Positions 1 through 64,000 of a DNA stretch of 64,000 bases are shown here, in pieces. The translations under genes and the position numbers were made by a program. How positions within the stretch are numbered: position 1 is the first letter of the stretch; the number at the start of each line of letters is the position of its first letter. The stretch is from Halobellus sp. MBLA0158 (GTDB lineage Archaea; Halobacteriota; Halobacteria; Halobacteriales; Haloferacaceae), in contig NZ_JBGNYA010000001.1 in assembly GCF_041477585.1 (NCBI RefSeq), positions 2,232,001 through 2,296,000 of the forward strand, read 5' to 3'. Below the pieces are notes generated by a model that was not told the origin of the DNA, made no database searches, and was given only the letters and a program-made list of their open reading frames with translations.

Positions 1-264
1 GCGGAGCGTCACGTCGGCGTCGGCGACGTCGATACCGTTCGCCGCGAGGTTCTTGCGGGTCGTTTCGAGCCGGTCCGGCTTGCGTTCCAAGGCGGTCACG
101 CGGCCGGCCCGGCGGGCCGCTTCGGCGGTCACGGCGCCGGTACAGGAGCCGACCTCCGCGAAGTGGTCGGCGGGGTCGAGGTCGAGTTTGGCGAGGAGCA
201 CGGCCCTGACCTCGGGCTTCGTCGGGCCGGCCTTCGCGTCGTGCGGGAGCGATACCTGAGCCAT
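1..264 (-). CDS. cbiT: Cobalt-precorrin C15-methyltransferase CbiT, partial
   Basis: N-terminal 88 codons of a SAM-dependent methyltransferase; the 3' end lies outside the left edge of the window. The opening (SLPHDAKAGPTKPEVRAVLL) and the SAM-binding motif I (AEVGSCTGAVTAEAARRA, about residues 42-60), followed by an acidic residue after the next strand (TALERKP), fit CbiT, which methylates C15 and decarboxylates the acetate side chain of precorrin/cobalt-precorrin rings in cobalamin synthesis. The ATG lies about 28 bases after a TATA-like box, so the mRNA is probably leaderless. A perfect inverted repeat covers that promoter. A related small-molecule methyltransferase is possible, but the start region is typical of CbiT. 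Confidence 0.75.
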   Translation of the reverse strand, partial: MAQVSLPHDAKAGPTKPEVRAVLLAKLDLDPADHFAEVGSCTGAVTAEAARRAGRVTALERKPDRLETTRKNLAANGIDVADADVTLR

Positions 265-290
265 CGACGGAAACAACTTCCGTGGACCGT

Positions 291-310
291 AAAACAATTT
301 TGGTTGTTTT
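291..310. promoter_or_regulatory. Inverted repeat over the cbiT promoter
   Basis: Arms AAAACAA and TTGTTTT (7 bp, perfect) are separated by TTTTGG. The left arm overlaps the TATA-like box of the leftward cbiT gene and the repeat lies in the divergent spacer before the HTH gene. This is the expected place for an operator; the binding protein is unknown. Confidence 0.35.
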
Positions 311-412
311 AGGAAAATCTAGATTGTTCAAAACGGCGCGAATCGGGACGCTCGCGCAATCGGACCGGAATTAGGGCAAAGGTACTTTAGTTCCCGGCCG
401 TGAGGACGAACG

Positions 413-1228
413 ATGGCCGAGAACGCGGACGACGCGGAGGAGTTCGGCGTTCTGCGGAGCAAGCGGAACGCGACCAGGTACCAGATCCTCGTCCAGATCG
501 CCGAGCGCCAGCCCGCGGTCAATCAGCAGGAGATCGCCGACGCCATCGGCATCACGGCCCAGGCCGTCAGCGACTACCTGCAGGACCTCGTCGAGCAGAG
601 CTACGTCAACAAACACGGCCGGGGCCGCTACGAGGTGACGAAGGAGGGCGTCGACTGGCTGATCTCCCAGACCGACGAACTGCGCCGCTTCATCGAGCAC
701 GTCTCCGAGGACGTGATCGGCCAGGTCGAGATCGAGACCGCGATCGCGACGACGGAAATCCGCGAGGGCGAGACGGTCTCGCTGACGATGCGGGACGGCG
801 TCCTCCGGGCGATGGCCGGCGACACGGGCTCTGCGACGGCGGTCGCGGTCACCGACGCCGACCCCGGCCGGGACGTCGGGATCACGAACGTCCAGGGCGT
901 CGTCGACTACGACCTCGGGACCGTCACCGTGGTCGCGGTGCCGCAGGTCCAGAACGGCGGCAGCGCCGCCGTCCCGACAGACCGGGTCCGAGCGCTGGCC
1001 GACGAGCACGACCTCGTGGCGGTCGCCGAGACCGTAGCGGTCGCCGTCGCCGACGCCGCCGACCTCGATCCCGACATCCGTTTTGGGAGCGCGGTCGCGG
1101 TCGGGGAAGCCGCCGCCAGGGGCTTGGACGTGCTGCTCGTGGCCGCCACCGACGTGCTGTCGAGCCACACCGACAAGCTCCGCGAGCAGAACGTCAGCTA
1201 CGAGGTCGTCGACATCGTCGAGGACTGA
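413..1228 (+). CDS. Winged-helix transcriptional regulator, haloarchaeal type
   Basis: 271 residues. An N-terminal winged helix-turn-helix (about residues 18-75: NQQEIADAIGITAQAVSDYLQDLVEQSYV, then the wing GRGRYEVTKEG) is followed by a roughly 180-residue domain rich in Val/Ala/Asp that I do not recognise by function. It looks like the COG1497-type predicted regulators widespread in Halobacteria. The ATG sits about 27 bases after a TATA-like TACTTTA, consistent with leaderless translation. It is divergent from cbiT, with the shared spacer carrying an inverted repeat, so a role in regulating that neighbour is possible but not shown. A palindromic repeat element starts directly after its stop. 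Confidence 0.75.
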   Translation: MAENADDAEEFGVLRSKRNATRYQILVQIAERQPAVNQQEIADAIGITAQAVSDYLQDLVEQSYVNKHGRGRYEVTKEGVDWLISQTDELRRFIEHVSEDVIGQVEIETAIATTEIREGETVSLTMRDGVLRAMAGDTGSATAVAVTDADPGRDVGITNVQGVVDYDLGTVTVVAVPQVQNGGSAAVPTDRVRALADEHDLVAVAETVAVAVADAADLDPDIRFGSAVAVGEAAARGLDVLLVAATDVLSSHTDKLREQNVSYEVVDIVED

Positions 1229-1230
1229 AC

Positions 1231-1300
1231 CGAGTACGCTCGTCTCTTAGCCCCGTCAACGGGGATGGCGCTCGGCGGGAAACAGTGAGAGCATCAGTAT
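1231..1300. repeat. Palindromic intergenic element, copy 1 (diverged)
   Basis: Starts two bases after a stop codon. Shares the string CTCGTCTCTTA on its left side and CGGCGG-(G/T)-AAACAGTGAGAG on its right side with the better-preserved copy near 8.8 kb, in the same order and similar spacing. The outer arms no longer pair well. Probably the same repeat family, possibly acting as terminator or as a small non-autonomous element. Confidence 0.5.
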
Positions 1301-1399
1301 GACTCCCACGCTCGGATCACCGCGAGGAGTCCCGCCGCCGATAGTGCCCACACTGCCGCGTTCCCGCCCCTTATCCCCGTCAGGCTCCTCGAATCACGT

Positions 1400-2161
1400 A
1401 TGTCGACCGACGAGAGCGATCCCGAAAGCGGGAGCGCAGACGGCAGCCCGGTCCCTGGTGAAACGGTCCAACACGGGACAGGCGTCACCTCCAACCGCGC
1501 GTTCCCGACGAGCCACTACGCCGCCCACCTGGATCCGTTCGTGCTCTTCGAGCGCTTCTACATCGATCCCGACCAGGGCTTTCCGATGCACCCCCACAAG
1601 GGGTTCGAGATCGTCTCCTATCTCCTCGACGGGGGGATGGCCCACGAGGACTCGCTCGGCGTCTCCCACACGGCCTACGAGGGCGACGCGATGCGGATCA
1701 CGACCGGCGGCGGCATCCGCCACTCGGAGTTCCCAGCCGACGGCGCCGCCTGCAACGGCCTCCAGCTGTGGGTGAATCTCCCGCGGGAGGACAAGGAGAT
1801 CGACGCCGACTACACCGACGCGAGCGCGGACGAGCTCCCGACCCGCGAGGCCGAGGGCGCGACGGTCACCATCGTCGTCGGCGACGGCTCGCCGATCGAC
1901 CTCCGCACCGAGATGGAGTACCTCGACGCCGTCGTCGACGACGCCTGGACCTGGTCGGTTCCGGAGGGCTGGTCCGGGTTCCTGTACGGCGTCGAGGGCG
2001 ACGGCACCGTCGCGGGCGAGCCCTTCGGCGAGGGCGACGTCCTCCCCGTCACGGAGGCTCGCGACGTCGCGGTCGCGACCGACTCGCGCCTCAGGGTCGT
2101 CGCCGTCGCCGGCCGACCGCACGGAGAGCCGATCCAGCAGCGCGGCCCGTTCGTCTTCTGA
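1400..2161 (+). CDS. Pirin family protein
   Basis: 253-residue bicupin. The N-terminal cupin has the pirin metal-site pattern: two histidines in MHPHKGFEIVSYLLDG, then IRHSEFP with the third histidine and the glutamate. A second cupin barrel (about residues 150-250) follows, without those ligands. Pirins bind iron; some are quercetinases and others affect transcription or metabolism, and the sequence does not decide which applies. The ATG is 27 bases after a TATA-like CCTTATCC, so the start is well placed for a leaderless mRNA. It appears to be a single-gene unit. Confidence 0.85.
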   Translation: MSTDESDPESGSADGSPVPGETVQHGTGVTSNRAFPTSHYAAHLDPFVLFERFYIDPDQGFPMHPHKGFEIVSYLLDGGMAHEDSLGVSHTAYEGDAMRITTGGGIRHSEFPADGAACNGLQLWVNLPREDKEIDADYTDASADELPTREAEGATVTIVVGDGSPIDLRTEMEYLDAVVDDAWTWSVPEGWSGFLYGVEGDGTVAGEPFGEGDVLPVTEARDVAVATDSRLRVVAVAGRPHGEPIQQRGPFVF

Positions 2162-2207
2162 GGAGCGCAAGACCGGCCTTGATATCCCCCGCGCTCGAAC
2201 GGCGGGT

Positions 2208-2879
2208 ATGGCGACGGAACTGACCGAGGGCGTGTGGCACTTCTCGCTGCGGGGCGTCAACGCCTACCTCGTCTTCGACGACGTGCCGACGCTCGTGGAC
2301 GCGGGGACGCCCCTGGACGAGTCGCGGCTCCGCGCGGAACTCGGCGAACTCGGGATGGAGCCCGGCGACGTCGGGCGGGTGCTCCTCACCCACTACGACC
2401 TCGACCACATCGGGACGCTCGGCGCGCTCGCCCCGGAGCTGGACGCGACCGTCTACGCCGGCCCCGACGACGCCGAGATCCTGACCGGCGCGCGCTCGCC
2501 GCCGATCTCGAACCACAAGGGCGCCTTCCAGCGGCTCGTCGGCGTCTTCACCTCGGCCCCGAACCTCGACGTCGAGCCGATCGACGACGGCGACACAATC
2601 GGCTCGTTCACGGCGTACCACACGCCCGGCCACACACCGGGCCACGTGGCGTACGTGAGCGCGGACCTCGACGCGGCGCTGCTCGGCGACCTCGTCGCGG
2701 GCGCCGACGGCGCGCTGGAGCCCTCCGGCTGGGCGATGAGCTACGACACCGAGCGGGTCCGAGAGAGCATCGACGACCTGGCCGCCCGAGCGCCGCCCTT
2801 CGAGGTGGCGTGTATGGGCCACGGGACGCCGCTCACGGCCGGCGGCTCGGAGGCGCTCGCGGCCCTCGCCCGAGAGTGA
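2208..2879 (+). CDS. Metallo-beta-lactamase-fold hydrolase
   Basis: 223 residues. Metal-binding motifs appear in order: THYDLDHIG (the HxHxDH motif, with Asp at the second position), the histidine in HTPGHTPGH, the bridging aspartate in LLGDLVAG, and a late histidine in CMGHGTPL. This is the glyoxalase II-like branch of the fold, usually thioester or lactone hydrolases. The substrate is unknown. The ATG follows a TATA-like CTTGATA by about 28 bases. The convergent ccdA gene ends two bases downstream. Confidence 0.85.
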   Translation: MATELTEGVWHFSLRGVNAYLVFDDVPTLVDAGTPLDESRLRAELGELGMEPGDVGRVLLTHYDLDHIGTLGALAPELDATVYAGPDDAEILTGARSPPISNHKGAFQRLVGVFTSAPNLDVEPIDDGDTIGSFTAYHTPGHTPGHVAYVSADLDAALLGDLVAGADGALEPSGWAMSYDTERVRESIDDLAARAPPFEVACMGHGTPLTAGGSEALAALARE

Positions 2880-2881
2880 TT

Positions 2882-3541
2882 TCAGGGCCCGAGAACGTCC
2901 AGCACGACGACTGAGAGGTAGAGCTGTCCGAGACCGGCGACGACGAGCAGGGCGCCGGCGGCCTGTTTCATCCGCCCCGCATAGCGGCCTGCGTCGCGCC
3001 AGGCAGTCACTCCGGCGTCCGCCAGCAGCGTCACTCCGACGAGCGGCGCCGCCACCGCGACCGCGTACCCCGCGAGGACGAGCGCGCCCTGTCCCGGCGG
3101 CAGCGCCGACGCCTGAGCGACGACGCCGAGGAACAGCGGAACGACACAGCCCGCGGCCGCGACGGCGTAGACCGCGCCGAAGGCGCCGAAGCCGACGAGC
3201 GACTCGGGCCGCGCCGGGAGGGACGGCGTCGGCGCCGTCCACCCCGAGAGGACTAGCAGGCCGAAGGCGACGAGCGCGAGGCCGATCGCCGGCTCGACGA
3301 CCGGCAGGAGCGAGGTGAGCCGCTGGCCGAGCGCGAGCGCGAGCCCCGCGACGACGCCCAGCGAGACTACCGCGCCGGCCGCGGCGACGACGCCCGAGAC
3401 GAGCCCCGAGGCGCTCTCCGTCCGCTGGAGGTAGTAGCCGACGTAGCCCGGTAGCAGCGGGAACGCACACGGCGCGAAGAACGTCGCGACGCCGGCGCCG
3501 ACGGCGAACGCCGCGGTTCCGAAGAAGGCGGGGGAGAGCAC
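2882..3541 (-). CDS. ccdA: Cytochrome c biogenesis / thiol transport protein CcdA
   Basis: 219-residue membrane protein with about six hydrophobic segments. Conserved cysteines sit in APCAFPLLPGYVGYY near the N-terminus and in AAGCVVPLFLG in the middle; this pair in CcdA/DsbD membrane domains carries reducing equivalents across the membrane. It is the last gene of a three-gene operon after the SCO and TlpA genes, so it probably keeps those exported thiol proteins reduced. The start is a GTG two bases after the tlpA stop, which suggests coupled translation. Confidence 0.9.
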   Translation of the reverse strand: MLSPAFFGTAAFAVGAGVATFFAPCAFPLLPGYVGYYLQRTESASGLVSGVVAAAGAVVSLGVVAGLALALGQRLTSLLPVVEPAIGLALVAFGLLVLSGWTAPTPSLPARPESLVGFGAFGAVYAVAAAGCVVPLFLGVVAQASALPPGQGALVLAGYAVAVAAPLVGVTLLADAGVTAWRDAGRYAGRMKQAAGALLVVAGLGQLYLSVVVLDVLGP

Positions 3542-3543
3542 GG

Positions 3544-4104
3544 TTAGGACCGAGGCGTCCCGGACGCCGAACCGGATTCGAGCGCGCGCTCGACCTCACG
3601 CCGGAGCGTCGCCGTCGACGCCACGCCGGCGTGGGTCCAGCGGATCTCGCCCGAGGCGTCGGCGACGGCCAAGTAGGGAAGGCCCGAGGCGCCGAGGGCG
3701 CTCATCAGGTCCGATTCGGGGTCGAGGCCGACCGTCCAGGCGCCGTCGTGGGTCCGCCACCACTCCCGGACGTCCGCGCGGGAGAGCGTGCCGCCGATCC
3801 GCTCGTTCGTCACCGAGACGAACGCGACCTGGTCGCCGTACTCTTCGTGGACAGTCGAGAGCGCGTCCATCTGCTCCTTGCAGGGCGCACACCAAGTCGC
3901 GAACAGGTCGACGACGGTGGGCGCCCCGGGCGCGGGGATCCGGACCTGCCCCGCCGTCGAGCCGCGGGCGTCCATCGTCTCGACGCGGAGCGGAAGCGCC
4001 GAGTCCGACCCGTCGAGTCCGGGGAGTCGATCGGTGACCGCGAGCGCGCTGGCGCCCGTCAGTCCGAGGCCCGCGAGCGCGGTCACGACTCGGCGGCGGT
4101 TCAT
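3544..4104 (-). CDS. Exported TlpA-family thioredoxin
   Basis: 186 residues. The N-terminus MNRRRVVTALAGLGLTGASA is a Tat-like signal/anchor. The thioredoxin fold carries the active-site motif WCAPCKEQMD (about residue 80), and the cis-proline region is SGLPYLAV. TlpA/ResA proteins reduce apocytochrome c or the CuA site of cytochrome oxidase. The start overlaps the stop of the upstream SCO gene by four bases (ATGA), so the two are translationally coupled; ccdA follows directly. The operon suggests a copper or haem-protein maturation function outside the membrane. Confidence 0.88.
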   Translation of the reverse strand: MNRRRVVTALAGLGLTGASALAVTDRLPGLDGSDSALPLRVETMDARGSTAGQVRIPAPGAPTVVDLFATWCAPCKEQMDALSTVHEEYGDQVAFVSVTNERIGGTLSRADVREWWRTHDGAWTVGLDPESDLMSALGASGLPYLAVADASGEIRWTHAGVASTATLRREVERALESGSASGTPRS

Positions 4105-4778
4105 CGGTCCCGGACGGTCGCGAGGTCTTCGATGATCGCTTCGGCCCTCGGCTGTTTCGTCCGGTAGGCCCGCTCGACGTAGCCGTCGGCGTTGACGAGG
4201 AACGTCAGGGCCGAGTGCCTGAACATATACATCTCCATATCCTCGGGATGGGTCCGCTGGAAGGTCACGCCGAACTCCTCCGCGACGACGGACTCGGCCC
4301 GCGATTCGGATTCGGGACGGAGGAAGTGCCAGTTGCCCGCGTCCATCGCGACGTTCATCTGCTCGCCGTAGGCCCGGAGGCGCTCGGCGTCGTCGCGCTG
4401 GGGGTCGAACGTCGTCGGGAGGAACGTCACCGCGTCGGCGTAGCCCTCCTCGATCGCGTGGGTCTGGACGCTCCGCATCGTCTGTATCAGAACAGGACAG
4501 ACCGTGTTGCAGTGGCTGTAGAAGAAGGTGAGAAGCGACGGCGTCTCGACCTCGCGGGTCGACACCTCGGTCCCCTCGATCGGCGCCGGGAGCGTCACGT
4601 CGGGGACGCGCTGGCCCCACGCGGGGTACGGGAGGTCCTCGCTCGTGTACTCGCGATCGGGCTCGGGGAGCGCCACGTCGGGGTTGTCGTCGCCGAGGCC
4701 CAGACAGCCGGCGGTGCCGACCGCGCCGCCAACGCCGATCCCGCCGGCCGCGCCCCTGAGGAAGGTCCGTCGTCGCAT
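4101..4778 (-). CDS. SCO-family copper-binding lipoprotein
   Basis: About 225 residues. The start MRRRTFLRGAAG is chosen because it gives a canonical Tat lipoprotein signal ending in the lipobox GTAGC; an in-frame start 11 codons upstream would only extend it. The SCO/SenC metal site is visible as CNTVCP (about residue 85) and a later histidine in FRHSALTFLVNADG. SCO proteins deliver copper to, or reduce, the CuA centre of haem-copper oxidases. It is first in the operon with tlpA and ccdA. No oxidase subunit lies in this window. Confidence 0.88.
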   Translation of the reverse strand: MRRRTFLRGAAGGIGVGGAVGTAGCLGLGDDNPDVALPEPDREYTSEDLPYPAWGQRVPDVTLPAPIEGTEVSTREVETPSLLTFFYSHCNTVCPVLIQTMRSVQTHAIEEGYADAVTFLPTTFDPQRDDAERLRAYGEQMNVAMDAGNWHFLRPESESRAESVVAEEFGVTFQRTHPEDMEMYMFRHSALTFLVNADGYVERAYRTKQPRAEAIIEDLATVRDR

Positions 4779-4888
4779 CTTGGTCGAGCGGAGTTCGACC
4801 TTCGGGGGCATAAGCGGACGGATCGGTTCTCAGCGTCTGGGTATCGGGTGGCTCCCCTCGCCGATCGCCGTTCGCGAACCTCGGGACC

Positions 4889-5497
4889 TCACGGCCGCCA
4901 GTCGAGGAGCGCCGCGGCGACGAACACCGCCAGCCCGCCGAGGAAGAAGAGGAGTCCGGGCTCGGCCAGGAGGAGCACGCCGCGGACGAGCGGATGCGAC
5001 GGCGCCGCGCCGAGGCTCGCCGGCTCGAAGAGCGACGCCGCCGGGCCGCCGAGGAAGCGCTCGGCGCCGACCTGGACCGCGAGGCTCGTCAGCGCGAGGA
5101 CCGCGACGCCCGTCGCCCAGTCCGCGAGCGAGCGCCGGAGCGCCCCCTGCTCGGCCGACGAGGCGTCGCCGACCAAGACGATCGGGTCGGCCGCGGGCCC
5201 GTAGACGGTCATCTCGTTGCCCTTCTCGGAGAGGCGCGTCCCGACCGACTCGACGACGCCGGCCGACTGGAGCTTCGAGAGGTGGTAGTGGACGTTCTGG
5301 ACCGACGTGTCGAGGTCGCGGGCCAGCTCCGAGGGCGGCGCGGGCTCCCGGTGCAGCGCGCTGTACAGCTCGCGGGCGGTCTCCGAGCCCAGCGCGTCGA
5401 CCAGTTCGCCCGCGTCGTCGTCCGCGACGTCGACGACCGCCGGGGACGCGTCCGGCGCCCGCGTGCGGTCCCCCAGCCTGGCGATCGGGGATGACAT
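4889..5497 (-). CDS. Membrane-anchored ArsR-like HTH regulator
   Basis: 202 residues from the ATG reading MSSPIARLGDR; an in-frame start further upstream is less likely. A winged helix (about residues 30-95: SETARELYSALHREPAPPSELARDLDTSVQNVHYHLSKLQSAGVV, given here only to place it: the HTH lies at PPSELARDL to HYHLSKL) is followed by two hydrophobic segments (AVLALTSLAVQV and LLFFLGGLAVFVAAALL). This architecture is frequent in haloarchaea and suggests a regulator that senses a membrane or envelope signal. Targets are unknown. Confidence 0.75.
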   Translation of the reverse strand: MSSPIARLGDRTRAPDASPAVVDVADDDAGELVDALGSETARELYSALHREPAPPSELARDLDTSVQNVHYHLSKLQSAGVVESVGTRLSEKGNEMTVYGPAADPIVLVGDASSAEQGALRRSLADWATGVAVLALTSLAVQVGAERFLGGPAASLFEPASLGAAPSHPLVRGVLLLAEPGLLFFLGGLAVFVAAALLDWRP

Positions 5498-5588
5498 ACG
5501 CGACCATAGCGCCACCGGGCACATCAAGGTCCGCGTAGCTCAAACGCGCGTTTGAACGCTCCGAGAGCGGCTTCGAGAGTCGTCGAGG

Positions 5589-6968
5589 CTACCGCGAACG
5601 GGCGCGCTGGACCGCGGCGACGGCGTCGAGCCGACCCCATCCCGAGGCGAGGTCGGTGCCGGGGCGGCCGACGTCGCCGGCGGACGCGCGGAGCGCCGTC
5701 ACGACGTCCGCGGGCGAGAGCGACGGCGCCGCGCCGCGGAGCAGGGCGACCACCCCGGCCGTGCGGGCGGCCGCGGCCGACGTCCCGGGGCTGCCGTCCG
5801 CGATCCAGGGACGCGGCGGCGCGACGACGTCGACGCCGGTCCCCCCCTCTCGGGTCGGTCCGCGGCCGCTGTACGGGGCCACGGCGTCGGCGGTCGTCGC
5901 CGTGGGCGAATCGGCGACGGCGGCCGGCGAATCCCCGTCCGTGACGCCGACGCCGACGACCCCCGGGACGCTCGCGGGGACGGCGATGCTCCCGAGCGGC
6001 CGCGCGGGCGAGAGCGCGTGCGTCGGCGTCGTGACCTCGATCCGCCCCGTTCGGGCGCCGCCCGTGGACCGGGCCGCCGCGGCCGGCCGCACGACGAGCG
6101 CGTACGTGCCGTCGTCGAGGTCGGCGACAAGGCGCTGTCCCGCCCGCGACGCGGCGGGCTGGGAGACCGCGACGAGGTTCCACCGCTCCCCGTCGTCGAC
6201 GGCGCGCAGCAGCGCGAGCGTGAGGTCGGTCCGGACCTCAGCGTCCGCGACGAGCCAGGCGACGAACCGGCCGCGGACGGAGCCCGCGCCGGCGCCGTCG
6301 GCGGAGAGCGGGCGAACCCCCAGTCGCGTCGGGTCGGCGTCGCCGTCGGCGGCGACCGCCGCGAGCGGGCCGCGCCAGTGGCCGAGCGCCGCGTTCCCGG
6401 TGGGCGCGACGACGGTAGAGCCCGCCCCGATCGCGCGCCGGACCGCGCGGTAGACGTCCGTGCCCGGCCTCGCGACCGCGCCGTGGGCCGCGACCGGCGC
6501 CAGAATCACGTCCGTCCCGCGCTCGCGACACCACTCGACCGCGTCGACGAAGGCCGACTGCTCGCGGAAGGACGCGAGCGAGAGGGCGGCGTCGGGCGCG
6601 AGCCGCGCCACGGCGGCGGCGGCCGCGGTGCCGTGGGTCGTCCGGTCGACGACGGCCCGGTCGGGGCCGAACTGCCGGATGTCGGCGACCGCGTCCGCGA
6701 GCACGTCGTGCGTCGGATCGAAGCCCGTCGGATCGAGGACGGCGACGTCGACGCCCGCGCCCGCGACGCCCGCGTCGTGGATGCGTGCGATCGGCTCGTC
6801 GTCGACATCGCTTCCGCCACGTCCGCCCCCGTCGTCCGAAGGGTCGCCGGCGGCGTCGAAGCGAGGGAGCCGGCGGGCGCTCGCGAGGCTGAGCGCCGCC
6901 GCGCCGCCGACCGCGAGCGCCCGCCGCCGGCTGATTCGGAACCCCTCGTCGTCGCGTCCGTCCGTCAC
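5589..6968 (-). CDS. Exported subtilisin-like (S8) serine protease
   Basis: 459 residues, GTG start. A Tat-type signal (ISRRRALAVGGAAALSLASA) lies near the N-terminus. The catalytic triad is visible in order: Asp in VDVAVLDPTGF, His in TTHGTAAAAAVA, and Ser in SPGTSAAAARTAGVVALL. The region around residues 215-310 looks like an inserted beta-rich domain. Such halolysin-like proteases degrade or process extracellular proteins. The sequence around the Asp and Ser is somewhat diverged (for example ADGSPGTSAAA in place of the usual GTSMAxP), so activity is likely but not certain. Confidence 0.8.
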   Translation of the reverse strand: MTDGRDDEGFRISRRRALAVGGAAALSLASARRLPRFDAAGDPSDDGGGRGGSDVDDEPIARIHDAGVAGAGVDVAVLDPTGFDPTHDVLADAVADIRQFGPDRAVVDRTTHGTAAAAAVARLAPDAALSLASFREQSAFVDAVEWCRERGTDVILAPVAAHGAVARPGTDVYRAVRRAIGAGSTVVAPTGNAALGHWRGPLAAVAADGDADPTRLGVRPLSADGAGAGSVRGRFVAWLVADAEVRTDLTLALLRAVDDGERWNLVAVSQPAASRAGQRLVADLDDGTYALVVRPAAAARSTGGARTGRIEVTTPTHALSPARPLGSIAVPASVPGVVGVGVTDGDSPAAVADSPTATTADAVAPYSGRGPTREGGTGVDVVAPPRPWIADGSPGTSAAAARTAGVVALLRGAAPSLSPADVVTALRASAGDVGRPGTDLASGWGRLDAVAAVQRARSR

Positions 6969-7081
6969 GTCGCCGACGGTTCCGGCCGGCGGCGCTTGAA
7001 TCTCCCGGACCGGGCAGTAGCGTAAACGGCTGTCGAAGCAATCGGTCGTTCTTAACCCCGCGGCGTCGTCTGTCGACCCGT

Positions 7082-7162
7082 ATGCCCTCCACGGAATTGC
7101 GGTCCGACGCGACGGATAGCCCGAAGCGACGACGGCGGCACAGAGAGGTGCGGGATGCGTAG
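7082..7162 (+). CDS. Possible 26-residue leader ORF before the surface-protein gene
   Basis: Short frame beginning MPSTELRSD and ending KRRRRHREVRDA. Its ATG is about 30 bases after a TATA-like TTCTTAAC, so it is the first start on the mRNA, and its stop overlaps the ATG of the following gene by eight bases. It could be a translated leader or only untranslated mRNA. Confidence 0.3.
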   Translation: MPSTELRSDATDSPKRRRRHREVRDA

Positions 7163-8162
7163 CCGATTCGCCCGCGTGCTCCTGGCCGCGGTCGTGCTGA
7201 CGAGCGTTCTCGCGCCCGCCGTCTTCGCGACCCCAGCCGCCGCCGATCCCAGCGTCGCGATCGAGTACGAGGGCGACCGAGTGACGGTCGCCAGCGGGCC
7301 CTCGCAGGTGATCCGCGGGACGGCGGACGCGCCGACCGGCACGGAGATCCTCGTGCGGGTCCGCTCGACCGGCGACACCTCGCCCGCGTTCCTCAAATCC
7401 GAGTCAGCGGTCGTGACCGACGACGGCACCTGGGCGGTCGCGTTCAACTTCTCGGACATCGGCGCGGGCGGCACGATCGCCCTCACCGCGCGCTTCGAGG
7501 ACGGCTCGGCCGAGACGAGCGTCGACGGCGAGATCGTCGCCTGCGAGGGCGACTGCGCCGACAGCACCCCCGACGCGACGCCGACGCCGATCCCCGAGCA
7601 GACGGCGACGCCGACCCGGACCGACGGGGCCGATTCGCCCGTCGCCTTCGGCGAGAACATCTTCCTCGTGAACCGCGGCGGCGTCGCGGCGATCCCGGTC
7701 TCGTTCACCGGCGACGCGAACGCGGCCGTGATTGTCGTCGGCAACGAGACCAAGGTCAACTACGAACTCGACGCCGTCGTCCGCGACGAGGACGGCGACG
7801 GCGAGGCGGTCCTCTACGTCGACACGTCGCTGGCGGGGCGCGGCGGCGAGACGGTAAGCGTCTCCGGCGGCGACACCGTCGACGTGCGCTCGGAGACGTC
7901 GCTGGACGCGATGCTCGATCCCGCGAGCTACGACGTCTCGCTGTACGCCGGTACAGAGAGGGACGACCCGGTCGACGTGGGGAGCCTCGTCGTGCAGGAA
8001 CAGTCGTCGCAGACGCCGACGAGCACGCCCGCGGAGATCGACGAGAGCGACGTGGCCTCACCCGACGGCGACGGACTCGGCCCGCTCGCGCTCGGCGGCC
8101 TCGTCAGCGGGGCCTTCCTCGTCGGCGGCGCGGCGCTGGCGGCAGTGCTGCTACGCGGGTGA
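7155..8162 (+). CDS. Exported cell-surface protein with C-terminal membrane anchor
   Basis: 335 residues. Sec-type signal peptide (MRSRFARVLLAAVVLTSVLAPAVFA, cleavage near ATPAAA), two beta-rich domains, a Thr/Pro/Asp linker around residue 140 (PDATPTPIPEQTATPT) and a second one before the C-terminal hydrophobic segment (LGGLVSGAFLVGGAALAAVLL) that ends at the last residues. It resembles the BGTF-type haloarchaeal surface proteins. Two cysteines (CEGDC) could form a disulfide. The function is probably structural or adhesive. The ATG falls inside the end of a short upstream frame. Confidence 0.75.
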   Translation: MRSRFARVLLAAVVLTSVLAPAVFATPAAADPSVAIEYEGDRVTVASGPSQVIRGTADAPTGTEILVRVRSTGDTSPAFLKSESAVVTDDGTWAVAFNFSDIGAGGTIALTARFEDGSAETSVDGEIVACEGDCADSTPDATPTPIPEQTATPTRTDGADSPVAFGENIFLVNRGGVAAIPVSFTGDANAAVIVVGNETKVNYELDAVVRDEDGDGEAVLYVDTSLAGRGGETVSVSGGDTVDVRSETSLDAMLDPASYDVSLYAGTERDDPVDVGSLVVQEQSSQTPTSTPAEIDESDVASPDGDGLGPLALGGLVSGAFLVGGAALAAVLLRG

Positions 8163-8216
8163 TGATCTGTTTACCGGATGGTAAGATACTTCCTTCCGGC
8201 GGGAAAATGGGGAGGT

Positions 8217-8777
8217 ATGGTAGACGTAGCAATCGTCGGCGGCGGACCCGCCGGACTGAGCGCGGCGCTGTTCGCCGCGAAGAACGACCTCGACACCGTC
8301 GTGTTCGACACCGACGAGTCGTGGATGCACAAAGCACACCTGTTCAACTATCCCGGCATCCGGAGCATCAGCGGCGACGAGTTCCTCGTCGTCGCCCGCG
8401 GACAGGCCGAAGACCGGGGCGCGTCCCTTCAGGATGCCGAGGTCACGGGCGTCGAGCAGGCAGATGAGGAGTTCGTCGTCTCCACCGACGACGACGAGTA
8501 CGTGGCCGACTACGTCGTCCTCGCGACGGGCGGCAACCGCGATCTCGCGGAGGACCTCGGCTGCGACTTCACAGACGAGGACGTCGTCGACGTGAACCTC
8601 GACATGGAGACCTCCGTCGAAGGCGTCTACGCGACGGGCGCGATGGGCCGCGCCGAGAAGTGGCAGGCGGCCATCGCGGCCGGCGACGGCGCGGCCGCGG
8701 TCCTCGACATCCTCTCGAAGGAGAAGGGCGAGTACTACCACGACTTCGATATGCCGTCGGACGTCCCCGAACTGTAA
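8217..8777 (+). CDS. Short FAD-dependent oxidoreductase
   Basis: 186 residues from MVDVAIVGGGPAGLSAAL; the ATG is about 30 bases after a TATA-like GGTAAGATAC, preferred over a start 13 codons upstream. It has the N-terminal FAD Rossmann motif GxGxxG and the closing FAD motif VYATGAMGR, as in thioredoxin-reductase-like proteins. It lacks the inserted NAD(P)H domain and the CxxC redox pair (full TrxB is about 310 residues). It may be an FAD protein that takes electrons from a partner. A palindromic repeat follows 11 bases after its stop. Confidence 0.8.
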   Translation: MVDVAIVGGGPAGLSAALFAAKNDLDTVVFDTDESWMHKAHLFNYPGIRSISGDEFLVVARGQAEDRGASLQDAEVTGVEQADEEFVVSTDDDEYVADYVVLATGGNRDLAEDLGCDFTDEDVVDVNLDMETSVEGVYATGAMGRAEKWQAAIAAGDGAAAVLDILSKEKGEYYHDFDMPSDVPEL

Positions 8778-8788
8778 CCGGGGGACTC

Positions 8789-8870
8789 ATAGTGATTACT
8801 CTCGTCTCTTACCGCCGAGCGCCGTCACCGGGCGTCGCGTTCGGCGGTAAACAGTGAGAGTAATCACTAT
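8789..8870. repeat. Palindromic intergenic element, copy 2 (intact)
   Basis: The outer arms are a perfect 15-bp inverted repeat (ATAGTGATTACTCTC at 8789-8803, complement at 8856-8870), and an inner pair TTACCGCCGA / TCGGCGGTAA (8809-8818 and 8841-8850) is also perfect. It fills the space between two convergent genes and its end overlaps the stop codon of the TetR gene. It may terminate transcription in both directions. Related copies lie at 1231-1300 and 55886-55932. Confidence 0.8.
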
Positions 8871-9493
8871 CAGGCGAGAAGCGAATCGTAGACGAACTCG
8901 TCGATAGCCCGGCGGGCCTCCGCCGGCGCGTTTTCGTGGCCGAGCGCCAGCCGCCGCTCGCGCGCGGCGTGGATCACGTCGGTGATGAGCTGGCCCATCA
9001 GGTCGGCGTCGACGTCGCGGAACGCCCCCGACTCGATGCCGGCTTCGACCACCGTGACGATGCTGTCGCGGATGTGGTCGTAGTGGTCGTTGAAGATCTC
9101 GCGGTGTTCCTCGTCGTTCTGGGCGTAGGCGAACAGCTCGTGGTACACCTTCATCCGGTCCCAGTGGGAGAACTCGTCGAACTCCGGCCCCAGGAGACAC
9201 CGGTCGATCCGGGCGTCGAGTTCGGTTTTCGGGTCGGTGTCGGGCTCGACCTCGACGCTTCCCTCGTACTGTTCGATGACGTATTCGAGGAACGACGAGA
9301 GGAGATCGTACTTGCCGTCGTAGTGGTAGTGGATCACCTGCCGGGAGAGGTCCATCTCCGCGCCGATGTCCCGCATCCGGAGGTCCTTGTAGCCGTGCTC
9401 GCTCACGGCCCGGAAGGTGGCCTCCATAATCTGCTCGCGCGTGTCCGTGGTGCCGACGTCCCCCGTCGAGTCGTTCCCCCGAGATTCGCTCAT
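8870..9493 (-). CDS. TetR/AcrR-family transcriptional regulator
   Basis: 207 residues. N-terminal TetR DNA-binding domain (about residues 18-65: TREQIMEATFRAVSEHG, then MRDIGAEMDLSRQVIHYHY) and an all-helical ligand-binding domain. The ATG is about 27 bases after a TATA-like box (on the other strand CACATATCGGT), which fixes the start. A 6-bp inverted repeat between that box and the ATG suggests autorepression. The convergent FAD oxidoreductase gene and the histidine kinase gene upstream give no clear hint of its ligand. Confidence 0.88.
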   Translation of the reverse strand: MSESRGNDSTGDVGTTDTREQIMEATFRAVSEHGYKDLRMRDIGAEMDLSRQVIHYHYDGKYDLLSSFLEYVIEQYEGSVEVEPDTDPKTELDARIDRCLLGPEFDEFSHWDRMKVYHELFAYAQNDEEHREIFNDHYDHIRDSIVTVVEAGIESGAFRDVDADLMGQLITDVIHAARERRLALGHENAPAEARRAIDEFVYDSLLA

Positions 9494-9497
9494 ACGC

Positions 9498-9516
9498 GTC
9501 CCTTCTCGTGAGGGAC
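9498..9516. promoter_or_regulatory. Inverted repeat in the TetR-gene promoter
   Basis: GTCCCT and AGGGAC with a 7-base spacer, located between the TATA-like box and the start codon of the TetR-family gene, over the expected transcription start. This is a plausible autoregulatory operator; binding is not shown. Confidence 0.4.
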
Positions 9517-9561
9517 ACATATCGGTTTCTCCCCGCCGAGCGCGCTCAGTCGTCTCCGGGG

Positions 9562-11709
9562 TCAGTCCGCGAACTCGACGCCGGTGATCTCGAACCGCGC
9601 GCCGCCGTCGTCGCTCTCGGTCGCTTTGATCTGCCAGTCGTGGGCCGAGACCACCTGCGCGACGATGCTCAGCCCGAACCCGACGCCCTTCGAGGAGGTG
9701 GAGTAGCCGGTCTCGAACACCTTCTCGCGCTCGTCGGGCGGGATCCCCGGCCCGTCGTCTGCGACGTAGAAACCGTCGTCGAGGTCGCCGACCGTCACGG
9801 TGACGTCCTCGCCGCCGTGTTCGACCGCGTTGCGGATGAGGTTCTCCAGGAGTTGCTGGAGTCGCGACTGGTCCGCGCGGACGACCCGGTCTGTGCGGGA
9901 GTCGAGCGTCGCCGACCCCGTCTGGACGCTCTGCCAACTCCGGTCGAGCAGCGTCGAGAGGTCGACCGGCGAGCGGTCGGTGACGGGCTGGTCGCTCCGC
10001 GCCATCGTCAGGAGCTCGTCGATCAGCGTCTGCATTCTCTCGTGGGCGCGAGCGACGTGGGCGAGGTGTTCGCTGTCGCACTCGCGCATCCCGAGTTCGA
10101 GCCGGCCCGAGGCGACGTTCAGGGGATTCCGGAGGTCGTGGCTGACGACCGAGGCGAACTCTTCGAGCTGCTTTTCGCGCCGCTTCCGGTTCGAGATATC
10201 GCGGCTGATGCTGAGGATGGCGGTCTCGCCCTCGTAGGTGATGAGGCTCGAGCTGATCTCGACGGGGATCGTCTCGCCGTCTTTCGTCTCCCGGACGGTC
10301 TCGACCATCTGGATCTCGTCTTCCGGCATCGTCTCGATGAGCCGGGTGATCTCCGCGGGATCGGTCCCCGCGTCGATGTCGTGGGGGCGCATCGAGAGCA
10401 GCTCCTCGCGGGAGTAGCCGGTGCGTTCGACGGCCGCGTCGTTGACCGCGAGGAAGTTCATATCCGTGTCGATGACCCAGGCGGCGTCGTTCATCCCGTT
10501 GAACAGCTCCTCGTACTCGGCGCGGGCCTGTTCGAGCTCCCGCTCCCGGCGGCGGTACTCGGTGACGTCGTGGACGGCGCCTCTGAGGGACGTCACCGCG
10601 CCGTCGGCCGTCTTCGGCTCGCCGTGGAACTGGAGCCACCGGTGGTCGTCGCCGGCCGTCCGCGCTTCGACGTCGAACGGCTCGCCCGAGTCGAACGCCC
10701 GCTCGATGGCGCCTTCGACGCGGGCGCGGTCCGCATCCCGGAGGGCCTCAAGGACGTCCGACAGCGACGGGCTGTCTCCGGGGTCGAGAGCGAGGAGTTC
10801 AGAGAGGTGATCCGTCCAGGACAGTTCACGGGTCTCGGCGTCGATCTCCCAGCCGCCGACGCCCGCGAGCCGCTCGGTCTCGTCCAGCAGGTCCCGGATC
10901 CGCACGAGCTCCCGCTCGCGATCGCGGTGCTTCGTGATGTCCCGGGCGACGGCGACGACGCCCTCGATCGACCCGTCGACGTCGAGCGGCGTCAGCCGGT
11001 ACTCGACGATGGCCCGCCCGTGCTCGGGGAAGTCCGCCTCCACCTCCCCCAGCAGTTCGTCGCGCTCGCCGTCGAGGAGCTCCTGGTACGGATCGCCCTC
11101 CGAGACGGACCTGATGTGGGGGATGAGCCCGCTCATCTCCCCTTCGAGGGCCTCCCGGCTGGTCCCGTACCAGTCGGCCAGGTACTGATTCACCATCCGA
11201 AAGCGGCCCTCGGCGTCGTAGATGCACGCTGACTCGTGCATCGTGTTTATCATCCGCTCGTAGCTGCGGAGCTCACGGTTTCGCTCGGCCAGCGCGGCCT
11301 GCGACCGGTAGTGTTCGACGGCGTTCGCGATCCGGTTCGCCAGAACCGCGTACTGGTCCGTCCCCGGCTCTTTCTGGAGGTAGTCCGTCACGTCGGCCGA
11401 GATGGCCTTGCTCGCGATCTCCTCGGAGCCCTTGCCCGTAAAGAGGATGAAGGGCAGGTCGGGGTGGTCCTCGCGGACCGCTCGGAGCAGTTCGATCCCG
11501 TCGCGCTCCGGCATATCGTGGTCGGAGACGACGCAGTCGATCGCGTCCGGGTCGTCGTCGAGACGGGCGAGCGCCTCCCCCGGGGTCGTCACCGCCCGAA
11601 CGGACAGGCGGTCGTCGGCCCGTTGGAGAAACGTCGCCGCCATCTCGACGAAATCCGGATCGTCGTCGACGTGGAGCACCCGGATCTCGTCGGTCGCGAC
11701 GCCCATCAT
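9562..11709 (-). CDS. Hybrid sensor: receiver, three PAS domains, histidine kinase
   Basis: 715 residues, no membrane segments. The order is: receiver domain (about 8-125; acidic pair in HVDDDPDF, phosphoacceptor Asp in VVSDHDMPERDG, conserved Lys in LQKEPGTDQ), PAS domains at about 155-270, 280-390 and 395-510, HisKA with the phosphoacceptor His in SVVSHDLRNPLNV (about 525), and HATPase_c with the N box ENLIRNAVEHG, G1 DDGPGIP and G2 GFGLSIV. Soluble multi-PAS kinases of this type are abundant in Halobacteria and sense redox, light or ligands. No dedicated output regulator is adjacent. Confidence 0.92.
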   Translation of the reverse strand: MMGVATDEIRVLHVDDDPDFVEMAATFLQRADDRLSVRAVTTPGEALARLDDDPDAIDCVVSDHDMPERDGIELLRAVREDHPDLPFILFTGKGSEEIASKAISADVTDYLQKEPGTDQYAVLANRIANAVEHYRSQAALAERNRELRSYERMINTMHESACIYDAEGRFRMVNQYLADWYGTSREALEGEMSGLIPHIRSVSEGDPYQELLDGERDELLGEVEADFPEHGRAIVEYRLTPLDVDGSIEGVVAVARDITKHRDRERELVRIRDLLDETERLAGVGGWEIDAETRELSWTDHLSELLALDPGDSPSLSDVLEALRDADRARVEGAIERAFDSGEPFDVEARTAGDDHRWLQFHGEPKTADGAVTSLRGAVHDVTEYRRRERELEQARAEYEELFNGMNDAAWVIDTDMNFLAVNDAAVERTGYSREELLSMRPHDIDAGTDPAEITRLIETMPEDEIQMVETVRETKDGETIPVEISSSLITYEGETAILSISRDISNRKRREKQLEEFASVVSHDLRNPLNVASGRLELGMRECDSEHLAHVARAHERMQTLIDELLTMARSDQPVTDRSPVDLSTLLDRSWQSVQTGSATLDSRTDRVVRADQSRLQQLLENLIRNAVEHGGEDVTVTVGDLDDGFYVADDGPGIPPDEREKVFETGYSTSSKGVGFGLSIVAQVVSAHDWQIKATESDDGGARFEITGVEFAD

Positions 11710-11845
11710 TGATCACCAAGCGAAGTCGATCGGGAGCGGCAATAAAACGCCCGGCGGTCGGGGGATGCCGTCGGCGGCGGGATGCTCGTCGGACCGGTCG
11801 CCGCGGTCTCTGATGCGACCACGCCTGACGTCCATCCGAGGGGAT

Positions 11846-12427
11846 CTACGCGTGCTCGTGTTCATAAACGTCGGCCGGAAAGTCGCGTTCGCCGGCCTCG
11901 ATCCGCACGTCGAGCCAGTTCGACGGCGGGACGAGCGGGCACTCGTACGCGGGGTTGTACGCGCAGGTGGGGCTGTACGCCCGATTCAGATCCAGGACCC
12001 AGGTGCCGTCGTCCCGCCGGTCCGGCCCGGGTTCGAGGTCGACGTAGCGGCCGGCGCCGTAGGTCTCCTCACCGCTCGTGACGTCGCGGAAGGGGACCCA
12101 CAGCCGGTCGCTCCCGTCGGTCGGCTCGAAGGCGTCGAGAGACATTTCTGTCCCGTCGATCTCGAACTCGAAGCGACCGACGCGGCGGTAGGTCTGCTCG
12201 CCGTCGGCGGTGGTCTCGACGGTGACGGGCTCCGGCTCGTCGTACCGCCGCAGCCCGAGCTCGAATCGGTAGTCGGGGTCGGGCTCGTAGTAGTCGAGCC
12301 CAGGGAAGTCGTCGCCGCGGAGCTCCGGCGGGATCGGCGAACGCTGATTCTCCCGGAAGTACCGCTCCTTCCGTTCGCGGTTCCGCAGGAGTTCCGTCCG
12401 CCACTCGTCGTCGGGGTGTGAGGTCAT
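11846..12427 (-). CDS. DUF1684 domain protein
   Basis: 193 residues from MTSHPDDEWRTELL; the in-frame extension upstream runs through AT-rich spacer and is rejected. The C-terminal signature DLNRAYSPTCAYNPAYECPLVPP, here given only as DLNRAYSP followed by a Cys and ECPLVPPSN, is typical of DUF1684. The N-terminal RNRERKERYFRENQRSPI is also characteristic of the family. Function is unknown. The protein has no signal peptide in this reading. Confidence 0.8.
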   Translation of the reverse strand: MTSHPDDEWRTELLRNRERKERYFRENQRSPIPPELRGDDFPGLDYYEPDPDYRFELGLRRYDEPEPVTVETTADGEQTYRRVGRFEFEIDGTEMSLDAFEPTDGSDRLWVPFRDVTSGEETYGAGRYVDLEPGPDRRDDGTWVLDLNRAYSPTCAYNPAYECPLVPPSNWLDVRIEAGERDFPADVYEHEHA

Positions 12428-12911
12428 AGGGGTGAGAGCCGCGCCGATTCGCGCGGGTGCCACGATATTGTACGCATCGAACAAAAACACTTTCGCGGGC
12501 GGCAGTCGGTTGCGCACGAGCGCGTGATTTGAATAATATATAAGATATAGTACTATAGTTTTTATCTTACTTATTTTACTGTATTGTATTAAGATTGTTT
12601 TTATATGCAATTCAGACCAGTATTAGAAATATTTAATCTGGTAGCTTCAAATTTCCATAACTATATTGTTCTGTTTCTATTTTCACATTCGAAGAACACT
12701 CGCTAACGCCTACCAAGCGTGAAGTCGATTTCTCGGCCCGAATTGATCGTCGAGGTAGAACGGACTGTTGCCATATTAAAATGTTTTTGACGGCCGATCC
12801 AGCTGTGGACGGATGCCGTGGCTGACCCCGGCAACGACCGAGATTCCCGTCGAAACGGACTCTGTCATACTTTCTCAAATTATAAGGTAGATGAACGCGA
12901 CAGTTTTGGAT
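12428..12911. other. AT-rich divergent intergenic spacer
   Basis: No gene seen in 484 bases. The stretch 12520-12680 is far more AT-rich than anything else in the left half of the window. It holds an imperfect stem-loop (ACCAG-T-ATTA at 12616-12625 against TAATCTGGT at 12634-12642, one bulged base). The TATA-like AATTATAA at 12878-12885 serves the downstream ligase gene. The composition break marks the left border of the catabolic island. Confidence 0.6.
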
Positions 12912-14474
12912 ATGCACCACAGTTCGACCGTCGAGGTGCCGGCAGTGAAGGATCTGTCCCGGATCGCGGCCGAGAACAACCCGGACAAGGTTGCGTTCGG
13001 GAACGGCACCGACGGCGAGACGCTGACCTGGCGGGAGTTCGACGAGCGAAGCAATCAGGCGGCGAACGCCTTCCAGCAGTATGCGGGACCGGGAGATCGC
13101 ATCGCCCTCCTCTGTGAGAACTCCCTCGAACACACGGTTCTCTGGAACGGCGGACTGAAGGCCGGATGTACGGTCTCGAATCTCCACATCCGGGCGTCGC
13201 CGAACACGCTCAAACACTGCATCGACTCGCTGCGGCCGAAGGTGCTCGTCGTCGACGAGGTGACGGCCGAGACCTACGAGGAGCGCCTGAAGGACAAGAT
13301 CACCTCGGACATCGACGTCGTCGTCAACACCGGATCCGCGACGACCGACTACGAGGTCGGGATGGAGCCGTTCCTCGACGGCCAGTCGAAGACCGAACCG
13401 GACGTCCGCATGCGCGAAGAAGATACCGCGGTCGTGATGTGGACCTCGGGTACCACCGGCGAGCCCAAGGGCTGGTGTCACACGAACCGCGGGCTCTACT
13501 TCCGCGCCAACGCCCTGGTCAGCGTCTACGAACTCAACCGCCCCGCGAGACAGCCCCACGTGTTCACTCCCTCCTTCGCCGCGTGGTACTCGGTGGTGTT
13601 GCCGGCGCTCGTCTCCGGGGCGACCACCTACTTCCTCAGCTCGTGGGACCCCGAAGACTACTTGGAGATGATCCAGGAGCACGAGCTCACCTCCGCCCTC
13701 TTGGTCCCGACGATGTGGCGCGAGATCCTCAACCTCGACGACCTCAACGACTACGACCTGAGTTCGCTCAACGCCATCATGTCCGCGGGCGAGGTCCTCG
13801 ACGCGACGACGCTGCGGCGGCTCAGAGAGAACATCTGTGGCGTCGTGAAGAACTCCTACGCCGCCACGGAGGCGTACGCGACCGTGATGGAAGACCCCGA
13901 ACTCACAGAAGAGCGCGTCGAGAGCGTCGGCAAGCCCGTCCCCGGGGTCGAGATCCGGATCATCGACGAGGACGGCACCTACGAGGACGTAAAGCCGACC
14001 GGCGAGGTCGGCGAGATCGCCGTCCGCGCGCCCGACTGTCCGGTCTGGGCGTGGGAGCGCACCGACAAGACCGAAGAGGTGTTCGAGGACGGCTGGTGGT
14101 ACTCCGGCGACCTCGGCTACCGCGACGAGGACGGCTTCATCTACCTGGAGGGCCGCACCGACCTGATGATCCTGTCCAAGGGGATCAAGGTGTACCCCTC
14201 GCCGATCGAAGAGCGGCTCAACGCCCATCCCGGCGTCAACGAGTCCGCAATCGTCGGCGTCGAAGACGAGGAGTACGGGGAGAAGGTGACCGCGTACGTC
14301 TACGCCTCCGATCCCGACCTGACCGCCGAGGAGCTCGACGAGTGGTGTTTGGAGAGCGACAACCTCGCGCGGATGGAACGACCGCGGGAGTACCACTTCG
14401 TCGACGAGTCGCTGCCGCGGACCTCCACCGGGAAGCTCGATCGGCTGAGCGCGAAGAACGAAGACCTCACGTAA
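12912..14474 (+). CDS. AMP-forming acyl-CoA ligase
   Basis: 520 residues from MHHSSTVEVPAVKD; this ATG is about 30 bases after the TATA-like AATTATAA, whereas an ATG seven codons upstream lies too close to it. ANL superfamily motifs appear in order: P-loop WTSGTTGEPKGW (about 178), the ATAEAYAT-like A5 region (SYAATEAYATV), YSGDLGYRDEDG (A7), GRTDLMILSKGIKVYP (A8) and the A10 lysine in RTSTGKLDRL. It activates a carboxylic acid through an acyl-AMP. Its position before the demethylase genes suggests an aromatic, cinnamic or methylthio/methoxy acid as substrate; this is inference. A T-rich terminator follows. Confidence 0.88.
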   Translation: MHHSSTVEVPAVKDLSRIAAENNPDKVAFGNGTDGETLTWREFDERSNQAANAFQQYAGPGDRIALLCENSLEHTVLWNGGLKAGCTVSNLHIRASPNTLKHCIDSLRPKVLVVDEVTAETYEERLKDKITSDIDVVVNTGSATTDYEVGMEPFLDGQSKTEPDVRMREEDTAVVMWTSGTTGEPKGWCHTNRGLYFRANALVSVYELNRPARQPHVFTPSFAAWYSVVLPALVSGATTYFLSSWDPEDYLEMIQEHELTSALLVPTMWREILNLDDLNDYDLSSLNAIMSAGEVLDATTLRRLRENICGVVKNSYAATEAYATVMEDPELTEERVESVGKPVPGVEIRIIDEDGTYEDVKPTGEVGEIAVRAPDCPVWAWERTDKTEEVFEDGWWYSGDLGYRDEDGFIYLEGRTDLMILSKGIKVYPSPIEERLNAHPGVNESAIVGVEDEEYGEKVTAYVYASDPDLTAEELDEWCLESDNLARMERPREYHFVDESLPRTSTGKLDRLSAKNEDLT

Positions 14475-14490
14475 CGGGCACCGACGGTCG

Positions 14491-14533
14491 GTTTCTCCGT
14501 TTGCTCCGCTTTTTCCGTGTTCTCTGTTTTCCT
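14491..14533 (+). terminator. T-tract terminator after the acyl-CoA ligase gene
   Basis: Several T-runs (TTTCTCCGTTTG, CTTTTTCC, GTTTTCC) in a pyrimidine-rich stretch starting 17 bases after the stop. Archaeal intrinsic terminators are T-tracts of this kind. Confidence 0.5.
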
Positions 14534-14673
14534 CTCGGATCGGACGTCGACGCCGACCCGTGTATGAGGATAGATCACACATCTCTTGTTTGAAGGTAAA
14601 GCCAATATTTATATAATATACCAGAATCTTGAATTCCGACGGGCCTACTACCTAAATCTTAAGTAGGATACGA

Positions 14674-14693
14674 TATTCCACTAAGGTGGAATA
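14674..14693. promoter_or_regulatory. Perfect 20-bp palindrome at the demethylase promoter
   Basis: TATTCCAC and GTGGAATA are perfect 8-bp arms around TAAG. The site ends five bases before the ATG of the first demethylase gene and covers the start point expected from the TATA-like AAATCTTA at about 14654-14661. A second, weaker pair CCTACT / AGTAGG (14644-14649 and 14662-14667) brackets the TATA-like box. The geometry fits repressor binding; IclR-type proteins bind palindromes of similar length, and two IclR genes are in the island. Confidence 0.55.
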
Positions 14694-14698
14694 CTACA

Positions 14699-16051
14699 AT
14701 GAGCGAAAGAGCGTGGTCCTTCAGCGATAGTATGGCAGAGGCCGTCGAAAAGGCCGGCAGTCCCGTCGAACTCACCCGTGACCTGGGCGTCGGACAGTTC
14801 ACCAAGGTCCCCGACGAGATCACAAACTGGATCGAAGAGCAGCGGTCCTGGCGCGAGAGCGTCGCCTTCGCCGACCAGTCGTATCACATGACCGACCACT
14901 ACGTCGAGGGCCCCGACGCGCTCGACCTCTACAAGGACTTCGCGGTCAACAGCTTCGAGAACACCGAGCCCGGCAAGGCGAAGCAGCTCGTCGTCGCCAA
15001 CCCCAACGGCAACTACATCGGCGACGCGATCTGGTTCCACCTCGAAGAGGACAAATTCCTGAGCGTCGGCAGCCGCCCCGCCCACAACTGGCTCCAGTAC
15101 CAGATCGAGACGGGCGACTACGACGTCGACGGACACATCCAGGGACGTCCGGTCCAGACCGGAGACGACCCGAACAACTTCCGCTTCCAGGTCCAGGGTC
15201 CGGAAGCGATCAAGGTGATGGAAGAGGCCGTCGACGACGAGATCCCCGACCTCGGCTTCTTCAACTTCGGCGACATCTCCATCGACGGCGTCGACGCCAA
15301 GCTCCTCCGCCACGGGATGGCCGGCGAGCCCGGCTTCGAGTTCTGGGGCGACTACGAGGACAGCGAGAAGGTCAAGGAGGCCGTGATGGAGGCCGGCGAG
15401 GAGTACGACATCAAGCACCTCGGCGCCGAGGCCTACCAGACGCCGAACGCGATCCTCGGCTGGATCCCGCTCGTCGTCCCGGCCATCTTCGAGGAAGGGA
15501 TGGAGGACTACCTCGAGTGGCTCGACGTCGGCGACGGCCTGCTCTCGATCGGCGGGAGCTTCGACTCCGACGACATCACCGACTACTACTTCACCCCGGT
15601 CGAACTCGGCTACGGCCACATCATCAACTTCGACCACGACTTCGTGGGCGCGGAGGCCCTCGAGGACGAGGTCGAAGACCCCGACCGGAAGAAGGTCACC
15701 CTCGAATGGGACGAAGACGACATGGTCGACATCTTCGCGTCGCTGTTCCGCGAGGGCGAGACCTACCAGTACATGGACTTCCCGCACCCGCGGTCGGCCG
15801 CGTGCCCGTACGACGAGGTCCTGAAGGACGGCGAGCACATCGGCGTCTCGACGGACAAGTCCTACATCTACAACGAGCGTGAGTTCCTCTCGCTCGCCGT
15901 CATCGACACCGAGTACGCCGAGCCCGGCACGGAAGTCACCCTGGTCTGGGGCGACCCCGAGGACAACGACAACAAGCGCGTCGAGCGCCACGCCCAGAAG
16001 GAAGTCACGGCGACGGTCGCGAACGCGCCGTACAGCGAAGACAAGCGGTAA
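14699..16051 (+). CDS. GcvT-fold folate-dependent demethylase, LigM/DesA-like (copy 1)
   Basis: 450 residues, cytosolic. The whole length matches the aminomethyltransferase (GcvT) fold in the long form of the vanillate/syringate O-demethylases LigM and DesA (about 470 residues); true GcvT and DMSP demethylase DmdA are nearer 370. Typical stretches are LRHGMAGEPGFEFWG (about 205) and TPVELGYGHIINFDHDFVGAEAL (about 300), the latter quoted here only by its ends. These enzymes move a methyl group from substrate to tetrahydrofolate. A close paralogue lies 3.4 kb downstream with metF beyond it, which supports a C1-transfer role over glycine cleavage. The promoter carries a strong palindrome. The actual methyl donor is not known. 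Confidence 0.82.
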   Translation: MSERAWSFSDSMAEAVEKAGSPVELTRDLGVGQFTKVPDEITNWIEEQRSWRESVAFADQSYHMTDHYVEGPDALDLYKDFAVNSFENTEPGKAKQLVVANPNGNYIGDAIWFHLEEDKFLSVGSRPAHNWLQYQIETGDYDVDGHIQGRPVQTGDDPNNFRFQVQGPEAIKVMEEAVDDEIPDLGFFNFGDISIDGVDAKLLRHGMAGEPGFEFWGDYEDSEKVKEAVMEAGEEYDIKHLGAEAYQTPNAILGWIPLVVPAIFEEGMEDYLEWLDVGDGLLSIGGSFDSDDITDYYFTPVELGYGHIINFDHDFVGAEALEDEVEDPDRKKVTLEWDEDDMVDIFASLFREGETYQYMDFPHPRSAACPYDEVLKDGEHIGVSTDKSYIYNEREFLSLAVIDTEYAEPGTEVTLVWGDPEDNDNKRVERHAQKEVTATVANAPYSEDKR

Positions 16052-16108
16052 TCCCCCACAGACTGACCAGTCCGGTCCGAACCTGACGTCTGTCCCACTC
16101 CCGGTTCG

Positions 16109-16137
16109 GGTTCCCACGTTTTCGGTTCCCTTTTCGA
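16109..16137 (+). terminator. T-tract terminator after demethylase copy 1
   Basis: T-runs ACGTTTTCGG and CCCTTTTCG in a spacer about 60 bases after the stop codon; likely an archaeal T-tract terminator. Confidence 0.4.
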
Positions 16138-16239
16138 CGAGTCGACGGCAACGAGCCTCGGCATCAACACGATCGAGGAGCCCTGGGCAGCCGATCGAAT
16201 CCAGAAACTGCAAAGTACCCCGGGGGGCTTCGGAGAGAT

Positions 16240-17196
16240 ATGACACGAGCCATCGTCGATCAGGACATCACACCCACCGAGCGGTTGCTCGACCACCTCG
16301 ACGACTCCTGGGAGGTGACGGTCGGCATCGACGGCGACGAGGAGACGCTCGAGACCGAACTGGCCGACTACGACGTGGCCTTCGTCACCTCTCGGATCCC
16401 GCTCACGAAGGCGGTCCTCGACAGCGCCTCGGACCTGTCGCTGATCGGCAAACTGGGCACCGGCATCGACTCGATCGATCTGGAGGCGGCCCGAGACAAC
16501 GGGATCACCGTCACCCACACGCCCGGCCACAACGCGCTCTCTGTGGCCGAACACGCCCTCGGACTCACGCTGGCGACCGCGCGACGACTGCCCGTCGCCG
16601 GCGAGATCATCGCCGAGGGGCGGTGGCGCGACGAGTACCCGCTCGGGACGCGGCTCTCGGGGTCGACCGTCGGCGTCGTCGGCTTCGGGAACGTCGGCAA
16701 GCGCGTGGGAATGCTCTTTTCGGGGTTCGACGTCGACGTCCTCGTCGCCGACCCCTACGTTCCGAGCATCGACGCCGAGCTCGCCCACGGGGAGCGGACG
16801 GACCTGGAGACGCTGCTCGCCGAGAGCGACGTCGTGATCCTCACCCCCGAACTCACAGACGAGACGCGCGGGCTGATCGGCGAGGCCGAACTCGATCTGA
16901 TGCGGTCCTCTGCCCTGCTGGTGAACGTCTCTCGGGGTCCCGTCGTGGAGGAGGCGGCCCTCGTCGACGCGCTCCGGAACGGTGACATCGCGGGCGCCGG
17001 CCTCGACGTCTTCGAGCACGAGCCCGTCCCGGCCGATTCGCCGCTGCAGGACCTGGACAACGCCGTGCTCACGCCGCACATCGCGGCGATGACCGCCGAG
17101 TGCCGCGCTGGGAACATCGACCAGCTCGCGGAGAACGTCACCCGACTCTTCGCGGGCGAGGACGTCCTCGACCGCTACGTCCCGGTCGATCCCTGA
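16240..17196 (+). CDS. D-isomer-specific 2-hydroxyacid dehydrogenase family protein
   Basis: 318 residues. The NAD-binding Rossmann motif GVVGFGNVGKRVG is at about residue 145. The family signature follows (LVNVSRGPVVEEAALVDAL, then DIAGAGLDVFEHEP), and the catalytic Arg, Glu and His lie in NVSRGPVV, FEHEPVP and LTPHIAAM. Members interconvert 2-oxo and D-2-hydroxy acids (phosphoglycerate, glyoxylate, lactate and others). Its location between the demethylase genes and the IclR gene suggests a catabolic 2-oxoacid or hydroxyacid intermediate. It has its own spacer upstream, so it may be transcribed alone. Confidence 0.85.
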   Translation: MTRAIVDQDITPTERLLDHLDDSWEVTVGIDGDEETLETELADYDVAFVTSRIPLTKAVLDSASDLSLIGKLGTGIDSIDLEAARDNGITVTHTPGHNALSVAEHALGLTLATARRLPVAGEIIAEGRWRDEYPLGTRLSGSTVGVVGFGNVGKRVGMLFSGFDVDVLVADPYVPSIDAELAHGERTDLETLLAESDVVILTPELTDETRGLIGEAELDLMRSSALLVNVSRGPVVEEAALVDALRNGDIAGAGLDVFEHEPVPADSPLQDLDNAVLTPHIAAMTAECRAGNIDQLAENVTRLFAGEDVLDRYVPVDP

Positions 17197-17990
17197 GGCC
17201 TGCCCCGGGACCCCCCCTGGGATACACCGGGAACCACGATCATATCATAATAAAATAACATCCGGTATGCTCGGTTTTTCTATGGATTCGTTTGTGAGCC
17301 TTCTCCCATAACGCGACGGAGTAGCAGCGCGGGGACGGAATCACAGCGGGGAACGAGCATCGAGATCACCTGAGAGGCCACCGTTGTGCATCACCGCTCG
17401 TCCTCGCAGACCATCTCGGGCGTGTACGATCGGCGCGGGCCGCGACAGCGTCGGATCGGTGGGGGATAACATATACTATTATTTACTTATCCGATATGCT
17501 CGATTTAGGTCAGTGCCGGACGACTCGCGGAACGGATGATCGACGGTATCGACGTGAGAATAACGTTCGTACACGCATTATCGATCCCGATTCGAAACTC
17601 CTGGAGCCGAGACTCACAGGAGTACGTGTGTTATCTCGACCGAATAGCGCGTACAGATGGGATATTTTGTTCTCGTATAACGAATTTATCTCCGAATATA
17701 TCGGTTCAATGGGTTCGGGCCCCGATAGCGGGTACGAACGACTGAGTCGCGAACGCGAGGTCGATCTATGGAGGCGGCGTATGGCGAACCCTTTGGGACG
17801 TGCCCCCGCACGACAACAAGCCACTGGAAAGAATCGAAGTGAGTCGCGCGAACCGATAACTTTCCTTATCATTTAGGATGGTTGTGTTCCCGGAGAGGCG
17901 AACCACCGTATCCTGGGCCTGAGACGGTCGAATCGGACGTTTCTCCGAACAAATCGGAAGGTTCACAATCATCGAAGACGTTGATGAGGT
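17197..17990. other. Long low-GC spacer without a recognisable gene
   Basis: About 790 bases between the 2-hydroxyacid dehydrogenase and IclR genes. GC content is lower than in the flanking genes, particularly at 17460-17880. The longest frame there (about 126 codons on the plus strand) has no codon bias of this genome, no acidic character and no recognisable motif. I see no inverted terminal repeats or transposase motifs. It may be decayed coding DNA or an imported regulatory spacer. Confidence 0.5.
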
Positions 17991-18752
17991 ATGCCTACGG
18001 ATCGGACATCGCTGACGACCGTCACGCGCGCGTTCGAGATCCTGGACCTGCTCTGGGAACTCGACGGGGCGGGGCCCTCGGAGCTAGCGACGCAGATGGA
18101 CCTCCCCGACAGCACCGTCTACGACTATCTGCGATCGCTGAGCGAGACGCGCTATGTGACCCGCGAGGACGGCGAGTACCGGCTGAGCTCGTACTTCCTC
18201 ACGATCGGCGGGAAGATGAAACACCGGAACCGCCTGTTCCAGGTGGCAAAGCCCGAGATGAAGCGCGTCGTCTCGGAGACCGACGAGCTCGTCGGCCTGA
18301 CGATCGAAAACGACGGCCGAGCGGTCGTGTACCACCAGGAAGAGGGCCGCCAAGCGCTGAGTCTCGGGACCTACACCGGCGCCGCGACGCCGATGCACAC
18401 GGTCGCGACGGGGAAAGCCATCCTCGCGTATCTGCCGGACGAGCGCGTCGAAGAGATCATCGCCGAGCGCGGGCTCGAACAGCGGACCGAGTACACGATC
18501 ACCGATCCCGACGAACTGAAAGCGGAACTGGAACAGATCCGCGAGGACGGCTACGCCGTCGACTGGAACGAGCAGGTCATCGGAATGGGGATGGCGGCGG
18601 TCCCGATTCTCGTCGAGGACGGCGTGCTCGGCTCCTTCGGCATCGTCGTCCCCACCGGTCGGATCCAGGACGAGTCCTACCAGGAGGAACTCCTCCAGAA
18701 GCTCCGGGAGATGGCAAACACCGTCACCATCAACTACCAGTACGGAAACTGA
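17991..18752 (+). CDS. IclR-family transcriptional regulator (1)
   Basis: 253 residues. N-terminal winged helix-turn-helix (about 8-70: RAFEILDLLWELDGAGPSEL, then DLPDSTVYDYLRSLSETRYV) and the IclR effector-binding GAF-like domain (about 85-250) with the usual HTVATGKAILAYLPDERV and AVDWNEQVIGMGMAAVPIL stretches. IclR proteins control catabolic operons for aromatic or organic acids. It sits between the demethylase genes and the MetF/transporter genes, so these are its probable targets. The palindrome at the demethylase promoter is a candidate site. Confidence 0.9.
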   Translation: MPTDRTSLTTVTRAFEILDLLWELDGAGPSELATQMDLPDSTVYDYLRSLSETRYVTREDGEYRLSSYFLTIGGKMKHRNRLFQVAKPEMKRVVSETDELVGLTIENDGRAVVYHQEEGRQALSLGTYTGAATPMHTVATGKAILAYLPDERVEEIIAERGLEQRTEYTITDPDELKAELEQIREDGYAVDWNEQVIGMGMAAVPILVEDGVLGSFGIVVPTGRIQDESYQEELLQKLREMANTVTINYQYGN

Positions 18753-18948
18753 CCGTGGGCCGGCCGTCCGTCGATTCGCGCCGTCGCTCGGGAGCGGTCC
18801 CGAGGTGACCCACAGCCCTCCACGCCGAGCGTGCGCGTCGGCTCCGTCTCTCCACGTAGCGAATATCTCGGATGTTAATGATATTTGACTGTTCGGTTAG
18901 GCTCCGACGGCGACAGAGCGGACTCGGCCGTTCCGGGTTCGGACAGAA

Positions 18949-19353
18949 TTACTCGAGGACCGATTCGAGGGGGTCGCGGACCTCGTCGGGGAGGGGCTCC
19001 GGCTTGTTGTCCGCCTTGGAGACACAGACGTGTTGTTCGCGGGCGCTGAATCGGGTGTTGCCGTCCGCGTCGGTGGCGGTGAATTCGAGTCCGAGGCTCT
19101 TGTTACCGACGTCGGGTTCGACGGAGATGGTGAGCACGTCGCCCACCTCGACGGGGCGCTCGAAGTCGGTGTCCATCGAGACGATCGGCAGGTGGACGCC
19201 GTACTCCTCCGGGATGTCCCAGTAGGCCACGCCGAGGTCGTCCATCAGTTCCTCGCCGGCGCGGTGCATCGCGTCGATCAGATTCGGATAGTAGGCGATA
19301 CCGTGGGGGTCGGCGTCACCCCAAGCGCACTTCCACTCGAACTCGAACATCAT
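18949..19353 (-). CDS. Hotdog-fold acyl-CoA thioesterase (4HBT family)
   Basis: 134 residues, typical for single hotdog thioesterases. The 4-hydroxybenzoyl-CoA thioesterase/YbgC signature is clear near the N-terminus: WGDADPHGIAYYPNLIDAMH, with the catalytic aspartate in DPHGI. It hydrolyses a CoA thioester, perhaps releasing an aromatic acid from CoA. It is divergent from the second demethylase gene and both share a 105-base promoter region; its TATA-like box (ACTTATG on this strand) sits about 25 bases before the start. The family also includes general house-cleaning thioesterases. Confidence 0.85.
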   Translation of the reverse strand: MMFEFEWKCAWGDADPHGIAYYPNLIDAMHRAGEELMDDLGVAYWDIPEEYGVHLPIVSMDTDFERPVEVGDVLTISVEPDVGNKSLGLEFTATDADGNTRFSAREQHVCVSKADNKPEPLPDEVRDPLESVLE

Positions 19354-19458
19354 CCCGATGTTTACCGCACCACATAAGTACCTTTGCTCACCGGCAGCAA
19401 ATTCGACGCGACAGACGCGAAGCTATTAATAGAGGACTTGACAACGTCTCCCGAACAG
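19354..19458. promoter_or_regulatory. Divergent promoter region, thioesterase / demethylase copy 2
   Basis: It contains a rightward TATA-like CTATTAATA (19423-19431), 32 bases before the demethylase ATG, and a leftward one (ATAAGT at about 19373-19378), about 25 bases before the thioesterase start. The compact divergent arrangement suggests joint control of the two genes. Confidence 0.5.
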
Positions 19459-20808
19459 ATGAGTACACGAAGCCTGGAAGACCTGCTCGGATCCGTCGAT
19501 TCGCCCGTCGAGATGCTGCGGTCGCAGGGCCGCGGCGCGTTCGGCTTCCCCAACGTTCCCGACGAACACACGACCTGGATCGAAGAACAGCGCGCGTGGC
19601 GCGAGACCTGCTCGTTCGCCGACCAGTCACACCACATGGTCGACTTCTGGGTCGAAGGCCCCGACGCGCTGGAACTGTTTTCGGACCTGGCGGTGAACGG
19701 CTTCGAGGGGTACGAACCCGGCACGGCCAAGCAGCTGGTGCTCGCGAACCCCGAGGGCTACTTCATCGGCGACGGGATCCTCTTTTACTTCGACGAGGAC
19801 GACTTCGCGCTCGTCGGTCCGCCGCAGGCGGCAAACTGGGTGCAGTTCCACGCCGAGACCGGCGACTACGACGTCGCGACCGAGCGCGACGAGACCTCCG
19901 GCGTTCGCGACGGGCCGCCGACGAACTACCGCTACCAGATCCAGGGGCCCAAGGCGCTCGATGTAATGCAGTCGGTGGCGGACGAGCCGCTCCCGGACCT
20001 CGGCTTCTTCAACTTCACCGACATCACGATCGACGGCCGCGAGGTGACGCTCCTGCGGCACGGGATGTCCGGCGAGGCCGGCTTCGAGTTCTGGGGTCCC
20101 TGGGAGGACGGCGAAGCGATCAAGCGGCTCGTCCTCGAGGCGGGCGAGGAACACGGCATCCGCCAGCTGGGCGGGATGAGCTACGGGAGCTCCGCGGTCG
20201 TCTCGGGCTGGCTCGGGATGCCGCTGCCCGCGGTCTACGACAGCGAGTCGATGCGCGACTACCGCGAGTGGCTCGACGCGCGAAGCGTCGAGGGCTACTA
20301 CTCCATCGCTGGCAGCCTTGACGCCGACGACGTCACCGACTACTACGTCACGCCCGTCGAGATCGGCTACGGTCGGCTGGTCGACCTCGACCACGACTTC
20401 GTCGGGCGGGAGGCGATCGCCGCGGAGCTCGACGACCCCGACCGGACGCTGGTGACCCTGGAGTGGGACGACGACGACGTGATCGACGTGTTCGGGTCGC
20501 TGTTCCGCGACGGCGAGACGAAGCGCTTCCTCCAGCTGCCGATCCCGTGGCGCTCGACGTCCCACCACGACCGCATCGAGAAGGACGGCGAACTCGTCGG
20601 GACGTCGCGGATGGGCGCCTACACCTACAACGAGCGGACGATGCTTTCCCTCGCCGTCCTCAACGTCGACCTCGCCGAGCCCGGCACGGAGGTGACGGTC
20701 GTCTGGGGCGAGCCCGACGGCTCGGCGAACCCCGCGGTCGAGCGCCACGAGTCGACCGAGATCCGGGCGACGGTCGCGCCGGTCCCGTACACGGCCGACA
20801 ATCGGTGA
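19459..20808 (+). CDS. GcvT-fold folate-dependent demethylase, LigM/DesA-like (copy 2)
   Basis: 449 residues from MSTRSLEDLLGSVDSP, an ATG placed 32 bases after a clear TATA-like box; an in-frame start 25 codons earlier would include that box and is rejected. It aligns end to end with copy 1, roughly half the residues being identical (for example WIEEQRAWRE, YVEGPDAL-like WVEGPDAL, LGFFNFTDITIDG, LRHGMSGEAGFEFWG, VTPVEIGYG). It probably transfers a methyl group from a second, related substrate to tetrahydrofolate, as DesA and LigM do for syringate and vanillate. The metF gene follows in the same direction 180 bases downstream. Confidence 0.82.
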   Translation: MSTRSLEDLLGSVDSPVEMLRSQGRGAFGFPNVPDEHTTWIEEQRAWRETCSFADQSHHMVDFWVEGPDALELFSDLAVNGFEGYEPGTAKQLVLANPEGYFIGDGILFYFDEDDFALVGPPQAANWVQFHAETGDYDVATERDETSGVRDGPPTNYRYQIQGPKALDVMQSVADEPLPDLGFFNFTDITIDGREVTLLRHGMSGEAGFEFWGPWEDGEAIKRLVLEAGEEHGIRQLGGMSYGSSAVVSGWLGMPLPAVYDSESMRDYREWLDARSVEGYYSIAGSLDADDVTDYYVTPVEIGYGRLVDLDHDFVGREAIAAELDDPDRTLVTLEWDDDDVIDVFGSLFRDGETKRFLQLPIPWRSTSHHDRIEKDGELVGTSRMGAYTYNERTMLSLAVLNVDLAEPGTEVTVVWGEPDGSANPAVERHESTEIRATVAPVPYTADNR

Positions 20809-20912
20809 GCGGTACGCGATAGGCGGTTCGCGGGCCGATCGGGACCGCCCGCGCCGGGCCTCGCGCGGATAGAGAGCAAATTTTATGCCGGCCCTGCGCC
20901 AAGAGAGCATAG

Positions 20913-20978
20913 ATGAGCGCTCACACAGCGTATCGTCCGCTCGGAACGCCGGCGACGGCGACCGGGCTCACACCCTAA
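20913..20978 (+). CDS. Possible 21-residue leader ORF before metF
   Basis: Short frame beginning MSAHTAYRPLG. Its ATG is about 32 bases after the TATA-like AAATTTTATG, making it the first start codon on the metF mRNA, and it ends ten bases before the metF ATG. Translation is not proven. Confidence 0.3.
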   Translation: MSAHTAYRPLGTPATATGLTP

Positions 20979-20988
20979 TTACCCACAC

Positions 20989-21843
20989 ATGGCTTCCCAA
21001 GGACTCTCCGCGTCTTCGACGCGTACGACCGCCGAATCGCTGCTCGAAAACCCCCGGTTCGAGCTGATGCCGTTCGACAGCTTCGACGACGAGATCGAAC
21101 ACCTCCCCGACGGCGCGACCATCACGATCACGGCCTCGCCGCAGTTGGAACTGGAGGCGACCATCGAGGCCGCAGAGCGCGCCGCCCAGGAGGGCTACGA
21201 GGTCGTCCCGCACGTCTCCGCGCGATACGTCCGCGGCCCCGACCACCTGGCTGAGATCTGCGAGCGCCTCAAGGCCGTCGGCATCGAGGACATCTTCGTG
21301 CCGGGCGGCGACCGCGAGGAGCCGATCGGCGAGTTCGAGTCCGCCTACGACATGCTCGTCGCGCTCGACGACCTCGACTACGAGTTCGAGGAGATCGGCA
21401 TCACGGGCTATCCCGAGGGCCACGACTTCCTCTCGGACGAGACGCTGGCGGAGGCGATGGACAAGAAGGCGCCGTACGCGACCTACATCGCCACGCAGCT
21501 GTGTTACGACCCCGAGGCGGTGCTCGAGTGGATCGAGGAGATCCGCGACCGCGGCGTCGACCTCCCGATCGAGGTCGGCATCCCCGGCGTGATGAAGTAC
21601 GAGAAGCTCCTGAGCATCTCCCAGAAGGTCGGCGTCGGCGACTCCGTGAAGTTCCTCCGCAAGACTTCGGGCATCGTGGGGTTCATCAAGCAGTTCATCG
21701 GCTCGCGCGGCCGGTACCGACCCGACGAGCTCGTCGACGGCCTCGCCCCGCACGCCGACGAGTACGGCATCCGCGGGCTCCACATCTACACCTTCAATCA
21801 GGTCCCCGACTCCGAGGAGTGGCGGCAGAGCCGTCTCAACTGA
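20989..21843 (+). CDS. metF: Methylenetetrahydrofolate reductase family protein
   Basis: 284 residues, the usual length for MetF. The TIM-barrel motifs PHVSARYVRG, IFVPGGDREEPIGEF and IGITGYPEGHDF are typical of the family (in known MetF the acidic residue near the first strand and the GGD loop contact folate and FAD). It interconverts methylene- and methyl-tetrahydrofolate. Next to two LigM-like demethylases it most likely oxidises the methyl-THF they produce, as in bacterial ligM-metF clusters, rather than serving methionine synthesis. The ATG at MASQGLSAS lies after a 75-base leader that contains a small frame. Confidence 0.88.
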   Translation: MASQGLSASSTRTTAESLLENPRFELMPFDSFDDEIEHLPDGATITITASPQLELEATIEAAERAAQEGYEVVPHVSARYVRGPDHLAEICERLKAVGIEDIFVPGGDREEPIGEFESAYDMLVALDDLDYEFEEIGITGYPEGHDFLSDETLAEAMDKKAPYATYIATQLCYDPEAVLEWIEEIRDRGVDLPIEVGIPGVMKYEKLLSISQKVGVGDSVKFLRKTSGIVGFIKQFIGSRGRYRPDELVDGLAPHADEYGIRGLHIYTFNQVPDSEEWRQSRLN

Positions 21844-21936
21844 GCCGGATCCGCCTCTCAGCGGGAGCGTTCTTTCAGTCAGCTACCATTATTCGGCCGT
21901 CGTAGCGCGGACGTCCGGCCGATCCGTCGAATCGTC

Positions 21937-21955
21937 CCCGAAAAGATTATTCGGG
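21937..21955. promoter_or_regulatory. Inverted repeat upstream of the liv genes
   Basis: CCCGAA and TTCGGG (perfect 6 bp) around AAGATTA, which resembles a TATA box. The string ATTATTCGG also occurs about 60 bases earlier (near 21888). This is a candidate operator/promoter for the livG-livF unit. Confidence 0.35.
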
Positions 21956-21986
21956 TCAAGGTAGACCTCCCCGGTAGGAACTCAGC

Positions 21987-22082
21987 ATGGTCGAACACAT
22001 TTCCGCAGACACACCGCGCGTGGGTCCGGAACGGCGGCCGGGGGCGTCCGTCGGACCGAGGAGGAACGATGTTGTCGGTTGA
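21987..22082 (+). CDS. Possible 31-residue leader ORF overlapping livG
   Basis: Frame beginning MVEHISADTPRVG, with its stop codon 11 bases inside livG (in another frame). It contains the AGGAGG that would serve as the livG ribosome binding site, so ribosomes finishing here could re-initiate at livG. Confidence 0.3.
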   Translation: MVEHISADTPRVGPERRPGASVGPRRNDVVG

Positions 22083-22818
22083 GCGAGGCGAGCCCGTGCT
22101 CTCGATCGAGGGGCTCACCAAGAAGTTCGACTCGGTGGTCGCCGTCGAGGACGTGAGCTTCGAGCTCCGGGCCGGGGAGATCCACGGTCTCATCGGGCCG
22201 AACGGCGCCGGCAAGACGACTACGGTCAACCTCGTCACCGGCGAACTGGAACCGACGAGCGGGAGCGTCCGCTTCAAGGACGACGACCTCGTCGGGCGCC
22301 CGCCCTCGGACATCGCCCGCCTCGGGATCGGCCGGTCGTTCCAGGTCGTCCAGTACTTCCCCGAGATGACGGTGCGGAAGCACCTGCACCTGGCGATCCG
22401 GGACCCCTCGAAGACCGTCCGGAGCGTGGTCGACGCCGACCCCGAAGACACAGCGCGGATCGAAGAGATCGCCGAGCGCGTCCACCTGAGCGAGCGGCTC
22501 GACACGGTGGCGAAGAACCTCTCGCACGGCGAGAAACGCTTCCTCGACATCGGCGTCGTCCTGGGGATGGACTCGGAGGTGATCCTCTTCGACGAGCCCG
22601 CGGCGGGGCTGAACACCTCCGAGACCGAGGAGCTAGAGGAGATCATCGAGGACCTCCGCGGCGACTACACCATCCTGATCATCGAACACGACATCGACCT
22701 CGTGCGGCGGATCACAGACCGGATCACGGTCCTCCACAACGGGAGCGTGCTCGCGACGGGGACGCCCGAGGAGATCGTCAGCAACGAGGACGTAAAGGAG
22801 GTGTACCTCGGTGAGTGA
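22069..22818 (+). CDS. livG: Branched-chain-type ABC transporter ATP-binding protein LivG
   Basis: 249 residues. Walker A GPNGAGKTTT (about 44), the ABC signature in the LivG-type form LSHGEKRFLDIG, Walker B VILFDEPAAGLN and the switch histidine in IIEHDIDLV. An AGGAGG four bases before the ATG supports this start. It energises uptake with LivF, LivH and LivM; the solute-binding protein is encoded at 28.1 kb. In this context the cargo is probably a carboxylic or aromatic acid rather than leucine, since this transporter class serves both. Confidence 0.92.
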   Translation: MLSVERGEPVLSIEGLTKKFDSVVAVEDVSFELRAGEIHGLIGPNGAGKTTTVNLVTGELEPTSGSVRFKDDDLVGRPPSDIARLGIGRSFQVVQYFPEMTVRKHLHLAIRDPSKTVRSVVDADPEDTARIEEIAERVHLSERLDTVAKNLSHGEKRFLDIGVVLGMDSEVILFDEPAAGLNTSETEELEEIIEDLRGDYTILIIEHDIDLVRRITDRITVLHNGSVLATGTPEEIVSNEDVKEVYLGE

Positions 22819-23521
22819 CATCCTGACGGTGGAGAACCTCGACGCGTTCTACGGCGAGAGCCAGGTGCTCTTCGACGTCTCGCTGTCGGTCGACGAGAAC
22901 GGCGTCGTCGGCATCTTCGGCCGGAACGGGATGGGCAAGACCACGATCCTCGAGAGCATCGTCAACCGTATCGACAGGAAGACCGGGACCGTCCGCTTCC
23001 GCGACCGCGACATCTCCGGGCTGGCCCCCCACGAGATCATCCGCGACAAGATCGCGTACGTGCCGGAGGACCGCGAGATCTACACCGCCCTGACGGTCCG
23101 CGAGAACCTCGAACTCGCGACGCCGAAGGGGCTCTCGGAGGCCGAACAGGAAGAGCGCATCGCGAACGTCTTCGACCGCTTCGAGCGGCTCGACGAGCGC
23201 TCGGCCCAGCTCGGCGGGACCCTCTCGGGCGGCGAACAGCAGATGCTCGCGATCGGCCGCGGGCTCGTCACCGACCCCGACCTCCTGCTCCTCGACGAGC
23301 CGACGGAGGGGCTCGCGCCCATCATCGTCGACGAGGTGGTCGAGGTGCTCGACGACCTCGTGACGCAGAACCGGGCGGTCCTGCTCGTCGAGCAGAACAT
23401 CACGCGGACGCTGCCGCTCATCGACCGCGGGTACATCATCGAATCCGGTCGCATCGTCGCCGATGGCGACAACGAGGAGCTCGGCGACGAGGAGCTCCAC
23501 GAGGAGTACCTCACGGTCTGA
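22811..23521 (+). CDS. livF: Branched-chain-type ABC transporter ATP-binding protein LivF
   Basis: 236 residues, GTG start, overlapping the end of livG by eight bases, so the two are co-translated. Walker A GRNGMGKTT, signature LSGGEQQMLAIGRGL, Walker B LLLLDEPTEGLAP and the C-terminal IIESGRIVADGDNEEL region identify the LivF subfamily. It forms the second nucleotide-binding subunit of the Liv-type transporter. Confidence 0.93.
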   Translation: MSDILTVENLDAFYGESQVLFDVSLSVDENGVVGIFGRNGMGKTTILESIVNRIDRKTGTVRFRDRDISGLAPHEIIRDKIAYVPEDREIYTALTVRENLELATPKGLSEAEQEERIANVFDRFERLDERSAQLGGTLSGGEQQMLAIGRGLVTDPDLLLLDEPTEGLAPIIVDEVVEVLDDLVTQNRAVLLVEQNITRTLPLIDRGYIIESGRIVADGDNEELGDEELHEEYLTV

Positions 23522-23633
23522 GCGGCGCCGCGAGACGCGGCGTTCACGCGCCGTTGGTTTCGGTTCGCTGACGGGTGCGTCTCGCCACAAGAAGATATAA
23601 TAGGCAGTGGCGTAACCATCCGGCTACCGACGA

Positions 23634-23714
23634 ATGATCATAAAAGATCCGAAAGCAGGAACCGGACGCGGGACGGGCGCTGGACTGGACAGCACCGTGA
23701 CCCGCGGGCGGTGA
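23634..23714 (+). CDS. Possible 26-residue leader ORF before livH
   Basis: Frame beginning MIIKDPKAGTGRG, the first ATG after the TATA-like GATATAATAGG (about 36 bases). Its stop overlaps an in-frame GTG of livH and ends six bases before the preferred livH ATG. It may couple translation. Confidence 0.3.
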   Translation: MIIKDPKAGTGRGTGAGLDSTVTRGR

Positions 23715-23719
23715 ACACG

Positions 23720-24607
23720 ATGGTCGAAACGCTGTTTCTGACGCCGAACGACTTCGTCACCTACCTCCTCAACGGCATCAGCCGGGGCATGATCCTGTTC
23801 CTCGTCGCCAGCGGGCTGACGCTGATCTTCGGACTCATCGGCCTCATCAACTTCGCGCACGGGGCGATGGTCACGCTCGGCGGCTATCTCACCTACTACA
23901 TCACGGGCGCGACCGGGAGCTTCTGGATCGGGATCGTCTCGGGGATTCTGATCGTCTCGCTCCTGGGGCTCGTCCTCGAACGGACGATCCTGCATCACCT
24001 CTACGAGGAGCCGCTCTTGGGATTCCTCGGGACCTTCGGCATCGGCTTGGTGATCGAGGAGCTGATCGGCTTCCAGTTCGGGGACCAGTCGCGGAGCCTG
24101 ACCTCGCCGTTCCCGGGGACGGTCGACCTGCTCGGGGTCTCGTACCCCACCCACCGGCTGTTCGTCATCGTCGTCGGCGTCGCCGTCGCGCTCGCCGTCG
24201 GCGCGCTCTTGGCGAAGACGCGGTTCGGCCTGGAGATCCACGCGACGGCGAACGCATCGGAGACCGCCGAGATCCTCGGGGTCGACTCCAGTAAGGTGTA
24301 CACGCTGACGTTCGTGCTCGGGTCGGCCCTCGCGGCCGCCGCGGGCGGGCTGACGGCGCCGATCACGTCGCTGACGCCCGGCGTCGGGATGACGTACATG
24401 CTGCTCGCGTTCCTCGTCATCATCGTCGGCGGGATGGGGAGCTTCAAGGGCTCGTTCCTGGTCAGCCTGATCGTCGGCCAGATCATCGCGTTCGGATGGC
24501 TGGCGCTCCAACCGACCTACGTCGAGATCAGCATCTTCGTCGCGGCGATGGTGTTCATCCTGTACAAACCGCGTGGCTTCTTCGGGAAACCGGAGGTGTT
24601 CGAATGA
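23720..24607 (+). CDS. livH: Branched-chain-type ABC transporter permease LivH
   Basis: 295 residues with about eight transmembrane segments. The family motif INFAHGAMVTLGGYLTYY is near the N-terminus and the inner-face loop ASETAEILGVDSSKVYTLTF is the ATPase-contact region. The ATG reading MVETLFLTP is chosen because GGCGGTGA, a good Shine-Dalgarno match, lies five bases before it; an in-frame GTG three codons upstream is the alternative. It has its own promoter after livF, so the permease genes form a second transcript of the same system. The stop overlaps livM by four bases. Confidence 0.9.
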   Translation: MVETLFLTPNDFVTYLLNGISRGMILFLVASGLTLIFGLIGLINFAHGAMVTLGGYLTYYITGATGSFWIGIVSGILIVSLLGLVLERTILHHLYEEPLLGFLGTFGIGLVIEELIGFQFGDQSRSLTSPFPGTVDLLGVSYPTHRLFVIVVGVAVALAVGALLAKTRFGLEIHATANASETAEILGVDSSKVYTLTFVLGSALAAAAGGLTAPITSLTPGVGMTYMLLAFLVIIVGGMGSFKGSFLVSLIVGQIIAFGWLALQPTYVEISIFVAAMVFILYKPRGFFGKPEVFE

Positions 24608-25572
24608 GCGTCGCCATCGACTCCGCCCGCCGGTACCTCAGCGAAGAGCGGTACCGCTGGGTCGGGCTGCTGTTCGTGATCGGCCTGCTCTTCCTGCCGA
24701 TGGGCGTCGAGAACTACATGGTCGGCCTGATCACGAAGGCCATCATCTTCGGCCTGTTCGCCATCTCGGTCGACATCGCGCTCGGCTACACGGGGCTGAT
24801 CACGCTCGCGCCGGCCGCCTTCTTCGGCATCGGCGCGTACTCCATCGCGAAGCTCGTGGTCGACTACGACGCCTCCTACTGGCTCGGCTTCCCGACCGCG
24901 ATCGTCCTTGCGGCGACGATCGCCTTCCTCATCGGCTACGCCCCGATCAAGCGGCGGATCGGCGAGGTGTACTTCGTGCTGTTCACGATGGCGTTCGGCG
25001 TCATCGTCCACGACTTCACGTTCGTCACGACGTCGTTCACCGGCGGCTCGAACGGCCTGGCGTACGTGTCGCCGCCGGAGGTGTTCGGCATCAACCTCGC
25101 GGAGACGCTGCCGTTCTACTACTTCTCGCTCATCGTCGTCGGCGCGCTCGTGGTCGGGCTCTACCTGCTCCTCCGCTCGGACTACGGGAGCATCCTCCAC
25201 GCGTCGCGGCAGAACGAGCTCCGGATGCGGTACCTCGGCTACGACACCGACCGCGAGAAGCTGCTGGCGTGGATCATCTCCGCGGTCATCTCGGCGGTCG
25301 CCGGGGCGATCTACGTCGGCACCGTCGGCGTCGCCTCCCCGTCGCTGATGGAGTTCGCGCTCACCGGCGAGGTGATCATCTGGGTCGTCGTCGGCGGCAC
25401 CGGCACCTTCGTCGGCCCCTTCATCGCGGCGTTCCTCCTGACGCTCCTGGAGGACTACCTCGGCGGCGTCTGGTCGGAGGGCTACCTCATCATCCTCGGG
25501 GTGCTCTTCGTCGCGTTCATCTTCCTCCTGCCCGAGGGCGTGATGGGCCGGATTCAGGACCGCGAGGACTGA
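24604..25572 (+). CDS. livM: Branched-chain-type ABC transporter permease LivM
   Basis: 322 residues, highly hydrophobic. Family stretches include SVDIALGYTGLITLAPAAFFG-type region near residue 60 (quoted by its ends) and LRMRYLGYDTDREKLLAWIIS, the coupling loop. The start overlaps the livH stop (ATGA). With LivH it forms the membrane channel for the imported acid. A T-rich spacer (TCGGTTTCGGCGTTTTCG) follows the stop and may terminate the transcript. Confidence 0.9.
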   Translation: MSVAIDSARRYLSEERYRWVGLLFVIGLLFLPMGVENYMVGLITKAIIFGLFAISVDIALGYTGLITLAPAAFFGIGAYSIAKLVVDYDASYWLGFPTAIVLAATIAFLIGYAPIKRRIGEVYFVLFTMAFGVIVHDFTFVTTSFTGGSNGLAYVSPPEVFGINLAETLPFYYFSLIVVGALVVGLYLLLRSDYGSILHASRQNELRMRYLGYDTDREKLLAWIISAVISAVAGAIYVGTVGVASPSLMEFALTGEVIIWVVVGGTGTFVGPFIAAFLLTLLEDYLGGVWSEGYLIILGVLFVAFIFLLPEGVMGRIQDRED

Positions 25573-25660
25573 CCTCCTCCGGTCGGTTTCGGCGTTTTCG
25601 CCCGTCGACTGTCCTGCGTGTATCGGAATATTTACTGGCGTCCGACCCGACTCTTCGGGT

Positions 25661-26026
25661 ATGATCGGTGAGATCGACCACATCGAGATCGAAGCGAGCG
25701 ACGCAGAGGAGATGGCCGACTTCCTGAAGAAGCTGGGCTACGAGGAGCTCCGCACCACAGAGCACCACGGCGAGTCCTTCGAGCTCGTCCCCGGCGAGGA
25801 GGACGGTCCCCTCTTCGAGATCCACACCGTCGAGGGCGAGGAGGTCCCCGGTATCAACCACATCGCCTTCGCCGTCGACAACATCGACGAGATCACCGAC
25901 GAACTCGAATCCCAGAACGTCGACTCCATCGTCGGCCCCTACGACGTCGAGGAGACCGGCCGCACGATCACGAACTTCCGCGACCCCGACGGCCGCCGCT
26001 TCCAGATCGTCGACGACAGCGAGTAA
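25661..26026 (+). CDS. VOC-superfamily (glyoxalase-like) protein
   Basis: 121 residues, one pair of beta-alpha-beta-beta-beta modules. The N-terminal IDHIEIEASD, central GINHIAFAVDNIDE and C-terminal NFRDPDGRRFQIV match the vicinal-oxygen-chelate fold. Metal-ligand candidates are the histidines in DHIEI and NHIAF. Members include glyoxalases, epimerases and small dioxygenases. Its own TATA-like box lies 29 bases before the ATG. It stands next to an HpaI-type aldolase and a larger VOC dioxygenase, so a step in the same catabolic route is likely but unassigned. Confidence 0.8.
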   Translation: MIGEIDHIEIEASDAEEMADFLKKLGYEELRTTEHHGESFELVPGEEDGPLFEIHTVEGEEVPGINHIAFAVDNIDEITDELESQNVDSIVGPYDVEETGRTITNFRDPDGRRFQIVDDSE

Positions 26027-26137
26027 TCTCGCTCCCCAGTTCCTCGATTCTTTCACGGCCGCCAGCCGCGGCGCCGTCACGATCTCGGAGCGTCGGCATC
26101 GGAATTTATAACCCGGGCGCTGACCCATCAGTCGCGT

Positions 26138-26923
26138 ATGGACCAGCACAACAGCTTCCGACACGCGATCGAGAACGACGAGGTGATCTTCGGCGCGCGC
26201 TCGTCGACGTTCTCCTCGACGGTGATCGAGATCTACGGCGAACTCGGCATCGACTTCGTCTGGCTCGACTTCGAGCACATGGGCCCGAGCCCCTGGGACA
26301 GCACCGTCTTCGAGGAACTGACCCGCGCGGCCGACGTCGGCGGCACCGAACTGTTCGTCCGCCTCCCGACCGGCGATCCCTCGCTGATCCGGAAGGTGCT
26401 CGACGCCGGCGTCCGCAACGTCTTCATCCCGCGGGTCGACACCGCCGAGGAGGTCCGCGAGGCCGTCAAAGCGACCCGCTTCGAGTACGACGGCGAGCCC
26501 GGCGAGCGCGGGATGGCCAGCGGCCGCTCGCGCACCTGGGGACTCGCCGGCGACGGCTACATCGGGACCGAAGACGAGGAGGTCTGCATCGGCGTGATGA
26601 TCGAGAAGACCACCGCCGTCGACGAACTCGACGAGATCCTCTCGGTCCCGGAACTGGGCTTCGTCTTCATCGGCCCCTCGGACCTCTCGGTCCAGATGGG
26701 CCACCCCGGCGACAAGACCCACCCCGACGTCGCGAACCAGATCACCGAGATCCGCGAGGCCGCCCACGACGCCGGCGTCCCGACCGGCGTGATCGCAAAC
26801 GACCCCGACGCCATCGAGGACGCCGTCGAGAAGGGCCACCAGATCATCCGGATGGGCGGCGACCTCGCCTCCGTCAAGTCCGTCCTCTCGAAGCGACTCG
26901 ACGCGGTCGATCACCTGCGGTAG
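26138..26923 (+). CDS. HpcH/HpaI-type class II aldolase
   Basis: 261 residues. The family pattern is visible: FVWLDFEHMGPS, then VRLPTGDPSLIRKVLDAG, IPRVDTAEEV, IEKTTAVDELDEIL with the metal-ligand glutamate, and FIGPSDLSVQMG with the metal-ligand aspartate. HpaI enzymes cleave 4-hydroxy-2-oxo acids to pyruvate (or oxaloacetate) plus an aldehyde, usually the last step of meta-cleavage pathways. Here it lies 100 bases before a probable extradiol dioxygenase gene. It has a separate TATA-like ATTTATAA about 31 bases before the ATG. Confidence 0.85.
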   Translation: MDQHNSFRHAIENDEVIFGARSSTFSSTVIEIYGELGIDFVWLDFEHMGPSPWDSTVFEELTRAADVGGTELFVRLPTGDPSLIRKVLDAGVRNVFIPRVDTAEEVREAVKATRFEYDGEPGERGMASGRSRTWGLAGDGYIGTEDEEVCIGVMIEKTTAVDELDEILSVPELGFVFIGPSDLSVQMGHPGDKTHPDVANQITEIREAAHDAGVPTGVIANDPDAIEDAVEKGHQIIRMGGDLASVKSVLSKRLDAVDHLR

Positions 26924-27025
26924 GAAGCGAGCCCCCGCCGAGGGCGCTCGCGCGACGCTCGCGACCGCACGAGGAGGCCGCACTGTCGAATGAATTATTA
27001 TGGACGACGCGAGAGGTCGTGGTGT

Positions 27026-27958
27026 ATGTCGCCGGAGCTTGCCCGTCTCAGTCACGTAGCGCTCGAAACGCCCGACCTCGAGGGGTCGCTAGAGTTTTTC
27101 GTCGACGCGGTCGGCTTCGAGGAGGTCGAACGCGAGGGCGACACCTCGTACCTCCGCGCGGTCGACGAGTTCGACCACCACTCGATCGTCCTCTCGGAGG
27201 CCGAGGAGGCCGGCGTCGACCACGTCGGCTGGCAGACGCGAAAGCCCGAGTACCTGAGCGAGTTCGAGGCGATCCTCGACGAGGAGGGCATCGACGTGAC
27301 CTGGATCGACGCCGGCGAGGAGCTCGGCCAGGGCGAGGCGTTCCGCTTCACCACGCCAACGGGCCACGAGTTCGAGTTCTACCACGAGATGGAAAAGCCG
27401 GACCCGCCGGCCGAGCGGCGCTCGAAGCTCAAGAACAAGACCTACTCGCGGACCACCACGAACCCGATCGCGCCGCGGCGGATCGACCACGTCCAGCTGT
27501 GGGACCCCGAGGCCAACGACTTCCGCGCGTGGCTGAAGGAGGCGCTGAACTTCCGCGTCCAGGAGCGGTATAATCGAGAAGACGGCTCCCGCTGGGGGAC
27601 GTTCCTCAGCGCCAACGGCAACAAGATCGAGGCCGCCGTGATCGAAGACGAAGAGGCCGCGAACGACCCCGCGCTGCACCACATCGCCTACAAGGTGGAC
27701 TCCGCCGACGACCTCTTCGACGCCCACGACGCGATGAACGAACACGGCATCCCGACCGACGGGATCGGCCAGCACTCGATCTCCCGCGGGAAGTTCCTCT
27801 ACGTGCGCGACCCCGTCAGCGGCCACCGGATCGAGTTCAACGCCGGCGGCTACCTCGTCTTCGACCCCACCTGGGAGACGGTCGAGTGGCAGGAGGGCGA
27901 CCTCGAAGACCGGCAGTGGATCGGCCAGATCGAGTCGAAGGCGCGCGTCGAATACTAA
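27026..27958 (+). CDS. Two-domain VOC protein, probable extradiol dioxygenase (type I)
   Basis: 310 residues from MSPELARLSHVALETPD; the ATG is 29 bases after a TATA-like GAATTATTATGG. Two homologous halves as in catechol 2,3-dioxygenases. In the catalytic C-terminal half the Fe(II) triad is recognisable: His155 in IDHVQLWD, His218/219 in LHHIAYKV and Glu270 in GHRIEFNAGG; the loop FLYVRDPVSG also fits. These enzymes open catecholic rings next to the hydroxyl pair. Together with the HpaI-type aldolase this suggests a meta-cleavage route. A non-dioxygenase VOC function cannot be excluded. Confidence 0.8.
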   Translation: MSPELARLSHVALETPDLEGSLEFFVDAVGFEEVEREGDTSYLRAVDEFDHHSIVLSEAEEAGVDHVGWQTRKPEYLSEFEAILDEEGIDVTWIDAGEELGQGEAFRFTTPTGHEFEFYHEMEKPDPPAERRSKLKNKTYSRTTTNPIAPRRIDHVQLWDPEANDFRAWLKEALNFRVQERYNREDGSRWGTFLSANGNKIEAAVIEDEEAANDPALHHIAYKVDSADDLFDAHDAMNEHGIPTDGIGQHSISRGKFLYVRDPVSGHRIEFNAGGYLVFDPTWETVEWQEGDLEDRQWIGQIESKARVEY

Positions 27959-28078
27959 ACAGTCCTCGCGTTCGCGGTGGCCTCTGCGAACGGCGCTCCG
28001 CTCGGTTCCGGATCGAATATATCGGGAATTAACATCCAAATCTATTTAAGTCTCACCACCTACTTGCCAACCGTTGCC

Positions 28079-29389
28079 ATGGCCAAAGAGACTAGTAGCC
28101 GGATCCGAAACACCCGACGACGAACGTTCATCAAGACCGCCGGGACCGCCGTCACGCTCGCTGGACTCGCCGGCTGTTCCAGCGGCGGGAACGGCGGAGG
28201 CGGCGGCGATACGGAGACGTCCGGAGGCGACGGCGGCGGCGACGGTCAGACGGGGACGACGACGAGCCCGTCGCTCGACGGCCCCGTCCGCGTCGGCCTG
28301 CTGACGCCCCTGAGCGGTCCGTTCGCGCTCACCGGACAGGAAGTCCAGCGCGGCGTCGAGATGGCGCGAGAGCACCTCGGCGGCGAGATCCTCGGACAGA
28401 GCATCGAGGTCGTCTCCCGCGACTCCGAGGGGAGTTCCTCCGGCGCGCTCGAAGGCGCCCGCTCGCTCGTCGAGCAGGAGGACGTCGACGCCATCATCGG
28501 CCCGTCGATCAGCTCGGCCGGGCTGGCGGTGCTCCCGTACATCCGGGACCAGGCCCAGATCCCGATCCTGCCCACGCAGGTGTCCTCGGTCAACGCCCGC
28601 GAGGGCGAGAACTGCACCGACTACTCGTACTTCATCTGGGTGAGCAACCGACACACGGTGCCCGTCGGCGTGGACTTCATCTACGACCTGCAGGAGAACA
28701 TCGACCGCGACTACAACCCCGATCAGGTCCACTTCTTCGCGCCGGACTACGCGCTCGGACAGAACAACCTCGAGCTGCTCCGCGAGGAGATGAGCTCCCG
28801 CGGCGGCGAGGTCGTCGGCAGCACGCTCGCGCCGATCGGCACCCAGGACCTCTCGTCGTACATCTCCGAGCTGTCCAACAGCGAGGCCGACGTGATCACC
28901 GGCGTCCTCACGCCCGGGATGGCCGTCCGCCTCATCAATCAGGCGACGGACTTCGGCCTGCCGGACGAGAAGATCATGATGTTCAACTCCGGGAAGCCGG
29001 TCGACCAGATCACGCAGGCCAGCGTCGGCGCGACCGCCGACGGCTGGTACGGGACGTACTTCTACAACCCCGCCAGCGAGAGCGAGATCAATCAGGCGTT
29101 CATGGACCTGTACCCCTCCGAGAGCGACCTGCTGCCGAACGCCTCCTGCGGGAGCGGGTTCGAGACGATGCGCGCCATCGCGCAGTCGATCGAACAGGGC
29201 GGCTCGACGAACCCCGACGACATGGTCGACCAGCTCGGCGGCCTGAGCTGGGAGTCGATCTTCGGCCCGGCGCAGTTCCGCGAGGGCGACGGCCAGATCG
29301 AACTCAACTTCGTCGGCGCGACCCGTCAGGACACCGAGTTCACCGTCCTCGAAGAGTACCCGGACATCATCCCCGAGAACCGGTGCTGA
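28079..29389 (+). CDS. ABC transporter solute-binding lipoprotein, LivK type
   Basis: 436 residues. The ATG at MAKETSSRIRN precedes a Tat signal (TRRRTFIKTAGTAVTLAG) and a lipobox LAGC; a Gly/Thr-rich linker follows, as is usual for haloarchaeal binding proteins. The mature part is a type I periplasmic binding protein (VRVGLLTPLSGPFALTGQEV, then IIGPSISSAGLAVLPYI). It is the natural partner of the livGFHM genes 2.5-6 kb upstream, which lack a binding protein. Its TATA-like TCTATTTAAG lies about 33 bases before the ATG, so it is transcribed separately and probably more strongly. Confidence 0.9.
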   Translation: MAKETSSRIRNTRRRTFIKTAGTAVTLAGLAGCSSGGNGGGGGDTETSGGDGGGDGQTGTTTSPSLDGPVRVGLLTPLSGPFALTGQEVQRGVEMAREHLGGEILGQSIEVVSRDSEGSSSGALEGARSLVEQEDVDAIIGPSISSAGLAVLPYIRDQAQIPILPTQVSSVNAREGENCTDYSYFIWVSNRHTVPVGVDFIYDLQENIDRDYNPDQVHFFAPDYALGQNNLELLREEMSSRGGEVVGSTLAPIGTQDLSSYISELSNSEADVITGVLTPGMAVRLINQATDFGLPDEKIMMFNSGKPVDQITQASVGATADGWYGTYFYNPASESEINQAFMDLYPSESDLLPNASCGSGFETMRAIAQSIEQGGSTNPDDMVDQLGGLSWESIFGPAQFREGDGQIELNFVGATRQDTEFTVLEEYPDIIPENRC

Positions 29390-29522
29390 CGCCGCCTCGC
29401 GGCGTCCGCCCGCTCGGTCCGCCGGCCTGAGGCGGTCCCCCGGCTACGCGGTCTTTGCTCGTGAACCGTCACATACCCCGCGAGCCGTCGGTATCGACAG
29501 AAAGCGGAAAACCGCGCGTCGG

Positions 29523-30488
29523 TCAGTAATCGAGGACGTCTTCGATCCCCGCGGCGATCCGCGGCGGGTGCGGAATGTAGTAATCCTCCATCGACAGGAG
29601 CGGCACCGGGATGTCGTAGCCGGTGATGCGCTCGACCGGCGCTTCGAGGTACATCAGCACCTCGTCGTTGATCGTGGCGATGATCTCGCTCGCCCAGCCG
29701 CCGCTGTAGGGCGCCTCGTGGACGACGACACAGCGGCCGGTCTTCTTCACCGACTCGACGACCGTCTCGCGGTCCATCGGCGAGATCGTCCGGAGGTCGA
29801 TCACCTCGGCGTCGGCGTCGATGCGGTCGACCGCTTCGAGGGTCTTCTGCATCATCGCTCCCCAGGAGATCACCGTGACGTCTTCGCCCTCGCGACGCAC
29901 GGCGGCCTCGCCGATCGGGACCTCGTAGTCGTCGTCGGGGACGTCCTCCCGGACGGAGCGGTAGATGTGCTTCGGCTCCATAAACAGCACCGGGTCGGGG
30001 CTCCGGATCGCCGACTTGAGAAGCCCCTTCGTGTCGTAAGGCGTGCTCGGAATCACGACCTGGAGGCCCGGCACGTGGGCGTAGGCGCCCTCCAGGCTCT
30101 CGGAGTGGTGCTCCAAGGCGCGGATGCCGGCGCCGTAGGGCGTCCGGACGACCATCGGCGCGCTCCACTGCCCGCGGGTCCGCCAGCGAATCCGGCTGGC
30201 GTGCGTCACGAGCTGGTCGAACGCCGGGGGCAGGAACCCCGAGAACTGGATCTCCGCGACCGGGCGGAGCCCGAACACCGCGAGGCCGACCGCGCCGCCG
30301 GCGATGGCGATCTCCGACAGCGGCGTGTCGACGACGCGGTCGCCGCCGAACTGCTCTTTCAGGCCTTCGGTGGCCCGGAAGACGCCGCCGGTCTCGGCGA
30401 CGTCCTCGCCGAAGACGACGACTCCGTCGTCCCGTTCCATCTCCTCTCGCAGCGCCATATTGATGGCGTTGATGATAGTTTCAGCCAT
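29523..30488 (-). CDS. 2-oxoacid dehydrogenase E1 component, beta subunit
   Basis: 321 residues, standard E1-beta length. Typical stretches: VFGEDVAETGGVFRATEGL, DTPLSEIAIAGGAVGLAV, PYGAGIRALEHHSESLE and VVHEAPYSGGWASEI. It pairs with the alpha subunit encoded three bases upstream to form the thiamine-diphosphate-dependent decarboxylase of a pyruvate, branched-chain-oxoacid or acetoin dehydrogenase. No E2 (lipoyl transacylase) or E3 gene is adjacent, which is unusual because haloarchaeal complexes are normally encoded together. Confidence 0.92.
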   Translation of the reverse strand: MAETIINAINMALREEMERDDGVVVFGEDVAETGGVFRATEGLKEQFGGDRVVDTPLSEIAIAGGAVGLAVFGLRPVAEIQFSGFLPPAFDQLVTHASRIRWRTRGQWSAPMVVRTPYGAGIRALEHHSESLEGAYAHVPGLQVVIPSTPYDTKGLLKSAIRSPDPVLFMEPKHIYRSVREDVPDDDYEVPIGEAAVRREGEDVTVISWGAMMQKTLEAVDRIDADAEVIDLRTISPMDRETVVESVKKTGRCVVVHEAPYSGGWASEIIATINDEVLMYLEAPVERITGYDIPVPLLSMEDYYIPHPPRIAAGIEDVLDY

Positions 30489-30491
30489 TGG

Positions 30492-31640
30492 TCACCCCTT
30501 GGGTCGCCGCTCGATGTACGCTTCGAGGTCGTCGAGGTCTTCGAGGTCGCCCTCCATCTCGTCGAGCTGTCCCCGGAGGATCGGCGGCAGGTCCTCGTAG
30601 ACGTACTCGAACAGTTCGTCCACGTCACGGGGGCCGTACGCGTCTGCGGCCTCGACCGCGGCGGAGAACTCCTCGTCGACCTCGGCGACGAGCGCCTCCT
30701 TGTCGACCGCGTCCCAGAGCCCCTCCGATTTGAGGAACGACTCGTAGCGCTCGATCGGGTCGCGTTCGAGCCACTCTTCGACCTCCTCGCGACCCCGGTA
30801 CTCGGTGGGGTCGTCGCTCGTGGAGTGGCCCTCGGTGCGGTAGGTGAGCGCCTCGAAGAGGACCGGATGGCCCGCGCGAGCGAGCTCTCTGGCCTCTCGC
30901 ATCGCGTCGTACACCGCGAGGACGTCGTTGCCGTCGACCCGGATGCCGTGGACGCCGTAGCCGAGGCCGCGTTGCGCGATGGAGTTGGCGTTCGTCTGCT
31001 TCTCGAACGGCGTCGAGATGGCCCACTGATTGTTCTGGCAGTAGAAGATCGCCGGGGCGTCGAGGACGCCCGCGAAGTTCACCGCTTCGTGGAACGCGCC
31101 GGTGCTCGTCGCGCCGTCGCCGAAGTGCGCGGTGACGACCGCGTCCGTGTCGGTGAGGTTCATCCCCCAGCCGACGCCGGTGGTCATCGGGAGGTAGCCC
31201 CCGACGGAGATGCCGATCATACAGTTCTGCTCGGTCAGGAAGCGCTGGGCGTCCTCGACCCCGCGCCAGAAGAGGATGATGTCCCGGAGCGAGACGCCCC
31301 GCTGGAGCATCGCGCTGGTCTCTCGGCCCATCCCGAGGAGCCAGTCGCCGTCCTGGAGGGCGTAGCCGCTCCCGACGATGCTGGCCTCGTGACCGCGGCT
31401 GGAGCCGACCGTGCCCATCTGGCCCCGGCGCTGGAGCTTGATCATCCGCTCGGCGTAGCGCTTCTCGACGAGCATCCAGCGGTACAGATCGAGGAACTCC
31501 GTTTCCTCTAGGTCCGGGACGTCGTCGGGGTCGTACCCCCCGTCTTCGTCGACGATCTGGTACTTCTCCACCGGGAGATCCTCCTGTGAGATCCAGGGAG
31601 CGTCCAGATCGATCGCCTCCTGTGATGTGTTTGTGACCAT
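30492..31640 (-). CDS. 2-oxoacid dehydrogenase E1 component, alpha subunit
   Basis: 382 residues from MVTNTSQEAIDLDAPWI. The thiamine diphosphate motif HFGDGATSTGAFHEAVNFAG (GDG...N) is at about residue 175, and the phosphorylation-loop-like region HSTSDDPTEYRG is present as in pyruvate/branched-chain E1-alpha. It decarboxylates a 2-oxo acid, perhaps the pyruvate released by the HpaI-type aldolase. The start lies in a 197-base divergent spacer shared with the amidohydrolase gene. Exact substrate cannot be read from sequence. Confidence 0.92.
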   Translation of the reverse strand: MVTNTSQEAIDLDAPWISQEDLPVEKYQIVDEDGGYDPDDVPDLEETEFLDLYRWMLVEKRYAERMIKLQRRGQMGTVGSSRGHEASIVGSGYALQDGDWLLGMGRETSAMLQRGVSLRDIILFWRGVEDAQRFLTEQNCMIGISVGGYLPMTTGVGWGMNLTDTDAVVTAHFGDGATSTGAFHEAVNFAGVLDAPAIFYCQNNQWAISTPFEKQTNANSIAQRGLGYGVHGIRVDGNDVLAVYDAMREARELARAGHPVLFEALTYRTEGHSTSDDPTEYRGREEVEEWLERDPIERYESFLKSEGLWDAVDKEALVAEVDEEFSAAVEAADAYGPRDVDELFEYVYEDLPPILRGQLDEMEGDLEDLDDLEAYIERRPKG

Positions 31641-31772
31641 AGTGCGTGCCGTGCGTACTGGGGTCAACCGCAGGCCGCACAATAAGTATATCGCACCTTC
31701 GTCTATGATAGATTTCCAACTCGATCGTCCCGGCGGCAAAATTTAAATAAACATAAATTAACGATTGGAACG

Positions 31773-31841
31773 ATGGTCCCGACCCAACCGATCCGGGAGA
31801 ACGGGCGTATCGCCGCCACAGGCGGGGTGACAGCGCGATGA
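31773..31841 (+). CDS. Possible 22-residue leader ORF before the amidohydrolase gene
   Basis: Frame beginning MVPTQPIRENGRI. The ATG is 27 bases after the centre of a strong TATA-like TTTAAATA, an ideal leaderless start, while the amidohydrolase ATG is 65 bases further. The stop overlaps that ATG in ATGA. This geometry makes translation of the small frame more credible than usual. Confidence 0.4.
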   Translation: MVPTQPIRENGRIAATGGVTAR

Positions 31842-32926
31842 TCGACGCCGAAGCGGAGACGGTCGTCGACTGCGACTGGCACTACCAGGACTCGTTCAAG
31901 GAGGTCGCCGAGTATATGCCCGAGCCCTGGCACACCAAGTACAAGAACAGCTTCTGGGAGGACAGCGGCGTCACCCAGGCGCTGAGTTCGTTCTTCCCGA
32001 CGTCGACGGGGGATCGGCAGAACTACGGGAAAGTCCTCCGAGAACACTCGAACTACCCCGAAGAGCCCGAGGACCCCGAGCGCGTCACCGAGGGAATGGA
32101 CTTCCTCGACATCGACGTCTCCCTGCAGATCTCGCATCTCATCCTCGCGATGGGCGGGGTCACCGCCGACGACGAGCGCGTCCAAGCGTTCACCAAAGGC
32201 TACATCGAGTACATGCTCGAAGAGGTCCTGGACCCCGACGAGGGCGTCTACGGCCTCGCCCCGATGCCCTACGGCGACGTCGAAGCCTCCCTCGACATCT
32301 TAGAGCGCGTCGAGGACGAGGAAGCCTACGTCGGCGCGTGCTTCGTCACCGCGGGCGCGAGCCCCCCGCTCGGCAATCGGAAGTACGACCCGATCTACGA
32401 GCGCTGCGAGGAGATGGACTTCCCCGTCGTCTATCACACGGGCGGATCAGGTCTCGACGAGTACGTCCGCGCCGGCTACCAGGAAATGATCGAGACCCAC
32501 ACGCTCGGCTTCCTCGAATCGAATATGTCCCAAATCGTCAGCGTCGCCTGCCAGGGCGTCCCCGAGAAGTACCCCGACCTCGACATCGTCTTTATGGAAT
32601 CCGGCGTTACGTATATTCCCGGTCTGGTGAGCCGGCTGGACGAAGAATATCTCAAACGCCCCGAAGAAGCCCCACTCTTGGATACGCGTCCCAGCGAGTA
32701 CATCACTGATTTCTACTTCGGGACTCAGCCACTAGAAGTCTCCGCGCGCAACGATCTCTTGGAACTGTGCTTCGATATGATCGGCACCGATCGCCTGCTC
32801 TATGCCTCCGATTACCCCCACTGGGACTTCGACAGCCCCTCGATCATCAACGAACTCCCGATGCTCGACGACGACGAACGTCGAGCGATTCTGGGCGGCA
32901 ACGCCCTGGAGGTGTTCGAGATATGA
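31838..32926 (+). CDS. Amidohydrolase 2 family protein (ACMSD-like metal enzyme)
   Basis: 362 residues, TIM-barrel amidohydrolase of the COG2159 group, which includes ACMSD, 5-carboxyvanillate decarboxylase LigW and 4-oxalomesaconate hydratase LigJ. Candidate metal ligands: DCDWH near residue 12 (Asp where many members have the first His), the His in VVYHTGGSG, and the Asp in LLYASDYPHWDFDSP. It overlaps the following Rieske gene by four bases. In an aromatic pathway a decarboxylase or hydratase role is plausible; hydrolysis of an amide is equally open. Codon use in the last third is less GC-biased than in the first part. Confidence 0.8.
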   Translation: MIDAEAETVVDCDWHYQDSFKEVAEYMPEPWHTKYKNSFWEDSGVTQALSSFFPTSTGDRQNYGKVLREHSNYPEEPEDPERVTEGMDFLDIDVSLQISHLILAMGGVTADDERVQAFTKGYIEYMLEEVLDPDEGVYGLAPMPYGDVEASLDILERVEDEEAYVGACFVTAGASPPLGNRKYDPIYERCEEMDFPVVYHTGGSGLDEYVRAGYQEMIETHTLGFLESNMSQIVSVACQGVPEKYPDLDIVFMESGVTYIPGLVSRLDEEYLKRPEEAPLLDTRPSEYITDFYFGTQPLEVSARNDLLELCFDMIGTDRLLYASDYPHWDFDSPSIINELPMLDDDERRAILGGNALEVFEI

Positions 32927-33303
32927 GCGACGCGGAGAATCTGGTCGAGGTCGGGCCCGCCTCGGAGTTCGAGGACGGCGACGCCGAGATCGTCCAGGTC
33001 GGCCGCGCGGAAGTCGGTGTAATCCGGGCAGAGGGCGAGTTCTACGCGATCCGCAATCAGTGCCCCCACGACGGCGGCCCCGTCTGCAAGGGCAACGTTC
33101 AGAAGGAGTTAGTTGGGGAATTCAAAGGCACGGGCAAGCGCGTCGACCAACAGTACAGCGACACGGACATCATCTCCTGCCCCTGGCACGGCTGGTCCTT
33201 CGAGTTAGAGACGGGCATCCACATCGGCGACGACCGCATCCGCGTCCCCACCTACGACGTCGTCGTCGACGACGGCATCGTCTACGTCGACAGCGGTGAC
33301 TAG
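32923..33303 (+). CDS. Rieske [2Fe-2S] ferredoxin-like protein
   Basis: 126 residues. Cluster ligands are in NQCPHDGGP (Cys, His) and ISCPWHGW (Cys, His). The two motifs are about 36 residues apart, longer than the 15-17 of classic Rieske ferredoxins, with an extra segment GEFKGTGKRVDQQYSDTD. The start codon overlaps the amidohydrolase stop (ATGA), so the two proteins are made together and probably act together, the Rieske protein as electron carrier or regulator. A partner oxygenase alpha subunit is not seen in this window. Confidence 0.88.
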   Translation: MSDAENLVEVGPASEFEDGDAEIVQVGRAEVGVIRAEGEFYAIRNQCPHDGGPVCKGNVQKELVGEFKGTGKRVDQQYSDTDIISCPWHGWSFELETGIHIGDDRIRVPTYDVVVDDGIVYVDSGD

Positions 33304-33361
33304 GCGCGATTAGACGGGCGAAAAAATCGAGAACGAAGCGAACCGATCGACCCGTCGCCGA

Positions 33362-34384
33362 TCAGTTCTCGGGGATGTACTCGTTGGTCGCGTACTGCGT
33401 CACGTCGAAGCCCTCCTCGACGAAGCCGAGGTTCACGAGCTCGTCCATCGTGTACTGGAGGCTGTCGAAGTCGATCGTGAGGTCCTGCCGGTAGTAGTCG
33501 TTGTTGGTCAGGAAGAAGCCGTCCACGAGCGGCTCGGGAAGCTCGAAGTACTCCGCGGCCAGCGAGACGACCTCGTCGCGGTTGTCGTAGGCGTAGTTGA
33601 CCATCTCGCGGAAGTCCTCGCCCCAGGAGCTGATGGCGTCGCCCTTCTGGTCGAGGGAGTCGTTCGAGGCGACCGTGTACGCGAACGGGTAGGGCTGCTC
33701 CCAGGTCCCCTGGCTGTCGTAGACCTTGGTGAAGCCCTCACCGCGCGCCGAGACGGCGAAGATGGCCGGGAAGACGCCGCAGTCGATCCGGCCGTCGTTG
33801 ATCGCGGAGACGAACGTCGGGAACGGCAGCTCGACGATCTCGGCGTCGTTCTCGGGGTCGAGGCCGACCTGCTGCATCTTCTTGACGACCAGCGCGTGGA
33901 CGCCCGTGCCGGTGGCGTTGATGCCGATGTTAGCGCCCTCCATATCCTCGGGCTCCTGGATGTCGGAGTCCGGGCCGGAGAAGATCGTGATCCCGTACCA
34001 GTCGGGGTGGGCGTCCCAGAAGTCGGTCGCGATCATCGAGATGTTACCCGGCACGGCCTCCTGGCGGACGGCGGAGGCGTAACTCACCGTCGACAGCAGC
34101 GCCATATCGACGTTTCCGGCCGCCATCGAGTTCAGCGAGTCCGGCGTGCTCTGGTCGCGCTGGACGGTCAGTTCGTACTCCGAGCCCAGGTTCGAGAGCT
34201 GGTCTTGGATCTCCGGGATCGCAAACAGCGACGCGATGTTTTCGACCGGGACGGTGAACGCCAGCGTGAGCGACGGCGTGCCGCCGCCGGTGACGCCGGA
34301 ACAACCCGCGAGACCGGATACGCCAACGGTGCCGAGCGCTGCGCCCGCTTTGAGGAACGATCGACGGTTGCTAAGTGTCATCAT
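33362..34384 (-). CDS. ABC transporter solute-binding lipoprotein, nitrate/sulfonate type
   Basis: 340 residues. Tat lipoprotein signal NRRSFLKAGAALGTVGVSGLAGC. The mature part is a type II binding protein of the SsuA/NMT1/TauA-like group (STPDSLNSMAAGNVDMALLS, then ANIGINATGTGVHALVVKKM). Such proteins normally have a cognate TM permease and ATPase next to them, but the adjacent genes are a peptide-type transporter with its own binding protein. A TATA-like box (AATTATGT on this strand) about 27 bases before the start shows separate transcription. Confidence 0.82.
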   Translation of the reverse strand: MMTLSNRRSFLKAGAALGTVGVSGLAGCSGVTGGGTPSLTLAFTVPVENIASLFAIPEIQDQLSNLGSEYELTVQRDQSTPDSLNSMAAGNVDMALLSTVSYASAVRQEAVPGNISMIATDFWDAHPDWYGITIFSGPDSDIQEPEDMEGANIGINATGTGVHALVVKKMQQVGLDPENDAEIVELPFPTFVSAINDGRIDCGVFPAIFAVSARGEGFTKVYDSQGTWEQPYPFAYTVASNDSLDQKGDAISSWGEDFREMVNYAYDNRDEVVSLAAEYFELPEPLVDGFFLTNNDYYRQDLTIDFDSLQYTMDELVNLGFVEEGFDVTQYATNEYIPEN

Positions 34385-34485
34385 AAAGTATGGGCTATCA
34401 GAAGTACATAATTGTTTTGTTTATACTGGAACAGAAGCGTGAGGAAAATCCCTTATCACGGGAGAAATTGTCCCGGACGGGCAGG

Positions 34486-35469
34486 CTACTGGCCCTCGAT
34501 CGTGATCCGGGGATCGATGAGCGTGTAGAAGATGTCGACGAGGAAGTTCCCGAGGACGATCCAGATCGCCACCAGGAGGAAGATGAACTGAATGACCGGG
34601 GTGTCGCGGGCGATCACGGAGTTGAAGAGTAGCTGGCCGACCCCGGGCCAGTTGAAGACGATCTCGATGAGAACCAGCCCGCTGATCGCGCGCGCCGAAA
34701 CGGAGGGGAAGACGGTGATGACCGGCAGCGACGCGTGCTTCATAATGTGTCTGAAGCGGCGCCACTTTCCGAGGCCGAGCAGCCGCTGGTAGGTGGCGAA
34801 CTCCTGGTTCCGCACCTCGACGACGCTGCCGCGCATCACCATCGCCGGGTAGTACATGTACTTGATCACGACCGTCAGGAACGGCAGCGCGTAGTGGTAC
34901 CAGAAGCTCTGGGTCAGGAAGATCCCCCAGCCGGAGACCTGCGTCTGGACGTCGATCGAGACCATACTCCCCGAGGGGAACCACCCGAGCGCCGAGGAGA
35001 ACACGTACACGAGCAGGATCGCGACGAAGAAGTCCGGCGTGGTCCCGAAGATGTTGGGCGGGATGATCCCGTAGCGTTCGAGCCGCGAGTCGGGGTTGTT
35101 GCCCATCAGCGCGCCGTACAGCGACCCGACGATGAACGCGACGATGACCCCCGGCAGCGCCAGGATCATCGAGTTGCGGACGGCGGTGCCGACGACGTCG
35201 ACGACGGGCGTGCCGAACTGCCGGGACGTCCCGGCGTTGCCCGTCAGCATATTCGACATCCAGTTGAAGTACTGCACGTAGAGCGGCTCGTCGAGCCCCC
35301 AGGCCGCCCGGATCTTCTCGACCTGCTCCGGGGAGGCGCCCTGCTGTAACAGCAGGGTCGCGTAGTCGCCGGGCATCAGACGGAACGCGACGAACAGGAA
35401 CGTCGCGATCGCGAAGATCAGGACGATCGAGACGGCGATCCGCCGCAGGTAGTAGTAGAGTTGGCTCAC
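34486..35469 (-). CDS. Peptide/nickel-type ABC transporter permease (DppB type)
   Basis: 327 residues with about six transmembrane segments. The N-terminal YYLRRIAVSIVLIFAIATFLFV and the family loop LRMPGD-like FRLMPGDYATLLLQQGASPEQVEKIRAAWGLDEPLYVQYF (located at residues 28-65) are typical of DppB/OppB. The C-terminal VFNWPGVGQLLFNSVIARDTPVIQ matches the family. It is the last gene of dppC-dppDF-dppB, with its start overlapping the ATPase stop by four bases. Haloarchaea use this class for peptides, sugars and other solutes. Confidence 0.92.
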   Translation of the reverse strand: MSQLYYYLRRIAVSIVLIFAIATFLFVAFRLMPGDYATLLLQQGASPEQVEKIRAAWGLDEPLYVQYFNWMSNMLTGNAGTSRQFGTPVVDVVGTAVRNSMILALPGVIVAFIVGSLYGALMGNNPDSRLERYGIIPPNIFGTTPDFFVAILLVYVFSSALGWFPSGSMVSIDVQTQVSGWGIFLTQSFWYHYALPFLTVVIKYMYYPAMVMRGSVVEVRNQEFATYQRLLGLGKWRRFRHIMKHASLPVITVFPSVSARAISGLVLIEIVFNWPGVGQLLFNSVIARDTPVIQFIFLLVAIWIVLGNFLVDIFYTLIDPRITIEGQ

Positions 35470-37640
35470 CGCGAGTCACCTCCGTCGCTGAGGACCGTCG
35501 GCGTATCGGCGCCCTGGGACGCCTCCTCGCCCTCGTCGGTGTGGAGGTGACAGGCGGCGTGGTGGCCGTCGCCCGTCACGTCCTCGAAGGCGGGCTTGCG
35601 GTCGCAGACATCCATCCGCTCGGGACAGCGGTCCTTGAACCGACAGCCCGTCGGGAGGTCCGTGGCGTCGCCGGGCGTCCCCGGGAGCTCCGCCCACTCG
35701 CGCTCGTGGTGGGGATCGGGGACGGGAATCGCCTGCAACATCGACTGCGTATAGGGGTGTTTCGGGTCGTTGAGGAGTTCGTGCGTCGAGGCGCTCTCGA
35801 CGATCCGCCCGAGGTACATCACGTTCACCCGGTCGCACACGTACGAGACCGTCGAGAGGTCGTGGGAGATGTACAGCATCGAGACGCCGAACTCGTTCGT
35901 CAGATCGTTGAGTAGATCAAGAATTGACGCTTGCGTCGATACGTCCAACATCGACACCGGCTCGTCGGCAAGGATCACGTCCGGTTCGAGAATCAGCGCC
36001 CGAGCGATCGAGATACGCTGCTTTTCGCCGCCGGAGAGCTGTGACTCCGTCCGGTCGATGTAGTCCTCAGCGGGCGTAAGTCTCACTCGTTCGAGTATGT
36101 CAAGTATCCGTTCTTCGCTCCGCTCCATATCGTGGATTCGGAGCGGCTCCATCAGCGTCTGTCGGACGGTGAAGTGGGGATTGAGGGTGTTGAACGGGTC
36201 CTGGAAGATGATCTGGACGCGCCGGCGGAACTCCTTCCAGTCGGCCTTGCTGAACTCCGAGACCGGGTCGCCGTCGAGGTAGATCTCGCCGTCGGTGGGC
36301 TCGTGTTTGCCCATCACCGTCTTCAGGAGCGTCGACTTCCCGCAGCCGCTCTCGCCGATGACGCCCTGGATCTGGTTCTCCTCCAGTTTGAGATCGACGC
36401 CGTCGACGGCTCTGACGGCGTCTTGCTCCTCGCCACCGAACTTCGCGCGCAGCGTTTCCAGGATGTTGGCGCTGGTGTCGAAGTGCTTGTGGAGGTTCTC
36501 GAGTTCGACGACCGGGTCGTCGCCGTCGCCTCCCGACTGGGACGCCGCGTCGCGGCGGCCGGCCGGACCGACCCGCTCGGACGTCGTCCCCGATCGATCC
36601 GGCCCCGACGCCTCGGCGGACTCGGCCGGCTCCGTCCGGTCGTCCAGGTACTCCGACGCCAGCGACTCCATCTCGTCGCGCCGGATGCAGGAGACCTCGT
36701 GGGAGGCGTCTTTCGGCATCTGCTCGGCCGGCGGCGCCCCGTCGTAACACTCCGGTTCGGCCCACGGACACCGATCCGCGAAGGTGCAGAAGTCCACCTC
36801 CTCGCCGAGCGACGGAGGCGCGCCCTCGATGCCTTCCAGCTCCCGGTTCGGGAATCGGATGTCGGGGAACGCCCGCTGGAGCAGGATCGTGTAGGGGTGT
36901 CTGGACTCGTCGAAGATGGCGGTCGTCTCGCCCTGCTCGGCGATCTGGCCGCCGTGCATCACCGCCATCGAGTCGCACATCTCGAAGACGACGGCGATGT
37001 CGTGGGTGATGAAGAGAACGCTGAAGTCCCGGATCTCCCGCAGGTCGTCGAGGTACTTCAGGAACTGATCCTGCATGATGACGTCCAGCGCGGTCGTGGG
37101 CTCGTCGGCGATGATGAGCGAGGGGTCGAGCAGGAGCGAGAAGGCGATGATCGCGCGCTGTTTCATCCCGCCGGAGAACTGATGCGGGTAGTCGTGGACG
37201 CGCGACTCCGGCAGCCCCACGACGTCGAACAGCTCCTTGAGCTTGTCGACGGCCGTCTGGGCCGACCAGTCGGTGTGCGCCTGCGCCACCTCGATGGCCT
37301 GCTCGCTGACCTTCGAGAGGGGGTTGAGGCTGTTCATCGCGGACTGGGGGATCACGGCGATCTCCTCCCAGCGGATCTCCTCGTCGTACTGATCGTCGGG
37401 AAGGTCCTGGATCTCCCGACCCTTGTACTTCACAGAGCCCGCGGAGATCCGCCCGTTGCGATCGAGGGAGTTGATCACCGCGTGCGCGAGGGTGCTCTTG
37501 CCGCACCCGCTCTCGCCCACGAGGCCGAAGTACTCGTTCGAATCGATCGAGAACGACGCGTCGGAGACCGCCTTGAGGTCGCCGCTTTTCGTCTCGTAGG
37601 TGACGTCGAGGCCGTCGACTTCCAGTAGTGGGTCCGTCAT
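35466..37640 (-). CDS. Fused peptide-type ABC transporter ATPase (DppD-DppF)
   Basis: 724 residues containing two complete ATPases. First: Walker A GESGCGKSTLAHA (about 40), signature FSGGMKQRAIIAFSL. Second, from about 385: GESGCGKSTLLKT, LSGGEKQRISIARAL. Each half ends in an oligopeptide-transporter domain with conserved cysteines (CTFADRCPWAEPEC and CRFKDRCPERMDVC). The ATG at MTDPLLEVDG is preferred; it has GGTGA just upstream and begins one base after the dppC stop, whereas the in-frame GTG three codons earlier overlaps dppC. The segment encoded at about 35.9-36.13 kb uses AT-ending codons, unlike the rest. Confidence 0.92.
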   Translation of the reverse strand: MTDPLLEVDGLDVTYETKSGDLKAVSDASFSIDSNEYFGLVGESGCGKSTLAHAVINSLDRNGRISAGSVKYKGREIQDLPDDQYDEEIRWEEIAVIPQSAMNSLNPLSKVSEQAIEVAQAHTDWSAQTAVDKLKELFDVVGLPESRVHDYPHQFSGGMKQRAIIAFSLLLDPSLIIADEPTTALDVIMQDQFLKYLDDLREIRDFSVLFITHDIAVVFEMCDSMAVMHGGQIAEQGETTAIFDESRHPYTILLQRAFPDIRFPNRELEGIEGAPPSLGEEVDFCTFADRCPWAEPECYDGAPPAEQMPKDASHEVSCIRRDEMESLASEYLDDRTEPAESAEASGPDRSGTTSERVGPAGRRDAASQSGGDGDDPVVELENLHKHFDTSANILETLRAKFGGEEQDAVRAVDGVDLKLEENQIQGVIGESGCGKSTLLKTVMGKHEPTDGEIYLDGDPVSEFSKADWKEFRRRVQIIFQDPFNTLNPHFTVRQTLMEPLRIHDMERSEERILDILERVRLTPAEDYIDRTESQLSGGEKQRISIARALILEPDVILADEPVSMLDVSTQASILDLLNDLTNEFGVSMLYISHDLSTVSYVCDRVNVMYLGRIVESASTHELLNDPKHPYTQSMLQAIPVPDPHHEREWAELPGTPGDATDLPTGCRFKDRCPERMDVCDRKPAFEDVTGDGHHAACHLHTDEGEEASQGADTPTVLSDGGDSR

Positions 37641-37641
37641 C

Positions 37642-38559
37642 TTACTCACCGAACTCCGAGATGTCAGTTTCGTGGACTCGTTCGTAGCCGCGTCCCAGCA
37701 TAAAGATCGAAAGCACCGTCAGCGAGATGGCGAACCCGGTCGTGAGGGTCCACCACCACGCGTCGGTCATATAGCCGGACTGGTAGGCGTTCCGAAGCAT
37801 CAGGCCCCAAGTCGGCAGTTCGAGGTTCGCGAAGCCGAGGAACGCAAGCGAGGCGCTGATCAGGATCGTGAGCCCCGTGCCGAGCGCGAAGAAGAGGACG
37901 ATCATCCCGCCGATGTTCGGCAGGATGTGTCGCGTGATGATGTAGAGGTCGCTCGCGCCGAGCATCTTCGCGGCCTGGACGTGCTCGCGCTCCCTGATCT
38001 GGAGGACCTGCGACCGAAAGACGCGGGCGTTGTTCCGCCACAGCAACACGCCGATCACGAGGATCGTGCTCCAGAAGCCGACGCCGAAGTACGCCGCCAG
38101 CACGATCGCGGTCGGGATCAGCGGGATGCCGAACGCGAAGTCGGTAAAGCGCATCAGCACGTCGTCGACGCGACCGCCGTAGTAGCCCGCGGTCACGCCG
38201 ATCAGCGTCCCGATGCCGACGATGATCGCGCCGCCGAAGAGCCCCGTCGTGATCGTCGGTCGGGCCCCGATCAGGAGCCGCGAGAGCACGTCCTGGCCGC
38301 GGGAGGTCGTCCCCAGCGGGTGCGTCGCCGACGGCGGCTCCAACTGGGCGATCTCGCCGTTGACGATGAAGATCTTGTTCGGGTCGTACGGCGCGAGCTG
38401 CGGGCCGACGGCCGCCAGAAACAGGACGAAGAGGAACGCGAGGAGGAACACGACTGTCAGCCGGTCTTCGAGGTACAGCCGGAGCGACGATCGGAGATTC
38501 CGGAAGAGATAGTGATTCCTCAGCCTGCGTATGGGTTTCATATTGGCAAGAGGGCTCAT
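37642..38559 (-). CDS. Peptide/nickel-type ABC transporter permease (DppC type)
   Basis: 305 residues from MSPLANMKPIRRLRN; the ATG is about 25 bases after the TATA-like TTTATAG (read on the other strand), which excludes the longer in-frame extension. An N-terminal membrane segment, then the family motif HPLGTTSRGQDVLSRLLIGA and the coupling loop QIREREHVQAAKMLGASDLYI. It is first in the operon dppC-dppDF-dppB. The promoter lies inside an 11-bp perfect inverted repeat. The probable binding protein is encoded at 41.0-42.9 kb on the same strand. Confidence 0.9.
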   Translation of the reverse strand: MSPLANMKPIRRLRNHYLFRNLRSSLRLYLEDRLTVVFLLAFLFVLFLAAVGPQLAPYDPNKIFIVNGEIAQLEPPSATHPLGTTSRGQDVLSRLLIGARPTITTGLFGGAIIVGIGTLIGVTAGYYGGRVDDVLMRFTDFAFGIPLIPTAIVLAAYFGVGFWSTILVIGVLLWRNNARVFRSQVLQIREREHVQAAKMLGASDLYIITRHILPNIGGMIVLFFALGTGLTILISASLAFLGFANLELPTWGLMLRNAYQSGYMTDAWWWTLTTGFAISLTVLSIFMLGRGYERVHETDISEFGE

Positions 38560-38600
38560 ACCAAGCCCAATGGAGTTGTGGTTTATAGTTCTTGCCAATA
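38541..38600. promoter_or_regulatory. Long inverted repeat around the dppC promoter
   Basis: TATTGGCAAGA (38541-38551) and its exact complement (38590-38600), 38 bases apart, bracket the TATA-like box and the start codon of the transporter operon. The half-site CTTGCCAA also occurs at 28063-28070, between the TATA-like box and ATG of the LivK-type gene. Candidate looping or dimeric operator. Confidence 0.45.
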
Positions 38601-38623
38601 GTTCGTGTAGGTGTTCCGGAACG

Positions 38624-39310
38624 CTACACGCCGGCCTCGTCGAGGAGGACGGACAGTTCGGTTTCGAGCGCGTCGACGCCGGGGGTGCCGACGTACCGCG
38701 AGTCGATCTCCCCGCCCGCACAGAAGAGGATCGTCGGCGCCGCGCCGACCTCGTACTCCTCGCGGAGCGTGTCGACGTAGTCGGGACCGTAGACGGCCGC
38801 GAACCCGACGCTCTCGGGAATCCGATTCCGGTCGAGGACCGTCTCGAAGTCCCGCTTGACCGACTCGCAGGGCTCGCAGTCGTCGCGCCAGAAGTACAGT
38901 ACCGAGGCCGCGTGCTGCTCGATAAACGGCTCGATCTCCTCGGCCGACAGCGACAGGAACCCGGAGGGGACGGGCTCGTCGGCGGCCGCCTCGCTCCGGC
39001 GGATCGACTGGGCGACGAGGACGCTCGTCGGTCGGTCCAGCGTCTCCGTGGTCTCGAAGACCGCCACGGCGTCGGCGAGGAGGTCCGGACTCGACGCCAG
39101 ATCCTCGCGCGGCACGCGTTCCTCGTTGGCGTAGTCAGCCAGGAGATCCTCGCGGGCGTCGTCGTCGAGCGAGTCGACGCGATCGCTCGCGTCCGCACGC
39201 GCCGCCGCGAACGCGTCGGTGACGATCAGGTCGCCGTCGGACTCGGCGAAGAGGCCCTCCGCGCGGAGTCTGTCGTAGAGGTCGTCGGGGTCCGGTTGCA
39301 TACTCAGCAT
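38624..39310 (-). CDS. Thioredoxin-domain protein with helical N-terminal region
   Basis: About 228 residues. The first 110 residues are acidic and helical, of unknown role. The C-terminal half is a thioredoxin fold with the active-site motif RDDCEPCESVKRD (CEPC) and the cis-proline region GAAPTILFCAGGE. Start chosen at MLSMQPDPDD, about 24 bases after a TATA-like GCTTATC; a second Met three codons later is equally possible. It is transcribed in the same direction as the transporter operon just downstream. It may work with the thioredoxin-reductase-like protein encoded at 43-44 kb. Confidence 0.8.
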   Translation of the reverse strand: MLSMQPDPDDLYDRLRAEGLFAESDGDLIVTDAFAAARADASDRVDSLDDDAREDLLADYANEERVPREDLASSPDLLADAVAVFETTETLDRPTSVLVAQSIRRSEAAADEPVPSGFLSLSAEEIEPFIEQHAASVLYFWRDDCEPCESVKRDFETVLDRNRIPESVGFAAVYGPDYVDTLREEYEVGAAPTILFCAGGEIDSRYVGTPGVDALETELSVLLDEAGV

Positions 39311-39345
39311 AACTCGGAAGGCGGAGATAAGCGTTGTTCTGCCCC

Positions 39346-40782
39346 TCAGGAGATGTCGATGCAGACGTTCTTCGTCTGGAGGTGGGACTCGAAGGCGTAC
39401 ATCCCCATCTCGCGGCCGATCCCGCTCTTCTTGTAGCCGCCGAACGGGGTCGCCGTCGAGCCGCCGAACCACTGATTCACGTAGACGGTGCCGGCCTCGA
39501 TCTCCTTTGTCATCCGCAGCGCCGTGTCGAGGTCCTGGGAGAAGACGCCGCTCGTGAGGCCGAGTTCGATATCGTTGGCGATCTCGATCGCCTCGTCCTG
39601 GTCGGAGAAGGGGATCACACAGAGGACCGGGCCGAAGATCTCCTCTTGGGCGATCGTCATCCCGGTGTCGACGTCGGAGAACACCGTCGGCTCGACGAAG
39701 TAACCGTCGCGGTCGGGGGCTTCGCCGCCCGTCTCCAGCGTGGCGCCCTCCTCGATACCGGTCTCGATGTAGTCCATCACCTCTTCGAGGTGGGCCTCGT
39801 GGTTGAGCGGGCCCATATCGGGGTCGTCCATCCCGGCGCCGAGTTCGTACCCCTCGGCGCGCTCGACGATCATCTCGACGAACTCGTCGTAGACGTCCTC
39901 GTGGACGATCGCGCGGTCGGCGGCCGCACAGATCTGGCCGGTGTTGCTGAAGATGCCGATCTGGACCGCGGTGACGGCCCCTTCGAGGTCGGCATCGGGC
40001 ATCACCACGGCGGGGTTCTTCCCGCCGAGTTCGAGGGTGACGGGCGTGATGTTCTTCGCGGCGGACTCCATCACGGCCTGGCCGGTCGGGACGCTCCCAG
40101 TAAAGGAGATGGTGTCGACGTCCTCGTGGCCCGACAGCGCCGCGCCGGGTTCGGTCGCGCCGGTGACGACGTTGATCAGCCCGTCGGGGACGCCCGCCTC
40201 CGTGCAGATCTCCGCGAGGTGCAGCGGCGGGAGGGGCGTCGTGGGCGCGGGCTTGACGACGACCGCGTTGCCCGCAGCGAGCGCGGGGGCGATCCCCTGG
40301 GCCGTGAGGTTCAGGGGCGTGTTCCAGGGGATGATCTGCGCGCTCACGCCGTATGGCTCGCGCATCGTGAAGTCGACGCCGTCCTCGCCGATCGGGATGC
40401 TGTCGCCCTGGATCTTGTCGGCCGCGCCCGCGTAGAAGTCGAACGTCGCCGCCGCGCCCTGGATCAACTGCTTCGCGTATCCGAGCGGCTTGCCCTGATC
40501 GCGCGTCTCGATCTCCGCGAGTCGGTTGGCGTTCTCCCGGACCGCGTCAGCGACGTCCCGGAGGAGCGCGCCGCGCTCACCGGGGTCTTTCGTCTCCCAC
40601 TCGGCCTGGGCGCGCTGGGCGGCCGCGACCGCGCGGTCGACGTCTTCTGCCGTCGCGGCGGCGTACTCCGCGATCGGTTTCTCGGTCGCGGGGTCGATCG
40701 TCGTCCGGTACTCCTCGCCGGCGGGCGCTGCGTCTTCGCCGTCGATGAACAGGTGGTATCGTTCCTGGGTTGCGAGTGACAT
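39346..40782 (-). CDS. Aldehyde dehydrogenase (NAD(P)+), class similar to succinate-semialdehyde/betaine-aldehyde enzymes
   Basis: 478 residues, full-length ALDH. Catalytic motifs: IIPWNTPLNL, VKPAPTTPLPPLHLAEI, FTGSVPTGQAVM, LELGGKNPAVV (general-base Glu) and FSNTGQICAAADR (nucleophilic Cys at about 283). The C-terminal FGGYKKSGIGREMG is typical. It oxidises an aldehyde to an acid, for example one released by the aldolase or by the alcohol oxidases in the island. It is transcribed on the same strand between the thioredoxin-like gene and the dipeptide-type binding-protein gene. Confidence 0.92.
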   Translation of the reverse strand: MSLATQERYHLFIDGEDAAPAGEEYRTTIDPATEKPIAEYAAATAEDVDRAVAAAQRAQAEWETKDPGERGALLRDVADAVRENANRLAEIETRDQGKPLGYAKQLIQGAAATFDFYAGAADKIQGDSIPIGEDGVDFTMREPYGVSAQIIPWNTPLNLTAQGIAPALAAGNAVVVKPAPTTPLPPLHLAEICTEAGVPDGLINVVTGATEPGAALSGHEDVDTISFTGSVPTGQAVMESAAKNITPVTLELGGKNPAVVMPDADLEGAVTAVQIGIFSNTGQICAAADRAIVHEDVYDEFVEMIVERAEGYELGAGMDDPDMGPLNHEAHLEEVMDYIETGIEEGATLETGGEAPDRDGYFVEPTVFSDVDTGMTIAQEEIFGPVLCVIPFSDQDEAIEIANDIELGLTSGVFSQDLDTALRMTKEIEAGTVYVNQWFGGSTATPFGGYKKSGIGREMGMYAFESHLQTKNVCIDIS

Positions 40783-41022
40783 TGTCTGGTGCCTGTGGAG
40801 CGGTCGCGAGGCTCCGACGAACCGCTGTGAGACACGGATTCGAACGTCCGATACATAACTCTATTCATAACTTTCGTTATAGAACACGGGGCCGACGGGA
40901 CGAGTCCCGAGCGAGCACGGGAAAATCGAGCGGCGAAAATGCGAGACGGCGGGCGTATGCCACGGACGGTGAGGCCGGATCCGACGACGGCGATGACGGG
41001 GCCGAACCGCCCCGAGGGACCC

Positions 41023-42861
41023 TCACTCGCAGAGCTCGGGCAGGCAGGGGAAGTCGTCGGGGTTCTCACACGGCGAGGAGCCCTCGGGCCACTGCGGCGT
41101 CAGGTCCTTGTCCGGCGGGTAGTGGAGCCGGCCCTGATTGTCCCAGCCCCAGCCCGCGTCGCTGAGGATCTGCCGCGCACGCTCGCGGTTCGCCGTCGGC
41201 GAGTCCGCGATCCGCGTGAGCGGGTCGTTGCTGTCGGGCCGCCACGGGTGCGCCTTGCCCAGGAGCGAGGAGTGCAGTTCGGGCTCGCCGTCGCCGCCGT
41301 TGAGGAACTGGTCGATCAGCGTGCGGTTGATCGACTGGGAGACGGCGTGGCGGAACTCGGGGAACATCGTCGGCGCGAAGGAGTGCTGGGAGCGGAGCTC
41401 GTAGGAGACGAAGGAGTTCGAGCTCACGACGCGGACGTTGTCGCCGAGGGCCTCGCTCACCTGATTTTGGGTCTCGTTGGAGATGTTCAAGATCAGATTG
41501 AGCGAGCCCTCCTCGAAGGCCCGGCGGGCGCTCTGGTTGTCCTGGAAGCCCCGGTAGGTGAGGTTGCCCTGGACGTCGATGAAGTGGTCCTCGTAGGGCT
41601 CCATCGCGAGGAGCTGGCGGGGCTGGAAGTCGGTGACCTGGTACGGCCCGGAGCCGACGATCTCGTCGAGGTCCGGGTCCGTCGGGTTGTCCTCGGCGCC
41701 CGCGTCGACCCAGACGTCCTGGGGGAGCACGCCGCTCCAGACCGGGACGAAACCGGGGAGCCACCCGGGCTGGGAGTTCTCCATCGTGACCTCCAGGGTC
41801 GTCTCGTCGACCGCGGTGATCGACTCGTAGGGGTAGCTCGCGACGGGCGGGAACTGCGCGGCGTTCTCGTCGAGGAACTCCAGGGTCCACTTGGCGTCCT
41901 GTGCGGTGACGGGCTCGCCGTTGTGGAAGGTCGCCTCTTCGTTGAGCTGGAAGGTGAACGTCTGGTACTGGTCCTCGACCGTCCAGTCGGTCGCGATCCC
42001 CGGGCGCAGTTCGTAGTTCTTGTCGCGGATGACCAGGGGGAGATAGACCGTGCCGTTCCACGGCGTCGACGGGCGACCGGCCATATAGGCGACGCTCGGC
42101 ATATTGCCGGGCGTCATACTGGAGACGATGCCGTCGGCGCCGCCCCGCGGCGAGGTGTTCCAGAGCCACTCGGGGTTCCGCGTGTTGGGGCCCGCTTCGC
42201 CGACCTCGGCGCCGTCGAGTTGGTCGGTTCGGAACGCGCTGGCGTTCGTGACGGTGGTCAGCGTGATCGGCGTGATGTCCTCTGATGCGGACGCGACGGC
42301 CTCAGTGACGAGCTCCCGGCGCTGTTCCGGATTCGGCGCGGACTGCTGCTGGGTGACGAGCTCGGAGAACTCACAGTCGGCGTAGTTGGCGACGTTGTCG
42401 CCGCCGTTGGCGCCCGCGTTGCGGATGTGGTAGGGGACGATCATCCCGTTCGGATCGAGGTTCCGCGGGAACGGCGGCGAGAGGTCGACGTGGAGATTGA
42501 ACGTCCGGGCGTCGTTGTACGCCTCGTTCCAGAAGGTCGTGAGCTCCTTGACGTCGACGTTCATCCGGACGCCGAGGATCTCGCTCAGTTGCGTCTGGAC
42601 GTGCAGCATCGACTGCTCGATGCCCGAGGCGCCGGCGACGCCGCCGAGCGCGACCCCGTTGAACGCCGGCACCCGCTCGCCGAGTTCCTGACTGCCGCCA
42701 CCGTCCGATCCCGAGCCGTCGGAGCCGCCGGAACCGGACCCGCCGCCTCCGCCGCCACCGCCACCGCCGCAGCCGGCCAGGCCGGTCGCCGCGGTGGTCG
42801 CGAGGGCCGCGAGGTACGTTCGTCGGTCGAGACTCCCATCGTCTGGTGTGTCGTCTGTCAT
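41023..42861 (-). CDS. ABC transporter solute-binding lipoprotein, dipeptide type (DppA-like)
   Basis: 612 residues. Tat lipoprotein signal LDRRTYLAALATTAATGLAGC followed by a run of glycines and Ser/Gly linker. The mature part is a family 5 (SBP_bac_5) protein: PSTPWNGTVYLPLV, AKWTLEFLDENAAQFP and the late RERARQILSDAGWGWD are typical. It is the likely receptor of the DppC-DppDF-DppB transporter encoded further along the same strand. The substrate may be a peptide or another oligomeric or charged compound. The TATA-like TATTATAGATA lies about 100 bases upstream, implying a leader. Confidence 0.9.
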   Translation of the reverse strand: MTDDTPDDGSLDRRTYLAALATTAATGLAGCGGGGGGGGGGSGSGGSDGSGSDGGGSQELGERVPAFNGVALGGVAGASGIEQSMLHVQTQLSEILGVRMNVDVKELTTFWNEAYNDARTFNLHVDLSPPFPRNLDPNGMIVPYHIRNAGANGGDNVANYADCEFSELVTQQQSAPNPEQRRELVTEAVASASEDITPITLTTVTNASAFRTDQLDGAEVGEAGPNTRNPEWLWNTSPRGGADGIVSSMTPGNMPSVAYMAGRPSTPWNGTVYLPLVIRDKNYELRPGIATDWTVEDQYQTFTFQLNEEATFHNGEPVTAQDAKWTLEFLDENAAQFPPVASYPYESITAVDETTLEVTMENSQPGWLPGFVPVWSGVLPQDVWVDAGAEDNPTDPDLDEIVGSGPYQVTDFQPRQLLAMEPYEDHFIDVQGNLTYRGFQDNQSARRAFEEGSLNLILNISNETQNQVSEALGDNVRVVSSNSFVSYELRSQHSFAPTMFPEFRHAVSQSINRTLIDQFLNGGDGEPELHSSLLGKAHPWRPDSNDPLTRIADSPTANRERARQILSDAGWGWDNQGRLHYPPDKDLTPQWPEGSSPCENPDDFPCLPELCE

Positions 42862-43030
42862 TGTATCACCGAGTTTACTGCGTCAGGATCTCCCGCGTGA
42901 TGCACCCCGTACACCGCCGAAAGCGGGGTGGTATCTTCGGACCCCTTGGCCGGGGTTCTATATCTATAATAATAAATCCTTGGTATAGGGAGAACGCTGT
43001 ATGGCTCCCCAACGGAGGGGATATCCGCCG

Positions 43031-43951
43031 TCACTCGCCGTGCCGGGCGATGTACTCCTTCGCCGCGGTGATCGCCGTGGTGCCGTCGCCGACCGCGGCG
43101 GCGATCTCGAGGGGGCTGTCCTGGCGGGCGTCGCCGGCGGCGTAGATGCCCGGCGCGCTCGACTCCATCCGGTGGTCGACGACGATTCGCCCCTCGTCGT
43201 CGAGGTCGACGGTCCCCTCCAGGAAGCCGGTGTTCGGGACGCAGCCGACGTTGACGTTGAGGCCGCCCAGCTCCAGCCTCTCGGTCTCGCTCGAGCCGCC
43301 GCGCTCGACCTCGACGCCGGTCAGGAGGCCGTCCTCGCCGACGACTTCGGTGACGGTCGTGTCGGTCCGCACCTCGATGTCGGGGTGGGATGTCACCTCG
43401 TCGACGAGCGTGTCGTCGCCGTCGAGCTCCGGCTTCGAGTCGACGAGAAGCACCTCCGAGGCGTACTCGGTCAGGAACACGGCGTCGATGAGCGCGTGGT
43501 TCCGGCCGCCGACGACCGCGATCCGCTCGTCGCGGTACAGCGGGCCGTCGCAGGCCGCACAGTGGAAGACGCCGCGGCCCTCGTACTCCTCCTCGCTGGG
43601 GACGCCGAGGCGCTGTTCGGTCCCGCCGGGCGCGAGGATGACGGCGGTCGCCTCGTACTCGTTGCCCCCGGTGTGGAGGACGTGCGGCTCGCCCGGTTCG
43701 ATCCGCTCGACGGTCTCCAGTTGGACCTCGGGGTCGTACGCCTCCGCGGCCTCGACCATCTTGCCGCGGAGCTCCGTCCCGGAGATGCCGTCGGGGAAGC
43801 CGGGATACGACCGGACCTCGTGGCGGTTGACCAGGTCGCCGCCGATGGACTCGCGCTCGAAGAACAGGACGTCGAGACCGCTCCGGCCCGCGTAGGCGCC
43901 TGCGGTCAGTCCGGCCGGTCCGGTCCCGACGATGATGAGATCGTGTGTCAC
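43031..43951 (-). CDS. Thioredoxin-reductase-like NAD(P)/FAD oxidoreductase
   Basis: 306 residues, TrxB length. FAD motif IIVGTGPAGLTAGAYAGRSG at the N-terminus, redox-active pair CAACD (about residue 135), NADPH-binding IAVVGGRNHALIDAVFLTEYA (here GGRNHA in place of the usual GGGDSA) and the closing FAD motif GIYAAGDARQDSP. It should reduce a thioredoxin-like protein; the altered NAD(P)H loop may change coenzyme preference. The gene is divergent from the zinc alcohol dehydrogenase gene. The CEPC thioredoxin-like protein at 38.6 kb is a possible partner. Confidence 0.88.
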   Translation of the reverse strand: MTHDLIIVGTGPAGLTAGAYAGRSGLDVLFFERESIGGDLVNRHEVRSYPGFPDGISGTELRGKMVEAAEAYDPEVQLETVERIEPGEPHVLHTGGNEYEATAVILAPGGTEQRLGVPSEEEYEGRGVFHCAACDGPLYRDERIAVVGGRNHALIDAVFLTEYASEVLLVDSKPELDGDDTLVDEVTSHPDIEVRTDTTVTEVVGEDGLLTGVEVERGGSSETERLELGGLNVNVGCVPNTGFLEGTVDLDDEGRIVVDHRMESSAPGIYAAGDARQDSPLEIAAAVGDGTTAITAAKEYIARHGE

Positions 43952-44075
43952 GGGTACTACCGGGATTCTGCCAGGGCGTTGAAAAAGGTTTCTACGAGCC
44001 GATTCGATCGTGAAGGCGTGCGACCCGATCGGTCCGACCAGTACCCTTAATAATAATTGGTATGGATTGCCAGCC

Positions 44076-45113
44076 GTGAAAGCAGCCAGACTCTACGGTG
44101 AGGAAGACATCCGTATCGACGACGTGGAGGCGCCGACGCCGGGGCCCGGAGAGGTCCTCGTGGACGTCGCGGCCTGCGGGATCTGCGGCTCGGACCTGCA
44201 CTTCTACCAGCACCCCGACGACTTCTTCGACGACGAGGACCTCCCGCTGACGCTCGGCCACGAGATCGGCGGGACGATCGCCGAGACCGGCGAGGGCGTC
44301 GACATCGAAGTCGGCACCGAAGTCGTCCTCGGCCCCCACACCCCCTGCGGCGAGTGCTGGTGCTGCGAGGAGGGCAAGTACAACCTCTGTCGCGACCTGA
44401 ACGCGACGTCGGCCCGCCCCGGCGGCTACGCCGAGCAGGTCGTCGAGAGCGCCGACAACGCGGTCCCTCTCCCCGAAAATGTCTCCCCCGAGGACGCCGC
44501 GATCGCCCAGCCGGTCAGCGTCGGCCTCCACGCGGTCCGCCAGTCCCCGCTCGGCATCGGCGACAGCGTCGCCGTCGTCGGCGCGGGGCCCATCGGCCTC
44601 GGCGCGATCCGCTCGGCGAAGGCGGCCGGCGCGGGACCGATCTACGTCTCCGAGCCCCAGGACTCGCGCCGCGAGGTGGCCGCGGAGTTCGGCGCGGACG
44701 TCCTCGTCGATCCGAGCGAGGAGGACGCCGTCGAGCGGATCCGCGAGGAGACGGGCCGCGGCGTCGACGTCGCCTTCGAGGCCGTCGGCCACGAGAACAC
44801 GCTGCGTCAGGCCGTGGAATCGACCCGCGCGGACGGCCACACCACGGTGATCGGCGTGTTCAGCGACTCGGTCGAGTTCGAGCCGCAACTGCTCGTCCAG
44901 GACCAGCGGACGGTCGGCGGGTCGACCTCGCACCTTCTCGGGCCGCGCCTGACCGAGGAGTACGGCGTGGTGATCCGCCAGCTCGAACGCGGCGACCTCG
45001 ACGCCGACCGCTACGTCACCTCGCGGATCGGCCTCGACGACGTCGTTTCCGACGGCTTCGAGGCGCTCCTGGCCGACGACAGCGACGAGCGGAAGATCCT
45101 CGTCTGTCCGTAG
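44076..45113 (+). CDS. Zinc-dependent medium-chain alcohol dehydrogenase
   Basis: 345 residues from a GTG (reading KAARLYGEEDI after the initiator). This GTG is 25 bases after the TATA-like CTTAATAATAA, the ideal leaderless spacing. Catalytic zinc ligands: CGICGSDLH (Cys and following) and GHEIGG; structural zinc cysteines CGECWCCEEGKYNLC. NAD-binding VAVVGAGPIGLGAIRSAKAAG. It is of the threonine/sorbitol/butanediol dehydrogenase type and oxidises a secondary alcohol or polyol. It stands alone in direction between the TrxB-like gene and the UGSC-partner gene. Confidence 0.9.
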   Translation: MKAARLYGEEDIRIDDVEAPTPGPGEVLVDVAACGICGSDLHFYQHPDDFFDDEDLPLTLGHEIGGTIAETGEGVDIEVGTEVVLGPHTPCGECWCCEEGKYNLCRDLNATSARPGGYAEQVVESADNAVPLPENVSPEDAAIAQPVSVGLHAVRQSPLGIGDSVAVVGAGPIGLGAIRSAKAAGAGPIYVSEPQDSRREVAAEFGADVLVDPSEEDAVERIREETGRGVDVAFEAVGHENTLRQAVESTRADGHTTVIGVFSDSVEFEPQLLVQDQRTVGGSTSHLLGPRLTEEYGVVIRQLERGDLDADRYVTSRIGLDDVVSDGFEALLADDSDERKILVCP

Positions 45114-45155
45114 CCGAGTCCCGTCGCGAACGCGGAAAGAATCGGTAGAATCGGC

Positions 45156-45182
45156 GATTTCGACGATTTCGACGATTTCGAC
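45156..45182. repeat. Three tandem copies of GATTTCGAC
   Basis: Three perfect 9-bp copies in the spacer between convergent genes. Too short and isolated to assign a role; the T-runs may help termination. Confidence 0.7.
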
Positions 45183-45191
45183 GACGACCGA

Positions 45192-46280
45192 TTACTCGTA
45201 GAAGCCCTCGGTGGGCACCCAGTTCCGCTCGACGTCGCCGGAGTACTCCTCCAGAAGGGACTCCCAGTTGTCGGGGAAGCGGATCTTCTTCGTGACCGGG
45301 CCGCCGATCGACGTCCCGATGATGGCGTTGACCCGGCCGGGGCCGCCGATGGTGGCGATCTTCACCGCGTCGACGTCCTGGTACTGCTTGATCTGCCGCG
45401 GCGGGATCCCGTCGCCGTCGTCGTAGGAGCGCTTGTACTCGTTGAGCGTGTGATGGGAGTTCTCGACGAGGTACTCCTTGATCTCGTCTTTGCTCAGGTC
45501 TTCTTTTTCCAGCTCCTCGGCGTTGTAGGGGTTGATCGCGTGAGTGATCGTCGCGTTCAGATCCTCGCCCGAACTGGCGCGCATCGAGTCGGGCGTGTTC
45601 CGGATCATCCCGCGCAGGACGTGTTCGGCCTCGTTCTCGCTGGGGAACCACTGGACCCAGCCGTTGGGGCCGGCCAGCGAAATGGTGCTGTCCTCCTCCT
45701 CGTAGCCGTGGGTGACGTGGTAGGGCTCCCAGGGGCTGGCCTCCTCGTTCTCGCCGGCGAGCATATAGAACTTCCCGGGGTTGCCCATCACGCCCATGTC
45801 CTTCTCGCCGGGGTAGATCTTCGCCGTGTTGCGGTAGGCCATCCCCAGGGCGCGAGCGATCGTCTGGTTCGCGTGGAAGCTCGGGCCGAACGCGCCCGAT
45901 CCGCTCTCGATGTCGAGCATCTCCCGGACGGGCCCGTTGACGATCCACTGGTAGGCCCAGGAGGCCGTCGATACGGAGAACTGGATCGAGTTCGAGTCGG
46001 GATCCGCCAGCGCGCGAACGCCCGCTTCGAGGACGGGCATATACGTGGGGAGACAGCCCGCCATCACGGCGTTGGCGGCGAGCTTCTCCACGGTGAGGGC
46101 GTTCCCGTTGTTGCCGAGGCGACCGACGACGTCGTCGCGGGGGCGGTCGATCCCGCGGAGCATCTCCTCGACGCGCTCGTCGGTCGGCGGGATGACGGGG
46201 AGCCCGTCGGTCATCCCCTCGCGGTACAGCGACTTGTTGATCTCGTCTAACGACTGCTCGGGGGCTTCGTTGTCGGACAT
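45192..46280 (-). CDS. Conserved UGSC-partner protein A, function unknown
   Basis: 362 residues, no signal or membrane segments. I do not recognise a characterised fold. Conserved-looking features are DGLPVIPPT (residues 25-33), NAVMAGCLPTYMPV with Cys76, SGSGAFGPSFHANQT and the C-terminal GGPGRVNAIIGTSIGGPVTKKIRFP, also present in a paralogue at 56.2 kb that matches over almost the whole length. It starts 17 bases after the UGSC gene on the same strand, so the two form an operon and probably a complex or consecutive enzyme steps. Neighbouring CoA ligase, alcohol and aldehyde oxidoreductases suggest a catabolic role. Confidence 0.7.
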   Translation of the reverse strand: MSDNEAPEQSLDEINKSLYREGMTDGLPVIPPTDERVEEMLRGIDRPRDDVVGRLGNNGNALTVEKLAANAVMAGCLPTYMPVLEAGVRALADPDSNSIQFSVSTASWAYQWIVNGPVREMLDIESGSGAFGPSFHANQTIARALGMAYRNTAKIYPGEKDMGVMGNPGKFYMLAGENEEASPWEPYHVTHGYEEEDSTISLAGPNGWVQWFPSENEAEHVLRGMIRNTPDSMRASSGEDLNATITHAINPYNAEELEKEDLSKDEIKEYLVENSHHTLNEYKRSYDDGDGIPPRQIKQYQDVDAVKIATIGGPGRVNAIIGTSIGGPVTKKIRFPDNWESLLEEYSGDVERNWVPTEGFYE

Positions 46281-46297
46281 AAATCGGAGAGAAGGCC

Positions 46298-46867
46298 TTA
46301 CTGCGGCACCGGGTCGGCGCGTTCCTTGTCGTTCAGTTCGCGGGTGAGCTCGTCGACGATGCCGTCGACGACCTCTTCTGTGACCTCCTCGCGCACGCGG
46401 TCGAGGTCGGTCGTCTCACAGCGCACGGGCGTCTTCTTGTAGCGCAGGGGTCGGCCGCGCTCGATCGCGTTCGACTGGTAGTCGAGCTCGAAGCCCTCGT
46501 CGATCAGGCCGACGCCGGGCGTGCCGGCGTCCTCGATGAGCTCGACGCCCCACGCGAGGAACTTCGTACAGGAGCCGCAGTCGCCGATGGCGCCGATCGC
46601 GGTGTCGACTCCGGCGGCCCACTCCTTGACGGCGTCCTGCTCGTCGTCGTTCTTGATCTGATTGAGGTGCTCGACGTGGTACCACGTGAACTCGGCGTCG
46701 GGGTAGCGCGCTTCCAGTTTCTCCTTGACGGCCGTGAGAAGCGGCTCCGCGGCCGGCTTGCCGTTGTCGTAGAGGCCGATGGTCTTGCCGTCGAGCGAGT
46801 CGACGCGGGGGACGAGCGGCTGCTGTTCGGTGTCTTCGGTGTCCGAACCGGGTGTGATGAGTCCCAT
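46298..46867 (-). CDS. UGSC-family protein, cysteine (CGSC) form
   Basis: 189 residues from MGLITPGSDTE; the ATG is 28 bases after a TATA-like ACTATATGT (this strand), and an in-frame TTG two codons earlier is rejected. The diagnostic motif is GDCGSCTKF, CGSC at residues 97-100, where selenoprotein members of the family have selenocysteine in the first position. The surrounding fold (TIGLYDNGKP at the start, AIGAIGDCGSC in the middle) looks like a Rossmann-type domain. A redox or thiol-transfer reaction is suggested by the motif but the biochemical function is not known to me. Partner gene A follows 17 bases downstream. Confidence 0.75.
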   Translation of the reverse strand: MGLITPGSDTEDTEQQPLVPRVDSLDGKTIGLYDNGKPAAEPLLTAVKEKLEARYPDAEFTWYHVEHLNQIKNDDEQDAVKEWAAGVDTAIGAIGDCGSCTKFLAWGVELIEDAGTPGVGLIDEGFELDYQSNAIERGRPLRYKKTPVRCETTDLDRVREEVTEEVVDGIVDELTRELNDKERADPVPQ

Positions 46868-47013
46868 AGGCAATGTAACATTCTACCACGACATATAGTT
46901 TGGGTTGGCGGGTCCACGAGGGCCGAAGAGAGGAGGTTCGTCGGCTCCCGGCGGCGGCAACGAGCCCGCTATCCGTTATGTTAAAATATGTGGTTCTCAA
47001 AGCGCAACCCAGT

Positions 47014-48348
47014 ATGGCGGATGTCTACGATCCGATCGAAACGCGGCCGTGGGAGGAGGTGCGCGCCGAGCACGAGCGCATCCTTCCCGAGCAGATCGAC
47101 TACCTCCGGGAGAACTCCGATTTCTACCGTCGCCGGTTCCGCGAGTGGGACGTCGACCCCGACGACCTGACGACCCTCGACGCGCTCAGCGAGGTGCCGT
47201 TCACGACGAAGCAGGACGAGCGCGACTCCCAGACCGACACCGTTCCGGCCAAGCCGCTCGGCGAGCACCAGGCCGCGCCGAAGTCCGCGCTCAACCGGAC
47301 GATCTCCTCGTCGGGCACGACGGGCAAGCCCACCTACTTCGGGCTCACCGCCCAGGACCGACGCAACTGGAACACCGTCCAGAAGCGCTCGTTCTACACC
47401 GTCGGCGTCCGGCCGGAGGACACCGTCCTCTTCGGCGCGGGCCAGACGATGATCACCGGCGGGACGCCGTACTTCGAGACCCTGACGAAGCTCGGGGCGA
47501 ACGTGGTGCCCGCCGGCGGCGAGAGCACGGAGCGCCTGCTCTCCGTCGCGCTCGACGTCGAGCCGGACATCCTCTGGACGACCACCTCCCACATCCGCTA
47601 CCTCTCGGAGAACGCCGAAGACGCCGTCGGCGTCGCGCCCGGCGACTTCGGCATCACGAAGGTTATCGGCGGCGCCGCGCCGGGCATCGCCAACCCCGAG
47701 ATCCGCGCGGAGTTCTACGACATCTGGAACGCGGACCTCGTCCGCGAGGCGATGGGCCTCGGCGACGTCCTCGGGAGTATGTGGGCCGAATGCGAGGAGG
47801 AAAACGGGATGCACTTCCACGCGCAGGGGTTCGTCCACCCCGAGCTGATCGACCCCGAGACCGAGGCGGTGAAGCCGTTCGAGGCCGGCGCCGAGGGCGA
47901 ACTCGTCTACACCCACCTGCGCCGCGAGGCGACGCCGCTGCTCCGCTTCCGCTCGGGCGACTACGTGAAGGTGATCGACACCGAGTGCTCCTGCGGGCGG
48001 ACCGCTCCGAAGATCCGCGTCGTCGGCCGCGCCGACGACATGCTCATCTACAAGGGGATGAACGTCTTCCCCTCGGCGATCCGCGACGTCATCTCCGACG
48101 TCGAGGACGTGGCCCCGCGGCTCCGCGTGGTCCTCCCCGAGGAGGGCAAGGTGAACTTCGAGGAGCCGATCCCGATCGAGATCGCCCGCGAACCGGACAG
48201 CGACCGCGACGAGGCCGCGCTGGTCGACGAAGTCATCACCGAGGTCCGCGCGCAACTGAAGGCGCGGGTCGACCCCACTGTCGTCGACGTCGACGACCTG
48301 CCCGCCGGGGAGTACAAGACCAAGCTCATCGAAGAGCGCGACGGGTAA
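47014..48348 (+). CDS. PaaK-type CoA ligase (phenylacetate-CoA ligase family)
   Basis: 444 residues, the size of PaaK rather than of longer acyl-CoA ligases. The ATG at MADVYDPIETRPWEE is 29 bases after a TATA-like TTAAAATA. Motifs: NRTISSSGTTGKPTYFG (nucleotide loop, about 98), the Cys-rich DTECSCGRTAPKIRVVGRADDMLIYKGMNVFP (located around residues 320-355), and the C-terminal GEYKTKLIEER lysine region. It activates an aryl or short carboxylic acid as CoA thioester. It is divergent from the UGSC operon, so the two may share substrate-dependent control. The exact acid is unknown. Confidence 0.88.
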   Translation: MADVYDPIETRPWEEVRAEHERILPEQIDYLRENSDFYRRRFREWDVDPDDLTTLDALSEVPFTTKQDERDSQTDTVPAKPLGEHQAAPKSALNRTISSSGTTGKPTYFGLTAQDRRNWNTVQKRSFYTVGVRPEDTVLFGAGQTMITGGTPYFETLTKLGANVVPAGGESTERLLSVALDVEPDILWTTTSHIRYLSENAEDAVGVAPGDFGITKVIGGAAPGIANPEIRAEFYDIWNADLVREAMGLGDVLGSMWAECEEENGMHFHAQGFVHPELIDPETEAVKPFEAGAEGELVYTHLRREATPLLRFRSGDYVKVIDTECSCGRTAPKIRVVGRADDMLIYKGMNVFPSAIRDVISDVEDVAPRLRVVLPEEGKVNFEEPIPIEIAREPDSDRDEAALVDEVITEVRAQLKARVDPTVVDVDDLPAGEYKTKLIEERDG

Positions 48349-48523
48349 GCGCGACCGCGTTCGTTTTCTCGGTTCTCGACTGCGGTTTCGACCGCGATGG
48401 TCCGCGGACGGAGTAGGGAGTCAGAAGCGGCAGCGACGACCGGCCGCGTCGCTGCCGGACGGGACGAAATCCGGCGCGAAACGCCGGAAAACGGTATGTC
48501 TCTCGTCGGCGACGGTCGAGGCG

Positions 48524-50056
48524 TTACTGGGCCTCCTTCAGCAGATCGGCGCCCTTCTCGGCGATGGCGATGGTCGGCGCGTTCGTGTTCCCGCTCGTGA
48601 TCTGCGGCATCACGGAGGCGTCGATCACGCGCAGGGAGTTCAGGCCGTGGACCCGGAGGTCGTCGTCGACGACGGCCATCTCGTCGTCGCCCATCTTCGC
48701 CGTGCAGGTCGCGTGATAGCCCGTGACGGCGTGGTTCCGGATGTACTCGGCGATCGCCTCGTCGGACTCCGCGTCGGGCCCGGGGCGGTGTTCCTCGTCG
48801 CGGATGTCAGCAAGCGCGTCGGCCTCGCCGATCTTCCGCGCCCAGCGGACGCAGGTGACGAAGTCGTCGACGTCCTTCTCGGTCGAGAGGTAGTTCGGGT
48901 CGATCTTCGGGTGGTCGAAGGGGTCGTCCGAGGTGAGGGTGAGCCGCCCCCGGCTGGTCGGCCGGAGCGGGAGCACCGTGATGGCGTAGCCGCTGCCGGG
49001 GTTCTGCGGCGAGAGGCCGGGCGCCATCCCGAACTGCATATCCGGCGCGGGGGGGTCGGGGTCCGAGCGCTTGAACGCACCGACGCTGACGCGGTCGTAG
49101 CGGCTGCCGCGACCGGCCTTGTCGGTGACGGACTCGACCTCCTCTGTGGTCTCGAAGGCGACGTCGACGCGGAGGTGGTCCTGGAGGTTGCGGCCGACGC
49201 CCGGGAGGTCGACCTTGACGTCGATGTCGTGTTCTTCGAGGTGGTCGGCGGGGCCGATCCCCGAGAGCATCAGGAGCTGGGGCGACTGGATCGCGCCCGC
49301 CGAGAGGACGACTTCGCCGTCCTCGGCGATGGCGGCCTGGTCGCTCGTCCAGCCCTTGTTGTAGACCACGCCGGTCGCGGTGTCGCCGCTGAAGGTGAGC
49401 TCGGTGACGTGCGCGCCGGTCTCGATGTGGAGGTTGTCGCGGTCGAGGATGGGCTTGATGAACGCCGCGGCGGTGCTGTGTCTGTGGCCGTCGGCGATCG
49501 TCGAGTGATAGAGGCCGACGCCGGTCTGGCGCTCCCCGTTGAAGTCCGTGTTCCGCTCGAAGCCGACCTCCTCGGCGGCCTCGATGAGCGTCTGGTCGAG
49601 GTCGTTCGGTTCCTCGCCGCGGGAGACCGTGAGCGGGCCGTCGGTGCCGTGGTACTCGGCGTCGCCCTCGGCGGTGAGGTTCTCCGAGCGCTTGAAGTAC
49701 GGGAGCAGGTCGTCGTATCCCCAGCCGTCGTTGCCGAGGTCGGCCCAGTTGTCGAAGTCGTAGGCGTGGCCGCGGACGTAGGCCATCCCGTTGATCACGG
49801 TCGATCCGCCCAGCGCCTTCCCGCGCGGCCAGGCGATCGAGCGGCCGTTCAGTCCGGGCTGGGGCTCGGTCTCGAAGCCCCAGTCGATGTCCGAACCCAG
49901 GAGATCCCACACGCGTGTGGGGTCCTTCACCGCGGTTCGGTTCTCTTCTGGGTTCCCCGATTCGAGGAGCAGCACCTCGACCGACGGGTCCTCGGTCAGC
50001 CGGTGGGCGAGGGTACAGCCGGCTGCGCCGCCGCCGACGATAATGTAGTCGTACAT
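48524..50056 (-). CDS. GMC-family FAD-dependent oxidoreductase (1)
   Basis: 510 residues. FAD motif YIIVGGGAAGCTLAHRL at the N-terminus, GMC signature PRGKALGGSTVINGMAYVRG (about 80), SAGAIQSPQLLMLSGIGP (second signature) and the C-terminal active-site His/Asn in GYHATCTAKMG and SGNTNAPTIAIAEKG. GMC enzymes oxidise primary alcohols (choline, long-chain or aryl alcohols, polyethers) to aldehydes. Start set at the ATG reading MYDYI; an in-frame GTG one codon earlier is possible. An inverted repeat (CGTAC-N6-GTACG) lies right at the start region. A second GMC gene lies 2.7 kb away. Confidence 0.9.
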   Translation of the reverse strand: MYDYIIVGGGAAGCTLAHRLTEDPSVEVLLLESGNPEENRTAVKDPTRVWDLLGSDIDWGFETEPQPGLNGRSIAWPRGKALGGSTVINGMAYVRGHAYDFDNWADLGNDGWGYDDLLPYFKRSENLTAEGDAEYHGTDGPLTVSRGEEPNDLDQTLIEAAEEVGFERNTDFNGERQTGVGLYHSTIADGHRHSTAAAFIKPILDRDNLHIETGAHVTELTFSGDTATGVVYNKGWTSDQAAIAEDGEVVLSAGAIQSPQLLMLSGIGPADHLEEHDIDVKVDLPGVGRNLQDHLRVDVAFETTEEVESVTDKAGRGSRYDRVSVGAFKRSDPDPPAPDMQFGMAPGLSPQNPGSGYAITVLPLRPTSRGRLTLTSDDPFDHPKIDPNYLSTEKDVDDFVTCVRWARKIGEADALADIRDEEHRPGPDAESDEAIAEYIRNHAVTGYHATCTAKMGDDEMAVVDDDLRVHGLNSLRVIDASVMPQITSGNTNAPTIAIAEKGADLLKEAQ

Positions 50057-50388
50057 CACGTACTATTGTGTACGAAAACTGTAACTAATACGTTTCGGAA
50101 TAGGTAACACAGACGACTCGAACGTGCAGGGTCGTCCCGCCGCTGAATCTCCGACGTTCAGGAACGACCATCAGAGTTTGACGTGGTCAAATTAGCTACT
50201 GTCCTCCTTCGACCCGGATTACGCCAACAATTTCTCGCACGAAACGTCTCAGATTTAATTCGATAAATTCGACGCGTGCGTGAGACGGTAACAAACCGTA
50301 TCCTCGCGACCCTGCGTTCAGGAATAACAGGCGTACACGAGTTATTCAAAATGGTCGTTCATTTTAGAGTGTTTGATGAGGTCAAAGA
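50057..50388. other. Intergenic spacer before GMC gene 1
   Basis: No gene seen. It holds CGTAC (50059-50063) and GTACG (50070-50074), an inverted repeat at the GMC promoter, and the direct repeat GTTCAGGAA (50156-50164 and 50316-50324) followed each time by a similar short palindromic context. Moderately AT-rich. A short leftward frame in it has no coding character. Confidence 0.5.
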
Positions 50389-51177
50389 TCACAGGTCCGC
50401 GCCGGTGTAGATCTCGATCTCGGCGTTGTTGGCCGAGCGGATCACGGCCTCGATGAGTTCCTCTTCGATGGCCGAACTGCGCCAGTTGTTGGCCGGCCCG
50501 GAGATGCTGATCGCGCCGGCGACGTCGCCGTCGTCGTGGATCACGGGCGCGCCGATCCCCTTGTTGCCGTGGACGACCTCCTCGTTGTTGACGGCGTACC
50601 GCTGTTCGCGGATCCGTTCGAGTTCGTCGTAGAGCGTCTCCTCGTCGGTGATCGTATGCGAGGTGTAGGACGGCAGGCCCTCCTCGTCGATGATCGCCGC
50701 GACCTCCTCTTCCGGCATATGCGCCATAATCGCCTTCCCCGCCGCCGTGCAGTGCATATGCGTCTGCGGCTCGTCCCGCTTTTCGACGTGGATCTGCTTG
50801 CCGACCGCCTCCTCGCCGAAGGTCTCGTGGAGGATCAGCAGCTTGCCGTTGTACTCCGTCGCGAGGTGGGCGACCGCGTCGTGCTTGTGCGCCAGTTTGT
50901 CCACCTCGTCCTTCCCCGCGCGGTAGAGGGAGGTCTGATTCCGGACGCGCTCGCTGAACGGGATGAACTCCATCCCCAGCAGGTAGCGGTCGCCCTCCTG
51001 CTGGACGAACCCGCGCCGCTTGAGGGTCGTCAGGTGGGTGTGGACGGTGCCGGGCGCGAGATCGACGGCGTCGGCGATCTCCGAGACCGTCGTGTCGCCG
51101 CGCTCCGCGATGCACCGCAGGATGTCGAAGGTCTTGTCGACCGCCTTGATCCGTCGTCCGCCGTGTTCGGCCGCCAT
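50389..51177 (-). CDS. IclR-family transcriptional regulator (2)
   Basis: 262 residues. Winged helix at about 8-75 (KAVDKTFDILRCIAERGDTT, then AVDLAPGTVHTHLTTLKRRGF) and the IclR effector domain with MHCTAAGKAIMAHMPEEEV and RYAVNNEEVVHGNKGIGAPV. The TATA-like AAATTTATT lies 30 bases before the ATG. It is flanked by GMC gene 1 and an SDR gene, with GMC gene 2 and an aldehyde dehydrogenase nearby, so it most likely controls the alcohol-oxidising half of the island. Candidate sites are the inverted repeats at 50059-50074 and 54319-54335. Confidence 0.9.
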   Translation of the reverse strand: MAAEHGGRRIKAVDKTFDILRCIAERGDTTVSEIADAVDLAPGTVHTHLTTLKRRGFVQQEGDRYLLGMEFIPFSERVRNQTSLYRAGKDEVDKLAHKHDAVAHLATEYNGKLLILHETFGEEAVGKQIHVEKRDEPQTHMHCTAAGKAIMAHMPEEEVAAIIDEEGLPSYTSHTITDEETLYDELERIREQRYAVNNEEVVHGNKGIGAPVIHDDGDVAGAISISGPANNWRSSAIEEELIEAVIRSANNAEIEIYTGADL

Positions 51178-51325
51178 AGTGGTTCGTGATAGCTCTGTGA
51201 GAATAAATTTGTTGTGATCAAACCGGAGTGATACCGTCCGAGAGGGCGCCGTCGCTGGGAGGCAACCGATCCAAAGAACCGCGGCGCTCGCGACGCCGTT
51301 CGGGAGCCGCTCAGTTCGAGATCGC

Positions 51326-52036
51326 TCAGTTCGAGGCGCTCGGCGTGAGCTGGCCGCCGCCGTCGACCTCGACGAGCGTGCCCGTGACGAACGAGGAGAT
51401 CTCCGTCGAGAGGTACAGCACCGTCTTGGCGACGTCTTCGGCCTGGATGCCGCGGCCCATCGGCGAGTCGGGGCCGCCGCCGGGACAGACCGCGTTGGCC
51501 CTGACGTCGGGGCCGAGGTCCCGCGCGAGGTGCTTCGAGAGCCCGATGACGCCCCACTTCGAGGCCGTGTAGTTGGCGTTGCCGTTCAGGGTGACGTTGC
51601 GGCCCGCCATCGAGGAGATGTTGACGATCCGGCCGTTGCCGTGTTCGAGCATCTTCGGGACCGCGGAGTACGAGCAGTTGAACGTCCCGTCGAGGTTGAG
51701 CGAGACGACGCGCCGCCACTCCTCGGGCGAGAGGTCGGTGAACGTCCCGCCGCCGCCGCCGCCGGCGTTGTTGACGAGGACTTCGAGGCTCCCGTACCGA
51801 TCGCAGGTCTGTTCGACCAGGGCGTCGGTGTGGTCGACGTCGGTCACGTCGCACTCGACGACCATCGCCTCGCCGCCGTCGTCGCGGATGCCCGCCGCCA
51901 CGTCTTCGGCCTTCTCCATCTGGACATCCGCGAGGACGACGTTCGCGCCCGCCTCCGCCAGCAGTTCCGCGATCGCTTTGCCGAAGCCCTGTGCCGCGCC
52001 GGTGACGATAGCCGTCTCTCCGTCTAGATCGTACAT
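51326..52036 (-). CDS. Short-chain dehydrogenase/reductase (SDR)
   Basis: 236 residues, classical SDR. Coenzyme loop VTGAAQGFGKA, acidic residue after the second strand (VLADVQ, NAD-preferring), NNAGG, catalytic Ser in IVNISSMAGR and YxxxK as YTASK. The C-terminal GTLVEVDGGGQLTP is typical. It reduces or oxidises a carbonyl/hydroxyl group, probably in the pathway controlled by the adjacent IclR gene upstream of which it lies in the same direction. The substrate cannot be read. Confidence 0.9.
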   Translation of the reverse strand: MYDLDGETAIVTGAAQGFGKAIAELLAEAGANVVLADVQMEKAEDVAAGIRDDGGEAMVVECDVTDVDHTDALVEQTCDRYGSLEVLVNNAGGGGGGTFTDLSPEEWRRVVSLNLDGTFNCSYSAVPKMLEHGNGRIVNISSMAGRNVTLNGNANYTASKWGVIGLSKHLARDLGPDVRANAVCPGGGPDSPMGRGIQAEDVAKTVLYLSTEISSFVTGTLVEVDGGGQLTPSASN

Positions 52037-52094
52037 ACCTCGTCGACTCCGCGGGAGGTTATTAAATTTATGTTAAGGATAGGGCCCGGCGGGA

Positions 52095-52544
52095 CTACAG
52101 TTGGTCCATCCGGGTGACGACGGGACAGTCGACGTTCAGGAGGACCTTCTGGGTCGTGTTGCCGAAGAGGGCCTTGCCGGTAGGCGAACGGCGGCGACCG
52201 CCGATGACGAGGAACCGGGGATCCTCGCGTCCGGCCTCGGTGATGATCTCCTCGGCGGCGTCGCCGATGCGGCCGCGGGGGTCGAGCCGCTCCGTGTCGA
52301 GGTCCTCGACGGTTTCCAACACGAGCTTTCTGGCGAAGCGCTCGGCGCTTTCGACCTCGTCGTTGAGCGAGAAGTCCTGGAACTCGGGGATGTCGCGGAT
52401 CGACTGGCGGTGCTCGTCGTACTCCTCGGTCGGGATGACGTGCAGGACCGCGAGCGAGTCGTCGTAGGTCGTCGCGAGGTTGTGGGCGATCTCGATGACG
52501 CGCTTCGAACGCTCGCTTTCGTCGACGGCGGCGAGTATGGTCAT
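52095..52544 (-). CDS. Universal stress protein (UspA family)
   Basis: 149 residues, single Usp domain. N-terminal TILAAVDESERSKRVIEIA and the C-terminal ATP-binding loop GGRRRSPTGKALFGNTTQKVLLNVDCPV (G-2x-G-9x-G-S/T type, located at residues 115-142). It binds nucleotide and is linked to stress adaptation. A TATA-like ATTTTATC lies 29 bases before the ATG. Haloarchaeal genomes carry dozens of such genes, often near transporters or catabolic genes. Confidence 0.9.
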   Translation of the reverse strand: MTILAAVDESERSKRVIEIAHNLATTYDDSLAVLHVIPTEEYDEHRQSIRDIPEFQDFSLNDEVESAERFARKLVLETVEDLDTERLDPRGRIGDAAEEIITEAGREDPRFLVIGGRRRSPTGKALFGNTTQKVLLNVDCPVVTRMDQL

Positions 52545-52721
52545 CTCGACCGCGTGTTCAGCCCCGAGTGATAAAATAGTATCCTTCGGTGCGGCGACGG
52601 CGATCGACGGCGGGAGCGGAAAGCGGCGACAGAGCGGGACGTTCGAGCGGAGACCGGAGAACGAGCGGCGGGGAGTGAACCGGAAGTGGCCGAGAGACGC
52701 GGAAGCCGGTCGGGGCCGGAC

Positions 52722-54245
52722 TCAGTCGAGCCCGCGGATCATATCGGAGGCCTTCTCGGCGATGGCGATGGTCGGCGCGTTCGTGTTGCCCGTCGTGATC
52801 CGGGGCATAATCGAGGCGTCGACGACCCGGAGGTCGTTCAGGCCGTGGACGCGCAGGCGCTCGTCGACGACGGCCATCTCGTCGTCGCCCATCTTGCACG
52901 TCCCGACCGGGTGGTAGATCGTCTGGACCGTCTCGCGGACGTGCTCGCGGAGGTCCTCGTCGCTCTCGACCTCGCCCTCGGGCCAGACCTCCTCGCCGCG
53001 GTACTCGTCGAGCGCGCTGGCGTGGGCGATCTCCCGGGTGCGCTTGACGCCCTCGACGAGCTTGTCGAGGTCCTCCTCGTGGGCGAGGTAGTTCGGATCG
53101 ATGACCGGCTCGTCGAACGGGTCGTCGGAGGCGAGGGAGATCCGGCCGCGGCTCTTGGGGTGCAAGAGCGTGGTGCTCGGCGTGAGCCCGTCGCCCTCGG
53201 GGTTGTCGAAGCCGTGGTTCATAAAGTAGACGCGGGCGAGGAAGTACTGGAGGTCCGGCGCCGGGAGGTCCGAGTCGGTCCGCTCGAAGCCGGTGACCTG
53301 ACAGAGGACCTCGCCGGGCTCGATCTCGGGGTCGCCCTGGAGTTCGTACGCCGAGGAGGCGACGAGGTGGTCCTGGAGGTTGCGGCCGACACCCGGGAGG
53401 TCGTGCTTCACGTCGATGCCGTGGTCTTCGAGGTGGTCGGCGGGGCCGACGCCCGACAGCAGGAGGAGCTGGACGGAGTCGATCGCGCCCGCCGAGAGGA
53501 TGACCTCCTCGTCGGCCTCGGCGGTGTACGACGAGCCGTCCTGGACGTAGGTGACGCCCGCGGCGGTGTCGCCGTCGAACTCGATCTGGGTGACGCGGGC
53601 GCCCGTTTGGGCCGTGAGGTTCTCCCGGTCCAAGACCGGGTGGAGGTACGCGACGGCCGTGCTCTGGCGCTCGCCGTCCTCGACGGTGAGCGGGAGGGGG
53701 CCCATTCCCTCCTGCTGGCCGGCGTTGACGTCCTCGTTGCGGTCGAAGCCGACCTCGACGGCGGCGTCGATCAGCGCGTTCGTGACGTCGCCGTAGGGGT
53801 GCTCCTGCTCGACGCGGAGCGGGCCGCCCTCGCCGTGGTGGGCTGACTCGCCGCTCTCGTGGTCCTCCATCCGCTTGAAGTACGGCAGCATCTCGTCCCA
53901 GCTCCAGCCGTCGTTGCCGAGGTCGGCCCACCGGTCGTAGTCGTGGGGGTTCCCCCGGACGTACATCATCGCGTTGATCGCCGAGGAGCCGCCGAGGGTC
54001 TTGCCGCGCGGCCAATACTCCTCGCGGCCGTTGAGCCCCTCCTGGGGGACCGTCGAGTAGTCCCAGTCCACCTCCGACTTCATCAAGTGGGGGAACATCG
54101 TGGGGTTGTGGATCGCCTCTTTCTCGTCCGGTTCGCCCGCTTCCAGCAGCAGTACGTCGGCGTCCTCGTCGGCCGAGAGTCGGTTCGCCAGCACGCAGCC
54201 GGCGGACCCGGCGCCGACGACGACGTAGTCGTACGTGTTCGGCAT
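52722..54245 (-). CDS. GMC-family FAD-dependent oxidoreductase (2)
   Basis: 507 residues. FAD motif YVVVGAGSAGCVLANRL, GMC signature PRGKTLGGSSAINAMMYVRGN and second signature SAGAIDSVQLLLLSGVGP; active-site residues in IYHPVGTCKMG and TGNTNAPTIAIAEKAS. It is closer to choline/aliphatic-alcohol dehydrogenases than GMC 1 appears to be, but the substrate is open. It is divergent from an aldehyde dehydrogenase gene across a 123-base spacer, a classic alcohol-to-acid pair. The TATA-like ATTATGTATC lies about 29 bases before the ATG. Confidence 0.9.
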   Translation of the reverse strand: MPNTYDYVVVGAGSAGCVLANRLSADEDADVLLLEAGEPDEKEAIHNPTMFPHLMKSEVDWDYSTVPQEGLNGREEYWPRGKTLGGSSAINAMMYVRGNPHDYDRWADLGNDGWSWDEMLPYFKRMEDHESGESAHHGEGGPLRVEQEHPYGDVTNALIDAAVEVGFDRNEDVNAGQQEGMGPLPLTVEDGERQSTAVAYLHPVLDRENLTAQTGARVTQIEFDGDTAAGVTYVQDGSSYTAEADEEVILSAGAIDSVQLLLLSGVGPADHLEDHGIDVKHDLPGVGRNLQDHLVASSAYELQGDPEIEPGEVLCQVTGFERTDSDLPAPDLQYFLARVYFMNHGFDNPEGDGLTPSTTLLHPKSRGRISLASDDPFDEPVIDPNYLAHEEDLDKLVEGVKRTREIAHASALDEYRGEEVWPEGEVESDEDLREHVRETVQTIYHPVGTCKMGDDEMAVVDERLRVHGLNDLRVVDASIMPRITTGNTNAPTIAIAEKASDMIRGLD

Positions 54246-54318
54246 GAAACATCAGGCCGGTCGGAACGATACATAATGAATTTTTTGAATGATATCGAGC
54301 TGTCACGAAAGCGGCGAT

Positions 54319-54335
54319 TTGTTCCTCACGAACAA
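54319..54335. promoter_or_regulatory. Inverted repeat in the GMC 2 / aldehyde dehydrogenase divergent promoter
   Basis: TTGTTC and GAACAA (perfect 6 bp) around CTCAC, directly before the TATA-like CAATTAAG of the aldehyde dehydrogenase gene. GTTC-N5-GAAC spacing resembles known IclR-type sites, and an IclR gene lies 3 kb away. Confidence 0.45.
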
Positions 54336-54368
54336 CAATTAAGTTTTGAACACCGATATCTTCCCCCG

Positions 54369-55886
54369 ATGTCTAGCGCCAGCGACGACGTCAGCCAGTC
54401 GAAGGAGACGATTCTCTCTCGGCACCGCGAGGCCGCCGCGGAGGTCGTCCCCGACCACACGCAAATGTACATCGGCGGCGAGTGGCAGGCGGCCGCGAGC
54501 GGCGAGACGTTCGACACGCTCGATCCGACGACCGGCGAGGTACTCGCGTCGGTCGCGCGGGGCGGCGCCGAGGACGTCGACCGCGCCGTCGAGGCCGCCT
54601 GGGAGGCCTTCGACGAGGAGTGGGCCGACACGACAGAGAGCGAGCGACAGGCGGTCCTCCTGGAGATCGCCGACCGCGTCGAGGAACACGCCGAGGAGCT
54701 CGCGAAACTGGAGACCCTCGACAACGGCAAGACGCTGATGGAGGCCCGGATCGATATGGGCTCGACCGCCGAGCAGTTCCGCTACTTCGCCGGCGCGATT
54801 GAGATCGACCGCGGCCAGACCGAGTCCGGCGACGGCTACCACGGCCAGGTGATCAAAGAGCCCTACGGCGTCGTCGGCCAGATCATCCCGTGGAACTTCC
54901 CGCTGACGATGGCGTCCTGGAAGCTCGCGCCGGCGCTGGCGGCGGGCAACTGCTCGGTCATCAAGCCGGCCGAGCAGACGCCGCTGTCCCTCCTCCGCCT
55001 GATGGAGATCGTCGGCGACGTGGTGCCCGACGGCGTCGTCAACGTCGTGACCGGCTACGGCGAGGAGGCGGGCGAGCCGATCTCGACCCACGAGGACGTC
55101 CGCAAGATCGCGTTCACCGGGTCGACGACGGTCGGCAAGCAGATCATGCGGAACGCCGCCGACACCGTCACCGACGTCACGCTCGAACTGGGCGGCAAGA
55201 GCCCGATCGTCGTCCACGAGGACGCCGACCCCCACGAGGCGGTCGAGACCATCGCCTTCGCCATCTTCGCCAACACCGGCGAGTGCTGTGAGGCCGGCTC
55301 GCGGCTGTTCGTCCACGAGGACGTCGCCGACGCGGTGCTGGAGGGCCTCCAGGGCGCCGCCGAGGGAATGACCGTCGGCGACCCCCTCGACGAGGAGACC
55401 GACCTCGGACCGAAGGTCTCCCGCGAGCAGGTCGAGCGGACGATGGAGTACCTAGAGAGCGCCAAAGAGGGCGGCGCGGAGTTCCTCGCGGGCGGCGACG
55501 CGCCCGACGACGAGGCGCTCGAAGACGGCTGCTTCGTCGCGCCGACGCTGGTCGAGGGCCTCGACCACGACCACGAGGCCGTCCAGGAGGAGATCTTCGG
55601 CCCCGTCCTGGAGGTCTTCCGCTGGGAGGACTACGACGAGATGATCGAACTCGCGAACGACGTCGACTACGGCCTCGCCGGCGGCGTCATCACGAACGAC
55701 ATCGAGAAGGCCGACCGCACGGCCCGGGACATCGAAGCGGGGTACATCTGGGTCAACACCTGGCACGAGATGTCGCCCGGCCTCCCCTACGGCGGCTACA
55801 AGCAGTCAGGCATCGGCCGCGAGATGTCGGTCGACACCCTGGACCACTACACGCAGACGAAAAGTATCAAGTACGGGCTCGACTGA
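54369..55886 (+). CDS. Aldehyde dehydrogenase (2)
   Basis: 505 residues from MSSASDDVSQSKETI; the ATG is 28 bases after the TATA-like box, which rules out the long in-frame upstream extension. Motifs: IIPWNFPLTMASWKLAPAL, VIKPAEQTPLSLLRL, FTGSTTVGKQIM, LELGGKSPIVV and the catalytic FANTGECCEAGSR, where Glu replaces the usual Gln. C-terminal PYGGYKQSGIGREM. It should oxidise the aldehyde made by the divergent GMC enzyme. The first ten bases after its stop begin a palindromic repeat remnant. Confidence 0.92.
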   Translation: MSSASDDVSQSKETILSRHREAAAEVVPDHTQMYIGGEWQAAASGETFDTLDPTTGEVLASVARGGAEDVDRAVEAAWEAFDEEWADTTESERQAVLLEIADRVEEHAEELAKLETLDNGKTLMEARIDMGSTAEQFRYFAGAIEIDRGQTESGDGYHGQVIKEPYGVVGQIIPWNFPLTMASWKLAPALAAGNCSVIKPAEQTPLSLLRLMEIVGDVVPDGVVNVVTGYGEEAGEPISTHEDVRKIAFTGSTTVGKQIMRNAADTVTDVTLELGGKSPIVVHEDADPHEAVETIAFAIFANTGECCEAGSRLFVHEDVADAVLEGLQGAAEGMTVGDPLDEETDLGPKVSREQVERTMEYLESAKEGGAEFLAGGDAPDDEALEDGCFVAPTLVEGLDHDHEAVQEEIFGPVLEVFRWEDYDEMIELANDVDYGLAGGVITNDIEKADRTARDIEAGYIWVNTWHEMSPGLPYGGYKQSGIGREMSVDTLDHYTQTKSIKYGLD

Positions 55887-55932
55887 TAGTGATTTGGGGC
55901 CGCACTGCGTCACGGTACCAGACACCACTATC
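55886..55932. repeat. Palindromic intergenic element, copy 3 (internally shortened)
   Basis: Begins at the stop codon with ATAGTGATT and ends with CACTATC, the same outer ends as the intact copy near 8.8 kb, but the inner hairpin arms are missing (47 instead of 82 bases). The outer GATAGTG / CACTATC pair is still perfect. Confidence 0.4.
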
Positions 55933-56064
55933 GTCACCACAAAACGAGCCATAGCGGATCACGGTCGCAGTCGCCAGCCCCACCTGTGCGGCGGTACCGC
56001 GGCCGCGACGCGCGGACCTCGGCACCGTCGTCATCTCCCTTCCGCCGTCCGAACGAGAGCCTCG

Positions 56065-56088
56065 GACCCGCGGGTCAAATTTTATATA
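56065..56088 (+). promoter_or_regulatory. Promoter of the second UGSC-partner gene
   Basis: A perfect 12-bp palindrome GACCCGCGGGTC (56065-56076) directly precedes the TATA-like TTTTATATA (56080-56088). The first ATG downstream is 26 bases from the TATA centre and opens a short frame; the partner gene begins 150 bases from the box. Confidence 0.5.
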
Positions 56089-56109
56089 CCGAATCGATCA
56101 TCAACGATT

Positions 56110-56220
56110 ATGGCCCTCGTCGTCCCGCCGACGGCATCCGGTCGATCCCCGCCGCGCGGGAGAGACGCGCCGCCGAGGCGTCCCTCCGGACTCCCGACGG
56201 CGCCGCTTCGGGGTCGCTAG
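56110..56220 (+). CDS. Possible 36-residue leader ORF or UGSC-gene remnant
   Basis: Frame beginning MALVVPPTASG at the ideal leaderless distance from the TATA-like box, ending 15 bases before partner gene B. Its first residues resemble the UGSC protein start (MGLITPGSDTE), and it occupies the place the UGSC gene has in front of partner gene A. The rest, rich in Pro and Arg, does not match, so it may be a remnant after deletion, a leader peptide or chance. Confidence 0.3.
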   Translation: MALVVPPTASGRSPPRGRDAPPRRPSGLPTAPLRGR

Positions 56221-56235
56221 GAAACAGGAAAACCA

Positions 56236-57333
56236 ATGTCCGAAAACTCACAGACGCCGCAGTCGTACGACGAGACGTACCGATCGCTCTACGAGGAGGG
56301 AATGACGGACGGGCTCCCGGTGGTCCCCCCGACCGAGGAGCGCGTCGAGGAGATGCTCCGCGGGATCGACCGCCCCCGCGACGACGTCGTCGGTCGCCTC
56401 GGCAACAACGAAAATCCCCTGACCGTCGAGGACCTCGCCGCCAACGCGGTGATGGCGGGCTGTGTGCCGCCGTATATGCCGGTGCTCGAAGCCGGCGCGC
56501 GGGCCCTCGCGGACCCCGAGTCGAACTCGATCCAGTTCTCCGTGAGCACGGGCTCGTGGGCCTACCAGTGGATCGTCAACGGGCCCGTACGCCAGAAATT
56601 GAACATCGAGAGCGGGTCGGGCGCGTTCGGCCCGAACTTCCACGCGAACCAGACCATCTCGCGGGCGCTCGGCATCGCCTACCGCAACACGGCGAAGATA
56701 TACCCCGGCGAGAAGGATATGGGCGTGATGGGCAATCCCGGGAAGTTCTACCTCCTCGCGGGCGAAAACGAGGAGGCCAGCCCCTGGGAGCCCTACCACG
56801 TCACCCACGGCTACGAGGAGGACGACAGCACCGTCACGCTGTCGGGCCCCAACGGCTGGGTGCAGTGGCTGCCCGACGAGAACAGCCCCGAGAGCGTCCT
56901 GCGCGGGATGATCAAGAACACCCCGCGCGCGATGCGGTCGCGCTCGGGGGAGGACCTCAACGCGACGATCACCCACGCGATCAACCCCTACAACGCCGAG
57001 GAGTTAGAGCGGGCCGACCTGAGCAAGGACCAGATCAAGCGGTACCTCGTCGAGAACTCCGACGTCCGGACGGAGGCGCGACCCGATCCGTTGTCCACGT
57101 CGGCGACGTTCGAAGACACAGACATACCGAACCGACAGATATCACAGTACGGTGATGTTAATTCAGTGAAGATCACTTCGATCGGAGGTCCAGGCCGAGT
57201 AAACGCGATTATCGGAATGTCCATTGGCGGACCGGTAACGAAAAAGATCCGATTTCCGAATAACTGGGAATCGCTCGTCGAGGAGTACGAGTTCGAGCGG
57301 AACTGGGTGCCGACCGAGGGCTTCTACGAGTAG
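56236..57333 (+). CDS. Conserved UGSC-partner protein B, function unknown
   Basis: 365 residues, paralogue of partner A with only scattered changes over the first 270 residues (DGLPVVPPT, NAVMAGCVPPYMPV, SGSGAFGPNFHANQT, MGVMGNPGKFYLL). The linker around residues 280-300 differs, and the last third returns to near identity (GGPGRVNAIIGMSIGGPVTKKIRFP). Codons in that last part (about 57.1-57.29 kb) are AT-rich at third positions, unlike the rest and unlike partner A. No intact UGSC gene stands before it. Function not recognised; it lies downstream of the aldehyde dehydrogenase in the same direction. Confidence 0.7.
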   Translation: MSENSQTPQSYDETYRSLYEEGMTDGLPVVPPTEERVEEMLRGIDRPRDDVVGRLGNNENPLTVEDLAANAVMAGCVPPYMPVLEAGARALADPESNSIQFSVSTGSWAYQWIVNGPVRQKLNIESGSGAFGPNFHANQTISRALGIAYRNTAKIYPGEKDMGVMGNPGKFYLLAGENEEASPWEPYHVTHGYEEDDSTVTLSGPNGWVQWLPDENSPESVLRGMIKNTPRAMRSRSGEDLNATITHAINPYNAEELERADLSKDQIKRYLVENSDVRTEARPDPLSTSATFEDTDIPNRQISQYGDVNSVKITSIGGPGRVNAIIGMSIGGPVTKKIRFPNNWESLVEEYEFERNWVPTEGFYE

Positions 57334-57373
57334 CCCGCGCGCCGCCGCCGCGCCCCGAGCGTGACCGGGCCGG

Positions 57374-58837
57374 TCACGACTCTGTCGGGAGTTCGACGAC
57401 GAAGATCGCGCCCGGACCGTCGCCCTCGCCGAGGTCGTCGCGGTCTTCGACCCAGACGTCCCCGCCGTAGCTGTCGACGAGCGTGCGGACCAGATAGAGG
57501 CCGATCCCCGTCCCGGCGCTGTCGAGGCCCGCCTCGCCCTTGCCGAAGATCGACTCCTTCTGGGCGTCGGAAACGCCGGGGCCATTGTCGGCGACGCGGA
57601 TCCGGACCGCTCCCTCCGCTCGCTCGATTCCGACCGAGACCTCGGGCACGTCCTTGTCGTTGTGCTGGACGGCGTTCTTCAGCACGTTCCGGAAGACCGA
57701 GCCGAGCAGGTCGTCGGCGACGACCTCGACGTCCGGGATCGACTCGCAGCGGACGACCGCCTCGGGGTAGCCGGACCTGATCTCGTCGACCTCGGACTCC
57801 AGGACGGGCCGGAGACGCCGGCTCTCCGGGTCGCTGTCGGAGATCAGGACGTTCGCCATATCGCGGGCCGTCGTCGTGAGTTCGACGGTGTGTTCTGCGT
57901 GTTCGCTGATCGTGTCGATGTACTCCTGGATCTGACTGTCGTCGCACTCGTCGGCCAGGAGGTCCGCGTACGCCGTCACGAGCTGGAGGTCGTTGCGGAT
58001 GTCGTGTCTGAGGACCTGATTCAGGAGTTCGAGATCGTCGCGCTGGGCTTCGAGCCGGTCTTCGTACCGCTTCCGATCGGTGATGTCAGTGATAAATCCC
58101 TCCAGATACTCGGGGCCCTCCGTCGGGCCGTCGAGGTGCTGGCCGCGCTCCCACATCCACTTGATCGAGCCGTCGGCGGTGCGGATGCGGTACGTGACCT
58201 CGAACGCCGAGCCCTCGTCGACGGCGGTCTGGACCTCGGCGTCGACCCGCTCCCTGTCCTCGGGGTGGATGACGTCGAGCCCCCAGCTCACCGCCCCGGA
58301 CTCGACGGTCTCGGACTCGTAGCCGGTGAGTTCCGCACAGCGGCCGCCGACGAACTCCATCGGCCATCCGGCCTCGTTCCGGCACCGATAGACGACCCCC
58401 GGGAGGTTCTCGATGAGCGTCTGGAAGCGCCGCTCGGCCTCCTTTCGCCCCTGGATGTCGCGCACGACCGCGAGGACGCGCGGGCCGTCGTCCGTGTCGA
58501 TCCGGCTGAGCTTCATCGACACCCAAAAGCGCGCGCCGTCGCTGTCGCGGGCGCGCCACTCGAACTGCCGGGCTTCGCCGGTTTCGGCCGTGCGCTCGAT
58601 CCGGCGGACCGCCTCCTCGTGGGTGTACGGATCGACGCCCGCGCTGAGGGTCTCGACGGCGCCGTCGCGGAGGGCCGACGGGGAGTGGCCGTACAGGTCC
58701 GCGGCCGCGGCGTTGACGTCGACGATGGTCCCGTCGGGCCGGTGGACGAACACCGCCTCGGTGACCGCGTCGAACGCGCCGCGGAGTTCGTCGATCGACA
58801 GCGGCGAGCCGTCGGCCGGCGTCCGCTCTGTGGTCAT
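57374..58837 (-). CDS. PAS-containing sensor histidine kinase
   Basis: 487 residues from MTTERTPADGSPLS; an in-frame start 18 codons upstream is less likely. Two PAS domains (about 20-140 and 145-265, each closing with a PAC-like DIQGRKEAERR and DITDRKRYEDR), a HisKA-like dimerisation helix with the phosphoacceptor His in VLRHDIRNDLQL, and HATPase_c with FRNVLKNAVQHN, DNGPGVSD and GTGIGLYLV. It is soluble and typical of haloarchaea. No cognate regulator is adjacent. It marks the return from island to general genome DNA. Confidence 0.92.
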   Translation of the reverse strand: MTTERTPADGSPLSIDELRGAFDAVTEAVFVHRPDGTIVDVNAAAADLYGHSPSALRDGAVETLSAGVDPYTHEEAVRRIERTAETGEARQFEWRARDSDGARFWVSMKLSRIDTDDGPRVLAVVRDIQGRKEAERRFQTLIENLPGVVYRCRNEAGWPMEFVGGRCAELTGYESETVESGAVSWGLDVIHPEDRERVDAEVQTAVDEGSAFEVTYRIRTADGSIKWMWERGQHLDGPTEGPEYLEGFITDITDRKRYEDRLEAQRDDLELLNQVLRHDIRNDLQLVTAYADLLADECDDSQIQEYIDTISEHAEHTVELTTTARDMANVLISDSDPESRRLRPVLESEVDEIRSGYPEAVVRCESIPDVEVVADDLLGSVFRNVLKNAVQHNDKDVPEVSVGIERAEGAVRIRVADNGPGVSDAQKESIFGKGEAGLDSAGTGIGLYLVRTLVDSYGGDVWVEDRDDLGEGDGPGAIFVVELPTES

Positions 58838-58928
58838 TGTCCCGGATAGCGCCTTCGGCGATATAAATGACAGTGCCGGACCGACCAGCAAGCACTACTC
58901 TAATACGCCACCCGGCCGAACCGAGGCT

Positions 58929-59795
58929 ATGGTCAACTACCGATACGCCGGCGACGCCCACGAACGGCTGTTCGCCTCGTATCAGGACGACTCGGACCCG
59001 TTCCCGACGAGCGTGACGGCGTGCTTCCCCGACCGGGAGCACCGACGCGAGGAGGTCGCGCTCCTCCAGGAACTGCTGTTTCCCACCTGCTGGAACGCCC
59101 CCGAACTGGTCCGCGACGAGCTGGCGGTCCTCGATCAGCTCGACGACCTCGGGACGCTCGTGAAGGCCGGGATCTGCCCGTACACCGACGGCCGGCCCGA
59201 CGAGACGGTCTCGGCACTCATCGACAGCCTGCCGCGGATCCGCGACGTCCTGAAGCGGGACGTCGAGGCCGCCTACAAGGGCGACCCCGCGGCGAAGACG
59301 TACATGGAGATCATCCGGTCGTACCCCGGCTTCCTCGCGATCTCGGTCCAGCGGGTCGCCCACGTCCTCTACGACATCGGCGCGCCCGAGTACGCACGCG
59401 AACTGACCGAGTACGCGAAGACCCAGACCGGGATCGACATCCACCCGGGCGCCGAGATCGGCGAGTACTTCTTCGTCGACCACGGCACCGGCGTCGTCAT
59501 CGGGGAGACCGCGACCGTCGGCGAGTGGGTCCGCCTGTACCAGGACGTGACCCTCGGCGCGCTCCACTTCGAAGAGGAGGAGGGCCAAGAGCACGCGCTC
59601 AAGAAGGGGTACAAGCGCCACCCCGACATCGGCGACCACGTCGTCATCGGCGCCGGCACGAAGGTGCTCGGGGACATCACCGTCGGCGACCACGTGAGCA
59701 TCGGCGCGAACTCCTGGATCACGGAGGACGTCCCGGACCGGACGAAGGTCTACATCAAGGACCACCCGACACAGGAGCGGAAGCGCTACGACTGA
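58929..59795 (+). CDS. cysE: Serine O-acetyltransferase
   Basis: 288 residues. An N-terminal helical domain is followed by the left-handed beta-helix acetyltransferase: GIDIHPGAEIGEYFFVDHGT, VVIGETATVGEWVRLYQDV and IGAGTKVLGDITVGDHVSIG hexapeptides, then the C-terminal tail. The catalytic His is in FVDHGTGVVIGE. It makes O-acetylserine for cysteine synthesis. The long N-terminal domain matches the EpsC/plant-like CysE form. The gene is divergent from the histidine kinase gene and ends six bases before the convergent CDGSH gene. Confidence 0.93.
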   Translation: MVNYRYAGDAHERLFASYQDDSDPFPTSVTACFPDREHRREEVALLQELLFPTCWNAPELVRDELAVLDQLDDLGTLVKAGICPYTDGRPDETVSALIDSLPRIRDVLKRDVEAAYKGDPAAKTYMEIIRSYPGFLAISVQRVAHVLYDIGAPEYARELTEYAKTQTGIDIHPGAEIGEYFFVDHGTGVVIGETATVGEWVRLYQDVTLGALHFEEEEGQEHALKKGYKRHPDIGDHVVIGAGTKVLGDITVGDHVSIGANSWITEDVPDRTKVYIKDHPTQERKRYD

Positions 59796-59801
59796 TCGCG
59801 G

Positions 59802-60029
59802 TCACTCCTCGAACTCGATGGTCGCGATGCGGTGCCGCGGCTGTTCGTCGTCGTCGTTCTCGTACTTGTAGTCGACGCCCTCGTCCTCGTCGACCGTCGC
59901 GGTGTGGGAGCCGTCGCAGAACGGCTTGTCCTCCGAGAGCCCGCACCGGCAGACGTAGATGTCGCCGTCGTGATCGTCGGGGTCGATGACGTCGGGGCCG
60001 TTCGCGTCGTGTGTGACTTCGCGTGACAT
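59802..60029 (-). CDS. CDGSH iron-sulfur domain protein
   Basis: 75 residues from MSREVTHD. The motif CRCGLSEDKPFCDGSH holds the three Cys and one His that bind the mitoNEET-type [2Fe-2S] cluster, with the rest acidic as expected in a halophile. It probably acts in redox or iron-sulfur handling. The TATA-like ACTATAAC lies 29 bases before the ATG. Its position next to cysE may link it loosely to sulfur metabolism. Confidence 0.92.
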   Translation of the reverse strand: MSREVTHDANGPDVIDPDDHDGDIYVCRCGLSEDKPFCDGSHTATVDEDEGVDYKYENDDDEQPRHRIATIEFEE

Positions 60030-60121
60030 CGTGTAGCACACGTGTCGCCACCCAGTTATAGTTCGTGGGCGAGCGCGCCCGTGACGAAAAACCGAAGCCC
60101 CTCGGTCGCGTGCGATCGTTT

Positions 60122-60493
60122 ATGTCGAACGACCAGACGCTCGTCAGCGACGTGATGTCGACGGCGCTCGTGACGATCAGCCCGGACGCGACGCTCGTAG
60201 AGGCGGCAGCGCGGATGCGCGAACACAACATCAACGCGCTGTTGGTGCCGTCGACGGAGATCGCGATCGTGACGAGCACGGACGTGCTCGACGCGGTCGC
60301 GCGGGAGCTCGACCCCGCCGAGGTCAGTGTCGGCGACGTGATGACAAGGTCCGTCGAGACGGTCACGCCCGACCTGCGACTCACCGAGGCCGCGGCGATG
60401 ATGGAGAACTTCGGCTTCAGCCACCTCCCGGTCGTCGACGACGACCTCGTCGGGATGGTCTCTTCGACCGACATCACCGCGCAGCTCTCCTGA
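60122..60493 (+). CDS. Two-CBS-domain protein
   Basis: 123 residues composed of a CBS pair: VMSTALVTISPDATLVEAAARMREHNINALLV and VMTRSVETVTPDLRLTEAAAMMENFGFSHLPVVDDD (positions about 11-45 and 73-110), each closing with TSTDVLDA and SSTDITAQ. CBS pairs bind adenine nucleotides and regulate partner proteins. The stop is one base before yqeC, so the two are co-transcribed and perhaps functionally linked. Confidence 0.9.
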   Translation: MSNDQTLVSDVMSTALVTISPDATLVEAAARMREHNINALLVPSTEIAIVTSTDVLDAVARELDPAEVSVGDVMTRSVETVTPDLRLTEAAAMMENFGFSHLPVVDDDLVGMVSSTDITAQLS

Positions 60494-60494
60494 G

Positions 60495-61226
60495 ATGGAC
60501 GTCGTCACCGCACTCCGAGCCCAGGAAGGCGTCACCTGCGTCGTCGGAGCGGGCGGGAAGAAGACGACGATGCGGACGCTCGCGGACGAACTGGGCCGGG
60601 CGGTCGTCACCGCGACGGTCCGGATCCCGATCTTCGACGACTGGGTGGGCCGGGTCGTCGTCATCGACGACCCCGTCGCGGCCCTCAGAGAGGCCGAGGG
60701 CGACCCCGACGCGTGGCCGCTCGGCGTCGTGCCCGAGCGCGAGCGCGAGGACCGCTACCTCGGCTACGAACTCGACGCGATCGACAGTCTCGCCGCGCGG
60801 GACGTCCCGGTGCTGGTGAAGGCCGACGGCGCGCGGATGCGGCGGTTCAAGGCCCCGAACGAGCGGGAGCCGCGGATTCCCAGGTGCGCGGACACGGTCG
60901 TCCCGATCGCGAGCGCCCACGTCGTCGGCGAGCCGCTCTCGGAGGGGATGGTCCACCGAGTCGAGGAGGTCGCGTCGCTCACGGGGCTCGACCCCGGCGA
61001 GGAGATCCGGCCCGCGGACGTCGCGGCGGTGCTCGCCAGCGACGATGGCGGACTGAAGGGGGTGCCCGACGGCGCGACGCCGATCCCGCTCGTGAATATG
61101 GTCGACGACGACGCCCTCGAAGCGAGCGCGCGCGAGATCGCCGCCGAGATCCACGAGCGCGCCGACGTGCCGGGGGTCGTCCTCGCGGAGATGCGGGCCG
61201 ACGAGCCGATCGTCGACGTGGTCTAA
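60495..61226 (+). CDS. yqeC: YqeC-family selenium-dependent hydroxylase accessory protein
   Basis: 243 residues, the usual YqeC size. The N-terminal loop VVGAGGKKTTMRTLADEL resembles a P-loop, and KADGARMRRFKAPNEREPRIP and GLKGVPDGATPIPLVNMVDD are characteristic family stretches. In bacteria YqeC is genetically linked to selenium-containing molybdenum hydroxylases and to a MobA/MocA-like protein; here a MobA-like gene is convergent, overlapping by three bases at the stops. Whether this archaeon uses selenium cannot be told from the window. Confidence 0.88.
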   Translation: MDVVTALRAQEGVTCVVGAGGKKTTMRTLADELGRAVVTATVRIPIFDDWVGRVVVIDDPVAALREAEGDPDAWPLGVVPEREREDRYLGYELDAIDSLAARDVPVLVKADGARMRRFKAPNEREPRIPRCADTVVPIASAHVVGEPLSEGMVHRVEEVASLTGLDPGEEIRPADVAAVLASDDGGLKGVPDGATPIPLVNMVDDDALEASAREIAAEIHERADVPGVVLAEMRADEPIVDVV

Positions 61227-61843
61227 CGTCCGTCCCCGCGGAGGCGCTCGACGGCGCGGTCGAACTCCTCGCGGGTGTTGAGGTTCTCGAAGGTCTCTAC
61301 CGACGTCACCCGCTCGATCTCCTCGCGATCGAGGACGACCTTCTCCAGGTCCGAGAGCGGCGCGACGATCCGGCTGTCGTCGCGTTCGAGCGCCCGGAGA
61401 CAGGCCTCGCGCATCGGGGCGGCCCGGTAGACCGCCTGCGTCGTCTGGAACCACTCGTCGAGGCGCGGGACCGCGGCGTCGTGGCCCGCGGCCCGCTCGA
61501 AGAGGTGCTCCGCGAACGCGGGGTCGACGAACGGCATATCGCAGGCGACGACGAACGCGTACTCCGCGGAGACGGCCTCCAGGCCGCGGGCGATGCCGGC
61601 CATCGGACCCGCGTCTGGCTCGCGGTCGACGGCGAACGCCGGGTCGACCTCGGCGTCGGCGAACGCGTCGCTGATGGCGTCCTCCTGGTCCGATCGGCAG
61701 TTGATCACGACCTCGTCGACGACGCCCGCGACGCGGTCGACCACCCGGCGGATCATCGGCGTCCCGGCGAGGTCGGCGACGGCCTTGTCGCGGTCGCCGA
61801 AACGGGTCGAGCGACCCCCGGCGAGGACGAGTGCGGCGCGCAT
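61223..61843 (-). CDS. mobA: MobA-like molybdenum cofactor nucleotidyltransferase
   Basis: 206 residues from MRAALVLAGGRSTRFG. The nucleotide-binding signature LAGGRSTRFGDRDKAVADLAG and the central VVACDMPFVDP are those of MobA-type guanylyltransferases, with AREPDAGPMAGIARGLEAV-like DREPDAGPMAGIARGL in between. It attaches a nucleotide to molybdopterin, or it could be the MocA/YgfJ-like partner of YqeC. It ends overlapping the convergent yqeC stop. Confidence 0.85.
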   Translation of the reverse strand: MRAALVLAGGRSTRFGDRDKAVADLAGTPMIRRVVDRVAGVVDEVVINCRSDQEDAISDAFADAEVDPAFAVDREPDAGPMAGIARGLEAVSAEYAFVVACDMPFVDPAFAEHLFERAAGHDAAVPRLDEWFQTTQAVYRAAPMREACLRALERDDSRIVAPLSDLEKVVLDREEIERVTSVETFENLNTREEFDRAVERLRGDGR

Positions 61844-61960
61844 AGGAGCGCTTTCCCGTCCGGCGCAAAGAAGGTGACGAGCCGCGGGTCCCCCGGCGCA
61901 CACAGCGGAGCGCATTTATCCCGCGGGCGAGTGCTTCCGAGCGATGCGGGAGGACGCGTG

Positions 61961-62572
61961 ATGCGGGAAGACGAGCTCGCGACGGCCGTGGTCGAGCACT
62001 TCGAGGCCGCCTTCGACGACCCCGAGATCAGCCTCGAAGAGCCCTACGACCACTACGGCAACCGCGGGGCCGTCGACGTGTACGTCCGCACGGCGCCGCC
62101 CGAGCGCGTGTCCTATCTCGTCGAACTGAAGGCCGACCCCGCGGTGCGGATGGCCTCGGGCGCGAACGAGATCCTCCGGCAGTACCGGCGGATGGAGCGG
62201 TACTTCTACGCCGACGACGCCCACGACCTCCGGACGCGACTCGCCCGCGACGGGCCCGGCGTCCACCTGCTCTTGCTCTTCGCGCCGACCCGGAAGTGCG
62301 TCGAACACGTCTTCGAACACCGGCGCCTCTACGGCTCGGTCGACCCGGAGCTGGCGATCGACGGCGTCGACGCCGAGCGCAAGGTCGCCTTTCTGGTCAA
62401 TCTCGACGACGCGGCCTCGGGCGGGCTCGGCTTCCTCTCGGTCAACGGCGAGGTCGGCGTCGACTCCCCCGGGTTTCTGGAGGCGGTTCCCGACGGGTCC
62501 CACCTGGCGGCGGCGATCCGGGAGGCCGACATCGACCTCGAAGGCGCCGACGGGGGCTCCGAGACGTCCTGA
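61961..62572 (+). CDS. Conserved haloarchaeal hypothetical protein
   Basis: 203 acidic residues, no signal or membrane segment. The region around VSYLVELKADPAVRMASGANEILRQYRRMERYF (residues 50-82), with an E-x-K after a beta strand and a preceding Asp in GAVDVYV, looks like a restriction-endonuclease-like (PD-(D/E)xK) core, which is an inference from the pattern only. The ATG at MREDELATAVVE follows a near-duplicate of itself 17 bases upstream that opens a five-codon frame at the leaderless distance from a TATA-like ATTTATC. Confidence 0.6.
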   Translation: MREDELATAVVEHFEAAFDDPEISLEEPYDHYGNRGAVDVYVRTAPPERVSYLVELKADPAVRMASGANEILRQYRRMERYFYADDAHDLRTRLARDGPGVHLLLLFAPTRKCVEHVFEHRRLYGSVDPELAIDGVDAERKVAFLVNLDDAASGGLGFLSVNGEVGVDSPGFLEAVPDGSHLAAAIREADIDLEGADGGSETS

Positions 62573-62577
62573 CGCCG

Positions 62578-63819
62578 CTACCAGGCCCGCTCCAGGATGG
62601 CGACGATGGCTTCGGGAGTGGGATCGAGGCCGTCCGGCGCGACCGCCAGCAGGTCGTCGTCGTGAATCGCGGCCGCGACGTCGGGGAAGTCGGACTGATC
62701 GACCCCGTCGATGTCGCGGAGGCGGTTCGGGAGCCCCAGGTCGTCGCGGACGCCCGCGACGGCCTGGATGACCGCGCCGGCGGTCGCCTCCGGACCGCCG
62801 GTCGCGTCGACGCCGAGCGCCTCCGCCAGCAGGTCCCGGCGGCCGTCGATCTCGCTGAAGAGGTAGCGGAGGACGTGCGGCGCGACGACGCCGTGGATCG
62901 TGCCCTGGTGGACGTCGTACCCGTGGGAGAAGCCGTGGCCGAAGGCGTGGATGATCGACGCGCGGTAGCCCTCGCGCCCCGCGAGCCCGTACTGGACGGC
63001 GACGATCCCCGAGAGCACCTCGCGGAGCCGCGCCTCGTTCATCGGCTCGGCGCGGAGCGTTCCCAGCCCCGACCGGAGTAGTCGAAGCCCGCGAGCGGCC
63101 GTGCCGTCCGTGATCGGCGTCGCGAGCGGCGAGTAGAGCGCCTCGATTCCCTTGTCGAAGCCGTTCATCGCCGACGCGGTGAGGACCGAGGTGGGCGTCG
63201 TCCGATACAGGTCGGAATCGTAGAACAGCGCCTCCGGCATCAGGCGCGGATCCGAGACGCCGCCGCTCGGCGGGCCCTCGCCGGAGGATCCGGCGTCCGC
63301 TCCGTCCAGTTCGGTGCCGCGGTCGAGCGTGAGCGTCACGCCCGCCAGATCCGAGAGGTCGGCGCCGGCCAGCGTAGTCGGCACGGCGACTATCGGGAGT
63401 GGCTCGCCCCCGTCCGAAACCGATAGATCTCCCGTCTCGATCGCCCGTTCGGCTGTCGCCCGGGCGTCGTCGTGTGACGACAGCGCACCAAGGACCTTTG
63501 CGACGTCGAGGGTGCTCCCGCCGCCGACCGCGACGGCGACGTCGACGTCGTGATCGCGGGCGGTCTCCAGCCCGTCGAGCGCCGTTCCCAGGGTCTTCTC
63601 GGGCGTCGTCTCGGGGAACTCCGCGACCAGTCGATCGCCGAGCCCCTCGCGGATCGGATCCACGACGGCGTCGGTCCGACCGACGGTCCTCCCGCTCACG
63701 AGCATCGCGCGGTCGTACCCCAGGCGGTCGAGTTCGTCGCCGAGGCGCGCGACGCAGCCCGCGCCGACGCGGATCGCGCCGGGGCGGAAGTCGAAGGTGA
63801 AGCCCTCGGTGGGTGTCAT
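62578..63819 (-). CDS. Iron-containing alcohol dehydrogenase family protein
   Basis: 413 residues from MTPTEGFTFDFRPGAI. NAD-binding VAVAVGGGSTLDVAKVLG (about 95) and the metal-ligand region MNGFDKGIEALYS, SIIHAFGHGFSHGYDVHQGTIHG with several histidines. An Asp/Gly/Ser-rich insertion (about residues 180-200) is unusual. The family includes butanol, lactaldehyde and glycerol dehydrogenases, maleylacetate reductases and hydroxyacid-oxoacid transhydrogenase. It lies outside the obvious island, so a link to aromatic catabolism (maleylacetate reductase) is only a possibility. Confidence 0.88.
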   Translation of the reverse strand: MTPTEGFTFDFRPGAIRVGAGCVARLGDELDRLGYDRAMLVSGRTVGRTDAVVDPIREGLGDRLVAEFPETTPEKTLGTALDGLETARDHDVDVAVAVGGGSTLDVAKVLGALSSHDDARATAERAIETGDLSVSDGGEPLPIVAVPTTLAGADLSDLAGVTLTLDRGTELDGADAGSSGEGPPSGGVSDPRLMPEALFYDSDLYRTTPTSVLTASAMNGFDKGIEALYSPLATPITDGTAARGLRLLRSGLGTLRAEPMNEARLREVLSGIVAVQYGLAGREGYRASIIHAFGHGFSHGYDVHQGTIHGVVAPHVLRYLFSEIDGRRDLLAEALGVDATGGPEATAGAVIQAVAGVRDDLGLPNRLRDIDGVDQSDFPDVAAAIHDDDLLAVAPDGLDPTPEAIVAILERAW

Positions 63820-63923
63820 AGCACCCTCTATGCCGGGATCCCCCAAAGGCCTACTCCCGCCACGGCGGCAGAATCCCACGGGCGAGAGTTTATGTCCGAA
63901 CACGGAACCAGGGCACGCGTGCG

Positions 63924-64000
63924 GTGACCATCGCCCCGCGCCGTCCGCGGTTGTCCGGCACAGCGACGCGGGGGCAGTTCGAGTGCCGGCTGTCCGCCCC
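63924..64000 (+). CDS. Possible start of a gene running off the window
   Basis: A GTG about 33 bases after the TATA-like GAGTTTATG opens a frame without stop to the window edge (reading TIAPRRPRLSG after the initiator). Too short to identify and rich in Arg, so it may not be real. Confidence 0.2.
   Translation, partial: MTIAPRRPRLSGTATRGQFECRLSA

Follow-up and report, generated by a model that had tools for sequence, protein, structure and literature searches.

A 64,000-nucleotide stretch of the Halobellus sp. MBLA0158 genome (the window) was analyzed, in which two putative demethylase genes, A and B, lie with a metF-like gene among genes for acyl-CoA handling, transport and ring cleavage. 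The features are listed below by position in the window, and counts out of nine refer to the cluster loci of other haloarchaeal genomes described further on.

12891-14474, + strand: acyl-CoA (AMP-binding) ligase, 527 aa; PF00501, E 6.5e-71; in 9/9 cluster loci
14699-16051, + strand: predicted LigM/DesA-type demethylase A, 450 aa; NF047633 471 bits, NF047885 415 bits, GcvT 78 bits
16240-17196, + strand: D-2-hydroxyacid dehydrogenase, 318 aa; PF02826, E 1.3e-55; in 7/9 cluster loci
17991-18752, + strand: IclR-family regulator; PF01614, E 3.9e-37
18949-19353, - strand: 4HBT-type acyl-CoA thioesterase, 134 aa; PF13279, E 1.5e-12; in 9/9 cluster loci
19459-20808, + strand: predicted LigM/DesA-type demethylase B, 449 aa; NF047633 523 bits, NF047885 462 bits, GcvT 89 bits
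20989-21843, + strand: MetF-like 5,10-methylene-THF reductase, 284 aa; PF02219, E 2e-13; in 9/9 cluster loci
22069-25572, + strand: Liv-type ABC transporter genes (LivG, LivF, LivH and LivM like; ORFs 22069-22818, 22811-23521, 23711-24607 and 24496-25572), assigned by eye and from annotated Halobellus counterparts
25661-26026, + strand: small VOC-fold protein, 121 aa; PF00903; in 7/9 cluster loci
26138-26923, + strand: HpcH/HpaI-type aldolase, 261 aa; PF03328, E 1.5e-32; HpaI-family PDB matches; in 9/9 cluster loci, counting extension and plasmid records
26990-27958, + strand: type I extradiol dioxygenase (catechol 2,3-dioxygenase-like), 322 aa; TIGR03211 and HpaD profiles
27977-29389, + strand: ABC-type substrate-binding protein (Liv/Urt-like); UrtA profile 78 bits, under cut-off; homologues at two other loci (L065, L066)
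29523-31739, - strand: 2-oxoacid dehydrogenase E1 beta and alpha; TIGR03181 and NF006667, both under cut-off
31838-32926, + strand: PF04909 amidohydrolase-fold protein; E 2e-38

The third-position GC and acidic composition of A, B, MetF and the ligase are consistent with real genes, and ORF B has an alternative TTG start at 19384 that would extend it to 474 aa. The original prediction gave 14699-21843 as the module and placed an acyl-CoA ligase beside the pair. A ligase is present, with FadD5 and feruloyl-CoA synthetase among its many best solved relatives, and it lies just upstream of A, outside that interval; the interval holds only part of a unit that also takes in the upstream ligase and the downstream aldolase and dioxygenase. 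The same interval contains the D-2-hydroxyacid dehydrogenase, the thioesterase and the IclR-family regulator, none of which had been named; the regulator scores 132 bits against the PcaR/PcaU/PobR subfamily model TIGR02431 (cut-off 285).

At E 0.001 the sole Pfam match of A, and likewise of B, is GCV_T, and public records label the haloarchaeal plasmid counterparts as aminomethyltransferase family or hypothetical protein, as would suit ordinary glycine-cleavage T-proteins or sarcosine/dimethylglycine oxidase paralogues. The best NCBIfam profiles for both are DesA (NF047633) and then LigM (NF047885), with GcvT far behind. A PDB sequence search returned LigM at E 1e-104 (A) and 8e-118 (B), followed by GcvT near 1e-20. 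With the predicted model of B (mean pLDDT 70.8), Foldseek ranks 1-16 are all LigM chains (top match 42% identity, TM 0.68, rmsd 7) and GcvT-type structures begin at rank 17. The tree separates A and B from GcvT/DMGDH-type rows with 100/100 support, on long outgroup branches flagged by the program, so that the placement named beforehand as the refuting outcome, within a GcvT or sarcosine-oxidase-like clade, did not occur. The genome also has further GcvT-like genes (weak matches), and a Pfam scan of ten proteins in the surroundings of A and B found neither gcvH nor gcvP. As far as sequence allows, the reading as ordinary GcvT or sarcosine/dimethylglycine oxidase paralogues is refuted, and we regard it as hardly credible. 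A DmdA-like module for DMSP demethylation, the alternative raised originally, would fit the shared superfamily and the saline habitat; the DmdA profile (PRK12486, NF009133; cut-off 410 bits), however, gives only 55 bits on A and 44 on B against their several hundred with DesA, and DmdA appears in the fold search at rank 25 with 14% identity, which leaves this reading very little probability. By profile score, fold match and a tree drawn without DmdA, A and B are assigned to the LigM/DesA family, as had been proposed.

The two proteins share 54% identity, in keeping with their first description as roughly half-identical long-form paralogues, and each is 43% identical to LigM (37-45% across 13 haloarchaeal rows). 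The original prediction had likened the pair to Sphingobium ligM/desA; a reading of it as one LigM plus one DesA we reject. Both proteins miss the curated cut-offs of the two equivalog profiles (580 bits for LigM, 800 for DesA), the DesA cut-off being passed in 0/392 haloarchaeal and 5/15 bacterial genomes, and in the tree with the outgroup they fall outside the sampled bacterial LigM/DesA clade with 100/96 support. In a second tree, built by a quick method with no outgroup and with four divergent haloarchaeal rows omitted, a single branch (SH-aLRT 97) divides 35 haloarchaeal from 39 bacterial rows. Since the two groups part at one branch, the A/B pair is best described phylogenetically as a duplication within haloarchaeal clades, independent of LigM and DesA. 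The B clade is seen in G000, G349, G352 and G381 in the tree, and also on Halobellus and Halosolutus plasmids.

In LigM numbering, E215 and N81 are conserved in 34/34 haloarchaeal rows and H60, Y247 and W256 in 32/34; A and B retain all five, which we take to be the functional core residues of LigM. Arg122, presumably the residue that binds the substrate carboxylate, is absent from every one of the 34 haloarchaeal rows; the position is arginine in 5/5 DesA rows and in 25/32 other bacterial rows. Because of this loss, vanillate and syringate stay guesses as substrates.

The pairing with metF was confirmed. The best PDB match of the reductase is 7xg9 (134.6 bits), which we take to be the SYK-6 MetF enzyme, and other MTHFRs reach at most 47.2 bits. 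An MTHFR subfamily with the SYK-6 enzyme as exemplar is described as preferring methyl-THF oxidation, and that enzyme as having evolved together with a demethylase of the LigM type (PMC13001107). This type of MetF occurs in 99/392 haloarchaeal genomes, of which 83 have no DesA-like match, and close to the second MetF of the present genome are large fusion proteins of FAD/GcvT-like makeup, dimethylglycine oxidase-like by eye; MetF alone is therefore not specific. Several haloarchaeal clusters add folate genes for recycling and synthesis, namely PurU, FolD, PabA/PabB, FolC-FolP or MptA (PurU in 7/9 and PabB in 6/9 cluster loci of other genomes), and these additions make folate the likely acceptor of the one-carbon unit. 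No homologue of FolD, FolC-FolP or PabB was found within the window, and no close PurU in its genome (best match E 2e-25). Among 70 bacterial loci over 10 kb, MetF lies within 3 kb of the LigM-type gene in 39, PurU is present in 28 and FolD in 4, while FolC/FolP and PabB are found in none, so folate synthesis is no regular partner in bacteria.

MetF also bears on whether A and B might instead be demethylenases, which would use folate to open a methylenedioxy bridge and make methylene-THF directly. BrdA and SesA, which are not among the sequences in our trees, are described as THF-dependent relatives of this kind acting on aromatic natural products (PMC5547118), and the dicamba demethylases Dmt, Dmt50 and Dmt06 as GcvT-like or LigM-like enzymes that depend on THF and have aromatic ethers as substrates (PMC9404685). 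Compared by description, all of these differ from the haloarchaeal system in substrate, and the demethylenases also in product. The Halosolutus plasmid cluster showed no MetF within the 29 kb fetched, as a demethylenase would permit, and none was found within 19 kb at a second Halobellus plasmid locus; yet MetF, which such an enzyme should not need, accompanies the demethylase at 9/9 loci and in the window, and we consider demethylenase activity quite improbable.

The neighborhood survey covered 20 neighborhoods of DesA-like genes from 16 other haloarchaeal genomes. Nine contain the A-type demethylase, MetF, ligase, thioesterase, extradiol dioxygenase and HpaI-type aldolase (some of the dioxygenases and aldolases being located in extension loci or a named plasmid record), and in the other 11 MetF, ligase, thioesterase, dioxygenase and aldolase are all missing, showing that haloarchaeal DesA-like genes also exist apart from the cluster. 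The cluster is thus found in 10/392 haloarchaeal genomes surveyed, spanning six genera and five families, and close relatives are carried on Halobellus, Halosolutus and Halostagnicola plasmids, which together with the acidic proteins speaks for a haloarchaeal origin. From its presence at 9/9 loci, A is predicted to be the core demethylase; B is an accessory second copy. The 2-oxoacid dehydrogenase E1 genes adjoin the cluster in L228 and L214 as well and may serve the same pathway, and homologues of the PF04909 protein, a possible further member, adjoin it in L213, L227 and L228.

The dioxygenase scores 252 bits with TIGR03211 (cut-off 320) and 210 bits with HpaD (cut-off 321), both under the equivalog cut-offs. 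Its RIDHVQL, LHHIAYKV and HRIEF segments align with solved extradiol (catechol 2,3-) dioxygenases and fit a two-His-one-Glu site, whose metal ligands we presume to be among the aligned residues. Homologues at 60% identity or more are present in all 10 cluster genomes and absent from the rest of the 392. This co-occurrence weighs against the rival view that the THF-dependent enzymes demethylate a non-aromatic compound with an ether-, thioether- or N-bound methyl group, such as an osmolyte or methylated sugar acid, and that the dioxygenase is nearby by chance. HpaI-type aldolases and D-2-hydroxyacid dehydrogenases do serve sugar acids too (GarL and related profiles), a Rhizobium plasmid pairs a homologue with MetF among carbohydrate-ABC-type genes with no aromatic gene nearby, and the lost Arg122 would suit such a substrate. 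However, the second Halobellus plasmid again has, by annotation, a DesA-like gene beside a size-matched VOC protein and an aldolase, and two bacterial plasmid loci, Rhodococcus opacus pRop44186_a and Novosphingobium pentaromativorans pLA3, pair a homologue with extradiol dioxygenase genes. A non-aromatic substrate is on balance unlikely.

The cluster probably encodes an aerobic pathway, of a kind otherwise known mainly from bacteria, in which methoxylated aromatics are O-demethylated with THF and their rings then opened by extradiol cleavage. Family membership, the kept core residues, the shared neighborhood and the tie to one dioxygenase are observed; the reaction, the direction in which MetF runs, the sequence of steps and the substrate are inferred. 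Of the folate-based methoxy-aromatic pathway first envisaged, the aromatic-catabolic setting stands, with a ring-cleavage dioxygenase kept across genera; its substrates, given the loss of Arg122, stay tentative. A methoxylated aromatic compound would be taken up by the ABC importer, and the CoA ligase/thioesterase pair would handle an acyl-CoA stage. Demethylase A, in some strains also B, would transfer the O-methyl group to tetrahydrofolate, and MetF would oxidize the resulting 5-methyl-THF to 5,10-methylene-THF. FolD, with PurU in most relatives, could then carry the one-carbon unit through formyl-THF to formate and free THF. The extradiol dioxygenase would open the exposed catechol and the HpaI-type aldolase would split the ring fragment to central metabolites, although a complete ring-fission pathway cannot be read from the cluster genes. 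Demethylation might also proceed on aromatic CoA thioesters (e.g. of the vanilloyl-CoA type) instead of free acids, a tentative and rather doubtful variant in which the ligase would load the substrate, the demethylase, lacking Arg122, would accept an acyl end that bears no charge, and release of the dihydroxy acid for ring cleavage would fall to the thioesterase. We know of no bacterial counterpart to such a route.

The closest known system is that of Sphingobium sp. SYK-6, where LigM-MetF-LigH and DesA serve vanillate/syringate O-demethylation and where a ligM-metF-ligH operon is reported (PMC6888825). It shares with the haloarchaeal cluster the LigM/DesA family, an adjoining MetF, two demethylases and downstream extradiol ring cleavage. 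Unlike SYK-6, the haloarchaeal system has an archaeal host, demethylases less than half identical to LigM, an independent A/B duplication, no Arg122, a ligase and a thioesterase in every one of the ten clusters, frequent PurU and a VOC-type dioxygenase. The pRop44186_a and pLA3 loci, known here from annotation, follow a like logic with DesA-like genes, MetF, PurU, FolD and some folate-synthesis genes; they are bacterial, with class III extradiol dioxygenase genes. Methoxydotrophy by the Mto system is anaerobic and uses a corrinoid protein, probably with H4MPT as acceptor. It likewise demethylates methoxylated aromatics in archaea, as described for Methermicoccus and Archaeoglobus (PMC8359953), whereas the haloarchaeal cluster would employ THF and an O2-dependent ring cleavage.

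A 2019 review of the eLignin database mentions five halophilic archaeal isolates that grow on aromatics, listing benzoic, cinnamic, phenylpropanoic and 4-hydroxybenzoic acids and phenol, with no methoxylated substrate named in that account (PMC6486533). Archaeal demethylation of lignin-type aromatics has so far been known through corrinoid systems. If the proposed pathway is correct, folate-based aerobic aromatic demethylation in haloarchaea would mean that such chemistry either passed between the domains or is older than their split, and plant debris in saline waters would become a haloarchaeal carbon source. A patchily distributed group of genes that currently carry the label aminomethyltransferase or hypothetical protein would gain an explanation, and the pathway would be a source of salt-tolerant O-demethylases; should the CoA-thioester variant hold, a new substrate class would be added to the THF-dependent O-demethylases.

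The pair of long GcvT-type paralogues that the original prediction described by eye, of 450 and 449 residues and about half identical, is confirmed: both carry a GCV_T domain and they share 54% identity. The two (here A and B) lie in a 3.29 Mb haloarchaeal genome of two contigs (G000), with the window at G000:C1:2232001-2296000, among the following genes (window positions where given):

12891-14474, plus strand: acyl-CoA ligase, upstream of A and B
14699-16051: A, 450 aa, GCV_T domain
19459-20808: B, 449 aa, GCV_T domain
20989-21843, plus strand: MetF
between or around A and B: D-2-hydroxyacid dehydrogenase, IclR regulator and, on the minus strand, 4HBT thioesterase
downstream: Liv-type ABC genes (named by eye and from annotated Halobellus counterparts), VOC protein, HpcH/HpaI aldolase
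26990-27958, plus strand, downstream: catechol-2,3-dioxygenase-like protein (type I extradiol)

Elsewhere in the window, 45192-46280 and 56236-57333 encode two similar proteins that are nearly identical over an N-terminal segment (TDGLPV.PPT.ERVEEMLRGIDRPRDDVVGRLGNN); the first has no match in NCBIfam at 1e-10.

The reading of A and B as LigM/DesA-type demethylases holds at the level of the family. Against NCBIfam, A and B score 471 and 523 bits with the DesA profile and 415 and 462 bits with the LigM profile, reaching neither equivalog cut-off (800 and 580, respectively), and 78 and 89 bits with GcvT. The best PDB sequence match is LigM (1e-104 for A, 8e-118 for B), followed by GcvT near 1e-20. 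The predicted structure of B, of moderate confidence (mean pLDDT 70.8), appears closest to LigM, whose chains fill ranks 1-16 of the fold search (TM 0.63-0.68, rmsd about 7), with GcvT-type folds from rank 17. In a 78-row IQ-TREE phylogeny, 71 LigM/DesA-type rows, A and B among them, separate from 7 GcvT/DMGDH-type rows at 100/100, on long outgroup branches. On profiles, PDB matches, fold and this split we set aside a GcvT or sarcosine oxidase identity. DMSP demethylation of the DmdA type was likewise set aside, on DmdA profile scores of 55 (A) and 44 bits (B) and a DmdA fold match at rank 25; both trees were built without rows for DmdA, SesA, BrdA or Dmt. In named public records such demethylases are annotated as "aminomethyltransferase family" or "hypothetical protein".

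A one-to-one equation of A with LigM and B with DesA is ruled out by the trees together with the curated cut-offs, as the A/B duplication is separate from that of LigM and DesA in both trees. In the first, for which most bacterial rows were taken from loci ordered by their similarity to LigM, A falls within a 13-row and B within a 4-row haloarchaeal clade (each 100/99), and all 37 bacterial rows group together (100/96) in the midst of haloarchaeal lineages, so that the haloarchaeal rows are not monophyletic; the deepest branch unites L007 and L041. The later tree, made by a quick method, unrooted and without outgroup, has wider bacterial sampling (plasmid and Pseudomonadota rows) and omits the divergent haloarchaeal rows L006, L007, L033 and L041 and seven bacterial LigM-type rows; there a single branch separates 35 haloarchaeal from 39 bacterial rows (SH-aLRT 97). 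Three partial rows were omitted from both trees.

Conserved residues were compared across 34 haloarchaeal, 5 DesA and 32 other bacterial rows (LigM numbering). E215 and N81 are present in all 34 haloarchaeal rows, and H60, Y247 (which we take to be catalytic in LigM) and W256 in 32 of them; A and B have all five. R122, presumably the binder of the substrate carboxylate in LigM, is arginine in 5/5 DesA and 25/32 other bacterial rows and in 0/34 haloarchaeal rows. Y29 is not conserved in A or B (DesA has N there, 5/5), and Y31 is F in both. From this pattern, with the core kept and R122 lost, the catalytic frame is retained, and the substrate end seems to differ.

Among 392 genomes of the order, 17 encode DesA-like proteins (E 1e-60 or better), and these fall in 10 of 95 genera; the DesA cut-off is exceeded in none. 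Four candidates were scored per genome, so copy numbers are lower bounds. In G000 there are seven DesA-like genes of full length, and its smaller contig, contig 2, carries a C-terminal piece of such a gene (L016, 9216-9926), perhaps a decayed copy. Besides A and B, the full-length genes are, by fetched locus:

L011, 9769-11106
L012, about 10291-11667
L013, 9015-10379
L014, 9525-10928
L015, 9457-10797

Two of these five adjoin PF04909-matching genes and IclR regulators, and one is flanked by two acyl-CoA-ligase-like genes (by eye).

The other 16 haloarchaeal genomes with DesA-like proteins supplied 20 neighborhoods of such genes, covering part of the copies, which we compared gene by gene with composition-based gene calls and analyst-chosen presence thresholds; some stretches stop at contig ends. 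Nine neighborhoods (G352, G349, G381, G170, G129, G165, G318, G117 and G093) each contain an A-type demethylase, MetF, ligase, thioesterase, extradiol dioxygenase and HpaI aldolase (9/9 for every gene), in varying order; seven also have the 2-hydroxyacid dehydrogenase. The dioxygenases of L065, L066 and L070 and the aldolases of L066 and L070 were found in extension loci, and the G117 aldolase was seen in the named plasmid record, which has the same length and coordinates as the locus. B, the accessory copy, is found in G000, G349, G352 and G381. The other 11 neighborhoods, some cut by contig ends, show no MetF, ligase, thioesterase, dioxygenase or aldolase at the thresholds used. Five loci of one genus (L078-L080, L083 and L084) have a different conserved neighborhood, in which a DesA-like gene accompanies an ABC uptake system and a HAD-type hydrolase without MetF, and in four of the five a FilR1-type regulator; this type probably does something else. 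A search with the window dioxygenase matched 21 of the 392 genomes at 1e-70, and matches with at least 60% identity occur in each of the ten cluster genomes, of which G000 is one, and in no other; the remaining matches are at 50% or below. The ten belong to six genera and five families and therefore do not represent one recent clone, although they are still not independent. A Halobellus limi plasmid has the gene order of the window, with no PurU or folate synthesis genes in the stretch. On Halobellus limi plasmid 2, six places match B, and one locus (L236, 127429-146778) has a DesA-like gene beside VOC, aldolase and VOC annotations, with no MetF in 19 kb.

The MetF type is found in 99/392 genomes, too many to be a specific marker by itself, and in 16 of the 17 DesA-positive ones, the exception being the 82% complete G369. 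Its closest solved relative is 7xg9 (134.6 bits; remaining MTHFRs listed at most 47.2 bits), which we take to be the enzyme of Sphingobium sp. SYK-6. In a review (PMC13001107), an MTHFR subfamily exemplified by SYK-6 is described as favoring methyl-THF oxidation, and the enzyme of SYK-6 as having coevolved with a LigM-type demethylase. According to another review (PMC12997858), Pseudomonas putida with VanAB replaced by LigM could grow on vanillate only with MetF, LigH and a mutation in the host, which makes a THF-draining gene set the expected companion of a demethylase. In bacterial loci longer than 10 kb, at analyst-chosen thresholds, MetF lies within 3 kb of the LigM-type gene in 39/70, PurU is present in 28/70 and FolD in 4, and FolC/FolP and PabB in none. 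DesA-like, MetF, PurU, FolD and class III extradiol dioxygenase genes occur together on a Rhodococcus plasmid and on a Novosphingobium plasmid. On a Rhizobium plasmid, a homologue accompanies MetF with no aromatic genes nearby, so membership of the family does not in itself imply an aromatic substrate. When 200 Pseudomonadota were searched with B, 5 had a homologue at 1e-70, one of the 5 being the genome used as centre. One LigM-type gene (L129, CAMDML010000031.1) sits on a contig whose title names a Klebsiella pneumoniae metagenome bin; the contig may have been binned wrongly.

Within the nine clusters, PurU (formyl-THF deformylase) occurs in 7, PabB in 6, FolC-FolP in 3 and MptA in two. FolD lies inside the fetched stretch in 3 of them and at the border of the stretch in G381 and G318. 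A PurU/PurN-level match is found in 366/392 genomes, so PurU failed as a co-occurrence marker and only its presence inside the cluster counts. The Halostagnicola larsenii record contains MetF, PurU, FolD, PabA/B and FolP; that of Halosolutus gelatinilyticus has FolD, PabA, PabB and FolP, with no MetF within the 29 kb fetched. G000 has no close PurU and one FolD copy at 2110 kb, and in the 70 kb that follow the window it has a second C1/aromatic block (G000:C1:2319387-2358972; L230, L231, L017, L232):

2319 kb: second FolD
2321 kb: PabB homologue
2331.6 kb: second extradiol dioxygenase copy, 60% identical
2335 kb: FolC-FolP
2358 kb: second MetF
in the same block: two large FAD/GcvT-like fusion proteins, dimethylglycine-oxidase-like by eye

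In the pathway we propose, A and B would convert a methoxy-aromatic and THF to a phenol and 5-methyl-THF, MetF would give back 5,10-methylene-THF, and FolD and PurU would drain the C1 unit to formate; the dioxygenase would cleave the catechol and, after putative intermediate ring-fission steps, the aldolase would free pyruvate-type fragments. That the nine clusters and the window all have MetF speaks for methyl over methylene transfer, and a demethylenase reading was set aside on this ground. The substrate may be an acyl-CoA, given that each of the ten clusters has the ligase/thioesterase pair and that R122 is lost. The PF04909 protein at 31838-32926, which adjoins the cluster in three relatives too, was considered as a decarboxylase or OMA hydratase; this is not supported, the protein being closer to 8sm7, 8sm6 and 6m1w, its best PDB matches, than to ACMSD, LigW or oxalomesaconate hydratase chains. 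These matches include what we take to be a metal-dependent oxygenase, AibH1H2, and the window protein might be an oxygenase; for a further PF04909 protein, in L065, no PDB entry matched at E 0.001.

Among the matches listed from open-licence literature, including parts of PMC6486533 and PMC8359953, none concerned THF-dependent demethylation of aromatics in any archaeon, haloarchaeal or not, which is weak evidence of absence. The interpretation in the original prediction is partly supported and is enlarged, on sequence grounds, to a putative haloarchaeal, folate-based O-demethylation and ring-cleavage cluster that would be a variant of the LigM/DesA kind. Two clusters contain a phosphoenolpyruvate carboxykinase gene (L068, 3773-5395; L069, 3981-5492, with Pfam run on the L069 copy), which would fit oxaloacetate as a product of ring cleavage.

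Follow-up and report, generated by a model that had tools for sequence, protein, structure and literature searches.

A conserved two-protein system pairs UGSC-family (seleno)proteins, very likely relatives of the selenocysteine domain of glycine reductase protein B, with an undescribed partner family

Introduction

Few orphan selenoprotein families have matched the abundance of UGSC in environmental DNA since 2008, and we know of no partner, fold, or reaction assigned to it over that time. The 2008 Global Ocean Sampling survey reports a fusion between a UGSC selenoprotein and 'Unknown_1', a conserved domain that contains Cys, and calls the fusion limited to a few aquatic organisms (PMC2398784); pairing of the two, kinship with glycine reductase protein B (GrdB), and a link to thioredoxin reductase are not described there.

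The closest characterized systems are the GrdB/PrdB-like proteins (PF07355) of the glycine, sarcosine, betaine, and D-proline reductases, which use a selenocysteine (Sec) nucleophile and resemble UGSC in profile over about 90 columns. In glycine reductase, the substrate carbon is attacked by Sec with loss of ammonia, and thioredoxin provides the electrons, cleavage of the C-Se bond being the unusual step (PMC10298544); the thioredoxin supply may be a further likeness to the system described here. For one GrdB/GrdE-type pair, the farB/farE fluoroacetate reductase, Sec attack has been proposed as the means of breaking the C-F bond of fluoroacetate (PMC10838667).

Here we describe a UGSC-family gene and its neighbor in a 64,000-nucleotide stretch of the Halobellus sp. 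MBLA0158 genome, the whole of which we refer to as the window, together with their relatives in other archaea and in bacteria. The UGSC family and its 2008 fusion with Unknown_1 were already known; the partner family, the pairing, the kinship with GrdB, and the redox link appear to be new.

Results

A Cys-type UGSC gene and its neighbor in Halobellus

Reading of the open reading frames in the window places a UGSC-family gene 17 bases upstream of the ATG of a second gene, whose product we name DG after its DGLPV motif (Table 1). The UGSC protein carries C97-G98-S99-C100 at residues 97-100, where Cys takes the place of Sec in the UGSC motif, and DG contains DGLPVIPPT at residues 25-33, Cys76 within NAVMAGC, and the segment GGPGRVNAIIG. 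These features had been described in the initial annotation, and its coordinates, motifs, 17-base gap, and flanking PaaK-type ligase and alcohol dehydrogenase genes all proved right on checking. With its Sec/Cys-G-S-C motif and a whole-length match to the Pfam UGSC profile PF24696 (E = 1.8e-26; 93.8 bits, where the cut-off is 25; positions 3-171 of the 172 in the profile), the window protein resembles other members of the family, but it lies in a divergent haloarchaeal Cys clade and scores 69.8 bits against NF041046 ('UGSC family (seleno)protein'), under the equivalog cut-off of 125. Its gene has a Cys codon at the motif and not the in-frame TGA of a selenoprotein.

Table 1. Features of the window in and around the UGSC-DG pair
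Feature	Position	Strand	Length	Remarks
UGSC-family protein	46298-46867	minus	189 aa	ATG at 46867, stop at 46298
DG ("DGLPV protein", partner)	45192-46280	minus	362 aa	ATG start
DG2, second DG paralogue	56236-57333	plus	365 aa	81% identical to DG; Cys76 motif kept
TrxR-like flavoprotein with CAAC	43031-43951	minus		TIGR01292 E = 7.5e-85, 284 bits, below cut-off 343
Protein with thioredoxin domain (CEPC)	38624-39415	minus		PF00085 E = 1.2e-5
Zinc alcohol dehydrogenase (Zn-ADH)	44010-45113	plus		tail-to-tail with DG
PaaK-type acyl-CoA ligase	47014-48348	plus		divergent neighbor; PF14535; NF041878 below cut-off
GMC-type FAD oxidoreductase	48524-50059	minus		PF00732/PF05199; catabolic neighbor
Second GMC-type FAD oxidoreductase	52722-54245	minus		PF00732/PF05199; catabolic neighbor
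Amidohydrolase (PF04909) beside Rieske ferredoxin	31838-33303	plus		in the same catabolic region
LivH/LivM-type transporter proteins, HpcH/HpaI aldolase, VOC dioxygenase-like protein, 2-oxoacid dehydrogenase E1-like subunits	23711-31739			further catabolic genes

The source genome has one UGSC gene and two DG genes. DG2 has no adjoining UGSC gene. Some relatives have a gene of the DG2 type immediately upstream of UGSC, and in several haloarchaea two DG genes flank a single UGSC gene, an arrangement that suggests a heteromer.

UGSC and DG genes are paired across haloarchaea and many bacterial phyla

The proposal that DG might regularly accompany UGSC was borne out by searches that started from UGSC, in which DG adjoins all 18 of the haloarchaeal UGSC genes (from 17 of 341 members of the class) and lies within 1.5 kb of 14 of the 16 bacterial ones. 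A search of 84,980 species genomes with DG returned at least 581 relatives, and UGSC is present in 72 of the best 80 of these loci, nearly always adjacent. Four of the eight that lack it are Poribacteria with a short DG, and in one of the eight (L065) the contig ends where UGSC would be expected. Altogether we found 115 distinct adjacent pairs and four UGSC genes with no DG within 400 bp, a count that is biased by having been gathered partly through DG, whereas the counts from the UGSC-based searches are unbiased. The adjacent pairs span haloarchaea and many bacterial phyla, with UGSC leading in 97 and DG leading in 18, and with a median gap of 44 bp between the domains. Adjacency of UGSC and DG is far beyond chance.

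The two proteins also co-vary. Distances between UGSC proteins track those between their DG partners across 114 pairs (Mantel r = 0.87), and the same is seen among 10 paralogous pairs within one betaproteobacterial genome that has 14 or more UGSC copies (r = 0.54, Mantel p = 0.003), where species history cannot explain it. Natural fusions of the two occur as well: one on the Acidovorax sp. T1 plasmid p2-T1 (L035:8625-11138) has TGA at the motif, with its DG part broken near the end by an IS-type transposase fragment, and Cys-less fusions are present in Vibrio europaeus and Sporomusa termitida. Adjacency, fusion, and co-variation thus strongly support the earlier suggestion of a two-protein unit of uncharacterized chemistry, and UGSC and DG are a real and general two-protein system.

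DG is a family undescribed in the resources searched

DG has no family or relative among Pfam, NCBIfam, and PDB sequences, and 18 diverse members match only UGSC (in the fusions), one IS-derived transposase piece, and chance hits in Pfam and NCBIfam. The Unknown_1 domain of the 2008 survey is probably DG (PMC2398784). An AlphaFold2 model of the window DG has a pLDDT of 91.3, and a Foldseek comparison with known structures gave a best E of 0.25, with no clear fold match. A chorismate-mutase-like fold for residues 205-324, indicated by VIA-align, was rejected at a Z of 6.2, under the trust level. Profile comparisons likewise gave no grounds for relating DG to GrdE-type proteins (0.1%, with a GrdE set that is small and partly in the wrong frame) or to the N-terminal part of GrdB (2.1%). 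Ten residues are invariant in 98 DG homologues (D25, G26, P32, A74, G75, C76, G116, R143, E177, and W184), and Cys76 lies between two predicted helices.

Selenocysteine, cysteine, and thiol-less forms

Among 94 UGSC domains, TGA falls exactly at the first motif position in 79, Cys is found there in 11, and the searched motif is missing in four. Of 12 Sec hosts tested, 11 have a selB gene above cut-off and the twelfth has only pieces at contig ends; neither of the two Cys hosts has one above cut-off. The window UGSC belongs to a clade of 11 haloarchaeal Cys forms that has full support and sits on a long branch, with other haloarchaeal Cys groups elsewhere in the UGSC tree. Because most of the rows in the UGSC alignment were chosen by the motif, the apparent invariance of C97 and C100 is partly by construction. 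The second motif Cys is replaced by Ser in several members (UGSS, UGTS), so it is the first residue, and not a dithiol pair, that looks essential. An unusually large expansion is seen in a betaproteobacterial metagenome-assembled genome (UBA5216; L057/G361, loci L164 and L167-L179), where the UGSC genes number at least 14 and each has an in-frame TGA.

Some UGSC-type domains have neither Sec nor Cys, with Met at the position in the Vibrio and Sporomusa fusions and other residues in loci L089 and L100, and the chemistry of this branch must differ. The thiol-less domains (L039:9377-11062, L040:9335-11059, L089, and L100) have aconitase X among their neighbors.

UGSC resembles the Sec domain of GrdB

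The AlphaFold2 model of the window UGSC (pLDDT 93.4) is a three-layer, alternating alpha/beta (Rossmann-like) structure with five strands, in which Cys97 is placed at the junction of strand 3 and helix 3. Rows from plasmid records were left out of the structure predictions. The structural matches listed for the UGSC model are Rossmann-, flavodoxin-, and receiver-like, with no thioredoxin-fold chain among them, an absence that is in itself no evidence against that fold. The top match (Z 11.1 over 139 residues) is chain H of PDB 8s7v, a methyl-coenzyme M reductase activation complex; this chain may be Mmp7. Profile comparison of UGSC with Mmp7 gave 0.6%, and we regard the likeness as that of a shared common fold only.

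Comparison with GrdB was more productive, with hhalign aligning UGSC and GrdB over 92 columns (95.0%, P = 3.7e-8) and UGSC and small PrdB-like proteins at P = 2.4e-5. Masking the motif in both UGSC and the PrdB-like set left the register unchanged (P = 1.4e-5), and a reversed UGSC control gave P = 0.16. These scores, with the masked motif and the reversed control, argue that UGSC is a relative of the GrdB Sec domain; the two share [U/C]-G-x-C followed by E..GIPT and then HPxG, and an HMM built from UGSC alone picks up read-through frames of GrdB, the best at E = 4.6e-7 in a small set. PF07355 members are themselves present in 15 of the 16 DG-bearing genomes tested, with Sec sites such as UGSC, UGTC, UGTS, UPLC, and similar, and none of 16 UGSC members matches PF07355 even at E <= 5, so the kinship is remote and confined to the Sec-side half. 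We found no PF07355 protein in the source genome, an absence that is credible, if unproven, because the model works in Sec hosts. Judged from these sequence profiles, the short UGSC protein is very likely related to the Sec domain of glycine reductase protein B.

UGSC also differs from GrdB/PrdB. It is about 190 aa, its partner is DG and not GrdE or PrdA, and we identified no GrdA, GrdC, or pyruvoyl GrdE/PrdA counterpart for the pair. UGSC occurs in haloarchaea and many uncultured bacteria, whereas GrdB and PrdB are found in amino-acid-fermenting anaerobes. The farB/farE module resembles UGSC-DG as a substrate-specific, two-protein GrdB-type system with a proposed Sec attack on a polar C-X bond, but it is anaerobic and its components are true homologues of GrdB and GrdE (PMC10838667).

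Thioredoxin-reductase-like genes lie near many Cys-type pairs

Of the 23 testable Cys-type pairs, 12, the window pair among them, have a thioredoxin reductase (TrxR)-like gene no more than 4 kb away, and none of the 42 Sec-type pairs do (Fisher p = 3e-7); for bacteria alone, the figures are three of five and none of 42 (p = 6e-4). This association comes mostly from one haloarchaeal clade and three bacteria, and the relatedness of the loci weakens it. An independent-contrast test of Cys against TrxR had no power, since well-supported branches offered only one usable pair, and the link is correlational only. In haloarchaeal loci L154 and L157, UGSC, DG, and TrxR run in one direction with the TrxR-like gene abutting DG, the order in Roseovarius is DG-UGSC-trxB, and that in Arthrobacter is trxB-trxA-DG-UGSC. 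In the window, the TrxR-like and thioredoxin-domain genes are on the same strand as the pair, with the opposite-strand alcohol dehydrogenase gene between TrxR and DG. The window flavoprotein is a probable supplier of reductant, and the thioredoxin-domain protein a possible electron carrier.

Other neighbors are less constant. Zn-ADH homologues are present at 10 of 19 archaeal loci and PaaK homologues at five, with PaaK at none of 73 bacterial loci; this rules out PaaK or a CoA ligase as a defining partner of the pair and leaves weak the 'activated acid' that had been guessed as substrate from the PaaK neighbor. TrxR-like genes are the more informative neighbor of the Cys form. Genes for TTT-type binding proteins, identified by reading of the sequence, lie near the pair in about 26 loci, and we set these aside as a constant neighbor or substrate clue, the pattern fitting a betaproteobacterial habit. 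The surroundings of the pair in the window include GMC oxidoreductases, aldehyde dehydrogenases, an alcohol dehydrogenase, an SDR protein, a CoA ligase, and peptide-type ABC transport genes.

Discussion

The pairing, the co-variation, the kinship with GrdB/PrdB, and the exchange of Sec for Cys are computed results, around which a reaction class, a role for Cys76, and a thioredoxin supply can be proposed. UGSC and DG may together constitute a single two-component (seleno)thiol reductase, in which Cys/Sec97 attacks in the manner of GrdB and which is fed by thioredoxin in the haloarchaeal Cys form; we give this reading about an even chance of being correct. UGSC, as a small stand-alone alpha/beta relative of the GrdB/PrdB Sec domain, would present the nucleophilic Cys97 (Sec in most bacteria), and we infer that DG holds the substrate, probably in a pocket that it builds, and lends the invariant thiol of Cys76. 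By analogy with glycine and proline reductase, the thiolate or selenolate of UGSC would attack a carbon beside a carbonyl or carboxyl group, with departure of an amine, an alkoxide, or another leaving group, and the resulting C-S or C-Se bond would be broken by a thiol (Cys76 or Cys100) to give a disulfide or selenodisulfide. In the haloarchaeal Cys form, the disulfide would then be reduced again by two proteins encoded in that cluster, the TrxR-like flavoprotein and the one with the thioredoxin domain. Sec attack in glycine reductase and in the fluoroacetate pair is what suggests, by analogy, that UGSC-DG reductively cleaves a bond in such a position.

The likeliest substrate is a small organic acid or a derivative of one, given the TTT, TRAP, and ABC transporters, CoA ligases and transferases, and dehydrogenases nearby, and substrates probably differ among paralogues. 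The window neighbors (GMC oxidoreductases, aldehyde dehydrogenases, alcohol dehydrogenase, SDR, CoA ligase, and ABC transporter) suggest that an alcohol is oxidized to an acid and then activated, and one speculative idea is that the window pair acts on an alkoxy-acid or another alpha-substituted acid.

Other explanations have to be weighed against a carbon-bond-cleaving reductase. UGSC could instead be a thiol-disulfide oxidoreductase or peroxidase with a redox-active CxxC/UxxC, with DG as its protein client or scaffold and no carbon bond cleaved, as the motif spacing and the TrxR and thioredoxin genes beside several Cys forms would allow; a thioredoxin-like fold is called likely in the 2008 survey (PMC2398784). 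We think this unlikely, as the confident UGSC model is a five-stranded alpha/beta structure whose listed matches are Rossmann-, flavodoxin-, or receiver-like, a dithiol motif should not tolerate the Ser of UGSS and UGTS, and the catabolic neighborhoods with their transporters point to small-molecule metabolism. Similarly improbable, in our estimation, is a non-redox lyase, hydrolase, or transferase that works through a covalent adduct on the UGSC Cys or Sec, or an enzyme made up of DG alone with UGSC in a regulatory or structural role. Four observations speak for such a reading: the Vibrio and Sporomusa fusions have Met where the catalytic residue should be, two further loci lack the motif, the source genome has a second DG gene with no adjoining UGSC, and a few loci have DG without a nearby UGSC. 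Nearly all other members, however, strongly retain Sec or Cys, and this and the TrxR neighbors argue for redox chemistry in the main branch.

A Paracoccus ferrooxidans plasmid (L034), on which selA, selB, trxB, TusA, DsrE-type, and cysteine desulfurase genes occupy about 10 kb around a Sec-type pair, raises the thought of a sulfur or selenium carrier or a selenium-metabolism module in place of a catabolic reductase. We consider this very improbable: no such cluster is seen in the other annotated neighborhoods, no selB passes the cut-off in the haloarchaeal host, and as many as 14 paralogues in a genome fit substrate-specific enzymes better. There is equally little likelihood that UGSC and DG act separately and merely share a conserved neighborhood in a catabolic island; the window region is indeed a large catabolic and transport cluster, but the pairing recurs in many phyla and in either gene order, also takes the form of fusions, and extends to matched paralogues within one genome.

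If UGSC-DG is a GrdB-like reductase, a broader proposal can be made, which we hold tentatively: that it represents Stickland-like reductases of a class of their own, widespread outside the fermenting anaerobes, with DG as a new family of enzyme subunits. Its members would be substrate-specific two-protein modules, as many as 14 or more to a genome, reductively splitting C-O, C-N, or C-X bonds beside a carbonyl, and using either Sec or, in haloarchaea, a Cys form with its own thioredoxin reductase. A near-constant partner, a GrdB-type ancestry, and haloarchaeal Cys versions accompanied by thioredoxin reductase turn an orphan family into a testable enzyme system, and selenocysteine machinery is not needed to express the Cys forms. 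Should the proposal hold, reductive cleavage of the Stickland kind would extend well past clostridial fermentation.
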